Positions 1 to 60,695 of a stretch of DNA of 60,695 nucleotides are shown here, in pieces. The position numbers and the translations under genes were made by a program. The stretch spans positions 1 through 60,695 of the forward strand of contig JACVJF010000004.1 in the NCBI GenBank assembly GCA_015711855.1, given 5' to 3'. The notes under the pieces are model-generated. The model was not told the DNA's origin. It did not search any database and saw only the letters and a program-made list of their open reading frames with translations. How positions within the stretch are numbered: the first letter of the stretch is position 1; every line of letters begins with the position of its first letter. The DNA is from Candidatus Solincola quzhuomuensis (GTDB lineage: Bacteria; Actinomycetota; Geothermincolia; Geothermincolales; RBG-13-55-18).

Positions 1-1
1 C

Positions 2-805
2 GATTTCATAGTCAGGATAAGGGAGGATCTGGTGGATAGGGTGTCCGCCGTAGCCCGGGTCTTCGGGTACGGCGAGGTATTGCTGGAAACGGCGGAGGAT
101 GAGCCGTATCCTTGGCGCCGCTTGATGGTGAGGCACCCCTATTCCGTTCCCCTGTGGAAGGCCGACCTCCTGGGGACCGTGGAGGCCTTCGAGGGGGTGG
201 ACATGTGGATAGAGGGTGAGGAGGTGCAGGAGAGCGTCCACCGATTGCGCGTCTTTCCGGCCGAGCATCCTGTGGATTTAAAAGGCAGGCTGAAACGGAG
301 GAAGAGATACGATTTCCGGGCGGGGGACATCGAGCATGAGAGGTGTTCCTCCTGCGGTATTCCCACCGTTGTCTCCTCCTATCGATGGGATATGGAGCGC
401 GGGATCATCACCGCTTCGGACACCGGGAGAAGGGTGGCCTTCTTCGGCCCGCTGGCACTGGATGCGGTCTTCGACTATCTAGCCGCGGAACACGGGCAGA
501 AACTCTCCCGGGCCGTGGTGGAGGCGCACCGGCTTTTCATCCGTGAGATGGTGGATGCCGATCTGGTCTCCAAGATAAACTCCATGCTCAAGATGCATCT
601 TGCGCGCAGGGGCCTGGGCTATCTGGAGTCCTTAAGAGCTGATAGGAAGAAATTGGAATTGAATGTTTATAATGCCTGCCTGGAGCTCTTCATGGTGGGC
701 ATGACCCAAGCCTTCTTCGAGATCGCCACCGGGAACGAGAGGACCGTGGCGGAGTGGGAACTCGACGACCGGGGGAACCTCTCCATATCCATAAGTGCCG
801 CCTGA
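2..805 (+). CDS. unrecognised protein, 5'-truncated by window edge
   Basis: The reading frame is open to the left edge of the window: the codons before the GTG at 32 read on as DFIVRIREDL, in keeping with the protein that follows, so the true start probably lies outside. About 268 residues are visible. I do not recognise the family. A CSSCGIP motif near the middle could bind a metal as part of a CxxC pair. The C-terminal half is predicted helical and ends in an acidic stretch. There is no signal peptide or membrane segment in the visible part. The next gene starts about 200 bases downstream on the same strand and is a transporter, which gives no functional hint. Confidence 0.7.
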   Translation, partial: DFIVRIREDLVDRVSAVARVFGYGEVLLETAEDEPYPWRRLMVRHPYSVPLWKADLLGTVEAFEGVDMWIEGEEVQESVHRLRVFPAEHPVDLKGRLKRRKRYDFRAGDIEHERCSSCGIPTVVSSYRWDMERGIITASDTGRRVAFFGPLALDAVFDYLAAEHGQKLSRAVVEAHRLFIREMVDADLVSKINSMLKMHLARRGLGYLESLRADRKKLELNVYNACLELFMVGMTQAFFEIATGNERTVAEWELDDRGNLSISISAA

Positions 806-1008
806 TCCGCGGATGCCGAGGGCATGCGCCCGCATTCCCCATCCCCCTCCCGGCGATAGCCCGCGTTCCGACGTCCGGCCGGAAAACGTCATCTGATGAT
901 AGGCAGGGAATTAAGGATGAGCGTTCTGTTATCATGGGGCGGGCAAGGATCCTTCTCCGGAAAGAACGGGGGCACGGCCCGGGGCGGACTTGGAACGGTA
1001 TCCGGCCG

Positions 1009-1935
1009 ATGGACGGCAGGGGGAGACGAGGTTTGGAAAGGGAAGAGGAAAGGGAGAAAGCCGGTCTGGACTACATCCTCATAGCCGGTGCCGCCATCCT
1101 TTGGGGCTCGGTGGGGGTGTTCCTGCGCTGGGTGGAGCTGCCGGGCAAAGAGCACTTCGTGGTCTTCATCCGCTCGGTCATGGGTGCGGCTTTCCTGGCG
1201 GGTTTGATCACCGCACGAGGCAAGCGGGACGAGCTCTATCCCGGCAAACACCCCTTGCTGCTCTTGGGCAGCGGGGTACTGCTAGCCCTGCACTGGGTCC
1301 TCTTTCTGAAGGCCCTCAACAACCTGCCCATCGGGGACGCCGAGTTCATCACCTACTTGGCCCCTGTCCTGGTGGCCCTTCTTTCCCCCGTGATCCTCAA
1401 GGAAGGGCTGGAGGGGACGACCCTTCTAGCTTTGGGCTTAGCCCTGGCAGGGATGGCCCTCATCTCCCTGACCGGGCAGGAAGGGGGGACGGGATCCACG
1501 ACGGCGGGCATCGTCTTCGCCCTCTCGGCGGCGGTCTCCTACGCCCTTCTGCTCTTCATCCTCAAATATTTAAGGGAGGACACCCCCACCCTTACGGTCA
1601 GCTTTTATCAGCTGGCGGTGAACGCCCTGGTCCTTTCTCCCTTCTGCGCTTTCAGGGACTTCTCCGTTTCCGCACGGGGATGGGCCTCTCTCGCCGTCCT
1701 GGGTATGTTGCATACCGGTCTGGCGGGGGTGGTCTACGTGTATGCGGTGAAGAGGGTGAAGGCTCAGCACGTGGGGATCATCGCTTATCTGGAACCGGCC
1801 AGCGCCATGCTCTTCGGGTTTCTCTTCCTCGAGGAGATCGTGGGCTGGCAGGACCTGCTCGGAGGGTTTCTTATCGTCGCCGCCGGGGCCATGGTCATCC
1901 GTCGCGCCTGGGAGAGACCCCGGCCCTCCGTTTAG
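1009..1935 (+). CDS. EamA/DMT-family transporter
   Basis: Multipass inner-membrane protein of about 308 residues with roughly ten hydrophobic segments arranged as two EamA repeats; the second begins near STTAGIVFALSAAVSYALLL. DMT-superfamily EamA proteins export or import small metabolites such as amino acids, but the substrate cannot be read from sequence. The open frame extends upstream to 754, but that part is Arg/Pro-rich and not membrane-like. ATG at 1009 is chosen; a TTG at 1033 behind the purine-rich stretch at 1019-1026 is a good alternative. The stop codon overlaps that of the convergent biotin carboxylase gene by three bases (TAG at 1933-1935 against the minus-strand TAA at 1932-1934), so no terminator separates them. 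Confidence 0.85.
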   Translation: MDGRGRRGLEREEEREKAGLDYILIAGAAILWGSVGVFLRWVELPGKEHFVVFIRSVMGAAFLAGLITARGKRDELYPGKHPLLLLGSGVLLALHWVLFLKALNNLPIGDAEFITYLAPVLVALLSPVILKEGLEGTTLLALGLALAGMALISLTGQEGGTGSTTAGIVFALSAAVSYALLLFILKYLREDTPTLTVSFYQLAVNALVLSPFCAFRDFSVSARGWASLAVLGMLHTGLAGVVYVYAVKRVKAQHVGIIAYLEPASAMLFGFLFLEEIVGWQDLLGGFLIVAAGAMVIRRAWERPRPSV

Positions 1936-3272
1936 AACATCTCCTGCTCCACCCACCGGGTGTGATACCTGCCCGCGATAAAATCCGGGTTGGAAAGCAA
2001 GCGCAGGTGGAAGGGGATCAGGGTGGACACCCCCTCGATCTCGAATTCCAGAAGGGCCTGGCGGAGGATGCGGAGCGCCTCCTCCCGATGGCTTCCGTGG
2101 ACGATGAGTTTGGCCAACAGCGAGTCGTAGTTGGGGGATACGTGGTATCCCTGGTAGCAGTGGGTGTCCACGCGGACGTGGGGCCCGCCCGGCGGAGACC
2201 ACTTCTCGATGATCCCGGGGGTGGGCAGGAAATCTCGGTGGTAGTCCTCGGCGTTGATGCGGCATTCGATGGCGTGGCCGTTTACGCCGATGTCCTCCTG
2301 GCGCAGGGTGGTGGGTTCGCCCATGGCGTTGCGTATCTGCTCCACGACCAGATCGACCCCGGTTATCATCTCCGTGACCGGGTGTTCCACCTGGATGCGG
2401 GCGTTGAACTCCATGAAGTAAAAATTGCCCTCCTCGTCCAGCAGGAACTCCATGGTCCCCGCGGAATCGTACCCTATGCTCTTCGCTCCCCGCACGGCCG
2501 CTTCCCCCATGCGCCGGCGCAACTCCGCATCGACGGCCGGTGACGGCGCTTCCTCCACCAGTTTCTGGTTCCTTCTCTGGATGGAGCATTCCCTTTCGTT
2601 CAGATGGACAACGTTCCCGTGGCGGTCCCCCAGGACTTGGATCTCCACGTGGCGGGCCCGGCGCAGGAATTTCTCCAGGTAGATCTCCTCGGATCCGAAG
2701 GCATGCCTGGCCTCCGCCTTGACCAGAGGCAAGGCCTTGACCAGCTCCTGGCGGTCGTGGACCACGCGCATGCCCTTCCCGCCCCCGCCCAAAGAGGCCT
2801 TGATGAGGACGGGGTAACCCAGTTCGTCGGCGACCTTGAGGGCGGTGGACTCGTCCAGGTCGGCGGAAGTGAGACCCGGCAGCACGGGCACCCCCGCTTC
2901 GGCCATGGTCTCCCGAGCCCGGGCCTTGTGGCCCATGAGGGCCAGGGCCTCCGGGGAGGGCCCGATGAAGACCAAGTCGTTCTCCAAGCAAGCCCGCGCG
3001 AACTCCTCGTTTTCCGCCAGGAAGCCGTAACCCGGGTGGACGGCGTCGGCCCCGCTGATCTCCGCGGCGCCGATGATGTTCCGGATGTTCAGGTAGGACT
3101 CGCCGCTGGCGGCCGGACCTACGCAGACCGCTTGGTCCACGTATTTTAGGTGGGCCGCGTCGACGTCTGCCTGGGAGTAGACGCCCACCGTCTCCAAGCC
3201 CAGGAGCTTGCAGGCCCGCAAAATGCGCAGGGCTATCTCGCCGCGGTTGGCGATGAGCACACGCTTGAACAA
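1932..3272 (-). CDS. biotin carboxylase subunit (pyruvate carboxylase subunit A / AccC type)
   Basis: 446 residues, the normal length for a free-standing biotin carboxylase, which uses ATP and bicarbonate to carboxylate biotin on a carrier domain. The order is the usual one: N-terminal Rossmann-like domain (FKRVLIANRGEIALRIL), ATP-grasp domain with the glycine-rich loop GGGGKGM near residue 165, then the FMEFNARIQVEHPVTE active-site segment near 290 and the biotin-carboxylase C-terminal domain. It has no biotinyl lysine of its own; the carrier is at the end of the neighbouring 3277-5115 product. The start is a TTG only four bases after the stop of that gene, with a GGAGGG ribosome site overlapping the stop, so the two are translationally coupled. 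The pair most resembles two-subunit pyruvate carboxylase; acetyl- or propionyl-CoA carboxylase use is less likely because the partner is a pyruvate-type carboxyltransferase. Confidence 0.92.
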   Translation of the reverse strand: MFKRVLIANRGEIALRILRACKLLGLETVGVYSQADVDAAHLKYVDQAVCVGPAASGESYLNIRNIIGAAEISGADAVHPGYGFLAENEEFARACLENDLVFIGPSPEALALMGHKARARETMAEAGVPVLPGLTSADLDESTALKVADELGYPVLIKASLGGGGKGMRVVHDRQELVKALPLVKAEARHAFGSEEIYLEKFLRRARHVEIQVLGDRHGNVVHLNERECSIQRRNQKLVEEAPSPAVDAELRRRMGEAAVRGAKSIGYDSAGTMEFLLDEEGNFYFMEFNARIQVEHPVTEMITGVDLVVEQIRNAMGEPTTLRQEDIGVNGHAIECRINAEDYHRDFLPTPGIIEKWSPPGGPHVRVDTHCYQGYHVSPNYDSLLAKLIVHGSHREEALRILRQALLEFEIEGVSTLIPFHLRLLSNPDFIAGRYHTRWVEQEMF

Positions 3273-3276
3273 GTCC

Positions 3277-5115
3277 CTACCCTCCCGAGGGCTCTATCTC
3301 CATGATCACTTCGTCGTACTCCACGCCCTTGCCGTGTTCGGCCAGGATGCGCTTCACCCGGCCGTTCACCGGGGAGGGTATCTCGTTGAAGAGCTTCATG
3401 ACCTCGATGAGGCAGAGGGTTTGCCCTTCCCGGACCTCATCTCCCTCCTCCACGAAGGGGGGTGCGCCGGGGGAGGGGGTGCGGTAGAAGGTGCCCACCA
3501 TGGGGGACCTCACCTGCACCAGCCCCAATTCCTCCTTTTCCAGTTGGGCTACCGGCGCTCGCCGAGAGGGGGTCGAGGCCGTTTCCGCTTTTAAGGCTTG
3601 GCTCCCCAGGCTTATGGTCACGGAAAGGTTTTGCAGGGCCCTGCTCACCCCCTCGCTGACCACGTTGGCCAGCCTCTCCGAGAGTTCCTCCAGGTAGGTA
3701 CCGTCCAGCATGGCCCGTTCCCGCCTCTCCATAGCCTTCTGCGGGGGCTCCTCTTCTTCGTCGATCACGGGGTTCTTCCTCCACTGGAAGAACTTGAGGG
3801 CCACATCCGGGAAGATGGCGTAAGATATGTAGTCTTCTTCCTTCTCCACCAAGGAGGGATCCAGCTCCTTCTTGGCCTTGGGGAGTTCCGGCTCCAGGAG
3901 GTCCGCGGGACGGCAGGTGATAGGCTTTTCTCCCTTGAGCGCCTTCTCCATGAGCTCCTCGCTTATGGGCCCGGCCGGCTTGCCGTAATAGCCTTTTACG
4001 TAGTTCACGATCTCGCGAGGGATGATCTTGTACCTCTCTCCGAGAAGCACGTTGAAGACCGCTTGTGTGCCCACCAACTGGCTGGTGGGGGTGACCAGCG
4101 GAGGATAGCCCATGTCCTTCCTCACCCTGGGAATCTCTTCCAGGACCTCCTCCATCCGGTCCAAGGCGTTCTGTTGCTCCAGCTGGGCTATGAGGTTGGT
4201 GGCCATTCCCCCGGGTATTTGGTGGGAGATCACCGTGATGTCGATGAGGGGCTGTTCGGCGCCCATGAGCTTGCGCTTCTTGGACACCACCTCGAAATAT
4301 TCCGACACGTCGCGGATGGCCTCGAAGTCCAGGTCCAGCTCGTATTCTGTGTCCTTGAAGGAGGCCACCAGGGTCTCGATGGCCGGTTGGCTGGTGTAGA
4401 GGGCGAGAGGGGCCGCCGCACAATCCACGATGTCCGCGCCCGCTTCGATGGCCTTCAGATAGGAGGTGGTGGCCATCCCCGTGGAGGCGTGGGAATGGAG
4501 TTGTATGGGCACCTCCACCGCTTCCTTGAGTCGCTTGACCAACTCGTAGGCCACATAGGGGGCGAGGATCCCGGACATGTCCTTGATGCAGATGGAGTCG
4601 GCGCCCATATCCACCAGGGTCTTGGCCGTCTCCACGTACCCCTCGATGGTGTGCACCGGGCTGATCGTATAACAGATGGTGCCTTGGGCGTGGGCGCCCT
4701 CGCGCTTGGTGACCTCTATGGACTTCTGCATGTTGCGCACGTCGTTGAGGGCGTCGAAGATGCGGATGATGTCGATCCCCCCGGCCACCGCCCTCTTGAT
4801 GAACTCCTCCACCAGGTCGTCGGCGAAGTTGCGGTAGGCCACCAGGTTCTGTCCGCGCAGGAGCATCTGGAGCTTGGTGCGCTTGAACCTCTCCCGGATG
4901 CGGTAGAGACGGTCCCAGGGGTCTTCGTGGAGGTATCTCATACAGACGTCGAAGGTCGCCCCACCCCAGACCTCCACGGAATGGTAACCCACCTCGTCGA
5001 TGCGTTCGGCGATGGGAAGTATGTCCGTTAGATGCATGCGGGTAGCCCACAATGATTGATGGGCGTCCCGAAGCGTGGTGTCGGTTATCCTCACCCGCTT
5101 TTTCTTCCTTTCCAT
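3277..5115 (-). CDS. pyruvate/oxaloacetate carboxyltransferase with C-terminal biotin carrier domain (PycB type)
   Basis: 612 residues. The N-terminal HMGL-like TIM barrel has the family signature DTTLRDAHQS (about 12-21) followed by LWATRM, and the IKDMSG segment carrying the metal/carbamyl-lysine region. A conserved carboxyltransferase domain follows, then a flexible linker, then a biotinyl domain with EVMKLFNE, where Lys574 is the expected biotinylation site. The reaction would be carboxyl transfer between biotin and pyruvate/oxaloacetate; related 5S transcarboxylase and oxaloacetate decarboxylase alpha proteins share the fold, but no membrane beta subunit or 12S subunit is nearby. ATG at 5115 is preferred because AAGGGG lies five bases ahead; an in-frame GTG at 5121 would overlap that site. 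The gene is first in a two-gene operon with biotin carboxylase. In this context it could replenish oxaloacetate and hence fumarate. Confidence 0.9.
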   Translation of the reverse strand: MERKKKRVRITDTTLRDAHQSLWATRMHLTDILPIAERIDEVGYHSVEVWGGATFDVCMRYLHEDPWDRLYRIRERFKRTKLQMLLRGQNLVAYRNFADDLVEEFIKRAVAGGIDIIRIFDALNDVRNMQKSIEVTKREGAHAQGTICYTISPVHTIEGYVETAKTLVDMGADSICIKDMSGILAPYVAYELVKRLKEAVEVPIQLHSHASTGMATTSYLKAIEAGADIVDCAAAPLALYTSQPAIETLVASFKDTEYELDLDFEAIRDVSEYFEVVSKKRKLMGAEQPLIDITVISHQIPGGMATNLIAQLEQQNALDRMEEVLEEIPRVRKDMGYPPLVTPTSQLVGTQAVFNVLLGERYKIIPREIVNYVKGYYGKPAGPISEELMEKALKGEKPITCRPADLLEPELPKAKKELDPSLVEKEEDYISYAIFPDVALKFFQWRKNPVIDEEEEPPQKAMERRERAMLDGTYLEELSERLANVVSEGVSRALQNLSVTISLGSQALKAETASTPSRRAPVAQLEKEELGLVQVRSPMVGTFYRTPSPGAPPFVEEGDEVREGQTLCLIEVMKLFNEIPSPVNGRVKRILAEHGKGVEYDEVIMEIEPSGG

Positions 5116-5423
5116 GCTCACCCCTTAAACGGAATCGGATTTCGGTTACATTCTAACTTTTTTCCAGCCCCGTGCCCACCGGCGTATACCTGCGGTTCCT
5201 CGGTTTTCGGCTCTGACCGGCGAAGATATCGAAAAACCGCATTACCGTCCTTCTCGGGCCGCTTGCCCACCGGCATCCTTGGTTACCTGGTCCAGACTGG
5301 AGGACGGACCTTGAGTTCCATCCTGGTTTCTCGATCCTTTAACCCGAGTGCTCCGTGGCCTCGGCAGGCTACTTCCGCCCTCGTCTCAAGGCCTCTAGAA
5401 AGGCTTCGCCGCAACCCCCACCT
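5116..5423. other. intergenic region upstream of the carboxylase operon
   Basis: 308 bases with no convincing gene. The first 50 bases next to the carboxyltransferase start are AT-rich (around 5140-5165) and probably hold its promoter; the rest is GC-rich and unstructured to my eye. GTTACATTCTAAC at about 5146-5158 vaguely resembles the GTTCAC-N6-TAAAGT element described elsewhere, but the match is too poor to count as a site. Confidence 0.4.
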
Positions 5424-6023
5424 TCAGGCGTTTCGCAGTCCTTTGGGGACGAGGGGGGCGAATGCCGCCGCCGCTGCGGCCTTGGCTAGGTCGACCAGGA
5501 TGAAGGGTTTAACCCCCAGTCTCCAAGCTAACGCGGCATTCTTCCCCTGCATGGAGAGCCACGTCCCGAGCCAGGTGGCCCCACAGGCGTATACGGCTGC
5601 CAGTCCGGCCAGGCAAGCCAGCGGCACGGAGAGCTTCCCCGGGAGACGCCGCCACCCTCGACCCGATAGGTTTCTCGAGATCCAGCCCGTGCAGCCCGCC
5701 GCCAAAATGAAGCCCCAGAGATACCCGCCCGTGGGGCCGAAAAGCACCAGAGGACCGGCGTGAGGAGGGGCGGCGAAGAAGGGAGCGCCACAGAATCCCA
5801 TGAGAAGGTAGACGGCTTGGCTGACCATTCCCCAAAAAGGCCCGAGCACTAGACCGGATAGGATGACGAAAAATAGCTGCATGGTCACCGGGACCGGGGA
5901 GAGGGGGATTCTGATCATGGCGCCTAGACCGGTGAGGGCGGCGAAGAGCACCGCCGTGGCGATCACCTCCGCGTCAATGGAGGAGGCTTTCGCCGGAACG
6001 CGTTTGGTCGATGAGATTTGCAT
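5424..6023 (-). CDS. bioY: BioY-family biotin transporter
   Basis: 199 residues with about six hydrophobic segments. The N-terminal MIRIPLSPVPVTMQLFFVILSGLVLGP stretch and the downstream GPTGGYLWGF segment are typical of BioY, the substrate-binding component of energy-coupling-factor biotin uptake. No ATPase or T component is encoded nearby, so it either works alone or uses shared ECF modules elsewhere. It is divergent from the biotin ligase and next to the biotin-dependent carboxylase operon, which makes a biotin-use cluster. A GGAAGGAG ribosome site lies just ahead of the ATG. A TTGACA -35 box lies upstream at 6073-6078 (minus strand). Confidence 0.92.
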   Translation of the reverse strand: MQISSTKRVPAKASSIDAEVIATAVLFAALTGLGAMIRIPLSPVPVTMQLFFVILSGLVLGPFWGMVSQAVYLLMGFCGAPFFAAPPHAGPLVLFGPTGGYLWGFILAAGCTGWISRNLSGRGWRRLPGKLSVPLACLAGLAAVYACGATWLGTWLSMQGKNAALAWRLGVKPFILVDLAKAAAAAAFAPLVPKGLRNA

Positions 6024-6045
6024 GGGTTTTCTCCTTCCGGGTTTG

Positions 6046-6078
6046 TTATATTCTTAAGGAAAAAGGTGGTCATGTCAA
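6046..6078 (-). promoter_or_regulatory. bioY promoter candidate
   Basis: On the minus strand a perfect TTGACA (-35) sits at 6073-6078. The best -10 candidates downstream are TAAGAA (6051-6056, spacer 16) or AGAATA (6049-6054, spacer 18), inside an AT-rich run. The ribosome site and ATG at 6023 follow. The dyad at 6099-6121 is upstream of this -35. Confidence 0.5.
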
Positions 6079-6095
6079 GGGTTTTTCAGGATATA

Positions 6096-6121
6096 ACTTT
6101 AGAAAAAGTGAACTTTTCTAA
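6096..6121. promoter_or_regulatory. bioY/birA intergenic operator candidate (dyad plus shared element, site A)
   Basis: Plus strand 6099-6121 is a perfect inverted repeat TTAGAAAA-N7-TTTTCTAA. Read on the minus strand, 6113-6096 is GTTCAC-TTTTTC-TAAAGT, the same 18-base element (same spacing) seen at 23318-23335 and, with small changes, at 13608-13625 and twice at 16845-16886. The biotin ligase encoded next door lacks a DNA-binding domain, so another regulator must bind here if this is an operator. Confidence 0.55.
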
Positions 6122-6157
6122 GGGCCGTTTCCAGCTTCCGTGAAAGGCGGCCGAAAG

Positions 6158-6925
6158 ATGGGAGCTTGGGATATTAGGGAATACGAGGTTCTGGATTCCA
6201 CCAACCTGGAGGCCCGTCGCCTACTCCTCGCCGGAGCTGGTGAGGGTCTGGTGGTGACCGCGGGACATCAAACCGCCGGGCGGGGAAGGTTGGATAGATG
6301 CTGGCTGGATCAACCGGGAAAAAGCCTGCTGGTCAGCATCGTTTTCGGCGACAGGGGCCTTTTTCTCGTTTCCGCCCTGGTGGGCTTGGCGGCCAGAGGG
6401 GCCATACGCGCCCTCGGAGGTGAGGGTCCCCTCCTGAAGTGGCCCAACGACCTGGTCTACGGAAGGCGGAAAGTGGGGGGGATCCTCAGCGAGGACTTCT
6501 CGGTAGGAGCTCGACGCTTCGTTATCGTGGGGTTGGGGATAAATCTGGGATATCTCCCCGGTGAGCTGCGGATTTCCGGAAAACTGGCCCCCACTTCCGT
6601 CCTAGTGGAAGAAGGGAGGATTTGGAAAAAGGAAGACGTGTTAAGCGTTTTTCTTCGAGAGGTTGAGGCGCGTTCCGTATTGATGGCGCAGGATCTATGG
6701 GCGGAATACGAAAAATGCTTGGCATACGTGGGGGAGACGGTGGAGGTGGAAGATTACGCTTTGTTTAACCGAAACGACTTTCCGAACCGGACTGGCAAGA
6801 AGCAGAGCGGCGGCGTCATCAAGGGGGTGCTCTTGGGGGTGGACGGGGAAGGCAACATGGTCATCCGGACGGAAAGCGGCCTTCATCGCGTGGCTTCCGG
6901 AGACCTGATCCCGCCGCCGGATTGA
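6158..6925 (+). CDS. birA: biotin--[biotin carboxyl-carrier] ligase, monofunctional
   Basis: About 255 residues. It has the biotin-binding loop GRGRLDRCW (41-49), the KWPND motif (94-98) and RRKVGGIL with the catalytic-type lysine at about 105, followed by a small C-terminal SH3-like domain. The enzyme would adenylate biotin and attach it to Lys574 of the 3277-5115 carboxyltransferase. The protein starts directly with the catalytic domain (WDIREYEVLDSTN), so the helix-turn-helix of bifunctional BirA repressors is absent. ATG 6158 is chosen because AAAGGCGG lies seven bases ahead; an in-frame GTG at 6140 is upstream of that site. A short insertion-like stretch (YALFNRNDFPNRTGKKQSGG) in the C-terminal domain is unusual. 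Confidence 0.92.
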   Translation: MGAWDIREYEVLDSTNLEARRLLLAGAGEGLVVTAGHQTAGRGRLDRCWLDQPGKSLLVSIVFGDRGLFLVSALVGLAARGAIRALGGEGPLLKWPNDLVYGRRKVGGILSEDFSVGARRFVIVGLGINLGYLPGELRISGKLAPTSVLVEEGRIWKKEDVLSVFLREVEARSVLMAQDLWAEYEKCLAYVGETVEVEDYALFNRNDFPNRTGKKQSGGVIKGVLLGVDGEGNMVIRTESGLHRVASGDLIPPPD

Positions 6926-6998
6926 ACCGTGGTGGCGCGGTGCGCTTGCCGTTCGCGTTTTAAGCGTTCGGGAGCGTGAGTACAACCGCCCGTGGGCC

Positions 6999-7346
6999 TT
7001 AGGATGAGGGAGAGGACCTTTCCAAGCGGACGATTTGTCGCTTCTTCACACGGATATAATCGTTCAGGGAGTCGAGGTTGAGGCATTGGTTTAGATACGA
7101 GAGGTCCTTGAGCAAGGACCTGGACTGGGCTGTGTCGCCTGAGGAGATGGCCTCCTCCAGTCTACGTGTGATCTCCCGGGCGGTCTCCTCGATCTCATCC
7201 CGCATTTCCTGGCGGTCGCAGATCACCGGGTTACCGCAACGGGGGCATTCCCGGAAGACGAGCGGTCCGCAACACATGACGTTGCCGATGTGCCGGAACT
7301 CGTCGCCCTCACCCCGGTAACCGCATCGGTCGCAGGTTACTACCAT
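6999..7346 (-). CDS. zinc-ribbon protein with helical tail, function unknown
   Basis: 115 residues from the ATG at 7346, which has AAGGAG a few bases ahead; a longer frame to 7442 lacks a ribosome site. The N-terminus has a CDRCGY knuckle and then CPRCGNPVIC, enough cysteines for one or two rubredoxin-like zinc or iron sites. The rest is charged and helical. The first residues, MVVTCDRCGY, resemble the two small zinc-ribbon products at 9949-10128 and 10132-10356, which lie inside the glycyl-radical operon, so this could be a third, larger member of the same set. It is on the same strand but about 360 bases downstream of the 51-residue subunit gene, so operon membership is uncertain. Confidence 0.7.
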   Translation of the reverse strand: MVVTCDRCGYRGEGDEFRHIGNVMCCGPLVFRECPRCGNPVICDRQEMRDEIEETAREITRRLEEAISSGDTAQSRSLLKDLSYLNQCLNLDSLNDYIRVKKRQIVRLERSSPSS

Positions 7347-7708
7347 GGCCTTTCTCCTTCCGCCCGCGGGCAAGTCGCCCACCCCGTCGCTCTCCGGGTC
7401 GGTGCCGGGTTCCCGACTCGAATCGAACAACTTTCTCCCCATACCGTCAGGTGAAGGGTGGCGGTAAGCTCCCGTGGGGCGGCTTCCATGATCCGGTCAC
7501 CGAGCCCTCACCGACCGAACCAAATGGGCAATACTTCTTTTCGAAAGGACCGCGTAAGAAATCGCCGGCCCAAGCGAATCATTAAAAGATAGGTGGCGTT
7601 TAAGGTTCCCATCCCTTCGGAGAAAAGGAACGACGCTTTTCAAATAACCGGGCACGGACCACCGTACCTTGTCGGGACGGGCGAGGCGTGCACCGTTCTT
7701 GATCGTTC
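7347..7708. other. intergenic region, no feature recognised
   Basis: 362 bases between the 51-residue subunit gene and the zinc-ribbon gene, both on the minus strand. No conserved-looking frame, strong hairpin or terminator T-run was seen. Confidence 0.3.
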
Positions 7709-7864
7709 TCAGCGCGCCTCGAAGTTCTCGCACTCGGCGTCATCGGCATTGTGCGGCTTGGCCGTGTAATACTCGCTCTTTCCGTCCGACTCGCGCCGCA
7801 CGCAGTCCCCCCGGCTGGGGTCCTCCTCAAGGGGAAAGAACCACTTGCAATCTCCACAACTCAT
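7709..7864 (-). CDS. 51-residue cysteine-rich small subunit, BssC/AssC-like
   Basis: A very short gene: ATG at 7864 behind GGAGGTGGAAC, stop TGA at 7709-7711. The product begins MSCGDCKWFFPLEEDPSRGD and continues CVRRESDGKS, with a fourth cysteine in AECENF near the end. The C-x2-C, C, C arrangement with an aromatic after the first pair and GDC in the middle is that of the small iron-sulfur subunits (gamma type) of benzylsuccinate synthase and related glycyl radical enzymes, which bind one HiPIP-like 4Fe-4S cluster and stabilise the catalytic subunit. It is the last gene of the operon that starts with the glycyl radical enzyme at 13226, 130 bases after the first activase. Assignment rests on motif pattern, size and context. 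Confidence 0.8.
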   Translation of the reverse strand: MSCGDCKWFFPLEEDPSRGDCVRRESDGKSEYYTAKPHNADDAECENFEAR

Positions 7865-7994
7865 GTTCCACCTCCTGCCCGTTTCGACGAAGTCAACCGA
7901 TTAACTCTCTTTTTCCTCCTGCCGCCATCTCGCGATCACACGGTACCGGTGACCGGTAAAGAACCGGCTATGCCGACCCCTATCGACGCGCGGA

Positions 7995-8924
7995 TCAGCC
8001 GCCCACGGTGACCGTGAGGCTCCGCGAGGTGAAGATGTCCACGATTCCATACAGCTTTTCTTCAGGATATCCCGCGCCTTCGGGGAAGGGATATTCGAGG
8101 CCGAATATTCGATACTTGGCGCCCGCGTAAGGATGATAGGGGAGGATGTCCACCTCGCATTCCCGGCCGTTGCGGCACAAACCCCGGATGAAGTCGGCGG
8201 TACGGGAGAGGTTTTCCTCCCCGTCGTTGAACCCGGGGATGATGGGGATGCGGAAACGCAGCTCTCGGGCGTATTCCGCCAGCCGCCTGGCGTTCTCCAG
8301 GATGATCTCGTTGGAGGCGCCGCAGTGGGAGCGGTGCGCGGCGGAGTCCATGTGTTTGAGGTCCAACAGAAAGTAATCGGTAACCTCGATCATCCTCTCC
8401 AACGTTTCCCAGGCGGCGAAACCGCAGGTGTCCAAGGCCGTATTGAGTCCGCGCCCCTTGGCCTCCGCCAAAAGGTCGTAGGTGAACTCCGGCTGGGCCA
8501 GAGGCTCACCTCCGGAAACGGTCAGCCCTCCCCCCGAATGCTTATAGAAAGGCTTGTCCTTCTCCACCTCCGCAAGGACCTGGTCCACTGTCATCAGCTT
8601 GCCCCAGACCACGAGGGCCTCTTCCGGGCAGGCTTCGGCGCAGCGGAAACAGTCGATGCACCGTTCCCGGCGTATGCGGGGGAGACGAGGACCCTCCATC
8701 TCGACGGCTCCGGCGGGACATACCTCCAGGCATTTACCGCAACCCGTGCAGTTGTTGCGGTAGGGAAGAACTTCCGGGAATCGCCGGTTGCCCTCGGGAT
8801 TGTGGCACCAACGGCAGTTGAGCAGGCAACCTTTTAGAAACACCGTGGTCCGAATCCCCGGCCCGTCGCAGAGAGAATAGAACTGTATGTCGTTGACGTA
8901 TCCCGCCGTGTCCCTTCTTCCCAT
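7995..8924 (-). CDS. glycyl-radical enzyme activase, radical SAM (copy 1)
   Basis: 309 residues. The radical-SAM motif CLLNCRWC (CxxxCxxC) follows DGPGIRTTVFLKG, the signature of pyruvate formate-lyase-activating-enzyme relatives. An inserted ferredoxin-like domain binds two further 4Fe-4S clusters: CTGCGKCLEVCP and CIDCFRCAEACP. GGEPL and the SAM-binding segments follow. Such eight-iron activases serve glycyl radical enzymes of the benzylsuccinate synthase, hydroxyphenylacetate decarboxylase and glycerol dehydratase classes. The ATG at 8924 is ten bases from the stop of the second activase, with AAGGGTGAAGG as ribosome site. It would abstract H from the glycine of the 10737-13226 enzyme. Having two activases beside one target is unusual. 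Confidence 0.92.
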   Translation of the reverse strand: MGRRDTAGYVNDIQFYSLCDGPGIRTTVFLKGCLLNCRWCHNPEGNRRFPEVLPYRNNCTGCGKCLEVCPAGAVEMEGPRLPRIRRERCIDCFRCAEACPEEALVVWGKLMTVDQVLAEVEKDKPFYKHSGGGLTVSGGEPLAQPEFTYDLLAEAKGRGLNTALDTCGFAAWETLERMIEVTDYFLLDLKHMDSAAHRSHCGASNEIILENARRLAEYARELRFRIPIIPGFNDGEENLSRTADFIRGLCRNGRECEVDILPYHPYAGAKYRIFGLEYPFPEGAGYPEEKLYGIVDIFTSRSLTVTVGG

Positions 8925-8933
8925 CCTTCACCC

Positions 8934-9872
8934 TTATCCGCCGATAGTGGTGGCCAGACCTTGTTCTTCCAGGATGTCCTGCAAGTCGGCGATCTCGCTA
9001 GCCGCCAGGCTTTCCACGTCACGGTATTCCCATTCCCTTCCCAACCAGCGGTATTTGTCCTGGCACCAGTTGTGGAAGGGAAGGAGGTCTACCTGGATGA
9101 TGGAGGGACCCAGCCCGGCGAGGAAGCGGGCCACCTGCTCCATGTGTTCCGGGGAATCGTTGAAACCCGGGATGACCGGTATGCGCACGATCACGTCTGC
9201 GCCCACCTCCGCCAGGCGCCGGAGGTTGGCCAGGATGGGTGAGTTGTTCACCCCTGTACGCAGTAGATGCTGCTTGCCGCTGAGGCACTTGATGTCGTAG
9301 AGGAATATGTCCGTGTAGGGACGCATGGAATCCAGGATTTCCCATTCGCAAAAACCGCTCGTGTCCAAACAGTTGTGAATGCCCCGTTCCTTGGCCCCGC
9401 GCAGCAGCTCCCGGGTGAATTCGGGGAAGGCGGTCGGTTCTCCCCCCGTCAGGGTCATGCCTCCGCCGGAATTGATGTAGAAGGGCATGTCCCTTTCCAC
9501 CTCGTCGAGGATCTCCTCTACCGTCTTGGGTTCCCCGACGCGCACCAGTGCGCCGTAAAAGCAGGCCTCCACGCACTTCATGCAATGGTCGCAGCGGGTG
9601 AGGTCTATCTTGTAGTAGTGCTCGTCTTCCTCGTCACCGCGCAAGGCTATGGGTGGCTGGATGGCTCCCCGGGCACAGGAGTCGAAACACATCCCGCACT
9701 GCCTGCACAGTGAGGGTTTCCAGTATATCTCCGGATAGAAATGTATGCACTCCGGGTTGTGGCACCAGGCGCAGTTCAGCCTGCATCCCTTGACGAAAAC
9801 CGTGGTGCGGATGCCCGGGCCGTCGTTTATGGAATAGCGCTGGATGTTGGTGATCAAGACCTGTTGAGACAT
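8934..9872 (-). CDS. glycyl-radical enzyme activase, radical SAM (copy 2)
   Basis: 312 residues from ATG 9872, which has GGGAG seven bases ahead; the frame continues upstream but without a ribosome site and with basic, low-complexity sequence. DGPGIRTTVFVKG precedes CRLNCAWC (radical-SAM cluster), then an inserted two-cluster domain with CRQCGMCFDSC and CDHCMKCVEAC, whose spacing between the two cysteine groups is about ten residues longer than in the neighbouring activase. GGEPTAF follows. It is similar to the first copy throughout the barrel but clearly diverged, so this is not a recent duplication. It lies between the zinc-ribbon genes and the first activase in the same operon. Either activase may be the true partner of the glycyl radical enzyme. 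Confidence 0.92.
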   Translation of the reverse strand: MSQQVLITNIQRYSINDGPGIRTTVFVKGCRLNCAWCHNPECIHFYPEIYWKPSLCRQCGMCFDSCARGAIQPPIALRGDEEDEHYYKIDLTRCDHCMKCVEACFYGALVRVGEPKTVEEILDEVERDMPFYINSGGGMTLTGGEPTAFPEFTRELLRGAKERGIHNCLDTSGFCEWEILDSMRPYTDIFLYDIKCLSGKQHLLRTGVNNSPILANLRRLAEVGADVIVRIPVIPGFNDSPEHMEQVARFLAGLGPSIIQVDLLPFHNWCQDKYRWLGREWEYRDVESLAASEIADLQDILEEQGLATTIGG

Positions 9873-9948
9873 TAAAGGACTCCCTTTTCCTTCCTTCCTG
9901 CGCCGAGGCCGCCACGATGTGCCGTGCGGATAACCGGTGTCGCGCACG

Positions 9949-10128
9949 TCAGGCGTTCTCTCTCTGCAGTTGCTTCTCGGCCCTCTCCTCCTCCAGCTCG
10001 TTCACCACCACCCAGGCATAGCACTGCGGGCACTCGCGGTACGCGGTCTCCGCATCCAAGGTGGTGTTGTAGAGGTAGCGAAAGTCGGACTTCACTCCCT
10101 CATATCCGCAGTTCTCGCACTTGACCAC
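9949..10128 (-). CDS. 59-residue mini zinc-ribbon / rubredoxin-like protein
   Basis: GTG start at 10128 with GGAGGT seven bases ahead; stop at 9949-9951. The product begins MVKCENCGYEG and has a second knuckle ECPQCYAWVV, followed by a short charged helix rich in Glu. Two CxxC pairs about 28 residues apart fit a single rubredoxin-like iron or zinc site. It sits in the glycyl-radical operon, three bases from the next zinc-ribbon gene and before the second activase. It could be a small electron carrier or assembly factor for the enzyme; nothing in the sequence proves either. Confidence 0.75.
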   Translation of the reverse strand: MVKCENCGYEGVKSDFRYLYNTTLDAETAYRECPQCYAWVVVNELEEERAEKQLQRENA

Positions 10129-10131
10129 GGC

Positions 10132-10356
10132 TCATACCTCCCTGTTCTTACCGCTGAATTTCCTACCCCATATGTCGCTCAGGCCCCATGGTCTTTCGTC
10201 TTCGCTTTCTCCGTCTCTCTGCTCCAGTTCGTCCACGGGAAACGGGTTGAGGCAGATGGGGCACCGACGAATGGTGACGGGTCCCACCTCTGCCTGGGCC
10301 ACGAGTTGGAACTCCCCCAGAGACCCGTAGCGACCGCATCTCGGACAGACGACCAT
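10132..10356 (-). CDS. 74-residue mini zinc-ribbon / rubredoxin-like protein
   Basis: Starts MVVCPRCGRYGS and has the second pair RRCPICLNPFP, so one rubredoxin-like metal site is expected, followed by an acidic and then basic tail (GRKFSGKNREV). It lies between the beta-like subunit gene and the 59-residue zinc ribbon, with short spacers, so it is part of the glycyl-radical operon. The paired CxxC arrangement, size and position match the 59-residue neighbour and the N-terminus of the 6999-7346 product. The role is unknown; rubredoxin-like electron transfer to an activase is one possibility. Confidence 0.75.
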   Translation of the reverse strand: MVVCPRCGRYGSLGEFQLVAQAEVGPVTIRRCPICLNPFPVDELEQRDGESEDERPWGLSDIWGRKFSGKNREV

Positions 10357-10372
10357 GATGCTCGTGAGAAGG

Positions 10373-10672
10373 CTATTTCTCCTCTATCTGCCTCTGCGGA
10401 CGGAATTGAGGATCCCACATGAACTCGCTGGTATCCGTCCGGACCCGGTCGATCTCCTTGTAATGCGGGCAGTCGCTGGCATCGGTGTTGTCGAAGACCG
10501 GCTTGTTCTTCTCCCCGATCTTGATGGCCGTGCACAACCCGTCGCCTGCCGCCGATGCGGAGTTCTGCCGGAAGTTACTGCACATGGCGCAAGCCTTCTC
10601 CGGCATCTCCCGGCGTCCCTTGGAGATGGCTCCCTGGAGCCACTGCTGCCGCAGCTGTTCCCAATCGCTCAT
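10373..10672 (-). CDS. cysteine-rich small subunit, BssB/AssB-like
   Basis: 99 residues, ATG at 10672 behind AAGGGGG. The middle holds CAMCSNF, GLCTAIKI and SDCPHY, that is C-x2-C followed by two single cysteines, consistent with one HiPIP-like 4Fe-4S cluster as in the beta subunit of benzylsuccinate synthase, which covers the active-site entrance of the catalytic subunit. N-terminal (DWEQLRQQWLQGA) and C-terminal helical parts flank the cluster domain. It is immediately downstream of the glycyl radical enzyme gene, 64 bases away, where beta subunits are commonly found. The cysteine pattern is also that of the 51-residue product at 7709-7864, so the complex could be alpha-beta-gamma. Confidence 0.8.
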   Translation of the reverse strand: MSDWEQLRQQWLQGAISKGRREMPEKACAMCSNFRQNSASAAGDGLCTAIKIGEKNKPVFDNTDASDCPHYKEIDRVRTDTSEFMWDPQFRPQRQIEEK

Positions 10673-10736
10673 CGCTCTACCCCCTTCTCAAGCGGCCATG
10701 ATCGTGCGAGCCGCGACGATTCCAGGCTGACCCCGT

Positions 10737-13226
10737 TCAAACGCCGAGCTCCTGCACGTTGCGGGCGATGATGGTGTCCTGGGTCTTCTTGTTCAGGTCC
10801 ACGAAGTGGGCACTGTATCCGGCGATACGCACGATGAGCTCGGGGTACTTTTCGGGTTCCCTCTGGGCGGCCTTCAGGGTCTCGTTATCCACCATGTTGA
10901 ACTGCACGTGGTCGATCCCCAGCTCGGCCCAGGTCTTGATGTAGGAGTGCCAGATGTGGAAACCCTTTTCGCCGGCCAACTGCTGCGGGGACAGCCTTTG
11001 GTTGAGCAGGGTCGCCCGCACGTCTCCTATGTGGTCGATCTTGGCCACCGAGCGCAGGACGGCCGTGGGCCCTTTCTTGTCCAGGCCCGCTCCGGGAGAG
11101 CAGCCGCCGTCGTACAGGGTATCGCCCAGCCTCCTGCCGTTGGGCAGGGCCCACACCTTGGTGGCGTTGGTCACGTAAGCCGCGATGTTCTCCGGCAGCG
11201 GAGGCCAGGGGTTCCCGGTGGGATCCTTAATCTCCCAGGAGTGCTTGGCCACGTCGCGGTGGCAACGCACGTGTATCTGATCCACGTAGTCGTCGTCGTT
11301 GCCCCACTTGGGAGCGCGCACGAAATCCATGCGCATCTCCTCGTACCCCTCCCAGTTGTTCCTGAGGGCCTCGATGAGCTGGGCCATGGTGTACTTCTTC
11401 TCGTCGAAAACCAACTTCTTTACCGCGGCCAAGCTGTCGCCCGTCTCCATCCAGGCGAAGAAGGTGATCCAGGAATTGCCGCGTTCCGAGGGATGGGAGG
11501 AGTCCACCCCCAGCTCCACGCACCGTTCGTACAGGCCCGAAAGTAGCGGCCTGGGATCCAGGAATTGGGCCATGTAACGGCCTCCGTTGGTCAGCTTGAC
11601 CAGCGTGTCCATCATCCACTTGACCTGGGTGTACCAAGCCTGATAGAGCTCCTCGAAGGTCTCGAACTTGGAGGCGTCACCGGTGTGGGGCCCGAACTGC
11701 ATCTGGAGCACGTTGTCGTAACCGTCGAAGAGTGCGTATTCGATGGCCTTGGCGGCGATGATGGTGGCGTTGGCCATGCGGAAGGGCTGGCACCCCAGCT
11801 TGGTGTCCGGGCAGGGAGACATGCAGGCCTGGTGCACCCAGCGCCGCGCCTCCCGCAGGGGATGCTTGTGCCAGTGCATGGCGTTGGTGATGAGGATGGG
11901 GTCGTTGCGCATGGACGGATACCCCAAGCCCTGGCGAATGCACTCGAACACCTCCCGGAGCGTCTTCATCCTCACGTTCGGATGGTAGCGGAAGGCGAAG
12001 GTGGGGTTGGCCACCCTGACCAAGCGGGCCGCCTCCAAAAGGCAGTCGGTCATGTCGTTGCAGGCGTCGGTGCCGTCCTCGTTGACCCCTCCTATAGTCC
12101 ACACCCAGGTCCCGGTGATTCCCTGCAGGGTATCGCGGGCCAGCATCAGCCAGAACCACCCTACCTCATAGCAGCGGATGAGAAACTCCCCGGTGAGGTC
12201 CAGGGCTTCTTCGTGGGTGAGGACTTTATCCTGGTTGACGTCCTTGTCGTAGAAAGGCCCGTGCCAGTAATCGGGGCGGGCGGGCCAGGCTCCCTCGCAG
12301 GCCTCGTAGCGGCAGGCGATCTGGATGAAGTGGTCGAACTGGAGGGACTCGTGAAGGTGCTCCGGGGGCTTGGCAGGAACCTTCCAGCAGACCTCGGCGA
12401 TGCGCAGGAGCTCTTCCTTGCGCTTGGGATCGGTCTCGAAGTTCTCCGCGATTATCTTGGCCAGGCGGCTGTAACGTCGGGCCCAGCGAATGACCGCCTC
12501 CAGCACCACCTTCATGGACTTCCAGACGTCGAGTTTCTCGTAATAAGGAAGGTCTTCCGGGTCGGGGACCTTGTTGTAGATGCGGTCCTCCGCCTCCTTT
12601 ATGCGCTCGTCGATCTCGGCGATTATTCCCTCCAGACCCAGTCGGAACATGTAATCCCACTGCTTGGTGGCGTATCCTATGCGGGAGATGGGAAGACCCC
12701 AGCCTATGACCCCGGTGAGGAGCTTCACGATCTCCTCGGGCGGCACCAAGTTGAAGACCTTGGCCCCTGTGGTCTGAGGGTTCCAGTAATCGCAGAGCTC
12801 TCGGATGAGCTTCAGGTTCTCGTCCACCGGTTCAGGTATGACCGTCCGGTCGTTGTAGAGGTCCTCGTTGAGTAGGAAGAGGATCTCCGGGTGCCAGACG
12901 ATGGTGTGGGGCCGGGAGCCCAAGTACCCCATTATCTGGGCATGGTCCTGGATGAATATGGTGATGTTGTCGAAGACGTTGGCAAGGGCCTTGGCGTAGC
13001 GCATGCGCAGTGAGTCGTGTTCGTTCGCCTTAAAGGCCTCGGTGAACAGGACCGCTCGCTCAAGGTCGACCTTTACCCCAGGCTGATAGCCCGATCCCTT
13101 GGCTCCCTTCTTCCATACCGCCTTGCGCAGGTAATCCAGCCTTTTGGACCTCTTGTGTTCCGCCCACCACCACCATTGTCCGCTCTTTTCGATCTCCTCG
13201 ATGGTTCTCGTTTCCACCGCAGCCAT
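10737..13226 (-). CDS. glycyl radical enzyme catalytic subunit, fumarate-adding (benzyl-/alkylsuccinate synthase-like)
   Basis: 829 residues from the ATG at 13226, which has AAGGGGG six bases ahead (TTG at 13232 also in frame). Near the C-terminus VRIAGYSAHFVDL contains the radical glycine (about Gly803), and HQACMSPCPDT contains the thiyl cysteine (about Cys468). An arginine 15 residues after that cysteine (GCQPFRMANAT) matches in spacing Arg508 relative to Cys493 of benzylsuccinate synthase, which I recall as a fumarate ligand. Length, the CMSPCP loop and the two small iron-sulfur subunits in the same operon favour a fumarate-adding enzyme over pyruvate formate-lyase, diol dehydratase or hydroxyphenylacetate decarboxylase. 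The hydrocarbon or other co-substrate cannot be read. First gene of the operon running to 7709. Cytoplasmic and oxygen-sensitive by family. Confidence 0.85.
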   Translation of the reverse strand: MAAVETRTIEEIEKSGQWWWWAEHKRSKRLDYLRKAVWKKGAKGSGYQPGVKVDLERAVLFTEAFKANEHDSLRMRYAKALANVFDNITIFIQDHAQIMGYLGSRPHTIVWHPEILFLLNEDLYNDRTVIPEPVDENLKLIRELCDYWNPQTTGAKVFNLVPPEEIVKLLTGVIGWGLPISRIGYATKQWDYMFRLGLEGIIAEIDERIKEAEDRIYNKVPDPEDLPYYEKLDVWKSMKVVLEAVIRWARRYSRLAKIIAENFETDPKRKEELLRIAEVCWKVPAKPPEHLHESLQFDHFIQIACRYEACEGAWPARPDYWHGPFYDKDVNQDKVLTHEEALDLTGEFLIRCYEVGWFWLMLARDTLQGITGTWVWTIGGVNEDGTDACNDMTDCLLEAARLVRVANPTFAFRYHPNVRMKTLREVFECIRQGLGYPSMRNDPILITNAMHWHKHPLREARRWVHQACMSPCPDTKLGCQPFRMANATIIAAKAIEYALFDGYDNVLQMQFGPHTGDASKFETFEELYQAWYTQVKWMMDTLVKLTNGGRYMAQFLDPRPLLSGLYERCVELGVDSSHPSERGNSWITFFAWMETGDSLAAVKKLVFDEKKYTMAQLIEALRNNWEGYEEMRMDFVRAPKWGNDDDYVDQIHVRCHRDVAKHSWEIKDPTGNPWPPLPENIAAYVTNATKVWALPNGRRLGDTLYDGGCSPGAGLDKKGPTAVLRSVAKIDHIGDVRATLLNQRLSPQQLAGEKGFHIWHSYIKTWAELGIDHVQFNMVDNETLKAAQREPEKYPELIVRIAGYSAHFVDLNKKTQDTIIARNVQELGV

Positions 13227-13860
13227 TTTCAACCCCCTTATCTCTCGTCTTTCTTACGGGAATCGTCAGCTGGCTTTGCCGGCACGAAAAGGCTCCGTGA
13301 TCGTTTCCCCCAAAGCCGCTTACCGCCATCCCCCCTCTCCTCTCCGTCGGTCCCGCGTGACCTCTCCAAGTAAAGCGTCGAAGAAAAGCCCTTTGGACAA
13401 CTCTCCGTTGCTGCGTTGCGGCGATGCCTTGTGCGGACCTTTTCTCGTGCTGGGGTGCGTCTGCTGCGAAGAAAGGTAGATGCTGTGCAAGAAATTGTTC
13501 GATCGTCGCTTACCTACTCATTCCCTCAAAAAATTCAACTTGTATTTAGTAACCAGTTCTTAATTTTTATTATATTTCCTAATAAACTGGTATGTTAATT
13601 TGCCTTAATTTTAGTAAAAGTGCACTAAATTTTCAAGGGGTTTTTCAATCTTTTTGGTGAGTTTTTTCCCGGGAGGGACGAGTTGCCACGACCAATTCGC
13701 TGGCAGTGCTCCAAAGCATGAGACTCGGAACCTGGGAGGGGGATTATCGAAAGGCACCTGCTCGCGGGCATGGCGTCGCCTCGTCGCGCCTTATCGGCAG
13801 AATCGCCCTTTTTAGCGAATATGGCCGCTCTTCCGCTCTTTTGCAGGAGGAAGGCCGGCC
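13227..13860. other. long leader/intergenic region, AT-rich between 13500 and 13660
   Basis: No gene recognised. The AT-rich centre holds the promoter/site C (listed separately) and a dyad ACCAGTT-N26-AACTGGT (13552-13591) that lies downstream of that promoter in the direction of the operon. The GC-rich flanks show nothing clear. Confidence 0.4.
13608..13636 (-). promoter_or_regulatory. promoter and shared element (site C) upstream of the glycyl-radical operon
   Basis: On the minus strand TTGAAA (13631-13636), a 17-base spacer and TAAAAT (13608-13613) form a good promoter. The spacer and -10 contain GTGCAC-TTTTAC-TAAAAT, a close match to the GTTCAC-N6-TAAAGT element at 6096-6113 and 23318-23335. 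The same stretch carries a dyad TTTAGT-N8-ACTAAA (13610-13629). The distance to the ATG at 13226 is about 380 bases, so a long leader is implied if this is the main start site. Confidence 0.55.
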
Positions 13861-14661
13861 CTAACGCCCCTTGAACACGGGATCCCGCTTCTCTCGAAAA
13901 GCCGCCAAACCCTCCCTGGCGTCCTCGCTGGCCAGAGCTCGTCCCATCACGGCGTTGGCTTCCTCGCGTTCCTCCTCGGTCAGCGCCCGTGGCTGGGAGA
14001 TCATCTTGAGCAGTCGCTTGTGACCGGCCAGGGACAGGGGGGCGTTGGAAGCCAGGCGGTGGGCCAGATTCTCGGTGAAAGCCTCCAGTTCCTCATCGGG
14101 GACGAGATAGTCCAGCATCCCCATCTCGAATGCTTCCCGGGCCTCGAAGAGCTCGGCGGTGAGGAACACCTTCTTCGTGCGGGCCAGCCCCAGATTGCGT
14201 AGGAAGCGGTGTAGACCTTCCGGCGGGTAGACAATGCCCAGGCGAGCCGGGGGCATGCCCATGCGGCAGTTCTCCGACCCCACCCGCAGGTCGCAGGCCA
14301 TGCTGGTCTCGCATCCGGCCCCCACGCAGTAGCCCCTGATCATGGCGATGACCGGGAAGGGGCAGTCCTCGATGGCCTCCAACCCGTACTGCAGGGGACC
14401 CTTGGCCTCTATCTGCTTCTGGACCTCCTCGGGGATGCCCTCGGGCACGGCAGAGAGGTCCATACCGGCGGAAAAAGCCTTATCTCCGGATCCTCGAAGC
14501 ACGGCGCAGCGTACCGTCCCCCTCTCGGCCAAGTCCTGCAGGGCCCGAGCCAGGGAAATGAGTAGGGGGACGGATAGCGCGTTCCTGCGCTTCGGCCGGT
14601 TGATGGTCAGGAAAGCCAGCGGTTCCCTGATGTCCACCAGAAGCTCTTCGGCATCGCTCAT
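13861..14661 (-). CDS. enoyl-CoA hydratase/isomerase family protein
   Basis: 266 residues with the crotonase fold: INRPKRRNALSVPL near the N-terminus, oxyanion-hole segment DKAFSAGMDLSAV, IRGYCVGAGCETSMACDLRV with one acidic active-site residue (Glu of GCETS), and VYPPEGLHRFL with the second. Both glutamates expected for hydration are present. The substrate is unknown; beta-oxidation of an acyl-CoA made by the adjacent acyl-CoA synthetase is a reasonable guess. It is encoded on the same strand as that synthetase, but 437 bases separate them, so a separate promoter is possible. Confidence 0.88.
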   Translation of the reverse strand: MSDAEELLVDIREPLAFLTINRPKRRNALSVPLLISLARALQDLAERGTVRCAVLRGSGDKAFSAGMDLSAVPEGIPEEVQKQIEAKGPLQYGLEAIEDCPFPVIAMIRGYCVGAGCETSMACDLRVGSENCRMGMPPARLGIVYPPEGLHRFLRNLGLARTKKVFLTAELFEAREAFEMGMLDYLVPDEELEAFTENLAHRLASNAPLSLAGHKRLLKMISQPRALTEEEREEANAVMGRALASEDAREGLAAFREKRDPVFKGR

Positions 14662-15098
14662 GGCCGCACCTCCCGTCTTTATTCTCTTATCTGTCTTTTT
14701 GCCGTCGGTTCACCCCTCTTGTCCCCGGGAAAAGATACGGAAGCAAACTGTACCTAAAAAGCACTCAGGCGACCGTCCAGGCCATTTAAAAATATTAACA
14801 CCAAGATCCCTCGCCCGCTTTGTGGTTCGCCCCTCGCTCCTTCCCCGCCCGGCCTTTCCCTCCGCGGCACCCGCCGAGGAGGGAAATCGTTTTTTCCTTT
14901 CGGGCACTTCCCTTGAGTGGCCGATAGCTCCTATGGCGGTCGAAAGGGAGCGCCTTTCACGCCCCTCTTTTACCGCTTCCGAGCGGGGGTCACGAGGACG
15001 TCGCGCTCGCTTTGCGATTCACGAGGGCATAACGGAGGGGAAGGCTCGGTGGTTCCCCGTCCGCATGCCCCCCTCGGGCGGCTGCCGGGGACGATCCC
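14662..15098. other. intergenic region, no feature recognised
   Basis: 437 bases between acyl-CoA synthetase and crotonase genes. An AT-rich patch at about 14750-14800 could hold the crotonase promoter. Reading frames here are short, Arg/Pro-rich and lack ribosome sites. Confidence 0.3.
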
Positions 15099-16646
15099 TC
15101 AGGAAGAGGCCCCGCCGTAGAGCTTGCGCAGTTCCTTCTTCAGGATCTTGCCGGTGAGGGTGCGGGGGATGGCCTCCACGAAGGTTATCTTCTTGGGTAT
15201 CTTGTAGCGGGCGAGCTTCCCCTCGCAGAAGGCCTCCATCTCCTCCATGGTGAGGGGGTCATCCGGGTTCTCCAGAAGGATCAGGGCGTGACCCACCTCA
15301 CCCCATTTCTCGTCCGGCATGCCGATGACCGCCACGTCCTTGACCTTGGGGTGCTCCATGAGCACCTTCTCCACCTCGGCGGGATAGATGTTCTCTCCGC
15401 CGGAGATGATCATGTCCTTCTTGCGGTCCACGACGTAGATGTACCCGTCCTCGTCCACGGTGGCCAGATCCCCGTAGTGGAACCATCCATCTTTCATCGC
15501 CTCCGCGGTCTCCTCGGGCATGTTCCAATAGCCCAACATCACGTAAGGGCCGCGGGAGCATATCTCCCCCACCTCGCCGGACCCCGGCCTCACCTCCGTG
15601 CCGTCCTCCTTGAGCACCTTCACCTCGGCGTGGAACATGGGGATGCCCGCGCTGCCGATCTTTTCCATGTTGGAACAGGAAAGCACGATGGAAGTCTCCG
15701 TGCACCCGAAGACCTGGATGAGGAGGGGCACCTTCATCTTCTCCACGATGCGGTCCAGTAGCTCCCGGGAGGCGGGAGCACCCCCTATCCCCACCCCCTT
15801 GAGGGAGGAAAGGTCGTACTGGGAGAAGCTGGGGACGTCCAGCATCATCTGGAGCATGGTGGGCACGGCGCCGAAGTGGGTGACCCGGTGGCGGTCGATG
15901 ATCTGTAGGGCCTCCTCCGGGTTCCAGAATCTCTGGAATATTATGGTACCTCCGATGTAGAAGGTGGGCATGGTGATGATGTTCAGGCCCCCGGAGTGAA
16001 AGAGGGGTATGGAGACCAGGGAGACGGCGTTGATGTCGAAAAGCAGCTCCAGGGTGTCGTTGAAGGTGTTCCAGAAGGTCTTGCGGTGGGGGAGCACAGC
16101 CCCTTTGGCCCGGCCGGTGGTCCCGGAGGTGTACATGATCATCTGGGGGTCCTCCATGTCTGGCGGTTCGGGTACCGCGGGTTCCTCTTCCCCGAAACCG
16201 GCCAACCACTCCTCGTAGGGGCGGCTGAAGTCGGGGACCGGGTCCCCCGCCGTGGCCAAGATCTCTATGGGTTCGCGGTAGAGCTCCCTCAGCTGACCAA
16301 CCGTGCCCGCAAACTCCGGGTGGAAGAAGAAGGCCCGGGGGTTGGTGTCCTTGAAGACGTACTCCAGTTCTTGGGGTGTGAGGCGGAAGTTGAGGGGGAT
16401 GAAGATGAACCCCGTCTTCGCACAGGCGAAGTACACCTCCATGAACTCGATGCTGTTGAAGAAGAGGGCGGCCACCCGGTCTCCTTTCTTCAGGCCCGCC
16501 TGGAGGAGCCCGTTGGCCACCTGGTTTACGCGTCCGTTGAACTCCGTATAGGTGAGAGCGCGATCCCCGGCTATGAAGGCCGTCTTGTCCTTGGTGAGAG
16601 GAAAGACAGCCCTCTTTAAAGCCCAGTTGCCCACGTTCACGATCAT
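15099..16646 (-). CDS. acyl-CoA synthetase (AMP-forming), long-chain/aryl type
   Basis: About 515 residues. The adenylate-forming superfamily motifs are complete: MYTSGTTGRAKGAVLPH (P-loop-like, near 170), GCTETS (A5), YGDLATVDEDGYIYVVDRKKDMIISGGENIYP (A7-A8 with hinge) and the C-terminal lysine in PRTLTGKILKKELR (A10). It would activate a free carboxylate to its CoA thioester. Position suggests it activates the product of the glycyl radical enzyme or the fatty acids fed to beta-oxidation; the sequence does not fix chain length. ATG 16646, a GTG at 16640 better spaced behind GGGGG, and a TTG at 16658 are all possible starts. Divergent from the MmgE/PrpD gene across an AT-rich regulatory region. 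Confidence 0.9.
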   Translation of the reverse strand: MIVNVGNWALKRAVFPLTKDKTAFIAGDRALTYTEFNGRVNQVANGLLQAGLKKGDRVAALFFNSIEFMEVYFACAKTGFIFIPLNFRLTPQELEYVFKDTNPRAFFFHPEFAGTVGQLRELYREPIEILATAGDPVPDFSRPYEEWLAGFGEEEPAVPEPPDMEDPQMIMYTSGTTGRAKGAVLPHRKTFWNTFNDTLELLFDINAVSLVSIPLFHSGGLNIITMPTFYIGGTIIFQRFWNPEEALQIIDRHRVTHFGAVPTMLQMMLDVPSFSQYDLSSLKGVGIGGAPASRELLDRIVEKMKVPLLIQVFGCTETSIVLSCSNMEKIGSAGIPMFHAEVKVLKEDGTEVRPGSGEVGEICSRGPYVMLGYWNMPEETAEAMKDGWFHYGDLATVDEDGYIYVVDRKKDMIISGGENIYPAEVEKVLMEHPKVKDVAVIGMPDEKWGEVGHALILLENPDDPLTMEEMEAFCEGKLARYKIPKKITFVEAIPRTLTGKILKKELRKLYGGASS

Positions 16647-16844
16647 CACCCCCGTCAATCCCTGCTTCTCCGGACCCTGGCGAAGGCTTTCATGGCGGGC
16701 AGGCCGGAAAGAGGACCTAATATTGGGAGCTTCATGTCTCGCCTCTTTCTTCCCCGGACCGCACTTCCGCGGTAGGGAGGACGCGAATCCGAGGATCCGG
16801 TTTTGCCCAGCTCCGACAGCCCACGGGCAAAATTATGGTATAAG

Positions 16845-16914
16845 GTTCACCTGATGTAAAGTATTAAAGTTCATAATCACTAAAATAGTTATTATGGAAA
16901 ATTGTCCCATAATA
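16845..16914. promoter_or_regulatory. acyl-CoA synthetase/mmgE control region: two copies of shared element plus dyad
   Basis: Plus strand 16845-16862 reads GTTCAC-CTGATG-TAAAGT and 16869-16886 reads GTTCAT-AATCAC-TAAAAT, two matches to the element found upstream of bioY, the glycyl-radical operon and the 23 kb lipoprotein, with starts 24 bases apart. Just downstream is an 8-base inverted repeat TATTATGG-N9-CCATAATA (16890-16914). The whole stretch to about 16970 is AT-rich against a GC-rich background, as expected for a divergent promoter region. No gene is recognised in the rest of 16647-17177. Confidence 0.5.
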
Positions 16915-17177
16915 TCGTATTTATGGCTTAAATAATATAAAATTCTACCTAATGAATATTTCTTTACACCGCCTTTTTTCTCTGATAACATACCCTGCAA
17001 AAGGGGTGGATGCGAGGCATCGGCAGCATTGCGGTTCTCACGCTACGATCGAGATAAAAACGGAGAATGCCGGGGGCGAACCGCCTTCCCCGTCGTCCGC
17101 TCCTTTCGGCGTTGAATGTCAAGCGGAACACGCACTGTTGCAGGAGGATCCGTAACGCGTATCGAGGGGGGATGGGT

Positions 17178-18539
17178 ATGAACGAGTTGGCGGAGGTGGG
17201 AAAGTTCGTCTGCGGGCTGAGGTACGAGGACGTTCCGGGCGAGGTGATGGAAGCGGCGAAGCTTCCCGTCATCGACTGCCTCGGGGTGACGGTGGCCGGC
17301 CTTGAAGACGAGGGATCGCGCATCGTGGCCGAATGGGTGGATTCCGTAGGCGGCAGGGAGGAGGCTACCGTTTTCTACGGGTTCAGGAGGAGCGCTGCGC
17401 CTCTGGCGGCTCTGGCCAACGGCACCGCCGCTCATGCCCTGGATTACGACGACGTGAGTTTCCGCATGATGGGACATCCTTCCGTGGCCCTGGTTCCGGC
17501 CGTCGTGGCCCTAGGGGAGGTGCTGGGCTCGTCAGGGAAGGATTTCCTGCTGGCCTACGTGGCCGGGCTGGAGGTGGCCGCAAAGGTGGGAGCGGCCCTG
17601 GGCGGCAACTCCTACATGCTCGGATGGCACCATACCAGCACCTTGGGAGTCCTGGGCGCCGCCGCTTCAAGCGGGAAGTTGCTGGGGCTGGACGAGGAGA
17701 AGATGACCCACGCTCTGGGCATCTCCTGCTCCATGGCCATGGGCATCCGGGCCAACTTCGGGACCATGACCAAACCTCTTCACGCAGGAGCCGCGGCCAT
17801 GAACGGGGTCATCGCCGCTCAGCTCGCCGACCGTGGGTTTACCGCCAATCCCGACGCCCTCTACGGCGAGAACGGTTTCGCGCGTGCCTTCACCTCAGAC
17901 CTGGAAAAGGCGGAGGAACTGCTTAAAAGCCTAGGAGAGCCCTACGAGCTCACGGATCCCGGCCTCTCCTTCAAGCCTTATCCCTGCTGCCGGGGACCGC
18001 AGGGGGCCATCGACGCAGCTTTGGCGGCCAGGGAGGAGTGGAAGAAAAAGGGGAAGATCGATCCCTCGGATGTGGAGAGAGTGGAATGCCGGGTGCCCTC
18101 CTGGTTGAGGTCGGTACTCGTATATCACGAGCCGAAGACCGGCACGGAAGGGAAATTCAGCCTGGAGTTCTGCGTGGCCGCCGCCCTCCTGGAAGGCAAG
18201 GTGGGCGTGGGCCAGTTCAGGGACGAGGTGGTGACCTCGGAGCCGGTGGCGGAGCTCATACGCCGCTTTGACTGGCAGGACCTGGAAGGGGAGATCACCA
18301 GTCCCTTCGCCTCCGAGGTGGTGGTCCATCTGAAGTCGGGGGATAAGGCGACGGGCAAAGCGGAGAGACCCCTGGGCGAGCCGGGCAATCCCATGAGCCA
18401 GGAGCAAATTCACGACAAGTATCGGGAATGCGTGGGGAGCATCCTGGGCTACGCGGTCGCCGACTCCACCTTGGAGATGCTGCGGAACCTGGAGAGGCTG
18501 GACGACGTGAACAGCCTGGTACGCGCCTACCGGGGATGA
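17178..18539 (+). CDS. MmgE/PrpD family protein
   Basis: 453 residues from ATG 17178, which has GAGGGGGG six bases ahead (ATG 17172 is too close to it). Family features: NGTAAHALDYDDVSFRMMGHPSVALVPAVVALGE, the glycine-rich GWHHTSTLGVLGAAASSGKLLGL, MTKPLHAGAAAMNGVIAAQLADRGFTA and KPYPCCRG. Members include 2-methylcitrate dehydratase and cis-aconitate/immune-responsive-gene-type decarboxylases, so the role may be in propionate-derived tricarboxylate metabolism, but MmgE/PrpD proteins are often of unknown substrate. No 2-methylcitrate synthase or lyase is nearby. Divergent from acyl-CoA synthetase and convergent with the mutase operon, 48 bases apart. Confidence 0.88.
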   Translation: MNELAEVGKFVCGLRYEDVPGEVMEAAKLPVIDCLGVTVAGLEDEGSRIVAEWVDSVGGREEATVFYGFRRSAAPLAALANGTAAHALDYDDVSFRMMGHPSVALVPAVVALGEVLGSSGKDFLLAYVAGLEVAAKVGAALGGNSYMLGWHHTSTLGVLGAAASSGKLLGLDEEKMTHALGISCSMAMGIRANFGTMTKPLHAGAAAMNGVIAAQLADRGFTANPDALYGENGFARAFTSDLEKAEELLKSLGEPYELTDPGLSFKPYPCCRGPQGAIDAALAAREEWKKKGKIDPSDVERVECRVPSWLRSVLVYHEPKTGTEGKFSLEFCVAAALLEGKVGVGQFRDEVVTSEPVAELIRRFDWQDLEGEITSPFASEVVVHLKSGDKATGKAERPLGEPGNPMSQEQIHDKYRECVGSILGYAVADSTLEMLRNLERLDDVNSLVRAYRG

Positions 18540-18587
18540 GACGCGGCCCTTCCCCCCCGCCTTTAGCGGAGCGGCCGCGGGGCGAAC

Positions 18588-19004
18588 CTAAGAAGACGTC
18601 CCCAAACGGGTGCGTATGAAATCCGCCACCTGCGAGATGTAGGTCCCGGAGACGAAGACCTCGGCCACCCCCATCTCCTTGAGCTTGGGGATGTCCTCGG
18701 CCGGGATGATCCCGCCCACGAGGACCATCTTGTCCTCCACGCCCTTTTCCCGGAGGAGGGACATGATCCGACGCACTATGCTCAGATGGGCTCCGGAGAG
18801 GATGGATAGACCGATCACGTCCACGTCCTCGTCCACGGCGGCGTTGACGATCTCCTCCGGGGTGCGCCTCAAGCCGGTGTAGATCACCTCGAATCCCTCG
18901 TCCTTCAGGCCGTAGGCGATGACCTTGGCCCCTTGGTCGTGCCCGTCCAGGCCCGGTTTGGCTATGAGCACCCGGATAACCTTTCCACCCGTTTTGGCTT
19001 CCAT
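18588..19004 (-). CDS. B12-binding small subunit of acyl-CoA mutase
   Basis: 138 residues, the size of a free-standing cobalamin-binding subunit. The DxHxxG motif is LDGHDQG, with His22 the expected lower cobalt ligand; SILSGAH and [10 protein letters not shown] line the nucleotide-tail pocket. Together with the 21162-22925 product it makes a complete two-subunit adenosylcobalamin mutase of the methylmalonyl-CoA mutase family. The ribosome site GGGGAGG precedes the ATG, and the gene is 14 bases after the radical SAM-PDZ gene, so all three are one operon with the small subunit last. Confidence 0.93.
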
Positions 19005-19018
19005 GATTTACCTCCCCG

Positions 19019-21031
19019 TCAATCCATCACCGTCTCGCACCTCAGGAGCTCCACCTTAAGGCCCGTTTCCCTGGCGATATCGAGGTATGCCCGACCGGTT
19101 AGGTCCCTTCCCCAGCGGCTGAGATGGAAGGGGGAGGAGGGAATGATCACCAGGTCGGGCTTCTCGCCGTGTTTTTCCATCCATTCTTGGAGGTGGTCTA
19201 TGTAGTCCTTCACCACCAGCAGGTCTCCGAGCATTATGTTTCCCCCGAAGAAGCGATTCTCCGGAACGCTCAGTCGCAGTTCCGAGCCCTCCGGGAGGTT
19301 GATCGGGTTTTCCTCCAGCAGCTGTTCCAGGGTGGGGCGGACAAGACGCGAGGTGAGGAGAAGGACCAGGCGTGCCTCCGATCGGCGCACCATGCCCTCC
19401 AGGACCCGGAGGTAGGAGACTCGCAGACCGCTCCCCATGAAGGCCACCCCCAAGTGGGTTCCGGTGTGAAAGTCGAAAGGATAAGAGTACCGGCGAGTCT
19501 CTCCGCCTAGCTCCACCGCTTTGCCATCCCTTCTCACCAGGAGAGAGACCTTTTCCTCCCCGCTATTCTGAAGCAGGGTTAGCAAGTCGCGGGCCTGGGG
19601 ACGGTTGAGCACGTTGATCCCGTTAATCCGAAGGATGACGTCTCCCGGTCTGAGTCCCCAGGATTTTGCCGGAGAGTTGGGTACCAGCCCGATCACCTCC
19701 GGAAGGTTCTTTCGCTCCCGGGTGAGGTTCTCCTCGTAAAGCGCGGGGCTCAACACCAGAGGGCAGGGAAGGTCGCTGCGCATTTCCCCTACCAGCCGTA
19801 CCACGGCGCCCCATACCTCCTCGGTGTCGAAGAGCGGTGTCGAGGAGAAGAACCTAGAGTAACCGGGAAGGTTGACCTGAACCAGCCGCGCCCCGCAGCC
19901 CGCGGCGTAGGCGCAGGTCCTCTCCAAGTCCCGCAGCATCTCCTCCAAGGAGGGTTCCGGCCAGGCCACCACGGTGACGGCGAAGGGAATGGCCGCATCC
20001 GCCAGCCTGGGGAGAGAGTGGATGGCCGTCTCGGGTCTCCGGTCCCCCATGAGGAAGGAGCGCCGGGCGGGGTCGGAGCTGTTGAGGGAGACGTCCAGAA
20101 AGAGAGGGGCTAGGCCTGCCAGCTCCTCGACGAAAGCCTTATCCAGGCGGCAGCCGTTGGTGGCCAGACGGAAGGGCGCGTCGGTCCTCTCCCGCAGGCG
20201 GCGGAGCAGAGGTATGATGCGCGGATGGGCCAGCGCCTCACGGGGTCCGCCGAAGGTGGGGAAAAGACCTCGCCGCGCCAGAGGGCGGTAGTGGGCGATC
20301 CTGGCTTCCAGTCTCTTCCAGTCGCTTACCGGGTCGGCTGGCGGCTGCATGAGGGAGGGGAGGGATCCTCGGTGATAACAGAACCGGCATCGACAATCGC
20401 ACCGGTCGGCGGCATGGAGTATCACGTCCTCCGCGCTGTCCACCGGGGCGTCCGTCCAGTCGGAAAGGCGGCGCAGCCGGAACCCGTCCACCTCCACCGG
20501 CTGGCCCTCGCGCTCCAGCTGCACCAGCGAGAGCAGGCTCTCCAGCTGGCGGGCCAGGAAGTCCAGGCGGGGCTCGTAGAGGGCCGCGTTGGCCCGACTC
20601 AGGAAAGGCGGGACCGGATACCCCCGGGAGTTGGCCCTTTTCGACGGGCCGGCTATGCAGGAGCGCTCCTGGGGAGGACTTATAATTCTCGGTCGTGCTT
20701 GGCGATTTTCGTCCGCCTCGTAGGATTCGGTTACCGAATCGTTTTTCGAAGTGGGATATATGTCGTGCACCGCCCCGTCCGGGCCCAGAAAGCGGAAGCC
20801 GTCCACCTCCACCTCCCTACCTCCCTCCAGGAGGCGTATCACGGACAAGAGGTTGCGGAGTTGCTCGCGTATCAGCTGCACGTGAGGATCCGGTCCCCGC
20901 GACCCGCCTCCGGCTTGTCGCAAGGGATAGCGGAAAAGAGCCCCTTCGACCTCCTCCGCCCCCGTTGTCGCAGCGGGGGCGGTATTTCGGGCCGCCGACT
21001 CGCGCTCCGCCGAGAGCCGCTGACGTTCCAT
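19019..21031 (-). CDS. radical SAM protein with PDZ and DUF512-like C-terminal domain, duplicated N-terminal motif
   Basis: About 670 residues. In order: a motif with ReqLRNLLSVIrl...VEVDGFRFL (about 50-82), a linker, a second copy with RQLESLLSLVQL...VEVDGFRLR (about 158-187), a radical SAM domain with CDCRCRFC, i.e. Cys211-x3-Cys215-x2-Cys218, then a PDZ domain (about 455-520, LVPNSPAKSWGLRPGDVILRI region) and a C-terminal part with FHTGTHLGVAFMGSG and FFGGNIMLGDLLV, as in DUF512-type radical SAM/PDZ proteins. The target is unknown. It is translated between the large and small subunits of a B12 mutase, a place where the MeaB/ArgK chaperone might be expected instead. ATG 21031 is preferred over GTG 21043 because GAGGTGG lies suitably ahead. 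Confidence 0.8.
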   Translation of the reverse strand: MERQRLSAERESAARNTAPAATTGAEEVEGALFRYPLRQAGGGSRGPDPHVQLIREQLRNLLSVIRLLEGGREVEVDGFRFLGPDGAVHDIYPTSKNDSVTESYEADENRQARPRIISPPQERSCIAGPSKRANSRGYPVPPFLSRANAALYEPRLDFLARQLESLLSLVQLEREGQPVEVDGFRLRRLSDWTDAPVDSAEDVILHAADRCDCRCRFCYHRGSLPSLMQPPADPVSDWKRLEARIAHYRPLARRGLFPTFGGPREALAHPRIIPLLRRLRERTDAPFRLATNGCRLDKAFVEELAGLAPLFLDVSLNSSDPARRSFLMGDRRPETAIHSLPRLADAAIPFAVTVVAWPEPSLEEMLRDLERTCAYAAGCGARLVQVNLPGYSRFFSSTPLFDTEEVWGAVVRLVGEMRSDLPCPLVLSPALYEENLTRERKNLPEVIGLVPNSPAKSWGLRPGDVILRINGINVLNRPQARDLLTLLQNSGEEKVSLLVRRDGKAVELGGETRRYSYPFDFHTGTHLGVAFMGSGLRVSYLRVLEGMVRRSEARLVLLLTSRLVRPTLEQLLEENPINLPEGSELRLSVPENRFFGGNIMLGDLLVVKDYIDHLQEWMEKHGEKPDLVIIPSSPFHLSRWGRDLTGRAYLDIARETGLKVELLRCETVMD

Positions 21032-21161
21032 CCTCGTCACCACCTCACTTCAGCCGGTGCGCCGTTCGGGTGGGCTCGCGCTCTGCGCAACCCGGTTTTT
21101 CACGGCCGGCGATAACCGTATGCCAGGGGACGGAAGGGATTCCCTTCACCGTCCCCCAGGG

Positions 21162-22925
21162 TCAGAAGGGGGACACGGCCTGGTATTCCCCGAAGACCTC
21201 CCGCAGCACGTCGCATATCTCCCCCTCGGTCACGTAGGCCTTCACGCACTGGATGAGGTGAGGGAGCAGGTTCTCCTCCTCCTTCCGGGCCAAGTCTTCC
21301 AGCTCCTTCAGGAGGCGAGCCACCTCCCGGCCGTCGCGGTTCCTCTTGATCTCCGCCAGGCGGGCCTTCTGCCTCTCCTCCGCGCGCTCCCTCCTCTCTG
21401 GGTCGTAGGGGTTGGGGACCAGGCGGTTGGTGGTCACCTCCAGCTCGTGCTCGCCGGTGAAGCAGTTGACCCCCACCACCAGGCGTTCGCCCCGCTCTAT
21501 GGCTCGCTGCCGCTCATAGGCGCTGCGGGATATCTCCCTCTGCATGTACCCGTTTTCTATGGCCGCCACCGCTCCGCCCATCTTCTCGATCTTCTCCAGT
21601 TCCTCCCAGGCGGCGTTCTCGATCTCGTCGGTGAGGGACTCCATGCAGTAGGAACCGGCGAATGGATCGGTGTACTCCAGGAGGCGCGCCTCGCAGGCGA
21701 TGATTCTCCCCGCGTCCTGGGCCAGCTGCAGGGCTTCCATGCTCCACCCCAACCCCAGGGGCTCGTCGTAGGGCGGGAAGGGGAGGGGCCGTCCTCCGGA
21801 GAGGGCGCTGGCCACCGCCCCGATGACCGCCCGGGTGAGGTTGTTCAGCGGCCGTTGCAAGGTGGTGGAGGAGGGCCCGATGTGAGCCCCGATGGCCTGG
21901 CGGATGCGCATGCTCCGCTCGTCCCGGGCCCCGAAGCGCTCCTTGAGTATCCGGGCGTACATGCGGCGGGCCGCCCGCTGGAAAGCGATTTCCTTGAGCA
22001 TCTCCATGGAGCCCCCGAAGGCGTTGAAGGTGAAGCGGGGGGCGAACTCGTCCACCTCGAGTCCGGCTTCCACCCCCACCTTGAGATATTCCACGGCGAT
22101 GGCCATGGAGAAGGCCAGGTCCTGCTCCCGGGTGGCTCCGGCCTCCCTTATGTGGTAGCCGCCTATGCTGGTGATGTTCACGTTGGGCATGTGCCTGGTT
22201 ATGAAGACCAGGCTGTCCCGGAAGAGGCGCAGGGCGTGTCTCGGCGGGAAAATGTAGGTGCCGCGGGCGATGTATTCCTTGAGGATGTCGTTCTGGGGGG
22301 TGGCCCGCAACTTATCCAGGGGGATGCCCCGCTTCTCGGCCAGGGCGGCGTACATGGCGATGATCACGTTGGCCGGGGCGTTGATGGTGAAGTTGGAGGC
22401 GATGCGGTCGAGGTTTAAATCCCCCTGATAAGGCTCGTAGATGATCTCGAAGTCGGCCAGGGTGTCCACGCACACCCCCACCTTGCCCACCTCCCCCTCG
22501 GCCAGGGGATGGTCGGAGTCGTAGCCGCACTGGGTGGGGAGGTCGAAGGCCAGGTTGGGGCCCCCTCGGCTCCCTTGCTCGAGAAGACCCTTGTAGTAAT
22601 CGCGGGTGTCCTCCGGGGTGCCGTATCCGGAATAGATGGCGGCGCGGGTCTGCCCTCCGGCTCCGGGGATCTCCCCCTTTCCCCCCGCCAGAGAGGCCAG
22701 TCGAGCCAGCCCGGCCATGGGTTCTATGGGAAAGGTACCGGCGGTGAAGGGATAGGTGCCCGGGAAGCCCACCTTCTCCAGGAAGTCGAAGGGCTCGATG
22801 TCCAGAGGGGTGAAGAAGCGGCTGCTCTCCTTGTTCAGGTAGGGAAACTTCTGAATGGCTTTGGCCAAGGGCCCTTCCTCCCAGGCGCGCCGCGCCTCGC
22901 TTATCTTTTCCAGATACTCGTTCAT
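21162..22925 (-). CDS. acyl-CoA mutase large subunit, methylmalonyl-CoA mutase family, atypical substrate segment
   Basis: 587 residues from ATG 22925 behind AAAGGGGG. Family landmarks are clear: FDLPTQCGYDSDHP, TPQNDILKEYIARGTYIFPP, SIGGYHIREAGA, APRFTFNAFGG and the YTDPFAGSYCMESLTDEIE region. It would catalyse an adenosylcobalamin-dependent carbon-skeleton rearrangement with the small subunit at 18588-19004. The stretch that in methylmalonyl-CoA mutase reads TMY..RPWTIRQYAGFS is replaced here by a longer segment (residues 64-102, ending GQTRAAIYSGYG), so the tyrosine and tryptophan that shape the usual pocket are not recognisable. The substrate may therefore be larger or different from methylmalonyl-CoA. 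A TATAAT-like -10 lies upstream near 23038-23043. Confidence 0.88.
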   Translation of the reverse strand: MNEYLEKISEARRAWEEGPLAKAIQKFPYLNKESSRFFTPLDIEPFDFLEKVGFPGTYPFTAGTFPIEPMAGLARLASLAGGKGEIPGAGGQTRAAIYSGYGTPEDTRDYYKGLLEQGSRGGPNLAFDLPTQCGYDSDHPLAEGEVGKVGVCVDTLADFEIIYEPYQGDLNLDRIASNFTINAPANVIIAMYAALAEKRGIPLDKLRATPQNDILKEYIARGTYIFPPRHALRLFRDSLVFITRHMPNVNITSIGGYHIREAGATREQDLAFSMAIAVEYLKVGVEAGLEVDEFAPRFTFNAFGGSMEMLKEIAFQRAARRMYARILKERFGARDERSMRIRQAIGAHIGPSSTTLQRPLNNLTRAVIGAVASALSGGRPLPFPPYDEPLGLGWSMEALQLAQDAGRIIACEARLLEYTDPFAGSYCMESLTDEIENAAWEELEKIEKMGGAVAAIENGYMQREISRSAYERQRAIERGERLVVGVNCFTGEHELEVTTNRLVPNPYDPERRERAEERQKARLAEIKRNRDGREVARLLKELEDLARKEEENLLPHLIQCVKAYVTEGEICDVLREVFGEYQAVSPF

Positions 22926-23036
22926 CTCATCCCCCTTTCCCCGCTCGCATGGTCCGTATTGACCCGTTACGTAGGTTATAGGCGATTCCGCAAGGACGGC
23001 TCCGCGTAGGGTAGCGCAAGACGCAGCCACCACCAA

Positions 23037-23046
23037 GATTATAATC
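23037..23046 (-). promoter_or_regulatory. possible -10 box of the mutase operon
   Basis: GATTATAATC is a self-complementary 10-mer holding TATAAT on both strands, about 115 bases upstream of the mutase start in otherwise GC-rich DNA. No convincing -35 at 16-18 bases was found, so this is weak. Confidence 0.35.
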
Positions 23047-23317
23047 ACCCTCCGGGCTTATGGCCTCCGCAACGTCCCGAGCACCCGTCGACGTCTACGT
23101 GCTCCGGGTTGCGGGACGGCGTGGATTTACCTCGCCCCCGGGACGAGCGCTCGTAGCCCCCTTTTTCCCGCCTCGGGCGGGACTCCGTAGCCTCTAACCT
23201 TCGGCGGAAGCCTTGCCGTTCCGATTGGCACGAAGCGGGAGCAGCGGCCGAAACGCTCGCGCGCCAAACCCCCTCCTCCCTAGGCCGTATGCAGCCGGGC
23301 GTTCGTGGTCAGCAAAT

Positions 23318-23335
23318 GTTCACTTCTACTAAAGT
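23318..23335 (+). promoter_or_regulatory. shared element, site B, upstream of the lipoprotein gene
   Basis: GTTCAC-TTCTAC-TAAAGT, followed by TAT, identical in 19 of 21 positions to the minus-strand element in the bioY/birA region. It lies in a short AT-rich patch (23313-23350) within the 720-base gap between the mutase and lipoprotein genes. The lipoprotein start is about 310 bases downstream. Confidence 0.55.
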
Positions 23336-23648
23336 TATTACATATCGGACCTTATGGCAAGAAGCGAGGATGTACGATCAATCCGCCACCGGTATACTCC
23401 GCGAGATAATGAAACCGTTTGGAAGCTGCCTTAAGCAACCTTTACCCGGAGGCAACAGATTCTTAACGCTTATGGCCGATAATGGGAGAGGATGTCGGAT
23501 GGACCCGGAGGGAGGATCGGGGATGGGCTTGCGGTTCAGGAGCAGGGAAGGACATGAGCCCAAGGAGGCGGGGCGGAGAGACTTCGGGACGGTCCTTTGC
23601 GGATATCCCTTAGGGCCGGCATACTTAAAAAGGCGGAGTGACGGTGGT

Positions 23649-25040
23649 GTGAGGGATGAGGGAACGCGTTTTCGGGCTGTGGCGAGGGAGGATGCGGACG
23701 AAGGGCGCGGTACAGTAACACGACCGCCTCTCGGCGGCAACCGCCAAAAGGACGCGCTCAATAGACGGACCAAGGGGCTTTTCTCCCTCCTGGTTATCCT
23801 GGCGCTTCTCCCGCCGCTCGTCGGTTGCGGCGGAGGGCGGACGAAGGAGGCGGGAGGGTCCTCGGGATGGACTATAGAGCGAATAGGTACCGGTTCCTTC
23901 CCCCGTTGGTCTTGGGCTCGAGACCTCATAACCTACACCGACCTGGTGGACGGGCAGTACGAGGTCTTCGTCTGCCGCCCGGATGGGAGCGAGGCCCTCT
24001 GTCTCACCGCGGACAAAGAAGCGCTGCGAGGTTGCGGCCACCGAGGGCAATCCGCCTGGCACCCCAGCGGTGAGTACATAGTCTTCACCGCGGAGAACGC
24101 CGCCTATCCCCGGCTGGGCCACGGAGCGTCCGCCCGTCCCGGCTGGGGACGAAACCATGACGTGTGGATCATGAACGCGGACGCTTCCGGATTCTGGAGG
24201 ATCACCGATTACCCGGAGAACTGGGCGGTCATGGAGCCCTCCTTCTCCCACGACGGGAGCAAGATATTCTGGTGCGAGGAGTATTCTATGGAAAAATATC
24301 CCAACGGGAAGGAGGGGGACCTCCTGCTTCCGGGGGACCGACCCACCGGCCCTCCCTACGGGCACCCGGGCGCTTACCATTCCGCCTTGCAGTTCACCTA
24401 CCGGGTAGGAGAGGAGATGTTGGCTTGGAGGATAGTCAGCGCGGACATCGCTTTCGGTCCCGATGGGCCGGTGCTCTCCAATATTAGGAAGTTGGAACCG
24501 CCCGCCGGTTACACCTTGAACGAGGCCAACGGTTTCCTGCCCGGGGACGACGGCTTCATAGGATGCTACTCCATACTTGCGGAGACAAACGGGAGGGCCG
24601 TCGCCGGAGAGCTGCTGGCCACCGATTTAGGGGGCCGGCCGGAGAGGAGGCTCACGGATACCGCATGGCTCCACGACGAAGATCCCTGTTTTTCCCCCGA
24701 CGGATCGCTTATAGCTTTCAAGGAGACCGGGGGCATCGTGGGACACGAGGACGAGATATACCTCATGCGCGCCGACGGCACGGGAAAGACCAGGCTCACC
24801 CACTTCACCGAGCCGGGGTACCCGGAATACGATCCTGTTTATGAGATGGAGGACGCTGAGAGATATGCATACCGTCCGTCCGGGACTCAGATAACGGAGA
24901 TGTGTTTCAGTCCGGACGGAAGGAGGTTGGTCTTCGGGCGCTGCCGACCGACCGGGGATCCCCTGGAGTCGGCTCTGGAAATACACTCCTATCTCTATGT
25001 CCTCACCCTGCCCGAAACCTGTCTTTCGGGGGTAGAATGA
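23649..25040 (+). CDS. lipoprotein with TolB/WD40-like beta-propeller
   Basis: A lipobox LVGC follows the hydrophobic stretch GLFSLLVILALLPPL, so the mature protein is anchored at the outer face of the membrane by its Cys. The mature part of about 400 residues contains repeated propeller strands of TolB type: GSFPRWSWARDLITYTD, QSAWHPSGEYIVFTAE, MEPSFSHDGSKIFWCEE, DPCFSPDGSLIAFKE and EMCFSPDGRRLVFGR. It is likely a periplasmic or surface binding protein; no enzyme motif was seen. The start is uncertain: GTG 23649 has GGAG ten bases ahead but gives an unusually long 59-residue leader before the Cys; GTG 23679 is an alternative. The stop overlaps the next gene by ATGA. Confidence 0.75.
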   Translation: MRDEGTRFRAVAREDADEGRGTVTRPPLGGNRQKDALNRRTKGLFSLLVILALLPPLVGCGGGRTKEAGGSSGWTIERIGTGSFPRWSWARDLITYTDLVDGQYEVFVCRPDGSEALCLTADKEALRGCGHRGQSAWHPSGEYIVFTAENAAYPRLGHGASARPGWGRNHDVWIMNADASGFWRITDYPENWAVMEPSFSHDGSKIFWCEEYSMEKYPNGKEGDLLLPGDRPTGPPYGHPGAYHSALQFTYRVGEEMLAWRIVSADIAFGPDGPVLSNIRKLEPPAGYTLNEANGFLPGDDGFIGCYSILAETNGRAVAGELLATDLGGRPERRLTDTAWLHDEDPCFSPDGSLIAFKETGGIVGHEDEIYLMRADGTGKTRLTHFTEPGYPEYDPVYEMEDAERYAYRPSGTQITEMCFSPDGRRLVFGRCRPTGDPLESALEIHSYLYVLTLPETCLSGVE

Positions 25041-25471
25041 GAAAACGCTCAAGCCTTAAGTCGGAAGCGGTTCGTCGGATACGCCTTATCCTGTTCTTCG
25101 AGACCCTGCTGGTCGTGGGAAGCGTGGTCGCCGCCTACTTGCTGCAATGGCGCATCCCACTGCCCGTCTGGCTCGCGGTACCCGCCGGGCTTCTGCTGTG
25201 GCTTGGAGGGTTGATGTTTACCTTGAACCGGCGGAGGAGATGGATGGCGCAAAACGGGGTGAGATCGCGAAGGGGAGGGCGGAATGGCTACCCCCTGGTT
25301 AAGGCCAGGGGGATCATGCACCTGGGAGTGGCCCTCGGCTTCCGTTCCTGGCCCACTTTGGCCTTAGCGGCGGTCCTCTTCGCGTTGAACCTGATCCTGG
25401 CCATGCGGACAAGACGCCTCATGCCGGAGAGACCGTGGAGACGGAGGGATACCTCGCCCGTCAACCCTTAA
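25037..25471 (+). CDS. small multipass membrane protein, function unknown
   Basis: 144 residues. Three to four hydrophobic segments: LILFFETLLVVGSVVAAYLL, WLAVPAGLLLWLGGLMFTL, and LALAAVLFALNLILAM, separated by very basic loops (NRRRRWM, RSRRGGRNG) that should face the cytoplasm. The ATG overlaps the TGA of the lipoprotein gene (ATGA), so it is translationally coupled and probably works with it. Family not recognised. Confidence 0.7.
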   Translation: MRKRSSLKSEAVRRIRLILFFETLLVVGSVVAAYLLQWRIPLPVWLAVPAGLLLWLGGLMFTLNRRRRWMAQNGVRSRRGGRNGYPLVKARGIMHLGVALGFRSWPTLALAAVLFALNLILAMRTRRLMPERPWRRRDTSPVNP

Positions 25472-25846
25472 ATCGTTTATGGAAGGCAATCGCCGAGCCG
25501 TGCATGGGACCGAGGATTGCTGCTCTCTCCATCGTACGGTGACGATCCTCTTTGCCCGGTCCCGATTCAGGTTGACAAGGGCACGGCGCGTTAACAAAAT
25601 TACCTCCCGAAAGAGCTGTTTTGCAGAGGTTTTATTCGTAAAAAAGGGAGACCTTGAGAGGTAAACGGAAATACCTTCCATTCTCAATGGCTGAAGGGCC
25701 GGAGATGAAGGAGACGAGGCGAGCGGCATTGAGGAGCGCCGTTAGGGTTTTTCCGGATCCGCGGGTCGAAGGACCGTAAAACGGCCGAAAGCCTCGAGTA
25801 AAAGCCAAGGCCACGGGAAGGAAAAGGGTTTGGAGGAGGGAGGAGG
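25472..25846. other. intergenic region, no feature recognised
   Basis: 375 bases. A moderately AT-rich patch near 25590-25690 may hold the promoter of the pentapeptide-repeat gene. A small CCATT-CTC-AATGG dyad lies at 25678-25690. Confidence 0.3.
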
Positions 25847-26350
25847 ATGGCGGATCCCGAGCACTTGGAGATACTCAAACAGGGGGTCAAAGCCTGGAAC
25901 GAATGGAGGAGGCAAAACGTTTATCTGGTGCCTGACCTGTACGGCGCCGACCTGCGGGGTTTGGATCTGCAATACGTTCACTTCATGCGCGCCAACCTCG
26001 GGGAGGCCAACTTGGCGGGATGCAACCTCCGGAAGTCCTACCTGGTGGGGGCTTACTTGCACGGGGCCGACCTCTCCGGATGCGACCTGGAAGGGGCGGA
26101 CATGCGCGGTTGCCACCTGAGCGGGGCAAAGCTGCGCGGCGCACGCCTGGTGGGGGCGGTGCTCAACAAGGCTTTGGCCGTGGGTGTGGATTTCACCGGG
26201 GCGGACATGAGGTCGGCCATGATGCTGGGCACCAACCTGGAGAACTCCGATTTCACCGGTGCGGACATGGAGGACGTGGACCTGACGGACGCCAAGCTGA
26301 AGGGCGTCAAGACGGAGGAAGTGAGAGGTTACCGCTTCCCAAGGCGGTAA
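25847..26350 (+). CDS. pentapeptide-repeat protein
   Basis: 167 residues. From about residue 24 to 150 the sequence is an array of A(D/N)LXX-type pentapeptides (for example ADLRG LDLQY, ANLGE ANLAG CNLRK, ADLSG CDLEG ADMRG), enough for roughly six turns of a right-handed beta-helix. A helical cap precedes it and RGYRFPRR ends it. Function unknown: some members mimic DNA, most have no known role. Its stop and that of the convergent 26352-27194 gene are one base apart, with no room for a terminator. Confidence 0.88.
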   Translation: MADPEHLEILKQGVKAWNEWRRQNVYLVPDLYGADLRGLDLQYVHFMRANLGEANLAGCNLRKSYLVGAYLHGADLSGCDLEGADMRGCHLSGAKLRGARLVGAVLNKALAVGVDFTGADMRSAMMLGTNLENSDFTGADMEDVDLTDAKLKGVKTEEVRGYRFPRR

Positions 26351-26351
26351 C

Positions 26352-27194
26352 TCAGTAGACCCAGCCCGGGAAGGTACACACGCCGGCCGGCTCCCTGGCC
26401 CGATACATCTCTATGCCCCTCCAGGGCTCTCCCAAGATGCCGTCGTGTATGGCCCAGGCCCTCCCCCGTACCGACTTCTCCATGCCCGGACGGCGGAAAG
26501 GGGTGCTCCCGTCCAGCTTCTCGTACAGTTCACCGCCCGGTTGGAAGCCGGCGTGGATCTCCTCCATCCTTCGCTTCCCCCTTATATAGTTGAAGCCGTA
26601 ATACTCGAAGATTATGGCGGTGTTGTAGGTGAGAGGCTCGGCGATGACCATGTCCTGACCCATGGCGATGACGAAGTCGCGGGCCAGGGGCACGAAATCT
26701 TTGAGCAAGCGGAGGCCCCGGCGGACCTGGCCGGGGGCCAAGCCCGCCTCCATGGCCCTGATCTCCTCGGGGATGTTGCGTCGCACGGTGGCGAACTTGG
26801 TACGCCTACCCGTCTCGTCCACGTCGGTGTCGAAGCGGGGACTGCGGGGATCGTTGATGATGAGGAAGTTGATCTCGATCTTAAAGAAGGGGGTGTCCTC
26901 GATCTCCAGGTAGAAGATGCAGTCCCGGTCGTCGGGGTTCTCCCGCACCTCGATGACGGCGAAGGTGGACTGGGGATGAGCGGTTATCTCCACCACCCGC
27001 TCGCCCTTCGGGTTTTGGAAGGTCTCCGGGTCGATGCCGAAGAGACCGAAGACCTTGTCCGGTACGAGCATCCCGTAAAGCCTGTCCTTGACCTCCTTTT
27101 CCAGTTGGTTGAGATCGTGGATGTTGCGGTGGGGGGCGTTTCCCGCGAGGGCACGGAATCTTTCCGCAAATTCCTCGGACACCCGATCATCCAT
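26352..27194 (-). CDS. unrecognised protein in the GMC oxidoreductase operon
   Basis: 280 residues, soluble, no signal peptide or membrane segment. I do not recognise the family. Features: DKVFGLFGIDPETFQNPKGE, an EITAHPQSTFAVIEV strand, an acidic-aromatic centre (DTPFFKIEINFLIINDPRSPRFDTDVDE) and an RGKRRMEEIHAGFQPGGELYEKLDG segment. The start overlaps the end of the GMC oxidoreductase gene by eight bases, with AAAGGG ahead, so co-translation and a shared function are likely. It may be an accessory or substrate-handling protein for the oxidoreductase. Confidence 0.72.
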   Translation of the reverse strand: MDDRVSEEFAERFRALAGNAPHRNIHDLNQLEKEVKDRLYGMLVPDKVFGLFGIDPETFQNPKGERVVEITAHPQSTFAVIEVRENPDDRDCIFYLEIEDTPFFKIEINFLIINDPRSPRFDTDVDETGRRTKFATVRRNIPEEIRAMEAGLAPGQVRRGLRLLKDFVPLARDFVIAMGQDMVIAEPLTYNTAIIFEYYGFNYIRGKRRMEEIHAGFQPGGELYEKLDGSTPFRRPGMEKSVRGRAWAIHDGILGEPWRGIEMYRAREPAGVCTFPGWVY

Positions 27195-28740
27195 GTTCCG
27201 AGCCCTTTTTCCCGTCCGGCGAGAGCCTCTCGTCTATGAATCCGGCGATGCGCACGGCCATGGCCATTATGGTCAACTGGGGGTTCACTCCCGGCGAGGA
27301 GGGCAAGATGCTCCCGTCGCATATGTAGAGGTTCTCCACGTCCCAGGTCTCGCCGGTGGGACGGACCACCGACCACTCCGGGTCGTCTCCCATGCGGCAG
27401 GTGCCCAAGGGATGGTAGGCGCTCATACCGTAGAAGTCGGTGACCTTCACTCTGGATCGCTCCAGGCGGCGGAGGTCCCTAACGCCGTTCAGTTCGTAGT
27501 GCCCGGCGATGGGGGTGAAGACCTTGCGGGCCCCTGCAGCGAACCATATCTCCGCCATGAGCACCACCGCCTCCTTGGCCTTCTGCACGTCACGCCCGCG
27601 CAGGAGATAAAGAACGGTGGGGCGGTCCCCCGGCCGCCGCAGGTCCAGCACCCGTCCCTGCGAATCGCTCTCGGACACCATACCCCCGAATATACCCATG
27701 TTGGGATATTTTTCCATAAGGTTGGCATGCTTCCTGCCGGCGAAGGGCAGGGCTAGGGCGTGTATCTCGGGGGGGACCGTACCCCCCTCCAGCATTATGC
27801 CCTCGCCCCGGAACTCGTCCACGTAGCAGGCCTGCGGTATACCCCGCGGCGGTCCGAGGTTCTCCTCGAAGAGGGCTACCGTCTGGACCGCGGGATGGAT
27901 CTGCAGGTTGCGGCCGACCTGGCCGCTGGAATTGGCTAAACCCAGGCGCAGCAAGAGATAGGGAGTGTAAACGGCCCCGCAGGCCAGGACCACCACCCTG
28001 GCCGCCACGCGGAGCCTTCGGCCGGTTGGCGCTCCGGAGGCGGGGTCCAGGAAGAACCCCGATACTCCGACGGCGCGCCCTCCGTCGACCTCTATGCGGT
28101 CGATGCGGCATCCGGAGTATACGTCTGTCCCGAAGCGGACCGCGTCGGGGATGAAGGAGACGTCCACGCTCTGCTTAGAACCTGAAGGACAGCCGAAGAC
28201 GCACGACCCGAAGCCCTCGCATTCCTTGGCGTTGCGAGGTAGCCATCCGCAGGATAGCCCCAGCCTTTCCGCTCCGGCGAGGAAGGTGGTAGCCACCTTG
28301 CCCGCCACCTCGGGGTCGGCTCTCTTGACGAAGAGATATTCCTCCAGATGCCCGTAGATGAGGTTGAGCTCGTCCTCGGTCACCTCCCGGAGACCGTAAG
28401 TCATCTGCCATTTCTTGAGCACCGGCCGGTAAATGCGCAGGGCGGTCCCCGAGTTGATGGTGGTCGTGCCGCCTACGGTCTTTCCCAGAGGGAGGATTAT
28501 GAAGGGGAGGCCTAAGGTCACCGTCTGTCCGGCATCGCGGTACATCCTGATGTAAGCCTCGGAAGGACGGAGATTGAAGTCATCGCGGGTGAAGTAATCC
28601 CCTTCTTCCACCACCACCACCGAGTGGCCCTCGGAGGACAGTTCGCGCGCCAGGGGTCCGCCTCCCGCTCCGGAGCCGACGATAACCACGTCTACGGCGC
28701 GGTCCACGTCCGATAAGACCTCCCGGGAGCGGAAGATCAT
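27187..28740 (-). CDS. GMC-type FAD oxidoreductase (long-chain alcohol oxidase/dehydrogenase-like)
   Basis: 517 residues. The N-terminus has the FAD-binding motif VVIVGSGAGGGPLARELSSEG and then GKTVGGTTTINSGTALR. A cysteine cluster CEGFGSCVFGCPSGSKQS, typical of the fatty-alcohol-oxidase branch of GMC proteins, is present. The C-terminus has the catalytic-type YHPLGTCRMGDDP and GVNPQLTIMAMAVR. It would oxidise a primary alcohol or similar group and pass electrons to a partner rather than to oxygen in an anaerobe. It overlaps the upstream small gene by ATGA and the downstream unknown gene by eight bases, forming a tight three-gene unit. Confidence 0.88.
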   Translation of the reverse strand: MIFRSREVLSDVDRAVDVVIVGSGAGGGPLARELSSEGHSVVVVEEGDYFTRDDFNLRPSEAYIRMYRDAGQTVTLGLPFIILPLGKTVGGTTTINSGTALRIYRPVLKKWQMTYGLREVTEDELNLIYGHLEEYLFVKRADPEVAGKVATTFLAGAERLGLSCGWLPRNAKECEGFGSCVFGCPSGSKQSVDVSFIPDAVRFGTDVYSGCRIDRIEVDGGRAVGVSGFFLDPASGAPTGRRLRVAARVVVLACGAVYTPYLLLRLGLANSSGQVGRNLQIHPAVQTVALFEENLGPPRGIPQACYVDEFRGEGIMLEGGTVPPEIHALALPFAGRKHANLMEKYPNMGIFGGMVSESDSQGRVLDLRRPGDRPTVLYLLRGRDVQKAKEAVVLMAEIWFAAGARKVFTPIAGHYELNGVRDLRRLERSRVKVTDFYGMSAYHPLGTCRMGDDPEWSVVRPTGETWDVENLYICDGSILPSSPGVNPQLTIMAMAVRIAGFIDERLSPDGKKGSEHG

Positions 28741-29177
28741 GGCCTCCCCTCCCGGGGTGGAAGTGGGCGGTCCCTGGTCACCACGCGGAGGTTAGCCTCC
28801 TCCTTGAGTGCCCGAGGGTCGAAACCGAGGGGCACGGAGACCTCCGGGCGCCGGTAATAGGACATGTAGAGGGGCATTCCCGCAAGCAAGGCCACGCCGC
28901 GGAGGAGCGGGTTGCGGGAGCCCATCAGGCGATTGAGAAGCTCTTGCCTCCTTTCCGGTGACAGCCGGGAGAAGGTCCTACCCGTGCGGATGACGGAAAG
29001 TACGCGGAGGGTTAGGAGGCAGACCCGATAAAGCGGCATCAGTTCCGGAGCTCCCGCGCGGAAGTATACTTCCAGGAAGGAGAGCTGTTCCTCCAGGTCG
29101 GGAGGGGGAAGCGAGGTGGAATCGCCCAAGAAAGCCTCCGCGATCTCCCGGATCCCGGATGGGGGAAAGGAGCTCAC
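28737..29177 (-). CDS. small partner protein of the GMC oxidoreductase
   Basis: 146 residues, predicted helical: IREIAEAFL near the N-terminus, a central hydrophobic helix (MPLYRVCLLTLRVLSVI) and YYRRPEVSVPLGFDPR before the end. Similar small helical domains precede or accompany GMC dehydrogenases (gluconate 2-dehydrogenase subunit 3-like, or the N-terminal domain of long-chain alcohol oxidases). The GTG at 29177 and the ATGA overlap with the GMC gene show it is first in this operon. The match to those families is by size, context and helical character only. Confidence 0.65.
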   Translation of the reverse strand: MSSFPPSGIREIAEAFLGDSTSLPPPDLEEQLSFLEVYFRAGAPELMPLYRVCLLTLRVLSVIRTGRTFSRLSPERRQELLNRLMGSRNPLLRGVALLAGMPLYMSYYRRPEVSVPLGFDPRALKEEANLRVVTRDRPLPPREGRP

Positions 29178-29645
29178 CGCCGACTCACCACCTCACCGTA
29201 AGCATCGCCCGGCGTATGTCCCTCAAGCGGCACGTTTCCTTCCTCCTCACCGACGACCCTAACGGCGTACGGTCGCGCTCTCTTCCGGCGATCTGTGGGA
29301 AGGACTCGTCGCCTTGCGTACATGGAATCGTGGCCGCGTGGACCGTGGTCCTCAATCCCGTTCGATTCAGAAAATCATTCTACCATATCGAGTGTCCTCG
29401 AGGCCGCTACGGGAGCGGGCTTGCGACCGCGCCGTTCAAGAGAGCGCAGGATTAAAGCGGGGTTGCGGCTCCATGCGGTAGGGTCGGGTTTTTCGAGTCC
29501 TATGTCTTGCCGTGATACCGCGAACCGGAAGTTAACCCTCGCCGCAGGCGGGCTTTATACTGTAGGAGAATCGAAGTTCTTGGCGTGAAGCGGGAAAGTT
29601 TTCCGCTCCCAGAGTAAGGAGCGGGGATGTGCGGATGAGAAGGGG
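29178..29645. other. divergent intergenic region, no feature recognised
   Basis: 468 bases between the GMC operon and the hydrolase gene. Only weakly AT-rich; no dyad or hairpin stands out. Confidence 0.3.
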
Positions 29646-30569
29646 GTGTTCTCCTTGACCGGAGAGAGGGGCAGAGGCGGCTCGTTCGCCAGGACGGATC
29701 ATCGTTTCCGGGTGGGCAGGCTACGTTGTGCCGCCTGGTTGTACGTTCCGGAGGGAAAGACGCGGCCGCCGGTGGTGGTCATGGCCCATGGTTTCGGGGC
29801 CCAGAGGGATTTCGGTCTGCAACCCTACGCCGAGAGGTTCGTCTCCGAGGGTATGGCCGTTTTCCTCTTCGACTACAGGAATTTCGGGGCCAGCGAGGGA
29901 AAACCCAGGAACTTGGTCAACCCTTGGCGTCATCTCCGCGACTGGAAGCACGCCGTCTCCTACGTGCGTTCCCTGAAGGAGGTGGACGGCGGCCGGATAG
30001 CTCTCTGGGGCTCCTCTTACAGCGGAGGGCACGTGATGGTCACCGCTTCCCGGGACCCGGAAATCCGTGCCGTCTGCGCCCAGGTCCCCTTCGTGGACGG
30101 CATCTCCTCGGCCGCTTACACCGGATGGAGACATGCCTGGCAGGCCACGGTAGCCGGTCTTCGGGACCTGGGTAGGGCTATTACTTTCCGGGAACCTTAC
30201 AAGGTGCCCATAGTCTCCGACCCGGAAACCTTCGGTATAATGAACACCCCGGAGAGCAAGCCGGGATACCTGGCATTGGTCCCGGAGGGGAGCGACTGGA
30301 AAAACGAATGCCCCGCACGTGCGGTCCTCGAGCTCCTGTTTTACCGGCCGGCGACCCGGACGCGTGAGGTGCGATGCCCGGCGCTGATCGTCCTCGGGGA
30401 GAAGGATTCCCTTATCCGGCCCAGGGCGGTGGAAAAAGCGGTCTCCCGGATGCGGGAGGTGACCATCGTCCACCTTCCCGTGGGGCATTTCGACGTCTAT
30501 ACCGGCGAATGGTTCAATAGGGTGGTCGCCATGCAGGCGGATTTCCTCCGCCGCCATCTGGAAGGCTGA
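29646..30569 (+). CDS. alpha/beta hydrolase
   Basis: 307 residues. VVVMAHGFGAQRDFGLQPYAERFVSEGMAVFLFDYRNFGASEG gives the oxyanion HG motif and early strands; WGSSYSGGH is the nucleophile elbow (GxSxG, Ser); LIVLGEKDSLIRP holds the late acid and LPVGHFDVYTG the catalytic histidine. All three catalytic residues are therefore present. Esterase, lipase or thioesterase activity is possible. The start is a GTG at 29646 close to AAGGGG; a TTG a little downstream is an alternative. It precedes the TetR gene by about 300 bases on the same strand. Confidence 0.88.
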   Translation: MFSLTGERGRGGSFARTDHRFRVGRLRCAAWLYVPEGKTRPPVVVMAHGFGAQRDFGLQPYAERFVSEGMAVFLFDYRNFGASEGKPRNLVNPWRHLRDWKHAVSYVRSLKEVDGGRIALWGSSYSGGHVMVTASRDPEIRAVCAQVPFVDGISSAAYTGWRHAWQATVAGLRDLGRAITFREPYKVPIVSDPETFGIMNTPESKPGYLALVPEGSDWKNECPARAVLELLFYRPATRTREVRCPALIVLGEKDSLIRPRAVEKAVSRMREVTIVHLPVGHFDVYTGEWFNRVVAMQADFLRRHLEG

Positions 30570-30788
30570 AGTCCGCTGCCTTCTGCGTGGATTTTTCGCC
30601 GGACGGCGGCGGCCCGGCGGTCGTGCGGCGAGGCGTTGTTTCCGAACCGAGCGATTGGCCTCCCGTGTGGAAAAAAGCGATGCGCGGAGAGACCCTTCGG
30701 GTCGTGCCCGTATAGAGCCGCCGATCGGGAGTAGGCATGGACCCCGAGATTCTTTACAGGGGAGGGGAAACCCCTTAAAATACGAACG

Positions 30789-30804
30789 GAATGACATGTC
30801 ATTC
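30789..30804. promoter_or_regulatory. TetR operator candidate, perfect 16-bp palindrome, FadR-like
   Basis: GAATGACATGTCATTC is a perfect palindrome 60 bases ahead of the TetR start. It fits the remembered consensus of the Bacillus FadR (YsiA) fatty-acid-degradation operator, TGAATGA-N4-TCATTCA, at all but the outermost left base. Autoregulation by the gene that follows is the simplest reading. Confidence 0.65.
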
Positions 30805-30864
30805 AGTTTATTGGATAGGACCATACCGCTTCATAGCATGTGTCCACGGCTGCAGGAGGGGTGA

Positions 30865-31476
30865 ATGGCGGATAGAACCCTGGTCGATCGAAGGCGCAGC
30901 GAGATCATCGAGGCAGCCCTGGAAATATTTGCCGAAAAGGGTTATCACGCGGCCAAGATAGAGGATATAGCCGCCAGGTTGAAAATAGGCCACGGGACTT
31001 TCTATCGCTATTTCAAGAACAAGCTGGACATCTTCAACCACGTGGTGGAGGACATCATCGCCCGGGCCACGGAGTTCGTGTCGGACATCGATCCTCGAGA
31101 GCCGGATACGCTGGAAGAATATCGCGAGCAGCTGGAACTTATAGGGGACCGGCTCTTCAGCCTCTTCAAGAGCTACCCGCAGATCTCACGGGTGCTCTTC
31201 TACGAGGCCTTCGGCATAGACGACGCCTATATGCAGAAGAGGATAAGGGAGATATTCGACCTTTTCGGCGATTTCACCGCCATGTATCTGGAGAACGGAG
31301 TGCGCAAAGGTTATCTGCGAGGGGACCTGCATATCCGGGAAACCGCTCTGGCGGTCAACGCGGCACTCTTCGAGGCCTGCCGGAGGGTGGTCTCCTCGCC
31401 GGACCCGGAGCGGGCGGTGGTGATATGGAAGGAGACGGTCATTAACCTCATGCTGGAAGGGATCAAGGCGCGGTGA
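30865..31476 (+). CDS. TetR/AcrR family regulator, FadR-like
   Basis: 203 residues. The N-terminal helix-turn-helix spans about residues 10-56 (IIEAALEIFAEKGYHAAKIEDIAARL then GHGTFYRYFKNKLDIFN), followed by a helical ligand-binding domain. The recognition region resembles B. subtilis FadR (IADGTIYLYFKNKEDI type), a repressor that senses long-chain acyl-CoA. The FadR-like palindrome upstream supports this. GGAGGGG precedes the ATG. It probably controls itself, the following membrane protein and perhaps the crotonase, synthetase and ETF genes elsewhere in the window; no second copy of the palindrome was found by eye. Confidence 0.9.
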   Translation: MADRTLVDRRRSEIIEAALEIFAEKGYHAAKIEDIAARLKIGHGTFYRYFKNKLDIFNHVVEDIIARATEFVSDIDPREPDTLEEYREQLELIGDRLFSLFKSYPQISRVLFYEAFGIDDAYMQKRIREIFDLFGDFTAMYLENGVRKGYLRGDLHIRETALAVNAALFEACRRVVSSPDPERAVVIWKETVINLMLEGIKAR

Positions 31477-31638
31477 GGGAACGGCTTGCCGTCTCGGGGA
31501 GAAGGGTACATGGGGTTGGGTTCGGAGCGGTAGGACGGCAAACCGGGCGCTTTCCGTGGCCGGAGGCGCGGAAGGGAGTACCCCTTAGATACGCCCGAGC
31601 TATATAGGTTCGGCCATCGACATGACGGGAGGTGGAAG

Positions 31639-32757
31639 ATGGTACAGGTGGACGTTTTCTGGAGCTACGGGATCGGTTCCAGTTTTGCCTTGGCCGCGTT
31701 CCGGCAGCTCCGGAGGCTGAAGGTGGAAAACGAGGTCCGGCGGTGGAAGCTGGGGTGGAAGGAGTGGCCGGAGGTACCCGAGGGGGGAGATGCCCCGGAG
31801 GCGGAGCTGATGCCGGCGGGCCTCAGTCGAGAGAACCACGTTGCTTTCCAGGAACTGGTAAAGGAACTCAAGGCCAACGGGCTGCGTCCCGGCAAGGTGA
31901 CCTTTAGGGACCTGGGGAAGGTGGTAAAGGTGGTGAGGGGCTGGGCGGAGAGGTACAGCGACGCCTTTCATAACGAGTATTTCCTCAAGAACCTGCTCTT
32001 CCTCTCGCTGCTCTTCGTACCCTCGGGAGCGGTCCTCTTGTGGTCCAATCCCAACTGGGAGACCATGCAGGTAGGGAGCTATGAAACCATTCCTCAATGG
32101 CTGGTGGGCATATTCACGACCACCAACGTGACGCAGGGGATCCTGGGTTTCCTGGTCACCTACGAGCTCCTCATGAAAGGTAAATATTACCAAGCAGCCT
32201 TACAGACCGTTCTGGCCTACCTGGGGTTTTTCTTCATCCTCGCCAATGGCTGGGACAACCGGGGATACCAGCGCTTCTTCTCCAAGAACCGGGAGGCCTT
32301 CGAGGACTGGAAGTGGACCAACGCCCTCCGTTGGTTGGGATCGGACGTGGTGGCCATACTCCTTGTTTACGGGGCCGCCTTCCTGCCCCTCATGTACTAC
32401 TGGATAACCAAATGGCTCATGGAGGGGCGGGAACTGGAAAAGGGCGGTGCCGCGGAGGTGGACCTTTTCGAGAGGCTTCCCGAGGCGGCCGAGTTGTTCG
32501 CCTACGAGAACATCTCCATCTTCGGGGGGACCCTGGGGCCGGCGGTCCTGGCCACTTTCCTCATCCGTCGGCTGGGTTGGGGCAAGGGCCTGGCCCTGAC
32601 GGCGGCGGCCACGGGGCTGATGCTCAGCAAGTGGGGCATGGGACCAGCGATGTGCAAGCGTTTGATGGGTGTGGATTCCTTGGAGGACGTCCCCGTGGAG
32701 GAGATGGTGAGGCGAGCCCTGGAGGAAAGCAGGGAACCGGCCCGGGTCGGTTCCTGA
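31639..32757 (+). CDS. multipass membrane protein, function unknown
   Basis: 372 residues from an ATG behind GGAGGTGG. The soluble N-terminal 115 residues begin MVQVDVFWSYGIGSSFALAA and contain helical charged sequence. They are followed by hydrophobic segments NLLFLSLLFVPSGAVLLW, QGILGFLVTYELLM, TVLAYLGFFFILANGW, VVAILLVYGAAFLPLMYYWIT, and LGPAVLATFLIRR / LALTAAATGLMLS. The NGWDNRGYQRFFSKNREAFEDWKW loop is striking but not known to me. No transporter family is recognised. It lies downstream of the TetR gene and ends in a clear terminator, so the two may form one unit. Lipid metabolism is a guess from the regulator only. Confidence 0.75.
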   Translation: MVQVDVFWSYGIGSSFALAAFRQLRRLKVENEVRRWKLGWKEWPEVPEGGDAPEAELMPAGLSRENHVAFQELVKELKANGLRPGKVTFRDLGKVVKVVRGWAERYSDAFHNEYFLKNLLFLSLLFVPSGAVLLWSNPNWETMQVGSYETIPQWLVGIFTTTNVTQGILGFLVTYELLMKGKYYQAALQTVLAYLGFFFILANGWDNRGYQRFFSKNREAFEDWKWTNALRWLGSDVVAILLVYGAAFLPLMYYWITKWLMEGRELEKGGAAEVDLFERLPEAAELFAYENISIFGGTLGPAVLATFLIRRLGWGKGLALTAAATGLMLSKWGMGPAMCKRLMGVDSLEDVPVEEMVRRALEESREPARVGS

Positions 32758-32828
32758 GCGGCGCGGCCACGGAGTCGGCTTCGAGCTGGCCGAATCGGTA
32801 CCCGGCCGGCGGAGAGGGTTACGAATGG

Positions 32829-32867
32829 AGGAGGGATGGCGCTCTTGCGCCTTCCCTCCTGCATTTT
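32829..32867 (+). terminator. rho-independent terminator
   Basis: A 14-base stem with a single T-T mismatch, AGGAGGGATGGCGC against GCGCCTTCCCTCCT, closes a four-base loop (TCTT) and is followed by GCATTTT. It ends the TetR/membrane-protein unit. Confidence 0.8.
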
Positions 32868-33055
32868 CTCCACCTTGATCCGAGAGGTAAAGCGGGCCCT
32901 TACACCCGGCTTATCGACGCGCTGCGTCCGGAAGTCGTGCAAACCGATCGGTGGCGTGGATAAAATGGAGGCGTAGAAAACTCGTGTTCAAGCTTTCAGG
33001 CGATTTTGCGGTACGGGAAGAACGCCTCATGACATCGATGCCGGGGTGAGAGGTC

Positions 33056-33970
33056 ATGGATTGCTGGGGAGAATTCACGGCGCGCCTCAGATGGCGGCGA
33101 GCGTGGATGGTACTTCTGCCCGTCTGGGTGATCGTCTTTTGTTCCCTTTTTTTGGCCGGGCCTCCCCGTAAGGAGCCGTCAGCCCTTTCGGTTTCCGGAC
33201 CGGGAACCCGGACGTCTGTATGTGCCGGCGACCGGGAGGAGGCGGGTTCCATTTCCGGGGAATCGCTGGAGGGGGCATCGACCGCGGCCGATCATACCCT
33301 TACCGGCATATACGCTTTCTCGGGTACCGGAGGGGGGACGAACGTTGAGGACGTTCGGTCTCGGGAAGAGGCGGGGACAGGGGTCGATAAGAACCGGACG
33401 CTTATGGAAGACTTTCTCCAGCCCGGGGACATACTTCTCGGAAGGTGTCGCCTGAGCCTGGTTCCCTCCATCAGTCCGGGTCGGGGCTGGACCCACGCCG
33501 CCATATACGCTGGAGACGGGAAGATCGTGGTGGCTTCCAACCCCTTACAGGACGTGTTGATGACTTCGGTTCGATCGTGGGAGTATCCCCACATGACCTG
33601 GGTAACCTGCCTCCGGGTTACCTCCGCCACGCCGGAGGAAAGGAGGAAGGCGGCCGAGTTCGCCAAGGGTAAGGTGGGAGCTCCCTACGACCTTAACTGG
33701 TTTTCCGCGCAGGAAGACGGGCCTTCATGGTACTGCAGCGAGCTGGTATGGGCCGCCTATGTGCAGGCCACGGACGGACGGGTGAATCTGGAGCCCGGCT
33801 TGGGTGCCTTCGGCGTCTCTCCGGACGATATCTACAACCATCCCCAAACGGCGGTCGTGGGGGGACATTACGAGAGTAAACCGGATACCATCGTATCCCT
33901 GTTGGCCAAGGCGTTCACGCTTTGCGCCATGTTCGGCACGGCTACGGTGATCCTGGGCAGCCGAGGCTGA
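33056..33970 (+). CDS. membrane-anchored YiiX/NlpC-P60-like cysteine peptidase
   Basis: 304 residues. An N-terminal signal anchor (WMVLLPVWVIVFCSLFLAG, about 19-40) is followed by a low-complexity linker, then a permuted papain-fold domain: LQPGDILLGRC, WTHAAIYAGDGKIVVAS with the catalytic-type His, and APYDLNW...WYCSELVWAAY with the catalytic-type Cys. These are the marks of YiiX/YebB-like (DUF830) proteins, a branch of the NlpC/P60 clan that acts on peptidoglycan, amide or thioester bonds. A hydrophobic C-terminus (LLAKAFTLCAMFGTATVILG) may be a second membrane segment. Substrate unknown. About 40 bases separate it from the crotonase gene. Confidence 0.8.
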   Translation: MDCWGEFTARLRWRRAWMVLLPVWVIVFCSLFLAGPPRKEPSALSVSGPGTRTSVCAGDREEAGSISGESLEGASTAADHTLTGIYAFSGTGGGTNVEDVRSREEAGTGVDKNRTLMEDFLQPGDILLGRCRLSLVPSISPGRGWTHAAIYAGDGKIVVASNPLQDVLMTSVRSWEYPHMTWVTCLRVTSATPEERRKAAEFAKGKVGAPYDLNWFSAQEDGPSWYCSELVWAAYVQATDGRVNLEPGLGAFGVSPDDIYNHPQTAVVGGHYESKPDTIVSLLAKAFTLCAMFGTATVILGSRG

Positions 33971-34010
33971 GTCGAGGCGGAAGGAGGAGAAGTCGCGGAA
34001 AGGAGCGCCC

Positions 34011-34787
34011 ATGCAGGTCGAGGTGGAAAAAAACGGCAAGGTCTTCACGGTGATCATAAACCGGCCGGAGGTCAAGAACGCCATAGATTACCGGACCTCC
34101 CGCATGCTTGCCGACGCCTTCCGGGCTTTTGAGGCCGACGAGGGCGCACGCGTCGCCGTTCTGTGGGGTGCCGGAGGCACCTTCTGCGCCGGGGCGGACC
34201 TCAAGGCCCTGGCCACCGATCCCCTACAAGAAGCACTGCGTTTGAACGAGGACATGAGTGCCGATGGTCCCCTGGGACCCACGCGCATGCTCCTCGGAAA
34301 ACCGGTAATCGCCGCCATTTCCGGATATGCGGTGGCCGGTGGGTTGGAATTGGCCATATGGTGTGACCTTCGCGTGGCGGAGGAGGATGCCGTCCTGGGC
34401 ATCTTCGAGAGGCGCTTCGGCGTGCCCCTCATCGACGGCGGGACCCAGAGGCTCCCGCGCCTCATAGGCATGAGCCGGGCGCTGGATCTCATCTTGACCG
34501 GCCGTCCGGTGACCGCGGAGGAAGCTCTGTCCATGGGCCTGGTGAACCGCGTGGTTCCCAAGGGGCGGGCCCGGGAAGAGGCGGAGAGGCTTGCCGCCCA
34601 GCTGGCCGAGTTCCCCCAGGTGTGCATGCGTAACGACCGGCTGGCGGTATATCGTGGGATAGGCCTGACCTTCGAGGAAGGTTTAAAGCTGGAGTTCCGT
34701 CTGGGTCTGCAGACCTTGGAGAGCGGGGAGTCCGTTGAGGGAGCCACCCGCTTCACGCGAGGGGAGGGAAAGCACGGAGAATTCTGA
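34011..34787 (+). CDS. enoyl-CoA hydratase/isomerase family protein
   Basis: 258 residues of the crotonase fold: INRPEVKNAIDYRT, the oxyanion segment GGTFCAGADLKALA, ISGYAVAGGLELAIWCDLRV with the first glutamate, and FGVPLIDGGTQRLPRL, where the position of the second catalytic glutamate is Asp or Gly. Loss of that residue suggests isomerase, lyase or hydrolase chemistry rather than plain hydration. It differs clearly from the 13861-14661 crotonase. Convergent with the CapA gene. Confidence 0.88.
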   Translation: MQVEVEKNGKVFTVIINRPEVKNAIDYRTSRMLADAFRAFEADEGARVAVLWGAGGTFCAGADLKALATDPLQEALRLNEDMSADGPLGPTRMLLGKPVIAAISGYAVAGGLELAIWCDLRVAEEDAVLGIFERRFGVPLIDGGTQRLPRLIGMSRALDLILTGRPVTAEEALSMGLVNRVVPKGRAREEAERLAAQLAEFPQVCMRNDRLAVYRGIGLTFEEGLKLEFRLGLQTLESGESVEGATRFTRGEGKHGEF

Positions 34788-34823
34788 GGGTCGCGGGCGG
34801 GCCTTGCCGCGGCGGTCGCCGTC

Positions 34824-37148
34824 TTAGGGGATAGTGGCCGTGTCCCCGTGCAAGGTGACCTGCGTCCCCAGCGATGCGGATAGGGAAGCTATCTGGCGGA
34901 GCCAGGAATTAGCCTCGGTGCCGGTCATGGGTGTGGGCCTGCCATTCAAGATGCGGATGGGATAGATGATCGCGCCCATGAACCCGCCGCATCCCAGGGT
35001 GGCCAACAGCAGCGCGCTGTAAGTGCCCTGAACGCTTCCTGGGTTGAAGGCGAAGTTGCCCAGGCTGTAAGCGATGAGCCTGTCCTTGTATATCTCCAAG
35101 CCTTGAACCACGTGGGGGTGGTGACCGACCACCAGATCCGCCCCGCTGTCCACGGCCAGATGGGCCAGAAAACGCTGGCGGGAGGTGGGGGTATACTCCT
35201 TCTCGATCCCCCAGTGGAAGGAGACCACCACCAGATCCGCGCGCTCCCGCGCCGAGGAGATCTCGGCGACCAGGCGTCCCGCGTCCGAGGCGTCCGCCAC
35301 GCCCGGATAACCGGGTCCGGCCGGCCATCCGTAATAATTCACGTCGCTGTAGGCCAGGAAGGCCACCCGCAGCCCTCGCGCCGTCAGGAAGGCGGGGGAA
35401 CGCGCCTCTTTGTGGTCGGCACCCGAACCGCAGTGGGCTATCCCGTTGGCGTCCAGATAGGCGAGGGTGTCCACCAGCGCCTCGCCCCCATAGTCGCGGG
35501 AGTGGTTGTTAGCGTGGGAGACCACGTCGACGCCCGCCTCGCGCATGGTGGGGAGGGCGGCCGGGCTGCCGCGGAAGGTGAAGCCCTTGCCCGGCACCGG
35601 GCTTCCCCGCCAGGAAACGGCGCATTCCAGGTTGGCGAAAGCCAGGTCCGCCGACCTCAACCATCCGGCCACCGCGGTCCAGGGATAGTCGTATCCGTAG
35701 CCCATGTCGAACTGATCGAGATCCAGATTGACGTCGCCCACGGCGGCTACGTTGGCCCTGGACATGGGCATGTAGGAGAAGTACAAGGGTCTTTCCGCCA
35801 CCAGGGGGAGGTTGGAGGAGAGTCGGGTGGAGAACTCCTTTCCCGGACCCACCACGTCCCTGGCGTCGAGGGTCAGGCGGGTCCTGGGAGCCAGGACGTA
35901 ATGGCTTTCGGTGGTGTTTCCGAGAGAATCCATGAAGGTCACCCTCATCTCGGCCGCCTGGTGATGGGGGTTTACGACGCAGAGGAAATCGTGGAAACCC
36001 TCCAGGGTACAGCCCTCCGCGAAGAACATCTCCCGCACGGGCTCAGCCATGCCGGCGGTGATGTGACCTCCGAGGACGCCTCCCGGAAGGACGAAGTACA
36101 AGGGGCGCTCCACGACCAGGGGGGCGGAGGAAGCGACCTCGCAGGAGACGTCCAGGCCCTCGCCCGCCGCCTCGTTTACGTATACCGTGAAGCGACGCGA
36201 GGCGGGTATGGCGATCTCCAGCTCCTTCGACTCCCCCGTATCGGTCATGAAGTGAATACGGGCCAGAGCGTCCTCCCTACCGGGATTGAGGAGGCACAGC
36301 CAGGTATCGAACCCTGGCCGGGTGCAGCCCTCGGCAAAGTACCAACTGGTGGAGGGTGCCGTAGTCCCCAGGGCGACGTGCCCGCCGTCCCATGTTCCGC
36401 GGTAGACGAAGTATATGGGGCGCTCGGCCACTATGGCTTGCTGGGAGGCGACAACCATGGAGACGTCCACGGATGGGGGGACGTAGTCGTTCACCCGCAA
36501 GGTGCAGCGGGTTCCCGGGGCCAGGTGAAGAAGAGCGGAGGAGTTGTCCCCCTGCCCGGACCCGAGAAGGAAGTCCACCCGCACCTCGCTGGACAGGGGT
36601 TGGGGGTTGGCCAGGCACAGCCAGGTATCGAACCCCGGCCGGGTGCAGCCCTCGGCAAAGTACCAGTTCGTGGAGGTAGCCGTGGAGCCTTGTTCGCAAT
36701 GCCCGCCCGCCCAGCCTCCCGTGCCGTAGCGGAAGTAGATGGAGCGCTCCGCGACAACGGGGATCCTCGATTCAACGATCACGGAAACGTCCTGGTCGCT
36801 CCCGACCGCGTGGTTGACGTACAGGGTGAGGCGGCTGTGGGGCGCGACGGGAGCTCTTAAGGGAGTTCCCTCCCCCGCAGGGAGCAGGAAGCGGAAGGTG
36901 ATCTCATCCCTTTCATCCGCTTGGTTGAGGACGCAGACCCACTCCTCGAAACCGGGTCTGGTGCATCCCTCGGCAAAGAACCACGTGGTGGAGGCCGCAG
37001 GCACGGGCGCCGCGCAGTGCCCGCCTTCCCATTCCGCGCTGGAAGGTACCGGGCGGAAAAGGAGAGCAAAGAGAGAGAGGAGCAAGAAGACGGCCGGCGC
37101 CAACAGGTATCGACGTCTCCCGTCCCGCAGTCTAGCGGCTACCTTCAT
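34824..37148 (-). CDS. secreted protein: four WYFAEG repeats fused to a CapA-type domain
   Basis: 774 residues. A signal peptide (LLAPAVFLLLSLFALLF, cleavage near PSSA) is followed by four repeats of about 105 residues, each starting with (W/F)(Y/F)FAEGCT.xGF..(W/F)(V/L)C(V/L).N and ending (V/A)ERp.YF.y...GGH; they run to about residue 460. The C-terminal 300 residues are a CapA-like metallophosphatase-fold domain: VAAVGDVNLDLDQ, SHANNHSRDYG, VVVSFHWGIEKEYTP, VVGHHPHVVQGLEIYKDRLIAYSLGNFAF. CapA relatives take part in poly-gamma-glutamate or cell-surface polymer work. The fusion suggests a cell-surface enzyme displayed on a beta-rich stalk. The DNA of repeats 2 and 3 is locally near-identical, a sign of recent duplication. 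Confidence 0.88.
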   Translation of the reverse strand: MKVAARLRDGRRRYLLAPAVFLLLSLFALLFRPVPSSAEWEGGHCAAPVPAASTTWFFAEGCTRPGFEEWVCVLNQADERDEITFRFLLPAGEGTPLRAPVAPHSRLTLYVNHAVGSDQDVSVIVESRIPVVAERSIYFRYGTGGWAGGHCEQGSTATSTNWYFAEGCTRPGFDTWLCLANPQPLSSEVRVDFLLGSGQGDNSSALLHLAPGTRCTLRVNDYVPPSVDVSMVVASQQAIVAERPIYFVYRGTWDGGHVALGTTAPSTSWYFAEGCTRPGFDTWLCLLNPGREDALARIHFMTDTGESKELEIAIPASRRFTVYVNEAAGEGLDVSCEVASSAPLVVERPLYFVLPGGVLGGHITAGMAEPVREMFFAEGCTLEGFHDFLCVVNPHHQAAEMRVTFMDSLGNTTESHYVLAPRTRLTLDARDVVGPGKEFSTRLSSNLPLVAERPLYFSYMPMSRANVAAVGDVNLDLDQFDMGYGYDYPWTAVAGWLRSADLAFANLECAVSWRGSPVPGKGFTFRGSPAALPTMREAGVDVVSHANNHSRDYGGEALVDTLAYLDANGIAHCGSGADHKEARSPAFLTARGLRVAFLAYSDVNYYGWPAGPGYPGVADASDAGRLVAEISSARERADLVVVSFHWGIEKEYTPTSRQRFLAHLAVDSGADLVVGHHPHVVQGLEIYKDRLIAYSLGNFAFNPGSVQGTYSALLLATLGCGGFMGAIIYPIRILNGRPTPMTGTEANSWLRQIASLSASLGTQVTLHGDTATIP

Positions 37149-37473
37149 GGTCTATGCCCCTATCCCTCGAATTGTCCCGGTGCGGGTTTGTGGCTTATGC
37201 CTCCTTAATCGGTCTCCTTTATGGGCTATGTCCCACCTACGGCGTGCGACGGATAACGGCCTCTTCTGCGCGGCGCAGAACCCGGAGCCTGCGTTGCGGG
37301 GACGGCGCCGGGCATTACTAGTTAAAATTTCCCTATCCTCGTCCCCTTCCCTGCAAAAGGGCGGACGACTTAGGGAGGCTTCACGCTCGATGGAGGCCGG
37401 CGAGGCGCAGGACGTAAGACGGACCGCGAGGGATTTCCGACACGGCGAGGGAAGGGATGTGCCTGGCCGGCGT
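37149..37473. other. intergenic region, no feature recognised
   Basis: 325 bases between the GNAT gene and the CapA gene, both minus strand. An AT-rich patch at about 37318-37335 might serve as a promoter for CapA. No strong hairpin. Confidence 0.3.
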
Positions 37474-38577
37474 TCAGACCAGATCGGTGTCCGCCCAGGT
37501 GATGATCCAGTTATCCAAGTTGCAGACATATTCCCGGTCCACCTCTTCGTCGTAAACCCGTATGCTGACGTTGAGCGTCCGCGGAAGAAAGCGATTGGGC
37601 ACTCTCACGAAACCGAGGCTTTTCAATGCTCTGGTATAGGCGTTCCTGCCGGTCATCATGCAGGTGACGGCCTCCACCTCCCGGGTCCGGAACCAATCGA
37701 CGGCCCGGGACAGAAGGTATCTGATCGTCCGGAACCTTGGGGGATCCGCCAGGAGGTCCACGACGAACCCGAGCTTGAAGCCCCCGTACTCCATGACGGC
37801 GAGGGCGGCATATCCAGTGGGTCCCTCCGCCTCCGGTTTTGGTTTCAGGATAAAAAGAGCGTATTCCCTTTCCGGGTTGTCGTCGAACCTCCATCGGAGG
37901 AAAGCCGCGTCGCGTTTGAAGTAAATACCGCAGCCCTGGCGCCGGAAATCGGCGCCCTCGGGCAGAAGCTCTGCGAACCTGTTTCCCACCTCGTGGTCGA
38001 GGTCCCGGTCCGGCAAGACGGGTATGTCCAGCAGGTAGTAAATGGCGCTTAGGATGAAGTTGGCCCAAATGATAAGGAAACGGGGGACGGATCTCCATCC
38101 CCACGCGCGGAAAAGCGATCCCGCGTCGGTAAGCCGCCAGTAGACGGGGGCTTCATCCACGAAGTGGGGGCCCTTCTTGTAGGTGATGGGGGTGGAGTTG
38201 GGGTTGGGGAAGGAGACGTGCAGGGAACAGCGCTCCGCGAGGTGTTTCCGGGAGGCGTCTATGAGCAGGCCTCCGATACCCCTCCTCTGGAGGTCGGGAC
38301 GGACCATGAAGTCCACGCGCAGCGCTCCCTCGATCTCCTTTCCCCGAAAGACCACGGTGAAGGGCAAAGAAGCGTAATGTCCGCACAGCGCGCCGTCCTC
38401 GTCCTTGACCAAGATGATGTGCTCCGTGGCCCCCGGAAGCCCCTCGTATCTCCAGCGCCAGGCCTCCAGGCCTCTCTCCTGGCCGAAGGCCTGTCGGAAC
38501 AGCTCGAGGATGGCCTGCTCGTCGCCCGGTTGGTAATAGGAAACGGCGAGTTCGCCCCGAGCCCCTTCCGCTCTCAC
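37474..38577 (-). CDS. GNAT family N-acetyltransferase, two-domain
   Basis: 367 residues from a GTG behind GGAGGAAAAGGA. The N-terminal GNAT core shows VDFMVRPDLQRRGIGGLLIDASRKHLAE, with the acetyl-CoA loop QRRGIG at about 99-104. The C-terminal half (about 190-367) looks like a second, degenerate GNAT-like domain with KRDAAFLRWRFDDNPEREYALF and ends DNWIITWADTDLV, an ending seen in long GNAT proteins of surface-polysaccharide clusters. The acceptor is unknown. The location beside CapA and an SHMT-like enzyme hints at envelope biosynthesis. Confidence 0.82.
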   Translation of the reverse strand: MRAEGARGELAVSYYQPGDEQAILELFRQAFGQERGLEAWRWRYEGLPGATEHIILVKDEDGALCGHYASLPFTVVFRGKEIEGALRVDFMVRPDLQRRGIGGLLIDASRKHLAERCSLHVSFPNPNSTPITYKKGPHFVDEAPVYWRLTDAGSLFRAWGWRSVPRFLIIWANFILSAIYYLLDIPVLPDRDLDHEVGNRFAELLPEGADFRRQGCGIYFKRDAAFLRWRFDDNPEREYALFILKPKPEAEGPTGYAALAVMEYGGFKLGFVVDLLADPPRFRTIRYLLSRAVDWFRTREVEAVTCMMTGRNAYTRALKSLGFVRVPNRFLPRTLNVSIRVYDEEVDREYVCNLDNWIITWADTDLV

Positions 38578-38745
38578 TCCTTTTCCTCCACTCCGCTTTC
38601 CGATTTTAAACCTCGGCCTTGTCGAGGGCGCCGCTCAAATCCCCGTCCTTGGCCTCTGCTCGCGCCGTATCCGAAAAGTTCGCTTTCCGAAGCCCATAGC
38701 GGTCCATCCACTACCGCGGAGCCGCAACTTGCCGCCAATGCCCCC

Positions 38746-39954
38746 TTAAAAGCGGGGTGGGCTTTCGAAGCGGGCGGCCAGACGCCTCACTTCGGCGGTA
38801 AGGTTTTTCGGGGGCTTGCCCAGGTAGACGGAAGCTATCCAGCCGCCTATGCGTTCCATCTCCTCGGTTCCCATGCCCGATCGGGTCACCTCCGCGGTGC
38901 TCGACCTACCCCAGACATCCACGAAGATGCCGTATCCTTCCAGGCTCCGGCACAGCGAATTAGCCCTCTTCGCGTCCAGGTCCAGAAGAACCTGGTGGGA
39001 TGCCGTGAATCCCCTTTCCTTGAAGCGTACCGGAACGCCCGCCGCTTGCAAAGCCCCGGCCAGCGCCTTGGCGTTCTCCACCACCCGGAGGCCGTATCCC
39101 GGGTCGGAACGCAGTTCCTCCAGGGCCGTCCCGAGGGCGGCGATACGGTTCAGGTGGGGATTGTCCACCAGGCCGATGCCCTCTTCCAGGTCCAATTCCA
39201 GGAATTTCCTCAATTGCCCCGCGATCACCCCGCTGTCGGTGAGGATGAGGCCGCCCTGTGGTCCGAAGAGGGATTTGTGCGTGCTCCCCATAAGGACGTC
39301 CGCGCCTTCCCGCAAGGGATCCTGGAAAACGCCGCAGCCTATGAGGCCCAGGACGTGGGAACCGTCGTATGCCAGGAGGCATTCCCAGCCCGCCCTCCGG
39401 AGGCCCTCGCGTATTTTGGCCACGGGATGGGGAAAGGGAAGGAAGGAGGTGCCCAGAAAGGCCACCCTCGCCCTTTCGCGAAGCAAGGTCTCGATGGTTT
39501 CCTCCGCGTCTATATCCAGGGTATCCGGATCGACGCGGATCCAGGCGGGACGGCGATGGAATTTCTCCGCTCCGAAGGGGTTTCCGCCTGCCGAGAAGGG
39601 GATGAGGCCCACGGCGTCACCGGGGGAGGTGAAGGCGAAGAGGACGGCCAGGACGCACATGTTCCCGGAAAGCGGAGAGACCAGGGCGTGTCCGGCTCCG
39701 AAAACCTCCCGGGCTAGACGCTCGGTCTCCGCCACCACTTGCCGGGCATTGAGGGAACCGCCGTAACCCCGCGCTTGGTAGCGGCCGGCGAGGTCGCTCG
39801 CCAGGGCGCGGAGGGCGGAGGGAGGCAGCCGGTTCTCCGAGGCCATCAGGTTGATGCCTGTCCGGCGCCACCTCTCGTGCTCCTCCAGGAGGCGAGCCAG
39901 CCTTGAGCCCCCGTTTTCCTCCTCGCCATACGCTTCCAGTAACGGTTCGAGCAA
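38746..39954 (-). CDS. serine hydroxymethyltransferase-like PLP enzyme
   Basis: 402 residues. GINLMASENRLPPSALRAL parallels the ELIASEN segment of SHMT; LSGNMCVLAVLFAFTSPGD, AYDGSHVLGLI and GSTHKSLFGPQGG follow, the last with the PLP-binding lysine. The protein is shorter than classical GlyA and the tetrahydrofolate-binding residues are not obvious, so it may be an aldolase or other amino-acid enzyme of the same fold. The start is a TTG at 39954 with GGCGGAG ahead and an in-frame stop just upstream, yet homology to SHMT is needed from about residue 25. This makes a 338-base out-of-frame overlap with the upstream gene. Confidence 0.82.
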   Translation of the reverse strand: MLEPLLEAYGEEENGGSRLARLLEEHERWRRTGINLMASENRLPPSALRALASDLAGRYQARGYGGSLNARQVVAETERLAREVFGAGHALVSPLSGNMCVLAVLFAFTSPGDAVGLIPFSAGGNPFGAEKFHRRPAWIRVDPDTLDIDAEETIETLLRERARVAFLGTSFLPFPHPVAKIREGLRRAGWECLLAYDGSHVLGLIGCGVFQDPLREGADVLMGSTHKSLFGPQGGLILTDSGVIAGQLRKFLELDLEEGIGLVDNPHLNRIAALGTALEELRSDPGYGLRVVENAKALAGALQAAGVPVRFKERGFTASHQVLLDLDAKRANSLCRSLEGYGIFVDVWGRSSTAEVTRSGMGTEEMERIGGWIASVYLGKPPKNLTAEVRRLAARFESPPRF

Positions 39955-40534
39955 CGTCTCCAGCTCCGCCTAGGTCTAAAAGACGCTTTCCGAGCCTCGT
40001 AAGCTCCTCGTCTTTACCGAGCCTTTCCCTCAACCCCGAGGCGCTCCAAGCGTTCAGGGCCCTTATCCTGGAAGCCGCCTCCTTGACCGTCGCCTGCAGT
40101 TCCTCCGATAGTTCCTCGACCTCCGTTCGCCGCTGCGCTTCGCCGGAAGCGTCCTCGCCTCTCCGCCTCTTATCCCGGGCGGAAACGCGGCAATCGGCGT
40201 AAACGCGCAGGAGTCGGCGGTACAGTCGGGGTAGGCGGTGAAAACCCTCGGGTAAACGGGAAAGCCTCTCCAACCCGTCTATTTCTTTCAAGCGTACGTC
40301 GAATTCCGACGGAGCGCGGTCATACGGTACTCGTTCCAATGGGTCCTCGGAACGTTCCTCACGAAAAACCGCTCCGGCGTCGTCGGACAGCCTCTCCAGC
40401 GGCTCGGCGTGGAGCCTCTCCGCGTCCTCCTGCGCCTTGCGGCGCAAGGTGAGCTTGTGGGAGAGAATGACCGCCAGCACACCCCCACCCGCCAATATAC
40501 CCAAGACGCTTAGTACCAGGTTTTCCCAGTTCAT
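39617..40534 (-). CDS. membrane-anchored coiled-coil protein, unknown; 3' end overlaps SHMT-like gene
   Basis: From ATG 40534 (ATGGGG ahead): MNWENLVLSVLGILAGGGVL begins a single N-terminal membrane anchor, followed by about 170 charged, helical residues (QEDAERLHAEPLERLSDDAG to TVKEAASRIRALNAWSASGLRERLG) that look like a coiled coil. The last 110 residues, from VARTVTGSVWRGG on, are Arg/Gly/Pro-rich and are read out of frame over the start of the SHMT-like gene, so they look non-coding. A +1 shift upstream would end the protein at TAG codons near 39970, just before that gene. Either a frameshift has extended the frame or the tail is real. Function unknown. Confidence 0.55.
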   Translation of the reverse strand: MNWENLVLSVLGILAGGGVLAVILSHKLTLRRKAQEDAERLHAEPLERLSDDAGAVFREERSEDPLERVPYDRAPSEFDVRLKEIDGLERLSRLPEGFHRLPRLYRRLLRVYADCRVSARDKRRRGEDASGEAQRRTEVEELSEELQATVKEAASRIRALNAWSASGLRERLGKDEELTRLGKRLLDLGGAGDVARTVTGSVWRGGKRGLKAGSPPGGAREVAPDRHQPDGLGEPAASLRPPRPGERPRRPLPSAGLRRFPQCPASGGGDRASSPGGFRSRTRPGLSAFREHVRPGRPLRLHLPR

Positions 40535-40906
40535 ATACCCCATTCCCTTAACGCGACGCCATGCCATCCTCGAGCCCATCCTCCCCCGTGGCTTGTCTTT
40601 TGGAGCGGAACGCATTAACCGGCTTCCAAGCTCAATATAAACGAAGTCCTCTTCCACTTCGTCAAAGCGACGGGCAGGGGGGCGGTAGATGTCGGGTAGG
40701 AGTAGGATGTCTGAGGGGATTTGGAGGTCGGGGAAGTGCGGTCCGGCGATGGGCCCAAGGACGCCAATGGGTTTCAGTCCGATTTACTGAAAAGGATATG
40801 ATTTGAGAAGCAGGGGACGGCCGCGGAATGGCAAGAGGGGCTCTTCCTCCGCCGCTTGATTGAAGGGTAGAGCCCTTCACACGAGGGTATTCCTTTGGAG
40901 GTGCAG
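40535..40906. other. divergent intergenic region, no feature recognised
   Basis: 372 bases between the coiled-coil gene and the flavoprotein gene. Nothing beyond a mildly AT-rich stretch at about 40775-40810. Confidence 0.3.
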
Positions 40907-41977
40907 ATGAACCGAAGAGTGGAGATAGTGGGAGCCGGGCTGGCCGGGCTGACGGCGGCGATCACCCTCGCTCGCCGCCGCTTTCAAGTGACCGTTTACG
41001 AGGGAAAGGAAAGGGTGGGCGGGGATATGTCCTACGCCGACTCCACCCTCATGGACCGAGAGGCCCTGCGGACCGAGCTGGGCCTGGACTTCGGGGAGGC
41101 CCTCGAACCCTGGACGCTCACCAGGGCTTGGGCTTACGGGAAGCGGTACGAGTTCGGCCTGCCGCAGGGCGTGGAGGGTTATACCGTGGAGAGGGGGAGA
41201 AGGGAGCATTCCCTGGAGAACGTCCTCTACCGCCGGGCGCTGGAGGAAGGGGTGGAGGTGATCCTGGGGAGGAGGCTGTCCAAGGAGGAGCTGAGAAGCC
41301 TTCCGCCAAAGTCCGTCTTGGCCACCGGATTGGACCGCGAGGGCTTCGAGGCCCTGGATGTGCCCTGCCGTCCCTTTTTCTGTCACTTGGCCTCGGGGAG
41401 AGGTGATCCCTCCCGGCCCAGCGTGATCATCTACCTCGACCGTTTCACGCGCGAGTTTGGCTATTATTTCCAGAAAGGGGAGGTGGCCGGCGCCTTGGTC
41501 TTCGGGCTCCAGCGCCCACTTACCGACGGCGAGAAGGAGGAGTTCAAGCAGAAGTTGGCCGAAAACGACGGCATCGAGTTCGACGGTTGGCATGACCGAA
41601 TCGCCTCCTGGGCGGCCTGGCCTATGGGTTCTTGGAGGGGGCCCCGCCTCTTCCAAGGGGAGAGAATACTGGCCGGGACCCTTGCCGGTGTGGTGAGCCC
41701 AGTGCTTCTTTTCGGGGTGAACGGCGCCCTGGTTTCCGGAAGGGTGGCCGCCCTGGCCGTGGAGGATCCCGATGAGGCGCGGAAGGAATTCCGGCGTCTG
41801 GCACCCCTTTTCTGGCCCCAGTTCCTCTTCCGCAAAATGCGGGAATACCTGCCCCATGCCCTTCTCCGGCCCCTCACTCGGGCCATCCTTTACACCTATG
41901 ACCCTGACTCCTTTCCCTACGCGGTGCTCTTCGTCCTCCTGCCGCCGGGATATCGCAGGGGTTCAGCTGGGCCCTAA
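40907..41977 (+). CDS. FAD/NAD(P)-binding oxidoreductase, geranylgeranyl-reductase/lycopene-cyclase-like
   Basis: 356 residues from ATG 40907, which has GGAGGT five bases ahead. VEIVGAGLAGLTAAITLARR is the Rossmann FAD motif, continued by VTVYEGKERVGG. GERILAGTLAGVVSPVLLFGVNGALVSGRVAAL is the C-terminal FAD-contacting segment, and the last 60 residues are hydrophobic (FLFRKMREYLPHALL, FPYAVLFVLLP), so it may touch the membrane. Substrates of such proteins include isoprenoid chains and phytoene-like lipids, or quinones. It stands alone on the plus strand, convergent with rubrerythrin. Confidence 0.78.
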   Translation: MNRRVEIVGAGLAGLTAAITLARRRFQVTVYEGKERVGGDMSYADSTLMDREALRTELGLDFGEALEPWTLTRAWAYGKRYEFGLPQGVEGYTVERGRREHSLENVLYRRALEEGVEVILGRRLSKEELRSLPPKSVLATGLDREGFEALDVPCRPFFCHLASGRGDPSRPSVIIYLDRFTREFGYYFQKGEVAGALVFGLQRPLTDGEKEEFKQKLAENDGIEFDGWHDRIASWAAWPMGSWRGPRLFQGERILAGTLAGVVSPVLLFGVNGALVSGRVAALAVEDPDEARKEFRRLAPLFWPQFLFRKMREYLPHALLRPLTRAILYTYDPDSFPYAVLFVLLPPGYRRGSAGP

Positions 41978-42157
41978 AGGGTGGATGGCGGAAGGATGTG
42001 TTGGCCCGAGTGTACGAGGCGGCTCGAGTATAGGTTGCAGATACGGTTTATCCCCATATAGGGGCCGCTGGTTCAGAAGGTGCGTCCCGGCGAGTAGCCG
42101 GGCCGGATGGACTCCTGTGTGTCCGTTCGGGATCGCGCGGCGCCAGCGGGGGTTCGT

Positions 42158-42204
42158 GGCGGAGTACCCGGGCGGCCGATCGGAGGGAGCCCGGGTACTC
42201 CGCC
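42158..42204. terminator. perfect 16-bp hairpin between convergent genes, probable bidirectional terminator
   Basis: GGCGGAGTACCCGGGC (42158-42173) and GCCCGGGTACTCCGCC (42189-42204) pair perfectly around a 15-base loop. It lies between the stops of the flavoprotein (41977) and rubrerythrin (42222) genes. There is no T-run on either side, so it may act as a barrier or RNA-stability hairpin rather than a classic intrinsic terminator. Confidence 0.6.
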
Positions 42205-42221
42205 GTGACACGGTGCTTGGT

Positions 42222-42713
42222 TCAGTCTATCTTCTTGAACATCTTCCGGGGAGCGCCGCAGATGGGGCATTTCTCGGGCGCTTCCCTCTCCACGGTGTTC
42301 CCGCACACCTGGCATACGTAGTAGTCCACCTCCTCGTTTTTCCCCAGGTTGTCCAGGGCCTTCCGGTAGAGGCCGGCGTGGATCTCCTCCACGGCGTTGG
42401 CGTTGGCGAAGGACATGTAGGCGGCGTCGTTTCCCTCCGCCTTGGCCTCCTCCATCATCCTGGGGTACATGGAGCGGAACTCCGCCGTCTCTCCCTCGAT
42501 GGCCGAGCGGAGGTTCTCCTCCGTGGATCCTATACCCCCCATGACCCTGAGGTGGGCGTGGGCGTGCACCGTCTCCGCCTCGGCGGCGGCGCGGAAGAGC
42601 TTGGCCACCTGGGTATATCCCTCCTCCTCGGCTTTCTTGGCGAAGGCCAGGTACTTGCGGTTGGCCTGGGATTCTCCCGCAAAGGCCTCCTTCAGGTTGT
42701 CCATGGTACTCAT
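42222..42713 (-). CDS. rubrerythrin
   Basis: 163 residues from ATG 42713, with AAGGAGG nine bases ahead. The di-iron four-helix domain shows FAGESQANRKYLAFA, AAAEAETVHAHAHL (ExxH), EGETAEFRSMYP and ANAVEEIHAGLY (ExxH). A C-terminal rubredoxin domain has YVCQVCGNTV and KCPICGAPRKMF. It reduces hydrogen peroxide in the cytoplasm of anaerobes. The gene stands alone and ends in the strong hairpin at 42158-42204. Confidence 0.96.
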   Translation of the reverse strand: MSTMDNLKEAFAGESQANRKYLAFAKKAEEEGYTQVAKLFRAAAEAETVHAHAHLRVMGGIGSTEENLRSAIEGETAEFRSMYPRMMEEAKAEGNDAAYMSFANANAVEEIHAGLYRKALDNLGKNEEVDYYVCQVCGNTVEREAPEKCPICGAPRKMFKKID

Positions 42714-42908
42714 ACGCCAACCTCCTTTTCGACGTTTAAATCTGAACAAACCGTTGCGAGTGGCGCTTTAGAGCTACGCGCTTTTACACCGGCGACCAAC
42801 ACTCATTTGCCGACGAGGAGAATATACAAACATGTCGGCTAGCGATTCAACCATGACCAAGCTCATACGGGCTTGAAGCGGGCGGGCGAAGCAAGTGAGG
42901 AAGTTTAA

Positions 42909-45662
42909 CTAAACGGAACCCTTGAAAGCCACCATCCCGTCGAGATTGCCCCAACCCGATCCCCCCACCGCCCATATGTGGGTGGCGTCCAGGATGTCGA
43001 TATCGTTTATATCCCCTTCGTAATTCTCGTCGGGGTATTGAACTTCCCAGTCGGAGCCGTTCCAGAAAAAGATGACCCCATACCACCTGCCGGTCCAGAC
43101 GGCGGCGGGAGCCAGCCCGGCCACGCTGCATAAGCCCTCGGTCCAGCCGGTCCCGATGGTCGTCCAGGTGGAACCGTTGAAGTGATAGAGGTTCACTCCC
43201 AGGATCCAGACGTTGTTCGCGTCCTTCACCCAGACGTCAGTCAGGTAGTCGTTGTTGGGAGGGATTCCGGTTATCTTGCTCCAGGTGGAGCCGTTGTAGC
43301 GGAGGACGGTCCCGCCGGCCCCCACCACCCAGACGTTTCCCGGGCCCGTCCCCTCCACTCTGTACAGGTCGACAGTGGTGCCGCTCTCCTGATGGGTCCA
43401 GTAGGTGCCGTTCCAGTAGACGATGCTCCCCTGGTCGCCTACCGCCCAAACGTGAGTGGCATCGGCGGCGTATACGCCGTTCAGGTCGCGGCCTTCCTGA
43501 CCGCTGTCCTGTTCCTTCCAGGAGGTCCCGTCGTAGTAGAGCAGTATTCCTTCATAGCCTACCGCCCACACCCGGTTGGCGGCCGCCGCGGAGACGTCGT
43601 ACAGATGTTTGGTGGTGCCGGAGTTCTGCGCAGTCCAAGAGGAGCCGTTGTAGAAAAGGATTGTCCCGCCGGCCCCCACCGCCCAGACGTGACCGGCGTC
43701 CAAGGCATCCACTCCGTAGAGGGTCTCCGCACCCGAGAGTTGCACTTCCCAGCCTCCCGCGGATCCCCCGCCGCCGGTCACGGTGAAGGGCTTTGCGTTG
43801 GAGGTCACCTTGATGGTGACGGGCCCCCACTTATGGAAGACGTGGGTCACCTTGACCTCCACGGTTCCCGTGACGCTCGCCGGTACCTTGCATTTGATCG
43901 TCTTGTCGGACCAAGAGACGTATTCCTCCGCCCTCACGTCCCCGAACTTCACGAAGGAATCGTTCTCCCGTGTAACGCCGAAGCCGTAGCCGTTTATGGT
44001 AACTAAGGTGCCCGCGGGGCCCGTTTCCGGAGAGAGGGAGGTGACGCCCACGTCGCTGGCCAAGAGCATCTCCCATTCGAGGAGGCCGTCGAACTTCTTG
44101 TCCAGGAAGGTCTTGGTCCACAACATGGTCCTGACCTGCACTATCACCCCCAAGTCCAGTTCCACGCCCACGAAGACCTCCCAGTGGGGCGTGTTCACCA
44201 GGTCCACGCCGAGGCGCACGTAGGGCTCGATGTTCACATAGGGACCGGCGATCCTATAGAACTTCAATCCTATCTGGGGCCCGGCGTAGGCCTTGAACTC
44301 CGCTTCGGCCACCGGTTTCGGGTAGGTCCAATCGAAGGAAAAGCTCTTGTCGGCGATGGGGCTCCACTCACCATTGTCGTAAGAGGCTCCCGTGGTCACG
44401 CTCCCGGATTGGGTGGCTCCGCAGGAAACGCCCACCGCTACGTTGCCCTTTATCCCCACGTGGAGGTTGACGTAGGGGGAGAGGACTATGGGGACACCGG
44501 CAACGGTGAAGGTTATGTCGTTGAAGCGGTGGTATACGAGCTCTTTCTCCTTATCGATATTCAATATGTCGTACGCCGCGGTCGCGCTGACCTCCACGTT
44601 CTCGAAGAAGGTGGTGCTGAAGGAGAACTTCTTGAGCGACCATTTCTTTATTTGCAGCTCCACGGACATGGTGATGCCCAGGGTGACCTCGCCGTCCAGC
44701 TCCACCCAGGCGTTTCCCATCTCCAGGCGAGTGTCGTCGAAGTTGTAGGTGAAGTCGAGGGTGGTCTCCGCGGCCGGCTGGAAGTTGGTCTCCCCCGCTG
44801 AGGGACGGAAGCTCACCGATTCGTCGAGGATGGTGGTGGAGGCCAGCTGGGAAGCGCTCAGGGGTATGATGGCCTGGAGGCGGCCGCTCTCTATGGCCTC
44901 CTCGATGGCCGCACCAACCGTCTCCAGGGTCACCTTACCGGCGGCCTTAGTGATTTTGGTCACCTTGAGGAGGAGCCCTCCAGGCGCCTGTGAGGATTTA
45001 CCGCTGACGATAACGTCGCCGAGCGCCAGGCCATCGATGACCGGGTTTCCGGCGGCGAAGGTGAGGATGATTTTGTCCTCCGTCTCCTGCGAGCCGAGCA
45101 GGTTGCCCATCTCCTCCTGACCGAGCACCTTGGTCGTCTCCGGGATGACGGGGGGCTCGTACTTGGCCCCCAGCGAGTCGTGGCCCCCGGACTTGCCGTA
45201 ATAGCTGAAATACATGGCCCTCTCCACCATGACCGGCGCGGTGCTCACCACCTTGGTGGACACGTCGGTGTTGGAGAGGCCGGGGAGCCCGTCCAGCTGG
45301 ATGGAGGAGCGCGTCCCCGCCGGGAGGTCGAACTCGTAGTCGGGCGCGGAATGACCCGGCGGGAGCTGGAACTTGAGGGTCACGTGGGCGGAGGTGCTCC
45401 CCGGGTTCTGCACCAGGACGTAGGTGTCGAACTGGCCCCCGGTGTAGCCCTCGGCCAAGTACCAGGTCTGGGCTTCTCCATAGGAGGTAGCGGAGGCCCC
45501 GGTGACCGTGCCTTCGCTGGTAGGTTCTGGAGAGGCTTCGGCTCTTATACCTGCGGCGCAAACGCCCGGAGATACGGCTGCGAATAGGCTTAGCATAAAG
45601 AGAAAGGAGGCGGTAAAGATAAAAATGCGGTTTCCCATGCTCTTTATTCCTGGATGGAGCAT
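42909..45662 (-). CDS. large secreted protein: WYLAEG repeat, IPT/TIG domain, seven-bladed WAVG propeller
   Basis: 917 residues from ATG 45662, preceded by AAAGGGGG. A signal peptide (IFIFTASFLFMLSLFAA, cleavage near CAAG) is followed by one WYLAEGYTGGQFDTY repeat of the kind found four times in the 34824-37148 product, a long beta-rich middle region of unknown type, an IPT/TIG Ig-like domain (VTSLSPETGPAGTLVTINGYGFG to PVTIKVTSNAKPFTV), and seven repeats of about 40 residues with the pattern D..HVWAVG..G.I..YNGS.W, which should close a seven-bladed propeller. No catalytic motif. It is likely a cell-surface adhesin or scaffold. Confidence 0.85.
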   Translation of the reverse strand: MLHPGIKSMGNRIFIFTASFLFMLSLFAAVSPGVCAAGIRAEASPEPTSEGTVTGASATSYGEAQTWYLAEGYTGGQFDTYVLVQNPGSTSAHVTLKFQLPPGHSAPDYEFDLPAGTRSSIQLDGLPGLSNTDVSTKVVSTAPVMVERAMYFSYYGKSGGHDSLGAKYEPPVIPETTKVLGQEEMGNLLGSQETEDKIILTFAAGNPVIDGLALGDVIVSGKSSQAPGGLLLKVTKITKAAGKVTLETVGAAIEEAIESGRLQAIIPLSASQLASTTILDESVSFRPSAGETNFQPAAETTLDFTYNFDDTRLEMGNAWVELDGEVTLGITMSVELQIKKWSLKKFSFSTTFFENVEVSATAAYDILNIDKEKELVYHRFNDITFTVAGVPIVLSPYVNLHVGIKGNVAVGVSCGATQSGSVTTGASYDNGEWSPIADKSFSFDWTYPKPVAEAEFKAYAGPQIGLKFYRIAGPYVNIEPYVRLGVDLVNTPHWEVFVGVELDLGVIVQVRTMLWTKTFLDKKFDGLLEWEMLLASDVGVTSLSPETGPAGTLVTINGYGFGVTRENDSFVKFGDVRAEEYVSWSDKTIKCKVPASVTGTVEVKVTHVFHKWGPVTIKVTSNAKPFTVTGGGGSAGGWEVQLSGAETLYGVDALDAGHVWAVGAGGTILFYNGSSWTAQNSGTTKHLYDVSAAAANRVWAVGYEGILLYYDGTSWKEQDSGQEGRDLNGVYAADATHVWAVGDQGSIVYWNGTYWTHQESGTTVDLYRVEGTGPGNVWVVGAGGTVLRYNGSTWSKITGIPPNNDYLTDVWVKDANNVWILGVNLYHFNGSTWTTIGTGWTEGLCSVAGLAPAAVWTGRWYGVIFFWNGSDWEVQYPDENYEGDINDIDILDATHIWAVGGSGWGNLDGMVAFKGSV

Positions 45663-45669
45663 TGTTACC

Positions 45670-45730
45670 CCCTTTACTAAAGGGCGGAAGCCTTTCAAGC
45701 CATATTCTTTCAAGCCATATTATATATGGC
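45670..45730. repeat. 5' region of the propeller-protein gene: ribosome-site hairpin and tandem repeat
   Basis: CCCTTTA-C-TAAAGGG (45670-45684) is a perfect dyad; on the minus strand it contains the AAAGGGGG ribosome site of the downstream gene, so folding could hide it. Further upstream two tandem copies of CTTTCAAGCCATATT lie at 45692-45706 and 45707-45721, the second merging into the dyad GCCATAT-TAT-ATATGGC (45714-45730). The remaining sequence to 46170 shows nothing recognisable. Confidence 0.5.
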
Positions 45731-46170
45731 GGGCATATTATACGGCGATATATGACGATGCGATTTTTAAAAAGCCTCAAAGGCCGGCGATTTGCGGTTA
45801 AGGGTAGAACATGCCCTTGGCGGAACGGAGATGTATCGGTGTAGGACACCGGCGGTCTTAACGGAAAGGGGAAGCTGCGGAGACCGTAGGCATGGTTCCG
45901 CTGACTCGAGCGTGAGCTCTTCCCTTCGACCTTACCTGGCCTTGTTCCCGAAAACGCTCTCCGTCTTCTCGCAGGACCTTGGAAACTTGGCTTAAGGGCG
46001 GGGGACGTCGGAGACATCGAGGAAAGACAAGCTGTGGGATGAAGGCAATAGGTTATTACCCATGGCGAAAGAAGACGGGTTATCTTCGGTTGAAGACGGA
46101 ACGGCTGCGTATGGAGTCGAACGCGCCCCGGTAGGTTTACTACGCGCTCGGAAGTGCCGAACCCTTTACC
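45731..46170. other. intergenic region, no feature recognised
   Basis: 440 bases downstream of the aldehyde oxidoreductase gene and upstream of the propeller-protein gene. Short frames only; no terminator found. Confidence 0.3.
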
Positions 46171-48300
46171 TTACGACGACGCGTTACCGCCGAAGGTTCT
46201 TCCGCGCGGCGAAGAGGAGGTTCCGCCGCGGTCCTTACCGTGAAGTATTTCGGAAATAGTTTCCAAACCATATCTTTCCAGAACGGCGGGCTTGGGAAAA
46301 CCGCGCTCGTCGAGCCCTCTCAGTCGGTAGAACTCCTCGAGCATGTAGTCGAGGTCCACGCGGCCGCCGTCCGGTTCCCCGGAGCGGGCGGCGCGGGTTC
46401 TACGGAAACCCCCAACCGAGGGTAGGAATTTTGCGGCTAGGTTTATTATCCGAAAGGTGTGACGCAGTGTAACGCGACGGTTGAACTCCTTCGCCAGGCG
46501 TAGGACCTTCTCGTTCTTCATCCTCCCCAGCAGCCGGTTGGTCGACCTGAGGAGGGGGTTGAGGGCGCCGAGGAGATAGGCGGCCTCCCCCTCGAGGTGA
46601 GGTTCGATTATCCTCCGCGGAACCCGGTCGTCCTCCCGAGTGCTCCCGCAGAGGTTGCCGAGCGCTCTCTTCAGGTACCAGATGCGATTACCGGTCTCCA
46701 TGAGTTCATCGAGGGTAAGTCCGTATCCGGTCACGGCGTTGAGCATGTCCCTGAGCATGGCCAGTTCGGAGCCTGCCCCCTTCCAGGCGAAGAGGCAGAT
46801 GACGGCCGCATCGCAGAGAGAGGCCACGGCTTGGGAGTGTATGGTCATCTCGGCCTTGCCCTCCATGCGCTGCGGAAGGGTCCTCGGAAACCCTATCTCC
46901 TCCAGGCTGTCCATCCCCATCTCCAGGCCCAGGTTGGTGTCCCGGTTATGGCATCCCCCTCGGATGCTGGTGGCATAACCCAGGGCCATGGACCACAGGG
47001 CACGCGGGTCGTGCATGGGGCATTCCAGGCCCTTGACCTGGATGGCGAATTCATCCCCGCCGTACTTTGCGGCAAGGGCGCGTGATCCCTCCGCGAGCTC
47101 GTCGCCGAAGCCCTCACGGCGGGCGATCTTGGGGATGAGCTCGACCAGGAGACCAGGCTTGTTCCAGTCCAGTTCCATGCCCCCCGTGGTCGTCGCGTCG
47201 ATGAGTCCCGCTCGGAAGGCCTCCACGGCGTAGGCCAAAGTTCCCCCGGTGGAGATGACGTCCATGCCGAAGTGGTTGCAGAGTGCATTGGCCGTGGCCA
47301 CGGCCAGGAGGTCGTCGATCTTGAGCAGGAAACCCAGTGAGCCCACGCCCTCGTATTCCGGTCCCGGGCCGTCGGACATGGTACAATCTCCTATATCTAT
47401 TTTGACCACGCGCTTGCAGGCGATGGGGCAGGCATGACAGGAGCGCCTGCCGACCAGGATGGTGTCGGCCATGTGCACGCCGGAGAGGTTTTCCATCCCC
47501 TCTATCCATTGAGGCTCCCTCCAGTTCTTGACCGGGATGTCGCATATGGCCGAGGAGAGGTCCACCCCTCCCGCTGTGCCGAAGAGTCGGAGACCTTCCG
47601 CGAAGGGGCTTCTATCGATTTTCTCCAGGGCCTTCCGGCGCACGGCCTTGAAGGACTGGGGGTCGGCGGGCTCGGATTCGAGGTTTCCCCTGACGGCCAC
47701 CGCCTTAAGCTTCTTGGAGCCCATCACCGCCCCCATGCCCGACCGCGCTGCCAGGTTTCCCCGATCGCAGACGATGCTGGCATATTTTACCATATTCTCT
47801 CCGGCCGGTCCGATACCGGCCACCGCGGTCCTTCGGTCGCCGACCTCTTTCTTGATGGCTTCTTCGGCCTCGAAGGTTCCCATGCCCCAAAGATGGGAGG
47901 CGTCGCGCAATTCCCCGCCACTCTCGGTCAAAAGGAGGTATACGGGGTGCTCCGAGGCCCCGGTGAAGACGACCCCTTCGTAGCCTGTGCCCCGCAGTTG
48001 GCGAGCGAAGGGGCCGCCCATACTGGACTCCCCCCATATACCCGTCTGGGGAGAACGTCCCCCTATGGAGAGGCGGGAACAGCCGGGGAGGCTGGTTCCG
48101 GATAAGGGACCATTGAGGAAGATGAGGGGATTCCCGGGGGAAAGAGGAGGGACCTCCCACCCTCTCAGCTGGAAGAAGATGTAAGCCGCCATTCCAGATC
48201 CGCCCAGGAACTTTCGGCATGCCTCTTCCTCCAACCGACGTTCGGATATCTCTCCTGCGGCGAGGTCCACGAACAGCAGTTTTCCCCCTTCACGGGACAT
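46171..48300 (-). CDS. aldehyde:ferredoxin oxidoreductase (tungstopterin) family protein
   Basis: 709 residues. FVDLAAGEISERRLEEEACRKFLGGSGMAAYI and the RSPQTGIWGESSMGGPFARQLRGTGYEGVVFTG segment belong to the N-terminal pterin-binding domain; CHACPIAC supplies the first three cluster cysteines (288, 291, 295), and CDAAVICLF near residue 500 the fourth. GPEYEGVGSLG and RGGCHNRDT bind the second pterin. It would oxidise aldehydes to acids, or the reverse, with ferredoxin. It is about 100 residues longer than P. furiosus AOR; the C-terminal extension is basic. Last gene on the minus-strand stretch that begins with EtfA, but gaps of 487 and 136 bases make a single operon unlikely. Confidence 0.93.
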   Translation of the reverse strand: MSREGGKLLFVDLAAGEISERRLEEEACRKFLGGSGMAAYIFFQLRGWEVPPLSPGNPLIFLNGPLSGTSLPGCSRLSIGGRSPQTGIWGESSMGGPFARQLRGTGYEGVVFTGASEHPVYLLLTESGGELRDASHLWGMGTFEAEEAIKKEVGDRRTAVAGIGPAGENMVKYASIVCDRGNLAARSGMGAVMGSKKLKAVAVRGNLESEPADPQSFKAVRRKALEKIDRSPFAEGLRLFGTAGGVDLSSAICDIPVKNWREPQWIEGMENLSGVHMADTILVGRRSCHACPIACKRVVKIDIGDCTMSDGPGPEYEGVGSLGFLLKIDDLLAVATANALCNHFGMDVISTGGTLAYAVEAFRAGLIDATTTGGMELDWNKPGLLVELIPKIARREGFGDELAEGSRALAAKYGGDEFAIQVKGLECPMHDPRALWSMALGYATSIRGGCHNRDTNLGLEMGMDSLEEIGFPRTLPQRMEGKAEMTIHSQAVASLCDAAVICLFAWKGAGSELAMLRDMLNAVTGYGLTLDELMETGNRIWYLKRALGNLCGSTREDDRVPRRIIEPHLEGEAAYLLGALNPLLRSTNRLLGRMKNEKVLRLAKEFNRRVTLRHTFRIINLAAKFLPSVGGFRRTRAARSGEPDGGRVDLDYMLEEFYRLRGLDERGFPKPAVLERYGLETISEILHGKDRGGTSSSPRGRTFGGNASS

Positions 48301-48787
48301 GGTACGTCACCTCTACTTCACTGAGTTACGCACACCATGGTCGTCCCCCAGTTTTCCCCTCCCCGTGTAAGAACGGCGTTTCACTGCTCGAGCGAGCATG
48401 TAGCTCGCAAGCCTTGTGCCGGTCCGGGGTCTTCCACGGCGTGCCTCGTCCCCTGTTCCGATTCGTCGGGTCGCCGCCGGCATGGCTACCGTGAGTTGTA
48501 CACCGTTTCCCTCCTGGGCAGGCCGGTTCGGCGTTCCTCATCCCCTCGCGAGAGAGCTTTCCCGAGCCGAACGGACCATGTTTCGCCTGACGCCGCTCGT
48601 CCCTCCTCTTCCCCCTCTCTTTTTGGGACGCCGTTCGAGGCCCCTTCCGCCTCGCGGGGATCGTGCTGCGTGGATGGTCCGCCCCAATTTCAGGACGCCG
48701 GAGATGAGCGGCCTCACCCTCGCACCCCTGCTCCCGAGCGACGGAAACCCGGGAGATGCCCCGGCACAAACCCCTGATTTCGATGAC
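48301..48787. other. intergenic region, no feature recognised
   Basis: 487 GC-rich bases between the amidohydrolase and aldehyde oxidoreductase genes. No conserved-looking frame, dyad or terminator was found; frames present are Arg/Pro-rich and lack ribosome sites. Confidence 0.3.
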
Positions 48788-49756
48788 TCATCCTTGTCTC
48801 CTCTCCCGCAGGCGGGGGAAGAGCTCCCTCGCATTGCGGTGAAAAACCGCCTCCCGGGCGCTCTCGTCGAAGCCCGGGTACTCGTTCAAGGCGGCAATGG
48901 TGGCCACGGCGGCCAGTTCCGGAGCGAAGGGGAAATCGCTGCCGAAGAGGATGTGCGAATCATCCACCAGCTCCTGCAGGGAGCGCAGGGCGAAGGGCGC
49001 TGCGGCCAGGGCGGTGTCGTAATAAAGGCGCTGCAGGTAGGCGATGACCCCCTTTGGCACGTGCTCCTGGAGGCCGGGCCAGAACTGCCCCAGGCCGAGC
49101 CTGAGGGCTATGAAAGGGACGGTGCCCCCGGCGTGGGGAAGGATGATCCTCACGTGGGGACACCTTTCCAGGATGCCGTTAAAGAGCAGGGTGGCCACGG
49201 CGCGCGTGGTCTCGAAGACGAACTCGATGAGGGAAGGGGGCAGGCCGGTGCCCGGGAGGTCGCTCTCCTCGGGCGTGTGCGGGTGCATGAAGACCACCGC
49301 TTCCCGGCGGTCCAGCTCCTCGAAGAGTGGCTCATAAGAAGGATGCCCCATATAGCGACCGTCCACGCTGCTCAACAGTCCGATGCCGTCCAGCTTCAAC
49401 CGGTCAAGGGCGTAGGCCGCCTCTTCCAGTGCGGCTTCCACGTCCGGCAAGGGCAGTACGGCGAAGGCGCCGAAGCGGCTCGGGTTCTCGCCAACCAGCT
49501 CGGCGAGGTATTCGTTGCAGGACCGTGCCAGCTCCCTGGCCAGAGAGAGGTCGCCTATGAAGACACCGGGCGCGGAGACGGAGAGGAGCGCCGTCTCTAT
49601 GCCCTGCCGGTCCATGAAGGCCAGGGTCTCCTCCAGGTCCCAGGCGGGAATGGGGCGCCCTCCAACGCTCTCCACGCCCCGCGCGGCCAGGGCGGATCGG
49701 TATTCGGGCGGAGCTATGTGGTGATGCACATCGATCTTCGGCATGGCCATCTCCAT
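48788..49756 (-). CDS. amidohydrolase 2 family (ACMS-decarboxylase-like) metalloprotein
   Basis: 322 residues. IDVHHHIAPPEY provides the HxH metal ligands, VVFMHPHTPEE a third histidine, IILPHAGGTVPF a fourth and FGSDFPFAPE the catalytic aspartate, in the order of aminocarboxymuconate-semialdehyde decarboxylase and gamma-resorcylate decarboxylase relatives. It would be a cytoplasmic Zn or Mn enzyme acting by decarboxylation or hydrolysis. In this context decarboxylation of a dicarboxylic intermediate is conceivable but untested. ATG at 49756 lies close behind GAGGTGAGGG; in-frame ATGs at 49750 and 49744 are also possible. Confidence 0.86.
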   Translation of the reverse strand: MEMAMPKIDVHHHIAPPEYRSALAARGVESVGGRPIPAWDLEETLAFMDRQGIETALLSVSAPGVFIGDLSLARELARSCNEYLAELVGENPSRFGAFAVLPLPDVEAALEEAAYALDRLKLDGIGLLSSVDGRYMGHPSYEPLFEELDRREAVVFMHPHTPEESDLPGTGLPPSLIEFVFETTRAVATLLFNGILERCPHVRIILPHAGGTVPFIALRLGLGQFWPGLQEHVPKGVIAYLQRLYYDTALAAAPFALRSLQELVDDSHILFGSDFPFAPELAAVATIAALNEYPGFDESAREAVFHRNARELFPRLRERRQG

Positions 49757-49892
49757 CCCTCACCTCGGTTATCCTCGTCCCCGGTCCGGGATGCGAACCT
49801 CTGCCCCGCATGGAGGCCGTAGTGCCGAGTTCATGCGGCATGTGGAGATCCGAAGGCGGCCGTCCGGGGTGGCCTTCCAAGCGTTGCCGCCG

Positions 49893-50177
49893 TCATCCAT
49901 GCTCGATGACCACCCCGGTGCCCCCCGCCGGGTAGGAGAAGTCGATGGCCTCCATGGGGCAGATCTCCCAACAAGCCGCGCATTCCAGGCACAGTTCCTG
50001 GTATCGCGGAGCTAGGCGAGCCTTGCCCTCCTTCAGCGACCACAGGTTGAAGGAGCAGACCTTGGTGCACAGGCCGCAGCCGTCGCACTTGCTCTCGTCG
50101 TAACGGATGAAGTCGCCGGTTTTGTCGACATCCACCCTCTTCACCAGCTTGGTGAATTCCAGCTTTATCTCCTCCAT
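49893..50177 (-). CDS. fixX: ferredoxin-like protein, FixX type
   Basis: 94 residues from ATG 50177 behind GGAGGTAAGGGAG. Two cysteine groups, CDGCGLCTKVCSF and CLECAACWEICP, can hold 4Fe-4S clusters. The N-terminal KLVKRVDVDKTGDFIRYDESK stretch matches the FixX/ETF-quinone-oxidoreductase ferredoxin layout. It follows the FixC-like flavoprotein by 45 bases. Together they would pass electrons from ETF to quinone or ferredoxin. Confidence 0.87.
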   Translation of the reverse strand: MEEIKLEFTKLVKRVDVDKTGDFIRYDESKCDGCGLCTKVCSFNLWSLKEGKARLAPRYQELCLECAACWEICPMEAIDFSYPAGGTGVVIEHG

Positions 50178-50222
50178 CTCCCTTACCTCCTCGTCGCACC
50201 CTCTCGCGCGCATACTCCTCGC

Positions 50223-51719
50223 TTACCTTTTTCTTCCTGCCCTGCTCCTCTCGAAGACCTCCCGGGGCACGGGTGCTTCCTGGTTTATGCTCGGGTCTAG
50301 ATAGGGGGCCAAAGACTTGGAAAGTTTTGCCATCAAGCGCAGGAAGGTGTTGTCCGGGAGCTTACCCAGTATCGGGATCCTGGGCTTCACCGAGAGCAGG
50401 ATCCTCTTCACGTTCTTGGGCCATATGCCCCGAGCCAAGGGAGCCAGGTAGGTGCGGCCGAAGTCGGCGAACTGCGGGGCCAGGTCCAAGAGGTGTTCCA
50501 GATGTTGGTTGAAGCAGTCGATGTGTGCGTCGCCCCAGTCGAAGACCACGGAGAAGGGATGGAGCATGGAGAACTCCAGGAGGAGCTGTATCTGCCGGGC
50601 CATGAGCTTGGGATCGAAGATGGTGCTGTTCCAGAGGTCCACGAACTCCGGCCCGAACTCGTGCTCCTTGCCCAGGGGGGAGGCCTTCCAGCGGCGTTCA
50701 TACTCGGCAAGGGCCTTCTCCGATGCGTCTCCCTTGGAGATGGCCCAAGCGGCGGTCTCCGCGGCGATCTTCCCGGAGGTGAGGGCGTGCCAGATCCCTT
50801 CCGCCTCCAGGGGGCAGGGGAAGCCGGCGGCGTCCCCCACCAGCATCATGCCCCCGGTGTAGGTCTTGGGAGGCTTCTTCAACCAGGGGAGGAGGTGAGC
50901 CTGGTACTCGCGCGGTTTGGCCTCTATGGCTCGGCACATGGCCTGGAAGGCCGGGAACTGCAGCACCTTCTTCACCATGTCCGTGGGCCTCTCGTCCCAG
51001 TCCTCCCGCAGCCATTGGCCGGCGCCGATGTGGAAACCGTCACGGAAGTTGACCTGGTAGGCCCCGTAGAGGGCACCGAACCACACCCACTCCGCATTGC
51101 CGATGACGTCGTCCATCTTCTCCGGGTCGGCGGAGAAGTCCAGTTGAGGAACCAGGGTGCAGCCGCCGCCCCAGCGGTTGCGCATCCCCGACTTGCGGGC
51201 CATGGTGGACATGGCGCCGTCGGCGGCGATGACCACCTCGGCGTAGAAGGGCTCGCCCTTCTCCGTGCGCACTCCCTTCACCTGGCCGTTCTCCATGATC
51301 ACGTCGCTGACCAGGGTGGAGGTGCGCAGTTCGGCCCCCGCCTTCACCGCCAGGTCGGCGAGGAAAGGGTCCAGGTCTCGGCGGTAGATGCTGATGCCGT
51401 CCATGCCGTGCGGCCAGCGGTTGGCGCAGAGATCCGACCCCGTGGTCCCGCAGCGGTAGCGCAGGCGGTTGTTCTCGTCCACGAGGTTTATGACCACCAT
51501 CTCCACCTTGCGCACGGAGGGCAGCCCCTGCAGGGCCTCCATGATCTCCGGGAAGTCCCGCCACCAGCGCTGCCCCAAGCCGCATCCGGAGGAGTTCTTG
51601 TCCCCTGGCCTGCGACCCCTCTCGAAGAAGATCGTTTTCAGCCCCAGCTCGGCCGCGGTCTTGGCGGCGTAAGAACCGCCGGGTCCGGCTCCCACCACCA
51701 CCACATCCCACTTTTCCAT
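50223..51719 (-). CDS. fixC: FixC-like flavoprotein (ETF-quinone oxidoreductase / geranylgeranyl reductase family)
   Basis: 498 residues. VVVVGAGPGGSYAAKTAAELGLKTIFFERG is the FAD-binding motif; DGAMSTMARKSG and MMLVGDAAGFPCPLEAEGIWHALTSGKIAAETA are the other two FAD contacts, characteristic of FixC and geranylgeranyl reductases. The C-terminal part (HPFSVVFDWGDAHIDCFNQHLEHLL onward) is less usual and may contact the membrane or partner. With FixX just downstream it should make a quinone- or ferredoxin-linked acceptor for the EtfAB encoded at 57661-59448. No cognate FixA/FixB gene is adjacent; the nearest EtfAB is 6 kb away on the same strand. Confidence 0.87.
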   Translation of the reverse strand: MEKWDVVVVGAGPGGSYAAKTAAELGLKTIFFERGRRPGDKNSSGCGLGQRWWRDFPEIMEALQGLPSVRKVEMVVINLVDENNRLRYRCGTTGSDLCANRWPHGMDGISIYRRDLDPFLADLAVKAGAELRTSTLVSDVIMENGQVKGVRTEKGEPFYAEVVIAADGAMSTMARKSGMRNRWGGGCTLVPQLDFSADPEKMDDVIGNAEWVWFGALYGAYQVNFRDGFHIGAGQWLREDWDERPTDMVKKVLQFPAFQAMCRAIEAKPREYQAHLLPWLKKPPKTYTGGMMLVGDAAGFPCPLEAEGIWHALTSGKIAAETAAWAISKGDASEKALAEYERRWKASPLGKEHEFGPEFVDLWNSTIFDPKLMARQIQLLLEFSMLHPFSVVFDWGDAHIDCFNQHLEHLLDLAPQFADFGRTYLAPLARGIWPKNVKRILLSVKPRIPILGKLPDNTFLRLMAKLSKSLAPYLDPSINQEAPVPREVFERSRAGRKR

Positions 51720-52439
51720 CCGCAGTCACCTCCCTCAAAGGTCGTCGCTCACGGTCTATGCCGACTTGGCGTCCCCCGTCCGTTTATGGTCCGGACATGG
51801 CTTGCACGCCGCTCCGGCGCTTCTCTCTATAGCGGCCACGTCCATTTCCCGAATCCCGTTTCCCGCGATCCCGTTCGCGAACCCCGACCGTGTCTCCCGT
51901 CGATCCAATCGCCCTTTTGCCCGCCACAAGCCCGGTTTCTCCTATCGGAAAAGGAAATCCCGACTCCGGAGACCGAAACTCCGGAGCCGCCGGGGAAGCG
52001 CCGCCAAGATCGCCGCATCCCGCGACGCTCCCTTTGCGCCGCGTCGCCCGCCCTGCTTTTCGAGCGGTTCCCGTGGCATGGAAACCACCTTGCGGGGCAT
52101 CGTCGCCCCGCGCTTATAAAGGCCTTGGCCCGGGACCGGGTTGACCTTGAGCCCGGTTAAACATCTTCCCGCACCCGGAAAAGGATTTGCTTCACACGGC
52201 GGAAGCGTCCCCCCGGTCCTTGAGGTTCGTCGGGCTGCGATAGCTGCGATGGGTAGGATATGGGAAGTGCCTAGAGACGCGGGCGAGATCGTGCCGTTTT
52301 CCTCCTCGAAAAAGCCTTCTCCCGTCATCCGTCCGACGGATACCAGTTCGCAAGGTTCGGTAGCCCACTCAATGGCGCACTTCTTCGCGCAAGGGGAAAC
52401 CGTAAAAGGCGTTCCCCTCCTTGCCGTTGGCGGCGGCCC
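51720..52439. other. intergenic region with GC hairpins, no gene recognised
   Basis: 720 bases between the VAO-type flavoprotein and FixC genes. A perfect stem GCGGGGC-ATCGTC-GCCCCGC lies at 52092-52111, and CCGGG...CCCGG pairs occur near 52130-52160; these may end or attenuate the upstream transcript. No T-run follows. Frames in this stretch are Arg/Pro-rich and not convincing. Confidence 0.35.
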
Positions 52440-54113
52440 TCAGGACGGAGGACCCTCTTCCGTCCAGCGGAACTTTTCCGTGAGCCGGTCCAGTTTCGCC
52501 TTCAATTCCGGCTCCACCTTGGAGAAGTCGAAATCGATCTCGTCACAATACATCCCGGTGTCTGCGGCCCGGTTGGCGTCCAGCGCGCCGGACAGCTTCT
52601 TCTGCCACTCGTTGTAGTGTCCCATCAAGGGGCTAACCAGCTTGCGCAGTCTGGCGTCCGTGGCCGAAAGGGGTTCCATGCACTTCTCGATGGCGGCGAT
52701 GGAGAACTCGATGAACATGGGCTCCAAGGAGGCCAGGTGTTTGGGGTCCCGGGCGTCGTACTGGAAGATCTCCTCGCAGTGGGCCCACATATTGCTCTCG
52801 TAGAGGGCCATGAAGGGGTTGTCGGCCAGGTCGTCCAGGATGCCGCCCCTCTCGATCCATTTGCGCTTGATGGATTCCCCGATCTCCGCCCAGTCCAGCT
52901 GGGTGTCCCAGGTGTCGTTCCGGTCCAGGGCGGTGGAGAAGAGGCCGCCCATGCGGAAGACCATGGGGATGGCCGTCACCCGGAAGAAGTTCATGAAGAC
53001 CATGGAGCCTATGGCCGGGACTCCCATGGCCTCGATAGAGAGACCCTCGTGGTCGGCCAGGATGCGGCGCAGCACGGCGTCTTGGTAATCGATCTCCTCC
53101 TCCGAGGCGCCCACCAGCATGATGACGAAGCCCCACTTGGTTCCCTTGCTCAATACGTCCCGCAGGTTGCTGGTTCCGGCTATGCGCCGCAGGAGGTGGG
53201 GGGCGAAGGTGTAGATGAAGGCGGCCACCGCGGTGCGCGTGGCCAGGTATCCGATCTCCGCTTCTCCTATGCGGTATACCGCGTCGGCCAGCCGATTCCG
53301 GTCGGGAAAGAAACAGAGGTGGAAACGCACGTTCTCCGGGATCTCCGCCTTGGCGTCCAAGAGGAGCCCACGGATTCTCACCCGGGAAGGCCCTGGCCAG
53401 GGGTAAAGTTTGAGGGCGCATTTGGTAAATATTCCCAGGCCGGAAAGCGCCCCCGTGGATCCGCGCATCAGCCCCCTCAGGGAAGGACCTGGTCCGTCGG
53501 GGGAGAACCACCCCAGGCCCGAGTCGCTGGATCCCACGCGAAGGAGTTCGCCGTCCGGGAGCACCCATTCCGCCCCCAGGAGGTTGCGGTGCCCGTAGCT
53601 CATGTATATACCGTCCCATCCCACTCCCCACCCGGAGGTGGCGCTGGCCAGGGGAGAGCAGGCGGGACCGGCGCCGATGATGTGGCAGTTGAGGCCCCGT
53701 TTCATGGCCTCCGCCTGGAGCTGCGCACCGCAGACATAGGGTTCCACCAGCGCGTACATGTTCCGCTCGTCGATGTCCAGGATCCGGTTCATGCGCCGCA
53801 GGTCGATCTGGACCACGTTGTCGTAGGTGGGTCCGGAATAGACCCCCCAACCGGTGGAGAAGGCCTTGAACTTCAGCCCGTGCCGGTTGCATATCCGTAC
53901 CACCTCCTGCACCTCCTCGGTGGAGGAGGGAAGGACCACGGCCACGGGACGCTTCACCCACTTGGCCGGGTCGTCGTTGATGGTTGGTTGCCAGGCGTAT
54001 CCGTCCAGGACCGCCGGTTCCCGGGACACGTTCTCTGTGCCCACCACATTTTCCAGATCCTGGTATGCGGCTTCCGATATCTCCTTCCAGGTATCGAGAG
54101 TCGCGGTGGTCAT
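52440..54113 (-). CDS. FAD-linked oxidase, VAO/4-cresol-dehydrogenase-like (GlcD/GlcE family)
   Basis: 557 residues. An FAD_binding_4 domain is recognisable by RPVAVVLPSSTEEVQEVVRICNRHGLKFKAFSTGWG, the IIGAGPACSPLASATSGWGVGWDG loop and RGSTGALSGLGIFTKCALKLYPW. The substrate-binding half is large and unlike GlcD, closer in layout to vanillyl-alcohol-oxidase and 4-cresol-dehydrogenase relatives. It would oxidise a hydroxy or phenolic substrate and pass electrons on, perhaps to the neighbouring Fe-S protein. It is separated from the 54304-55584 gene by 190 bases on the same strand. No signal peptide. Confidence 0.82.
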   Translation of the reverse strand: MTTATLDTWKEISEAAYQDLENVVGTENVSREPAVLDGYAWQPTINDDPAKWVKRPVAVVLPSSTEEVQEVVRICNRHGLKFKAFSTGWGVYSGPTYDNVVQIDLRRMNRILDIDERNMYALVEPYVCGAQLQAEAMKRGLNCHIIGAGPACSPLASATSGWGVGWDGIYMSYGHRNLLGAEWVLPDGELLRVGSSDSGLGWFSPDGPGPSLRGLMRGSTGALSGLGIFTKCALKLYPWPGPSRVRIRGLLLDAKAEIPENVRFHLCFFPDRNRLADAVYRIGEAEIGYLATRTAVAAFIYTFAPHLLRRIAGTSNLRDVLSKGTKWGFVIMLVGASEEEIDYQDAVLRRILADHEGLSIEAMGVPAIGSMVFMNFFRVTAIPMVFRMGGLFSTALDRNDTWDTQLDWAEIGESIKRKWIERGGILDDLADNPFMALYESNMWAHCEEIFQYDARDPKHLASLEPMFIEFSIAAIEKCMEPLSATDARLRKLVSPLMGHYNEWQKKLSGALDANRAADTGMYCDEIDFDFSKVEPELKAKLDRLTEKFRWTEEGPPS

Positions 54114-54303
54114 GCCTCACTCCCCCTCTCAGACTTCATGAGCCGCGTCAACGGCTCGTCGGCGAGTTCCTGCCGCGGCCGCCCTCCTCGCCCGGGCCGC
54201 GGGTCGTGACGCACTTCGTCACCCTCGGCGGAGGGATTCTCTGCGCTCCAGCCGACGGCGGAAAGGCCGGCTCTACCGCAAGTCCGTTCCTTTATAGCCG
54301 CTT

Positions 54304-55584
54304 TCACACCCTCTCTTTCTCGGCGATCCCGGCCGCCTGCAACGCCAGGTCCACGAGGTCGTAGACCGGGAGCTCCGCCCGCATTTCTCGGGAAGCGTCA
54401 CGCAGGACGCGCACGCACCAGGGGCAGGCGGTGGCCAGCGCCTCCGCTCCCGTGGCCAGGGCCTCCTCGACCCTCTCCCGGGCCGTCCAGGAGGAGAACT
54501 CGGGGAAGGCCTCGTGGACCCCTCCTCCCGCTCCGCAGCACCAGGAGTATTCCCTTATGCGCTCCATCTCCACAAGCCCTGCCCCGGGCAGTGCCTGGAT
54601 GAGGTTGCGGGGGGCCTCATAAACCCCTTTTCTGCCCGCCCTCTTCAGGGACATGGGCCGCTGCAGCTTGTCTCCCTTCCAGTCCCCGAGGTAGGGTTCC
54701 CCCATCCTCCCCAGGTGGCAGGGGTCGTGGTAGGTGAAGAGGAGGGGGAACTGCTCCCGGAAGCGCAGCCTCCCCTCCCGGACCAACCTGTCCAGGAGTT
54801 GGGTCATATGCAGGATCTCGCAGGGAAGCTCCTTGCCCATGCGCGGGTAGAGGTAGCGAAAGTGAGCATAGCCGTCGGCGCAGGGGGTGACCAGGATCCG
54901 CGCACCCGAGGCCTTCACCCTGGAGAGCAGGTCCTCGGCGTAGTTCTCCGCCTCTCCTCGGTAGCCCAGTTCGTACGCCCTCCCCCCACAGCAGGACTCC
55001 TCGGCCCCGGCGATGCCCACGTCCAGACCGGCCTCGAGAAGCAGAAGGGCCGCCCCTCGCACCGTGCCCCGAAGGTCGGGATCGTAAGAATAGCGGCAGC
55101 CCGCATGGAAGAGGACCTCGCATCTCTCTCGGTTGATGTCCTTCAAGGGCAGCCCTTCCGCCCACTCCCCTCGCTTGGCCTTGGGCTCCCCCAACACGTT
55201 GTCCTCCCGCTTGAGGGCGTCGATCATCGCCATGTGCTCCACCATGAGGAAGCCCTGTTCCACGCAGTGGGCGCGGAGCTCGAGGAGCACCTCGGTCAAG
55301 TCTATGTCGTCTCGGTAGACCTTGCAGGCGGTGTCGCAGGCACCGCACAGCTGGCATTTGTAGACGATCTCCGCCACGTTATCGTTGAGCTCCGAGCGGC
55401 CGGTGAGCAGGGAGAGGCCGATGATCATGCGCCCGGATCCGGAATAGGCATGGAAGTTGTAGCGGCAGATGGAGGGGCAATTCTTGGCGAACCGCCAGCT
55501 CTTGATCTGGTTGAAGGGGACCCATTTACAGGAGGAGCATCGGGAGCAGCCCTCCATGTCCCTCTGGTAATCGGAAAGGGCCAT
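54304..55584 (-). CDS. Fe-S protein with CCG domains, GlcF/HdrD/LldE-like
   Basis: 426 residues. An N-terminal ferredoxin-like part carries CSRCSSCKW...CPSI and CQLCGACDTACKV (4Fe-4S ligands). Two cysteine-rich CCG-type domains follow: CCGGRAYELG and YHDPCHLGR in the first half of the C-terminal part, and WCCGAGGGVHE with CPWC later. Such proteins carry electrons between flavoproteins and other acceptors, as in GlcF, GlpC or heterodisulfide reductase HdrD. The ATG directly follows the stop of the GlcD-like gene with no gap, so stoichiometric synthesis is likely. Confidence 0.9.
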   Translation of the reverse strand: MALSDYQRDMEGCSRCSSCKWVPFNQIKSWRFAKNCPSICRYNFHAYSGSGRMIIGLSLLTGRSELNDNVAEIVYKCQLCGACDTACKVYRDDIDLTEVLLELRAHCVEQGFLMVEHMAMIDALKREDNVLGEPKAKRGEWAEGLPLKDINRERCEVLFHAGCRYSYDPDLRGTVRGAALLLLEAGLDVGIAGAEESCCGGRAYELGYRGEAENYAEDLLSRVKASGARILVTPCADGYAHFRYLYPRMGKELPCEILHMTQLLDRLVREGRLRFREQFPLLFTYHDPCHLGRMGEPYLGDWKGDKLQRPMSLKRAGRKGVYEAPRNLIQALPGAGLVEMERIREYSWCCGAGGGVHEAFPEFSSWTARERVEEALATGAEALATACPWCVRVLRDASREMRAELPVYDLVDLALQAAGIAEKERV

Positions 55585-57063
55585 CTAGGACACCTCCTCG
55601 GGCGTGAAGCACAGTTTTCCTCGGTTCAGCACCTGGTCGGGGTCGAGCATCTCCTTGACCTTGCGCAGGACGCGCACCGTGTCCGGGCAGCGAGCGTAAG
55701 CCAGCTCGGACCATATCCCGTAGGGGCGGGAGAAGAAGGCCCCCGCCTCGGAAAGGGCTCGGGAGGCCGCCTCGTACAGCTCCCTCCCCTTGCCCCGGTC
55801 CTCGGGGCTGAAGTAGACGGTGAACTCCAGGTGGACGTTCCTCCCCTGCTGGATGGGCTGGATATACACCCCTATCCGGTCCCGGGGATACCCGAACTCG
55901 GAGGCCACGTCCTCCATGACGGAGATGAAACCCGGAACCCGGTCCAAGGTGGTGAGGAAGAAGATGTCCAGGAAGTCCCCCTTGGGCCTCGTCTTGTAGT
56001 AGGGTTCGGGCGAGGGGGCGGCGAGGATCCTTTCCATCTTTTTCCATGAGCAACCCGGGACCTCGGAGACCGGGATGACCCCCGCCTGCTGGGCGTGGCG
56101 GGAGAGGTCCCGCTCTTGATAGGCCACCCTCTCCTCCGGCAGATACTCGTATCCGGACACCCCGTAGATCACCGTCCAGGGAGCTTGTTCCTTGGCCAGC
56201 TCGGGGATCTCTTGCCCGTTTTCGGTGATCATCGTGGCCAGCGCATAGGCGTTAAGTATGAGCCACTCGTCCCCGAGGCGCGGCCGCAGGGACCGGTAGG
56301 TGAAGTCGATGAGGCGCTCCAGCTTATGGTCGGGGACGAACCATATCTTATGTATGCGGGGTTTCACCTCCAGCTTGAGGGAGCACCAGGTCACCGCGGC
56401 CATGGTCCCCTGGGATCCCTGGACCACGCGTACGAAGTCGGTCTGAGCGGGCCCCATGGGGTTTTTCTGGGCCGCCCCCGCTGCCCACTGCTGTTCCAGG
56501 GTGCCCGGCCCGGCGGCCGATCCGGTGCGGAAGAGGTCCCCGGTGCCGAAGACCAGCTCAGTGCAGAGCATGGGGTCGGTCATGTCCCAGTGGTACTTGG
56601 GTATGATTATGGGTTCCCGCTCGAGACAGGAGGCGAGGACGGACTTGCCCCGCTTGGGCAGGAGGGGCATGAGGACCTTCAGGCCCAGTTTGTCCACCTC
56701 GGGAATGAGTCTCTCGTAGGTAACCCCGGCCTCGATGAGGGCCACTTTGTTCCGGCGATCCAGGCGGACGATCTTGTCCATCCTGGACATGTCCACGATG
56801 ATCCCCTCGCCTCGGGGCACGGAATCCCCCCGCAGGCGGGGTGGGGCGGAAGAGGAGAAGACCAAATTGTACTTCTCGGCGCGGGCCAGCTTGATGAGCT
56901 CCCGCACCTCCTTGGTGCTTCCCGGGCGGATCATGGCCAGGGGCTCTCCTCCCTCCACGGCTCCTCCTCGCCGGTAGGTGGAGAGGAGCCCCTCGTCGTC
57001 TGTGACGTTCTCCCTTCCCACCACCGAGGCCAATTTCTCCAGAAGGGCGCTTTTCTCCGTCAT
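55585..57063 (-). CDS. FAD-linked oxidoreductase, GlcD-like
   Basis: 493 residues from ATG 57063 behind GGAGGTGGAGGGG. PLAMIRPGSTKEVRELIKLARAEKYNLVFSSSAPPRLRGDSVP is the FAD-binding_4 start, RGEGIIVDMSRMDKIVRLDRRNKVALIEAGVTYERL continues it, and VRVVQGSQGTMAAVTWCSLKLEVKP is the GlcD-type FAD contact. The C-terminus (MEDVASEFGYPRDRIGVYIQPIQQGRNVHLEF...) carries the substrate domain. A D-hydroxy acid is the family-typical substrate; here it is unknown. It sits between a small helical protein gene and the GlcF-like gene, in the EtfAB operon. The arrangement resembles ETF-linked lactate dehydrogenase modules. Confidence 0.85.
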   Translation of the reverse strand: MTEKSALLEKLASVVGRENVTDDEGLLSTYRRGGAVEGGEPLAMIRPGSTKEVRELIKLARAEKYNLVFSSSAPPRLRGDSVPRGEGIIVDMSRMDKIVRLDRRNKVALIEAGVTYERLIPEVDKLGLKVLMPLLPKRGKSVLASCLEREPIIIPKYHWDMTDPMLCTELVFGTGDLFRTGSAAGPGTLEQQWAAGAAQKNPMGPAQTDFVRVVQGSQGTMAAVTWCSLKLEVKPRIHKIWFVPDHKLERLIDFTYRSLRPRLGDEWLILNAYALATMITENGQEIPELAKEQAPWTVIYGVSGYEYLPEERVAYQERDLSRHAQQAGVIPVSEVPGCSWKKMERILAAPSPEPYYKTRPKGDFLDIFFLTTLDRVPGFISVMEDVASEFGYPRDRIGVYIQPIQQGRNVHLEFTVYFSPEDRGKGRELYEAASRALSEAGAFFSRPYGIWSELAYARCPDTVRVLRKVKEMLDPDQVLNRGKLCFTPEEVS

Positions 57064-57077
57064 CCCCTCCACCTCCC

Positions 57078-57476
57078 TCAAGCCGCTCTCCGTGACCGGG
57101 AGACCATCGACCTCATCCTCTCGGCGAGGGAGGGAGGGGCCTCCCCGGTGAGGGTCCTCTTTATGCTCTCCGCCATCCTACGGGCCATGAGGGCCTGGAC
57201 CTTGGAGATGGAGAGCAGCTTGTCCGCCAGCCGCATGAGCCGGTCGTTATTCAGGTACTTGAGGAAGGGACCGGCTCGATCCAGGAGGCGGTCGACCTTC
57301 ATGACCGTCTCCTCCTTGGCCTCGTCCATGCGGTTAAGGAGGTCTCCCATGTCCGCACCCGTCTCCTCCATGACCAGTTCCAGGGCCCTCCCCTGCACCT
57401 GCATGAACTTGTCCAGCACGCCGTTTCGGTAGGCGCACTGCATGACCCAAAAGACCTCCTGGGGATCGATGGGCAA
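57078..57476 (-). CDS. small helical protein in the EtfAB-Glc operon, unknown
   Basis: 132 residues from a TTG at 57476, chosen because GGGAGG lies eight bases ahead; GTG 57485 overlaps that site. The sequence PIDPQEVFWVMQCAYRNGVLDKFMQVQGRAL and then ETVMKVDRLLDRAGPFLKYLNNDRLMRLADKLL is entirely helical with a regular hydrophobic pattern. No metal-binding motif or membrane segment is seen. It lies between EtfB and the GlcD-like gene, 14 bases from the latter, so it is probably a structural or linking subunit of the complex. Family not recognised. Confidence 0.7.
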   Translation of the reverse strand: MPIDPQEVFWVMQCAYRNGVLDKFMQVQGRALELVMEETGADMGDLLNRMDEAKEETVMKVDRLLDRAGPFLKYLNNDRLMRLADKLLSISKVQALMARRMAESIKRTLTGEAPPSLAERMRSMVSRSRRAA

Positions 57477-57660
57477 CTCACTCACCTCCCGTAAAGCCGA
57501 GGGTCTCCGTCCGACCGAGGTCCGGACCTTGCCCGGCGGGCGGTTACCTGCGGCACTCCCTCCGCCGGGGGCGTCCTGTCCGTGTAGACCCACACCTTCG
57601 CCAATTTCCGTTCCCTTCACCGGTTTTCTTTAAACCCACAAGGCCCTTTTATTTGATTGC

Positions 57661-58458
57661 TCAGACGACCTTGTCCTCCCATAGCAACTGGGCCAACCTC
57701 TCTCCCGCCTCCGCCGGGGTGTCCGCTTCCACCATCCGACAGGATCTCTCCCGCCGGGGGGGCGCCAGGGACACCGTTTCCACCCAGGCCTCTATCGGTA
57801 AAGAGATCTCCAGGTCCTGCAATCTCACGATCCTTTGCGGCAGCTCCTTGGCCGCCCGGATGGCTTGCAGGCTGGGATAGCGCAGGTCCCCGACCTCCCC
57901 GCTCACCGTGACCAGGGCGGGTAGGGGGCATTCCACCACCTCGTAGCCGTCGGAGAGGACCCTCTCCACCATAACCCTTCCGTCCGCGACCTCCACCTTC
58001 TGGGCCAGGGTCACGGCGGGCAGGCCCAGGAGTTGGGCCACTCCCAGCCCCACCACCCCGGCGTTGGTGTCCGAGGCTTGGCGTCCGCAAAGGACCAGGT
58101 CGAAAGGTTCCAGCGTGCGCAGGGCGGCGGCCAAGAGGACCGCCGTGGATCTGGAGTCGAGTAGCGCCTGGTCCAGGGAGTCCTCCTCCACCAGCACCGA
58201 GGCGTCGGCTCCCGCGGCCACGGCCTTGAGTATCACCGCGCGGGAGAGATTCCTTCCCAAGGAGAGAAGGGTGATGCTCCCACCCGCCCTCTCCTTTATG
58301 CGTATGGCCGCCTCCAGGGCGTTCTCGTCGAAGGGGTTTATGACCGGCGGCAGGCCCCTTACCGCCACCCTCTTCTCCTCGGAGCGGACCTCGAAGGAGG
58401 AAGGAGGTCCTTCGGGATCGGGCACCATCTTGGCCAGGACGACGATGTGCAGGCCCAT
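57661..58458 (-). CDS. etfB: electron transfer flavoprotein beta subunit
   Basis: 265 residues. VVLAKMVPDPE at the start, NPFDENALEAAIRIKE, and LVLCGRQASDTNAGVVGLGVAQLLGLPAVTLA are the family segments that build the beta subunit's nucleotide site. AAAGGAGG precedes the ATG, 15 bases after EtfA. It binds AMP in ordinary ETFs or a second, bifurcating FAD in FixA-like forms; which applies here cannot be settled by eye. Operon order is etfA-etfB-unknown-GlcD-like-GlcF-like. Confidence 0.93.
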   Translation of the reverse strand: MGLHIVVLAKMVPDPEGPPSSFEVRSEEKRVAVRGLPPVINPFDENALEAAIRIKERAGGSITLLSLGRNLSRAVILKAVAAGADASVLVEEDSLDQALLDSRSTAVLLAAALRTLEPFDLVLCGRQASDTNAGVVGLGVAQLLGLPAVTLAQKVEVADGRVMVERVLSDGYEVVECPLPALVTVSGEVGDLRYPSLQAIRAAKELPQRIVRLQDLEISLPIEAWVETVSLAPPRRERSCRMVEADTPAEAGERLAQLLWEDKVV

Positions 58459-58473
58459 TTTTCCCGCCTCCTT

Positions 58474-59448
58474 TCACGCCGAGGCCAGTTCTCTCAGCTT
58501 GGAGAGGAAGGCGGGGAGAACTTCCCGCCAGTCCCCCACCACGCCGTAATCGGACACCTTGAAGATATAGGCCTCGGGGTCCTTGTTGATGGCCACGATC
58601 TTCCCGGAATCGCCCATGCCCGACAGGTGCTGGCTGGACCCCGATATGGCCACGGCGACGTAGAGTGCGGGGGCCACCACCTTACCCGTGATACCCACCT
58701 GGCAAGTGGAGGGAACCCAGCCAGCGTCCACCGGGGGGCGAGAGGCCCCCACTGCTCCACCCAGCAAGCGGGCCAGCTCCCGCAGGACCTCGAAGCCCTC
58801 CTCCCCGCCCATACCTCTTCCTCCGGAGACCACCACTCGGGCCTCCTCCAGGGGGCATTCACCGGCCTCCAGGTAGTGCCTGTCCTTTACCGTCAGCCTG
58901 GTCTCCTGCGGGGGGTCCTGGTCAATGGGAATCAGCTCTCCGCCCGGGCTTGAGGGAGGGAGGGCCTCCCCCACCCTGGCCCGCACCGTGGCCAGCGCCA
59001 GGGGGGTGAGCACCTTAATTCCGGCGACGGCGTTTCCACCGTAAACGGGTTTGGTGAACAGGAAACTCCCGTCCCAGCGAATCTCCACGCAGTCGGTTAC
59101 CAGCCCCGCTCCCAAGGAGAAGGCCAAGCGGGGGAGCAGATCCTGTCCCAGGCTGGTATGGCCGGCCAGCATCAGGGAGGCGGGGTTACGGCGCAGGAGG
59201 GATTCCAGGAGCGTGGCCCATACCTCCGGGTTGTAGCGGGAAAGAGCCGGGTTGTCCAGGAAATAAACGAGGTCCGCCCCCCTCTCCGCCAGCTCCCGTG
59301 ATGCGATATCCGCGCCCTCGCCCAGGACCACCGCCCCCACCCTGCCGTTGTTCTCGGCCGCGAGCCTCCTTCCCAGGCCCAGGAGCTCGAGGGTGAGTCG
59401 GGTGGGGCTTTTATCGTCGGTCTGCTCGGAAATCACCAAGATGTCCAT
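58474..59448 (-). CDS. etfA: electron transfer flavoprotein alpha subunit
   Basis: 324 residues from ATG 59448 (GTG 59460 is too close to the ribosome site). The N-terminal domain (ILVISEQTDD) pairs with EtfB, and the C-terminal FAD domain has VVSGGRGMGGEEGFEVL, GASRPPVDAGWVPSTCQVGITGKVVAPALYVAVAISGSSQHLSGM and IVAINKDPEAYIFKVSDYGVVGDW, the full FAD-binding set. First gene of the operon. It would accept electrons from acyl-CoA dehydrogenases or from the GlcD-like proteins encoded downstream. No acyl-CoA dehydrogenase gene is in the window. Confidence 0.95.
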   Translation of the reverse strand: MDILVISEQTDDKSPTRLTLELLGLGRRLAAENNGRVGAVVLGEGADIASRELAERGADLVYFLDNPALSRYNPEVWATLLESLLRRNPASLMLAGHTSLGQDLLPRLAFSLGAGLVTDCVEIRWDGSFLFTKPVYGGNAVAGIKVLTPLALATVRARVGEALPPSSPGGELIPIDQDPPQETRLTVKDRHYLEAGECPLEEARVVVSGGRGMGGEEGFEVLRELARLLGGAVGASRPPVDAGWVPSTCQVGITGKVVAPALYVAVAISGSSQHLSGMGDSGKIVAINKDPEAYIFKVSDYGVVGDWREVLPAFLSKLRELASA

Positions 59449-60082
59449 GGAATCTTTCACCTTTCGTTCCCTCCCTGCTCGGTTTCATGCCACGCGGCTC
59501 AAGATCTAGGATTGACCGGAAAGCGGGTTTATACGGCTTTAAAACCCCCTTAAATTCTCCGCGATCTCGGTTCTCGTCGGAGCACCGCACCATCCCACAG
59601 CCGTTATCCCCAAGGCCTTCGAGGGGTTTTCCCTTCTTCCCAGGTCTTTCCAGACAGGGTTAAGCGGGACTCCCCCTTTAACCGGGCCGGGCACCCCGGT
59701 GCCGTAAAAACGTCCCGTTCCGCTTAACATTCGGACGCCGGAATGCCGGCCTCACCCGAAAGAAGCCGATCGTCGCCACCCTCTCGCCCATGCGGCGGGA
59801 AAATACCCATAAATGTGACAAGCGGTCACATTTTAACATCGAAGGGGGGATCAGTCAAATATGATGTTTTTGTTCAGTAGCCGGTGGGAATAATTTCCCC
59901 ATCTTTTTATAAAAGGTCAGGTCGGAGGTGGATAGGCTTCACGGGACGGGTCAACTTCCGGCCTCGGGACTGCTCCTTGTGAAGCGCATCATACCCTTAG
60001 GAGGGAAGGAAGATAGTATAGTAATGGAGGGAGAGAACGAGGAAGGCAAATGACCACTTCGGAAAGGAAGGAGTGAAGTAGG
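59449..60082. other. divergent intergenic region between etfA and ferritin
   Basis: 634 bases. Besides the inverted repeat at 59811-59833, an AT-rich stretch (59800-59930) probably holds promoters; TATAGT at about 60015-60020 could be a -10 for ferritin. No small gene was recognised. Confidence 0.35.
59811..59833. promoter_or_regulatory. perfect 9-bp inverted repeat, CRP/FNR-like operator candidate
   Basis: AAATGTGAC-AAGCG-GTCACATTT lies in the AT-rich part of the gap between etfA (363 bases to its start) and ferritin (250 bases). The core TGTGA...TCACA is that of CRP-type sites, but with a seven- rather than six-base centre. It could control either divergent gene. Confidence 0.55.
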
Positions 60083-60598
60083 ATGCTTTCGGAGAGGATG
60101 CAGGAAGCGCTGAACGACCAGATGAAGTGGGAGTTCTACTCCGAGTTCCTGTACTTGGCCATGGCCGGTTACTTCAAGTCCCGCAGCCTGGACGGCTTTG
60201 CCAATTGGATGACCGTGCAGGCCGAGGAGGAGCGGACCCACGCTCTCATGTTCTTCAACTACATAGCCGAAGCCGGAGGACGTCCCCAGATCAGGTCTTT
60301 CGAGCAGGTGGAGAACGAATACCCCTCGGTTACCGATGTCTTCCGGACCACGGTCGAACACGAGAAGCTGGTGACCAAACGCATCAACGACCTCATGACC
60401 CTGGCCCAGGAGGAAAAGGATCACGCCACGGCCAACTTCCTGGCCTGGTTCGTCAAGGAGCAGGTGGAGGAGGTGGCCTCCGCCCAGAAGATCTTGGACC
60501 AGCTGGAACTGGTCAAAGAGGACGGCCACGCCCTCATGATGCTCGACCGCGAGCTGGCCCAGAGGGTCTTCACCCCACCTGCCGCGGCGGCGGAATGA
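60083..60598 (+). CDS. ftnA: ferritin
   Basis: 171 residues of the bacterial non-haem ferritin type. The four-helix di-iron site is visible: EFYSEFLYLAMAGYF, the EEERTHALMFFNYI helix (ExxH), VEHEKLVTKRINDL and FVKEQVEEVASA. A Pro/Ala-rich tail ends the protein. It would store iron as ferric mineral and limit Fenton chemistry, in keeping with the rubrerythrin at 42222. The start ATG is behind GGAAAGGAAGGAG. An imperfect GC stem follows the stop. Confidence 0.95.
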   Translation: MLSERMQEALNDQMKWEFYSEFLYLAMAGYFKSRSLDGFANWMTVQAEEERTHALMFFNYIAEAGGRPQIRSFEQVENEYPSVTDVFRTTVEHEKLVTKRINDLMTLAQEEKDHATANFLAWFVKEQVEEVASAQKILDQLELVKEDGHALMMLDRELAQRVFTPPAAAAE

Positions 60599-60695
60599 CG
60601 AGGTGGGCCGAGCCTCGGGGTGTGGTCTCCCAACCTCGCATCTGGTATAAATAATTAAGCCCTAGGCGGCGGCTGTCCGGTCCTCCGCCGCGATG
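60599..60695. other. region after ferritin, window edge
   Basis: An imperfect stem CGAGGTGGG...CCCAACCTCG follows the ferritin stop and may end its transcript. GCGGCGG (60666-60672) and CCGCCGC (60685-60691) form another stem just before the window edge. The last three bases are ATG, but no gene can be called. Confidence 0.35.

Follow-up and report, generated by a model that had tools for sequence, protein, structure and literature searches.

The window, by which we mean the whole stretch of 60,695 nucleotides from Candidatus Solincola quzhuomuensis, carries on its minus strand a cluster of genes in the order alpha, MasB, a 74-residue rubredoxin-type protein, a 59-residue MasE, activase 1, activase 2, gamma and zeta (Table 1). 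The alpha subunit probably starts at the ATG at 13226. No riboswitch or other known RNA was found in the cluster.

Table 1. Features of the alkylsuccinate synthase region in the window, with the evidence for each.
Feature	Coordinates	Strand	Evidence or remark
Biotin carboxylase	1932..3272	-	TIGR00514 over cut-off
Carboxyltransferase with biotin carrier domain (OadA/PycB type)	3277..5121	-	NF006761 over cut-off
Zeta, 115 aa: rubredoxin-type knuckle plus three helices, Cys25 (TGT)	6999..7346	-	Column is UGA in homologues
Gamma subunit gene (masC-like, 51 aa)	7709..7864	-	PF08201, MasC/TutF matches, model, purifying selection
Activating enzyme 2 (radical SAM)	7995..8924	-	TIGR02494, 334 bits
Activating enzyme 1 (radical SAM)	8934..9872	-	TIGR02494, 340 bits
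Delta subunit (MasE-like, 59 aa, without C-terminal tail)	9949..10128	-	9o8u_D, E=1.7e-10
Second delta-like rubredoxin-type protein, PWG tail (74 aa)	10132..10356	-	Weak MasE match (E=0.025) including PWG tail; family pattern
Beta subunit (MasB-like, HiPIP-type, 99 aa)	10373..10672	-	9o8u_B, E=4e-10
Catalytic alpha subunit (MasD/AssA-like glycyl radical enzyme)	10737..13232	-	MasD 1118 bits vs TutD 569; alkyl-type active-site residues
Promoter-like site upstream of alpha, 11/12 matches	13569..13598	-	Such sites no more numerous in the region than expected by chance
Crotonase-family protein (enoyl-CoA hydratase type)	13861..14661	-	PF00378
Acyl-CoA ligase (AssK-like candidate)	15099..16658	-	PF00501, NF004837
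B12-binding part of acyl-CoA mutase	18588..19004	-	TIGR00640 over cut-off
Methylmalonyl-CoA-type mutase, large part, start uncertain	21162..23048	-	TIGR00641 485 bits, PF01642

The gamma frame starts with ATG, reads MSCGDCKWFF...RGDC...AECENFEAR over its 51 residues and has AGGAGG about 7 nt upstream, in agreement with the strong ribosome site described in the initial annotation. A frame of this length might be open by chance and no gene at all: 121 ORFs of at least 40 residues overlap the first 14 kb of the window, and many frames of such size arise by chance in this region, so that homology and conservation have to decide. The Pfam profile PF08201 (BssC_TutF) matches the protein at 52.1 bits (E=6.6e-14; curated cut-off 25 bits), bearing out the earlier identification as a BssC-like gamma subunit. 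That identification had been made to depend on conservation of the frame in related genomes, and the frame is indeed kept in eight further Geothermincolia operons, all with a ribosome-site-like sequence. Substitutions in the gene are mostly synonymous, with dN/dS values of 0.00-0.05 between the window and its nearest relatives and a pN/pS of 0.20 summed over all pairs, indicating purifying selection. Of 59 related genomes, 11 have the catalytic alpha subunit; gamma occurs once in each of these and in none of the others (Fisher 3.6e-12), and it is missing from all 14 control genomes. Given the family match, the synonymous bias, the conserved ribosome site and the co-occurrence with alpha, we rejected a chance open frame and assign it practically no probability; the 51-residue frame is a real gene.

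The best solved relative of the protein is MasC, the gamma subunit of (1-methylalkyl)succinate synthase (MASS) from Azoarcus sp. HxN1 (PDB 9o8u, chain C, E=1.4e-11; PMC12358834), followed by TutF (E=2.2e-6), the BSS gamma subunit (TutF/BssC) of Thauera aromatica (PDB 4pkc, 9pzj). BSS beta (TutG/BssB, PF18512) and the HPAD small subunit are, like gamma, HiPIP-like small subunits of glycyl radical enzymes; the former gave a marginal match to gamma, under the cut-off, and the latter gave none. The window gamma shares its length, four cysteines and fold with MasC, at 40% identity over the structural alignment, and its Pfam family, fold and four cysteines with BSS gamma. These cysteines (CX2CXnCXnC; C3, C6, C21 and C45) are invariant across 27 aligned relatives. 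The HiPIP-like fold put forward as a check in the initial annotation was also recovered by prediction: the AlphaFold model (pLDDT 82) has TM-scores of 0.81 to 9o8u_C (MASS) and 0.80 to 9pzj_C (BSS), and MASS and BSS gamma chains take Foldseek ranks 1-4. Foldseek gave only modest E-values (best 0.002, none under 0.001), as might be expected of a protein with 51 residues. Membership in the XSS gamma family is well supported.

Two gamma relatives, each a single metagenome sequence (L043:9586-9771 and L074:17999-18244), have all four cluster cysteines replaced, so the iron-sulfur cluster may be dispensable. They need confirmation, and suggest that the cap rather than the cluster would be the essential part of gamma.

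The residues of the MASS active site have been named as W185, F192, Y194, C477, R492, T598, F600 and E690 (PMC12358834). The window alpha keeps seven of these eight (W185, Y194, C477, R492, T598, F600 and E690) and has Ile in place of F192, a position that varies among alkyl-type sequences. None of the residues of the BSS fumarate/toluene site (S199, N615, I617 and Q707) is found in the window alpha, which has Y, T, F and E. This pattern supports an enzyme of the alkane type (alkylsuccinate synthase, MASS/ASS), with alkane addition as its predicted reaction. The fumarate-adding assignment made earlier is thus upheld and can be sharpened to an alkane-type (MasD-like) rather than a toluene-type enzyme.

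The similarity of gamma to TutF (E=2e-6), together with a fold about equally near to BSS gamma (TM 0.80), might point to a benzylsuccinate-type (aromatic) synthase as the enzyme to which it belongs. However, MasC is the better match, the 5-residue insert found in toluene-type gammas after the second cysteine and before the third is missing from the window gamma, and the active-site residues of alpha are those of the alkane type and not of BSS. The cluster also contains relatives of MasB and MasE, which have no sequence similarity to any BSS subunit (PMC12358834). On the strength of the active-site residues, the missing insert and the best matches, a toluene-type enzyme was rejected, and we regard an aromatic-type gamma as very improbable. 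The location of the gene directly after the activases, with gaps wider than elsewhere in the cluster, would also be consistent with a free small iron-sulfur or zinc protein beside the operon, for example an electron carrier for the activases. Such a protein is hard to reconcile with the specific match to gamma families, with the strict co-occurrence with alpha and with the fact that most other operons found have gamma ahead of alpha, and we give it very little weight. We therefore place at about 0.93 the probability that the gene product is a MasC-type gamma subunit and belongs to an alkylsuccinate synthase, which as a glycyl radical enzyme adds an alkane to fumarate. Taken alone, gamma adds one more member to a known type; the operon is a variant in its gene order, its two deltas and zeta.

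Relatives of the alpha, beta and delta subunits of the MASS cluster are likewise present in the window cluster. The gamma gene precedes alpha in MASS, whereas it follows two activases in the window, which also differs in having two delta-like proteins, the extra zeta gene and an actinobacterial host. On the alpha tree, gamma lies upstream of alpha, mostly directly, in 22 rows (20 loci plus MASS and BSS, whose gamma positions were taken from published gene clusters), and follows the activases in all eight Geothermincolia rows that could be scored; a single change on the tree accounts for the two orders. Two further loci have gamma after the activases: L115, from the same family as the window genome, and L108, a contig of the deltaproteobacterial MAG DeMMO5_3 that carries only an alpha fragment and was left off the tree. 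The initial annotation had called this position unusual, which holds across all operons found; within the Ca. Geothermincolia clade the position is fixed and hence the rule, and it recurs in that one deltaproteobacterial MAG. It had also placed gamma at the far end of the operon, which needs correction: gamma is second to last, followed on the same strand by the 115-residue zeta gene (6999-7346). Zeta comes after gamma in all nine Geothermincolia operons with a complete region, the window included.

In the window, gamma is flanked by gaps of 130 and 362 nt; the spacing between activase and gamma is about 15-35 nt in several relatives. No promoter-like site was found between activase and gamma in the window, and the search for a separate promoter or terminator around gamma gave no signal beyond chance. 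The stretch from gamma to zeta has two terminator-like sites (7651-7668 and 7562-7577), in a region where the count of such sites equals that in shuffles. Given the two gaps, transcription of gamma together with its neighbors is putative.

In operons with a single delta, MasE ends in a PWGKSAG-type tail, and the delta C-terminal tail contacts the glycyl radical domain in the solved complex (PMC12358834). In the window and its relatives, one delta is without the tail and another has a PWG tail, which may reflect duplication and a division of work. The tail of the second delta has decayed in three Geothermincolia operons (L036, L039 and L113). A split delta, with a tail-less rubredoxin-type protein and a W-G-tailed protein, also occurs in L061, L062 and L108. 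Separately, L036, L039 and L113 have one activase only, activase 2 not being found, where the window has two.

Gamma is predicted to fold as a small HiPIP-like domain. By analogy with the solved MASS and BSS complexes, it presumably holds one [4Fe-4S] cluster through Cys3, Cys6, Cys21 and Cys45, and would bind alpha by capping a hydrophobic patch, keeping the catalytic subunit soluble and stable. Such capping and solubilizing of alpha has been reported for BSS and proposed for MASS. The activases would equip alpha with its glycyl radical, the delta-type subunits would hold the glycyl domain and MasB would gate the alkane. Alkylsuccinate breakdown by carbon-skeleton rearrangement and decarboxylation is an established pathway, and the neighboring genes may be those required for it in this organism: the CoA ligase, B12 mutase and biotin-dependent decarboxylase or carboxyltransferase encoded close by would receive the product. 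A radical SAM protein with a PDZ domain (19019-21043, minus strand) is encoded between the two B12 mutase parts.

A multisubunit alkane-activating enzyme was first solved in 2025. The window cluster would extend this enzyme to a class of actinobacteria about which little is known, where the gene order is different but fixed and small metal proteins are more numerous; we found no report of an alkylsuccinate synthase from Geothermincolia in the open-licence literature.

The zeta neighbor matters more than gamma itself. Its rubredoxin-type domain is related to MasE (profile E=2.8e-7), 9o8u_D is its top Foldseek match, and its model (pLDDT 89.5) has three C-terminal helices; no Pfam or NCBIfam family matched zeta over the cut-off. 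Zeta shares the rubredoxin-type CX2C...CX2C domain with MASS delta (MasE), but differs from it in a Sec or Cys between the two knuckles and in the three-helix C-terminal domain. Homologues in other alkylsuccinate synthase operons looked truncated until they were read through TGA. An in-frame TGA stands at one zeta column in 18 loci from 17 genomes and more than one phylum, and the same column is TGC or TGT in 15 loci, among them the window (TGT), whose copy is thus a Cys homologue with no UGA; one paralogue has neither. Zeta loci include L049:11623-11973, L052:6562-6915, L066:12013-12351, L071:5290-5643, L075:1857-2201, L108:4590-4916, L061:9558-9881, L070:20159-20503 (minus strand) and L145-L161. 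Pseudogenes or sequencing errors were rejected as the source of these UGAs because they fall at one column in 17 genomes, are always TGA and never TAA or TAG, and have conserved sequence on both flanks.

Single-sequence SECIS z-scores for zeta were mostly weak, which called for a test across the whole set against a codon null, in which the same zeta proteins were rewritten with pooled codons. In the 15 loci of the main subtype, the sequence following the UGA has a mean of 7.47 of 10 pairs, against 6.14 in the codon-shuffled null (0/2000), and this stretch folds more stably than in the Cys versions (p=0.003). In L071, L108, L061 and L070 the hairpin pairs weakly or is displaced. A tRNA-Sec was detected in six of the seven zeta hosts tested (69-82 bits), and SelB scored over the cut-off in 14 of 16. 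On sequence evidence of this kind, zeta is likely a selenoprotein family, with Sec as the predicted residue at the UGA.

Zeta and an alkyl-type alpha occur together in 16 genomes among 395 drawn from one phylum (Fisher 1e-23), zeta without alpha in two and alpha without zeta in three of the same 395. Other operon genes adjoin zeta in both zeta-only genomes. They are also present in the fetched stretch at 15 of 17 further zeta loci, one of the two exceptions lying at a contig end. The family is probably tied to alkylsuccinate synthase and undescribed: it was described in none of the literature or databases searched, and no paper treating a selenoprotein and alkylsuccinate synthase jointly was found in the open-licence literature. 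The words rubredoxin, glycyl, succinate and alkane are absent from a 2026 selenoproteome inventory, and NF041197, the dual-CXXC family of that inventory, did not match the zeta sequences.

This linkage suggests that zeta may be a working part of the enzyme. We lean slightly toward a role as a conserved rubredoxin-type relative of delta with a redox-active Sec (Cys in the Geothermincolia clade) between two metal knuckles, which would reduce or protect the activase, the glycyl radical or the delta iron site. If this reading is true, zeta would add a new family to the selenoproteins and supply a part so far missing from anaerobic alkane activation. Should zeta be a selenoprotein, gene callers for which UGA is a stop would truncate it, and heterologous systems made of masBCDE and an activase would be without it. 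It would then also be a concrete candidate for the question raised with the structure, of the reason for a rubredoxin-type subunit in the enzyme and the way in which activation is managed.

The deltaproteobacterial bin DeMMO5_3 contains many alkyl-type alpha genes or fragments (L040, L041, L057, L061, L067, L108, L109 and L110), including the nearest relatives of the Geothermincolia alphas, and gene transfer is possible. A distant glycyl radical enzyme homologue with 35% identity (G003:C13:3305-5620) reads through one in-frame TGA.
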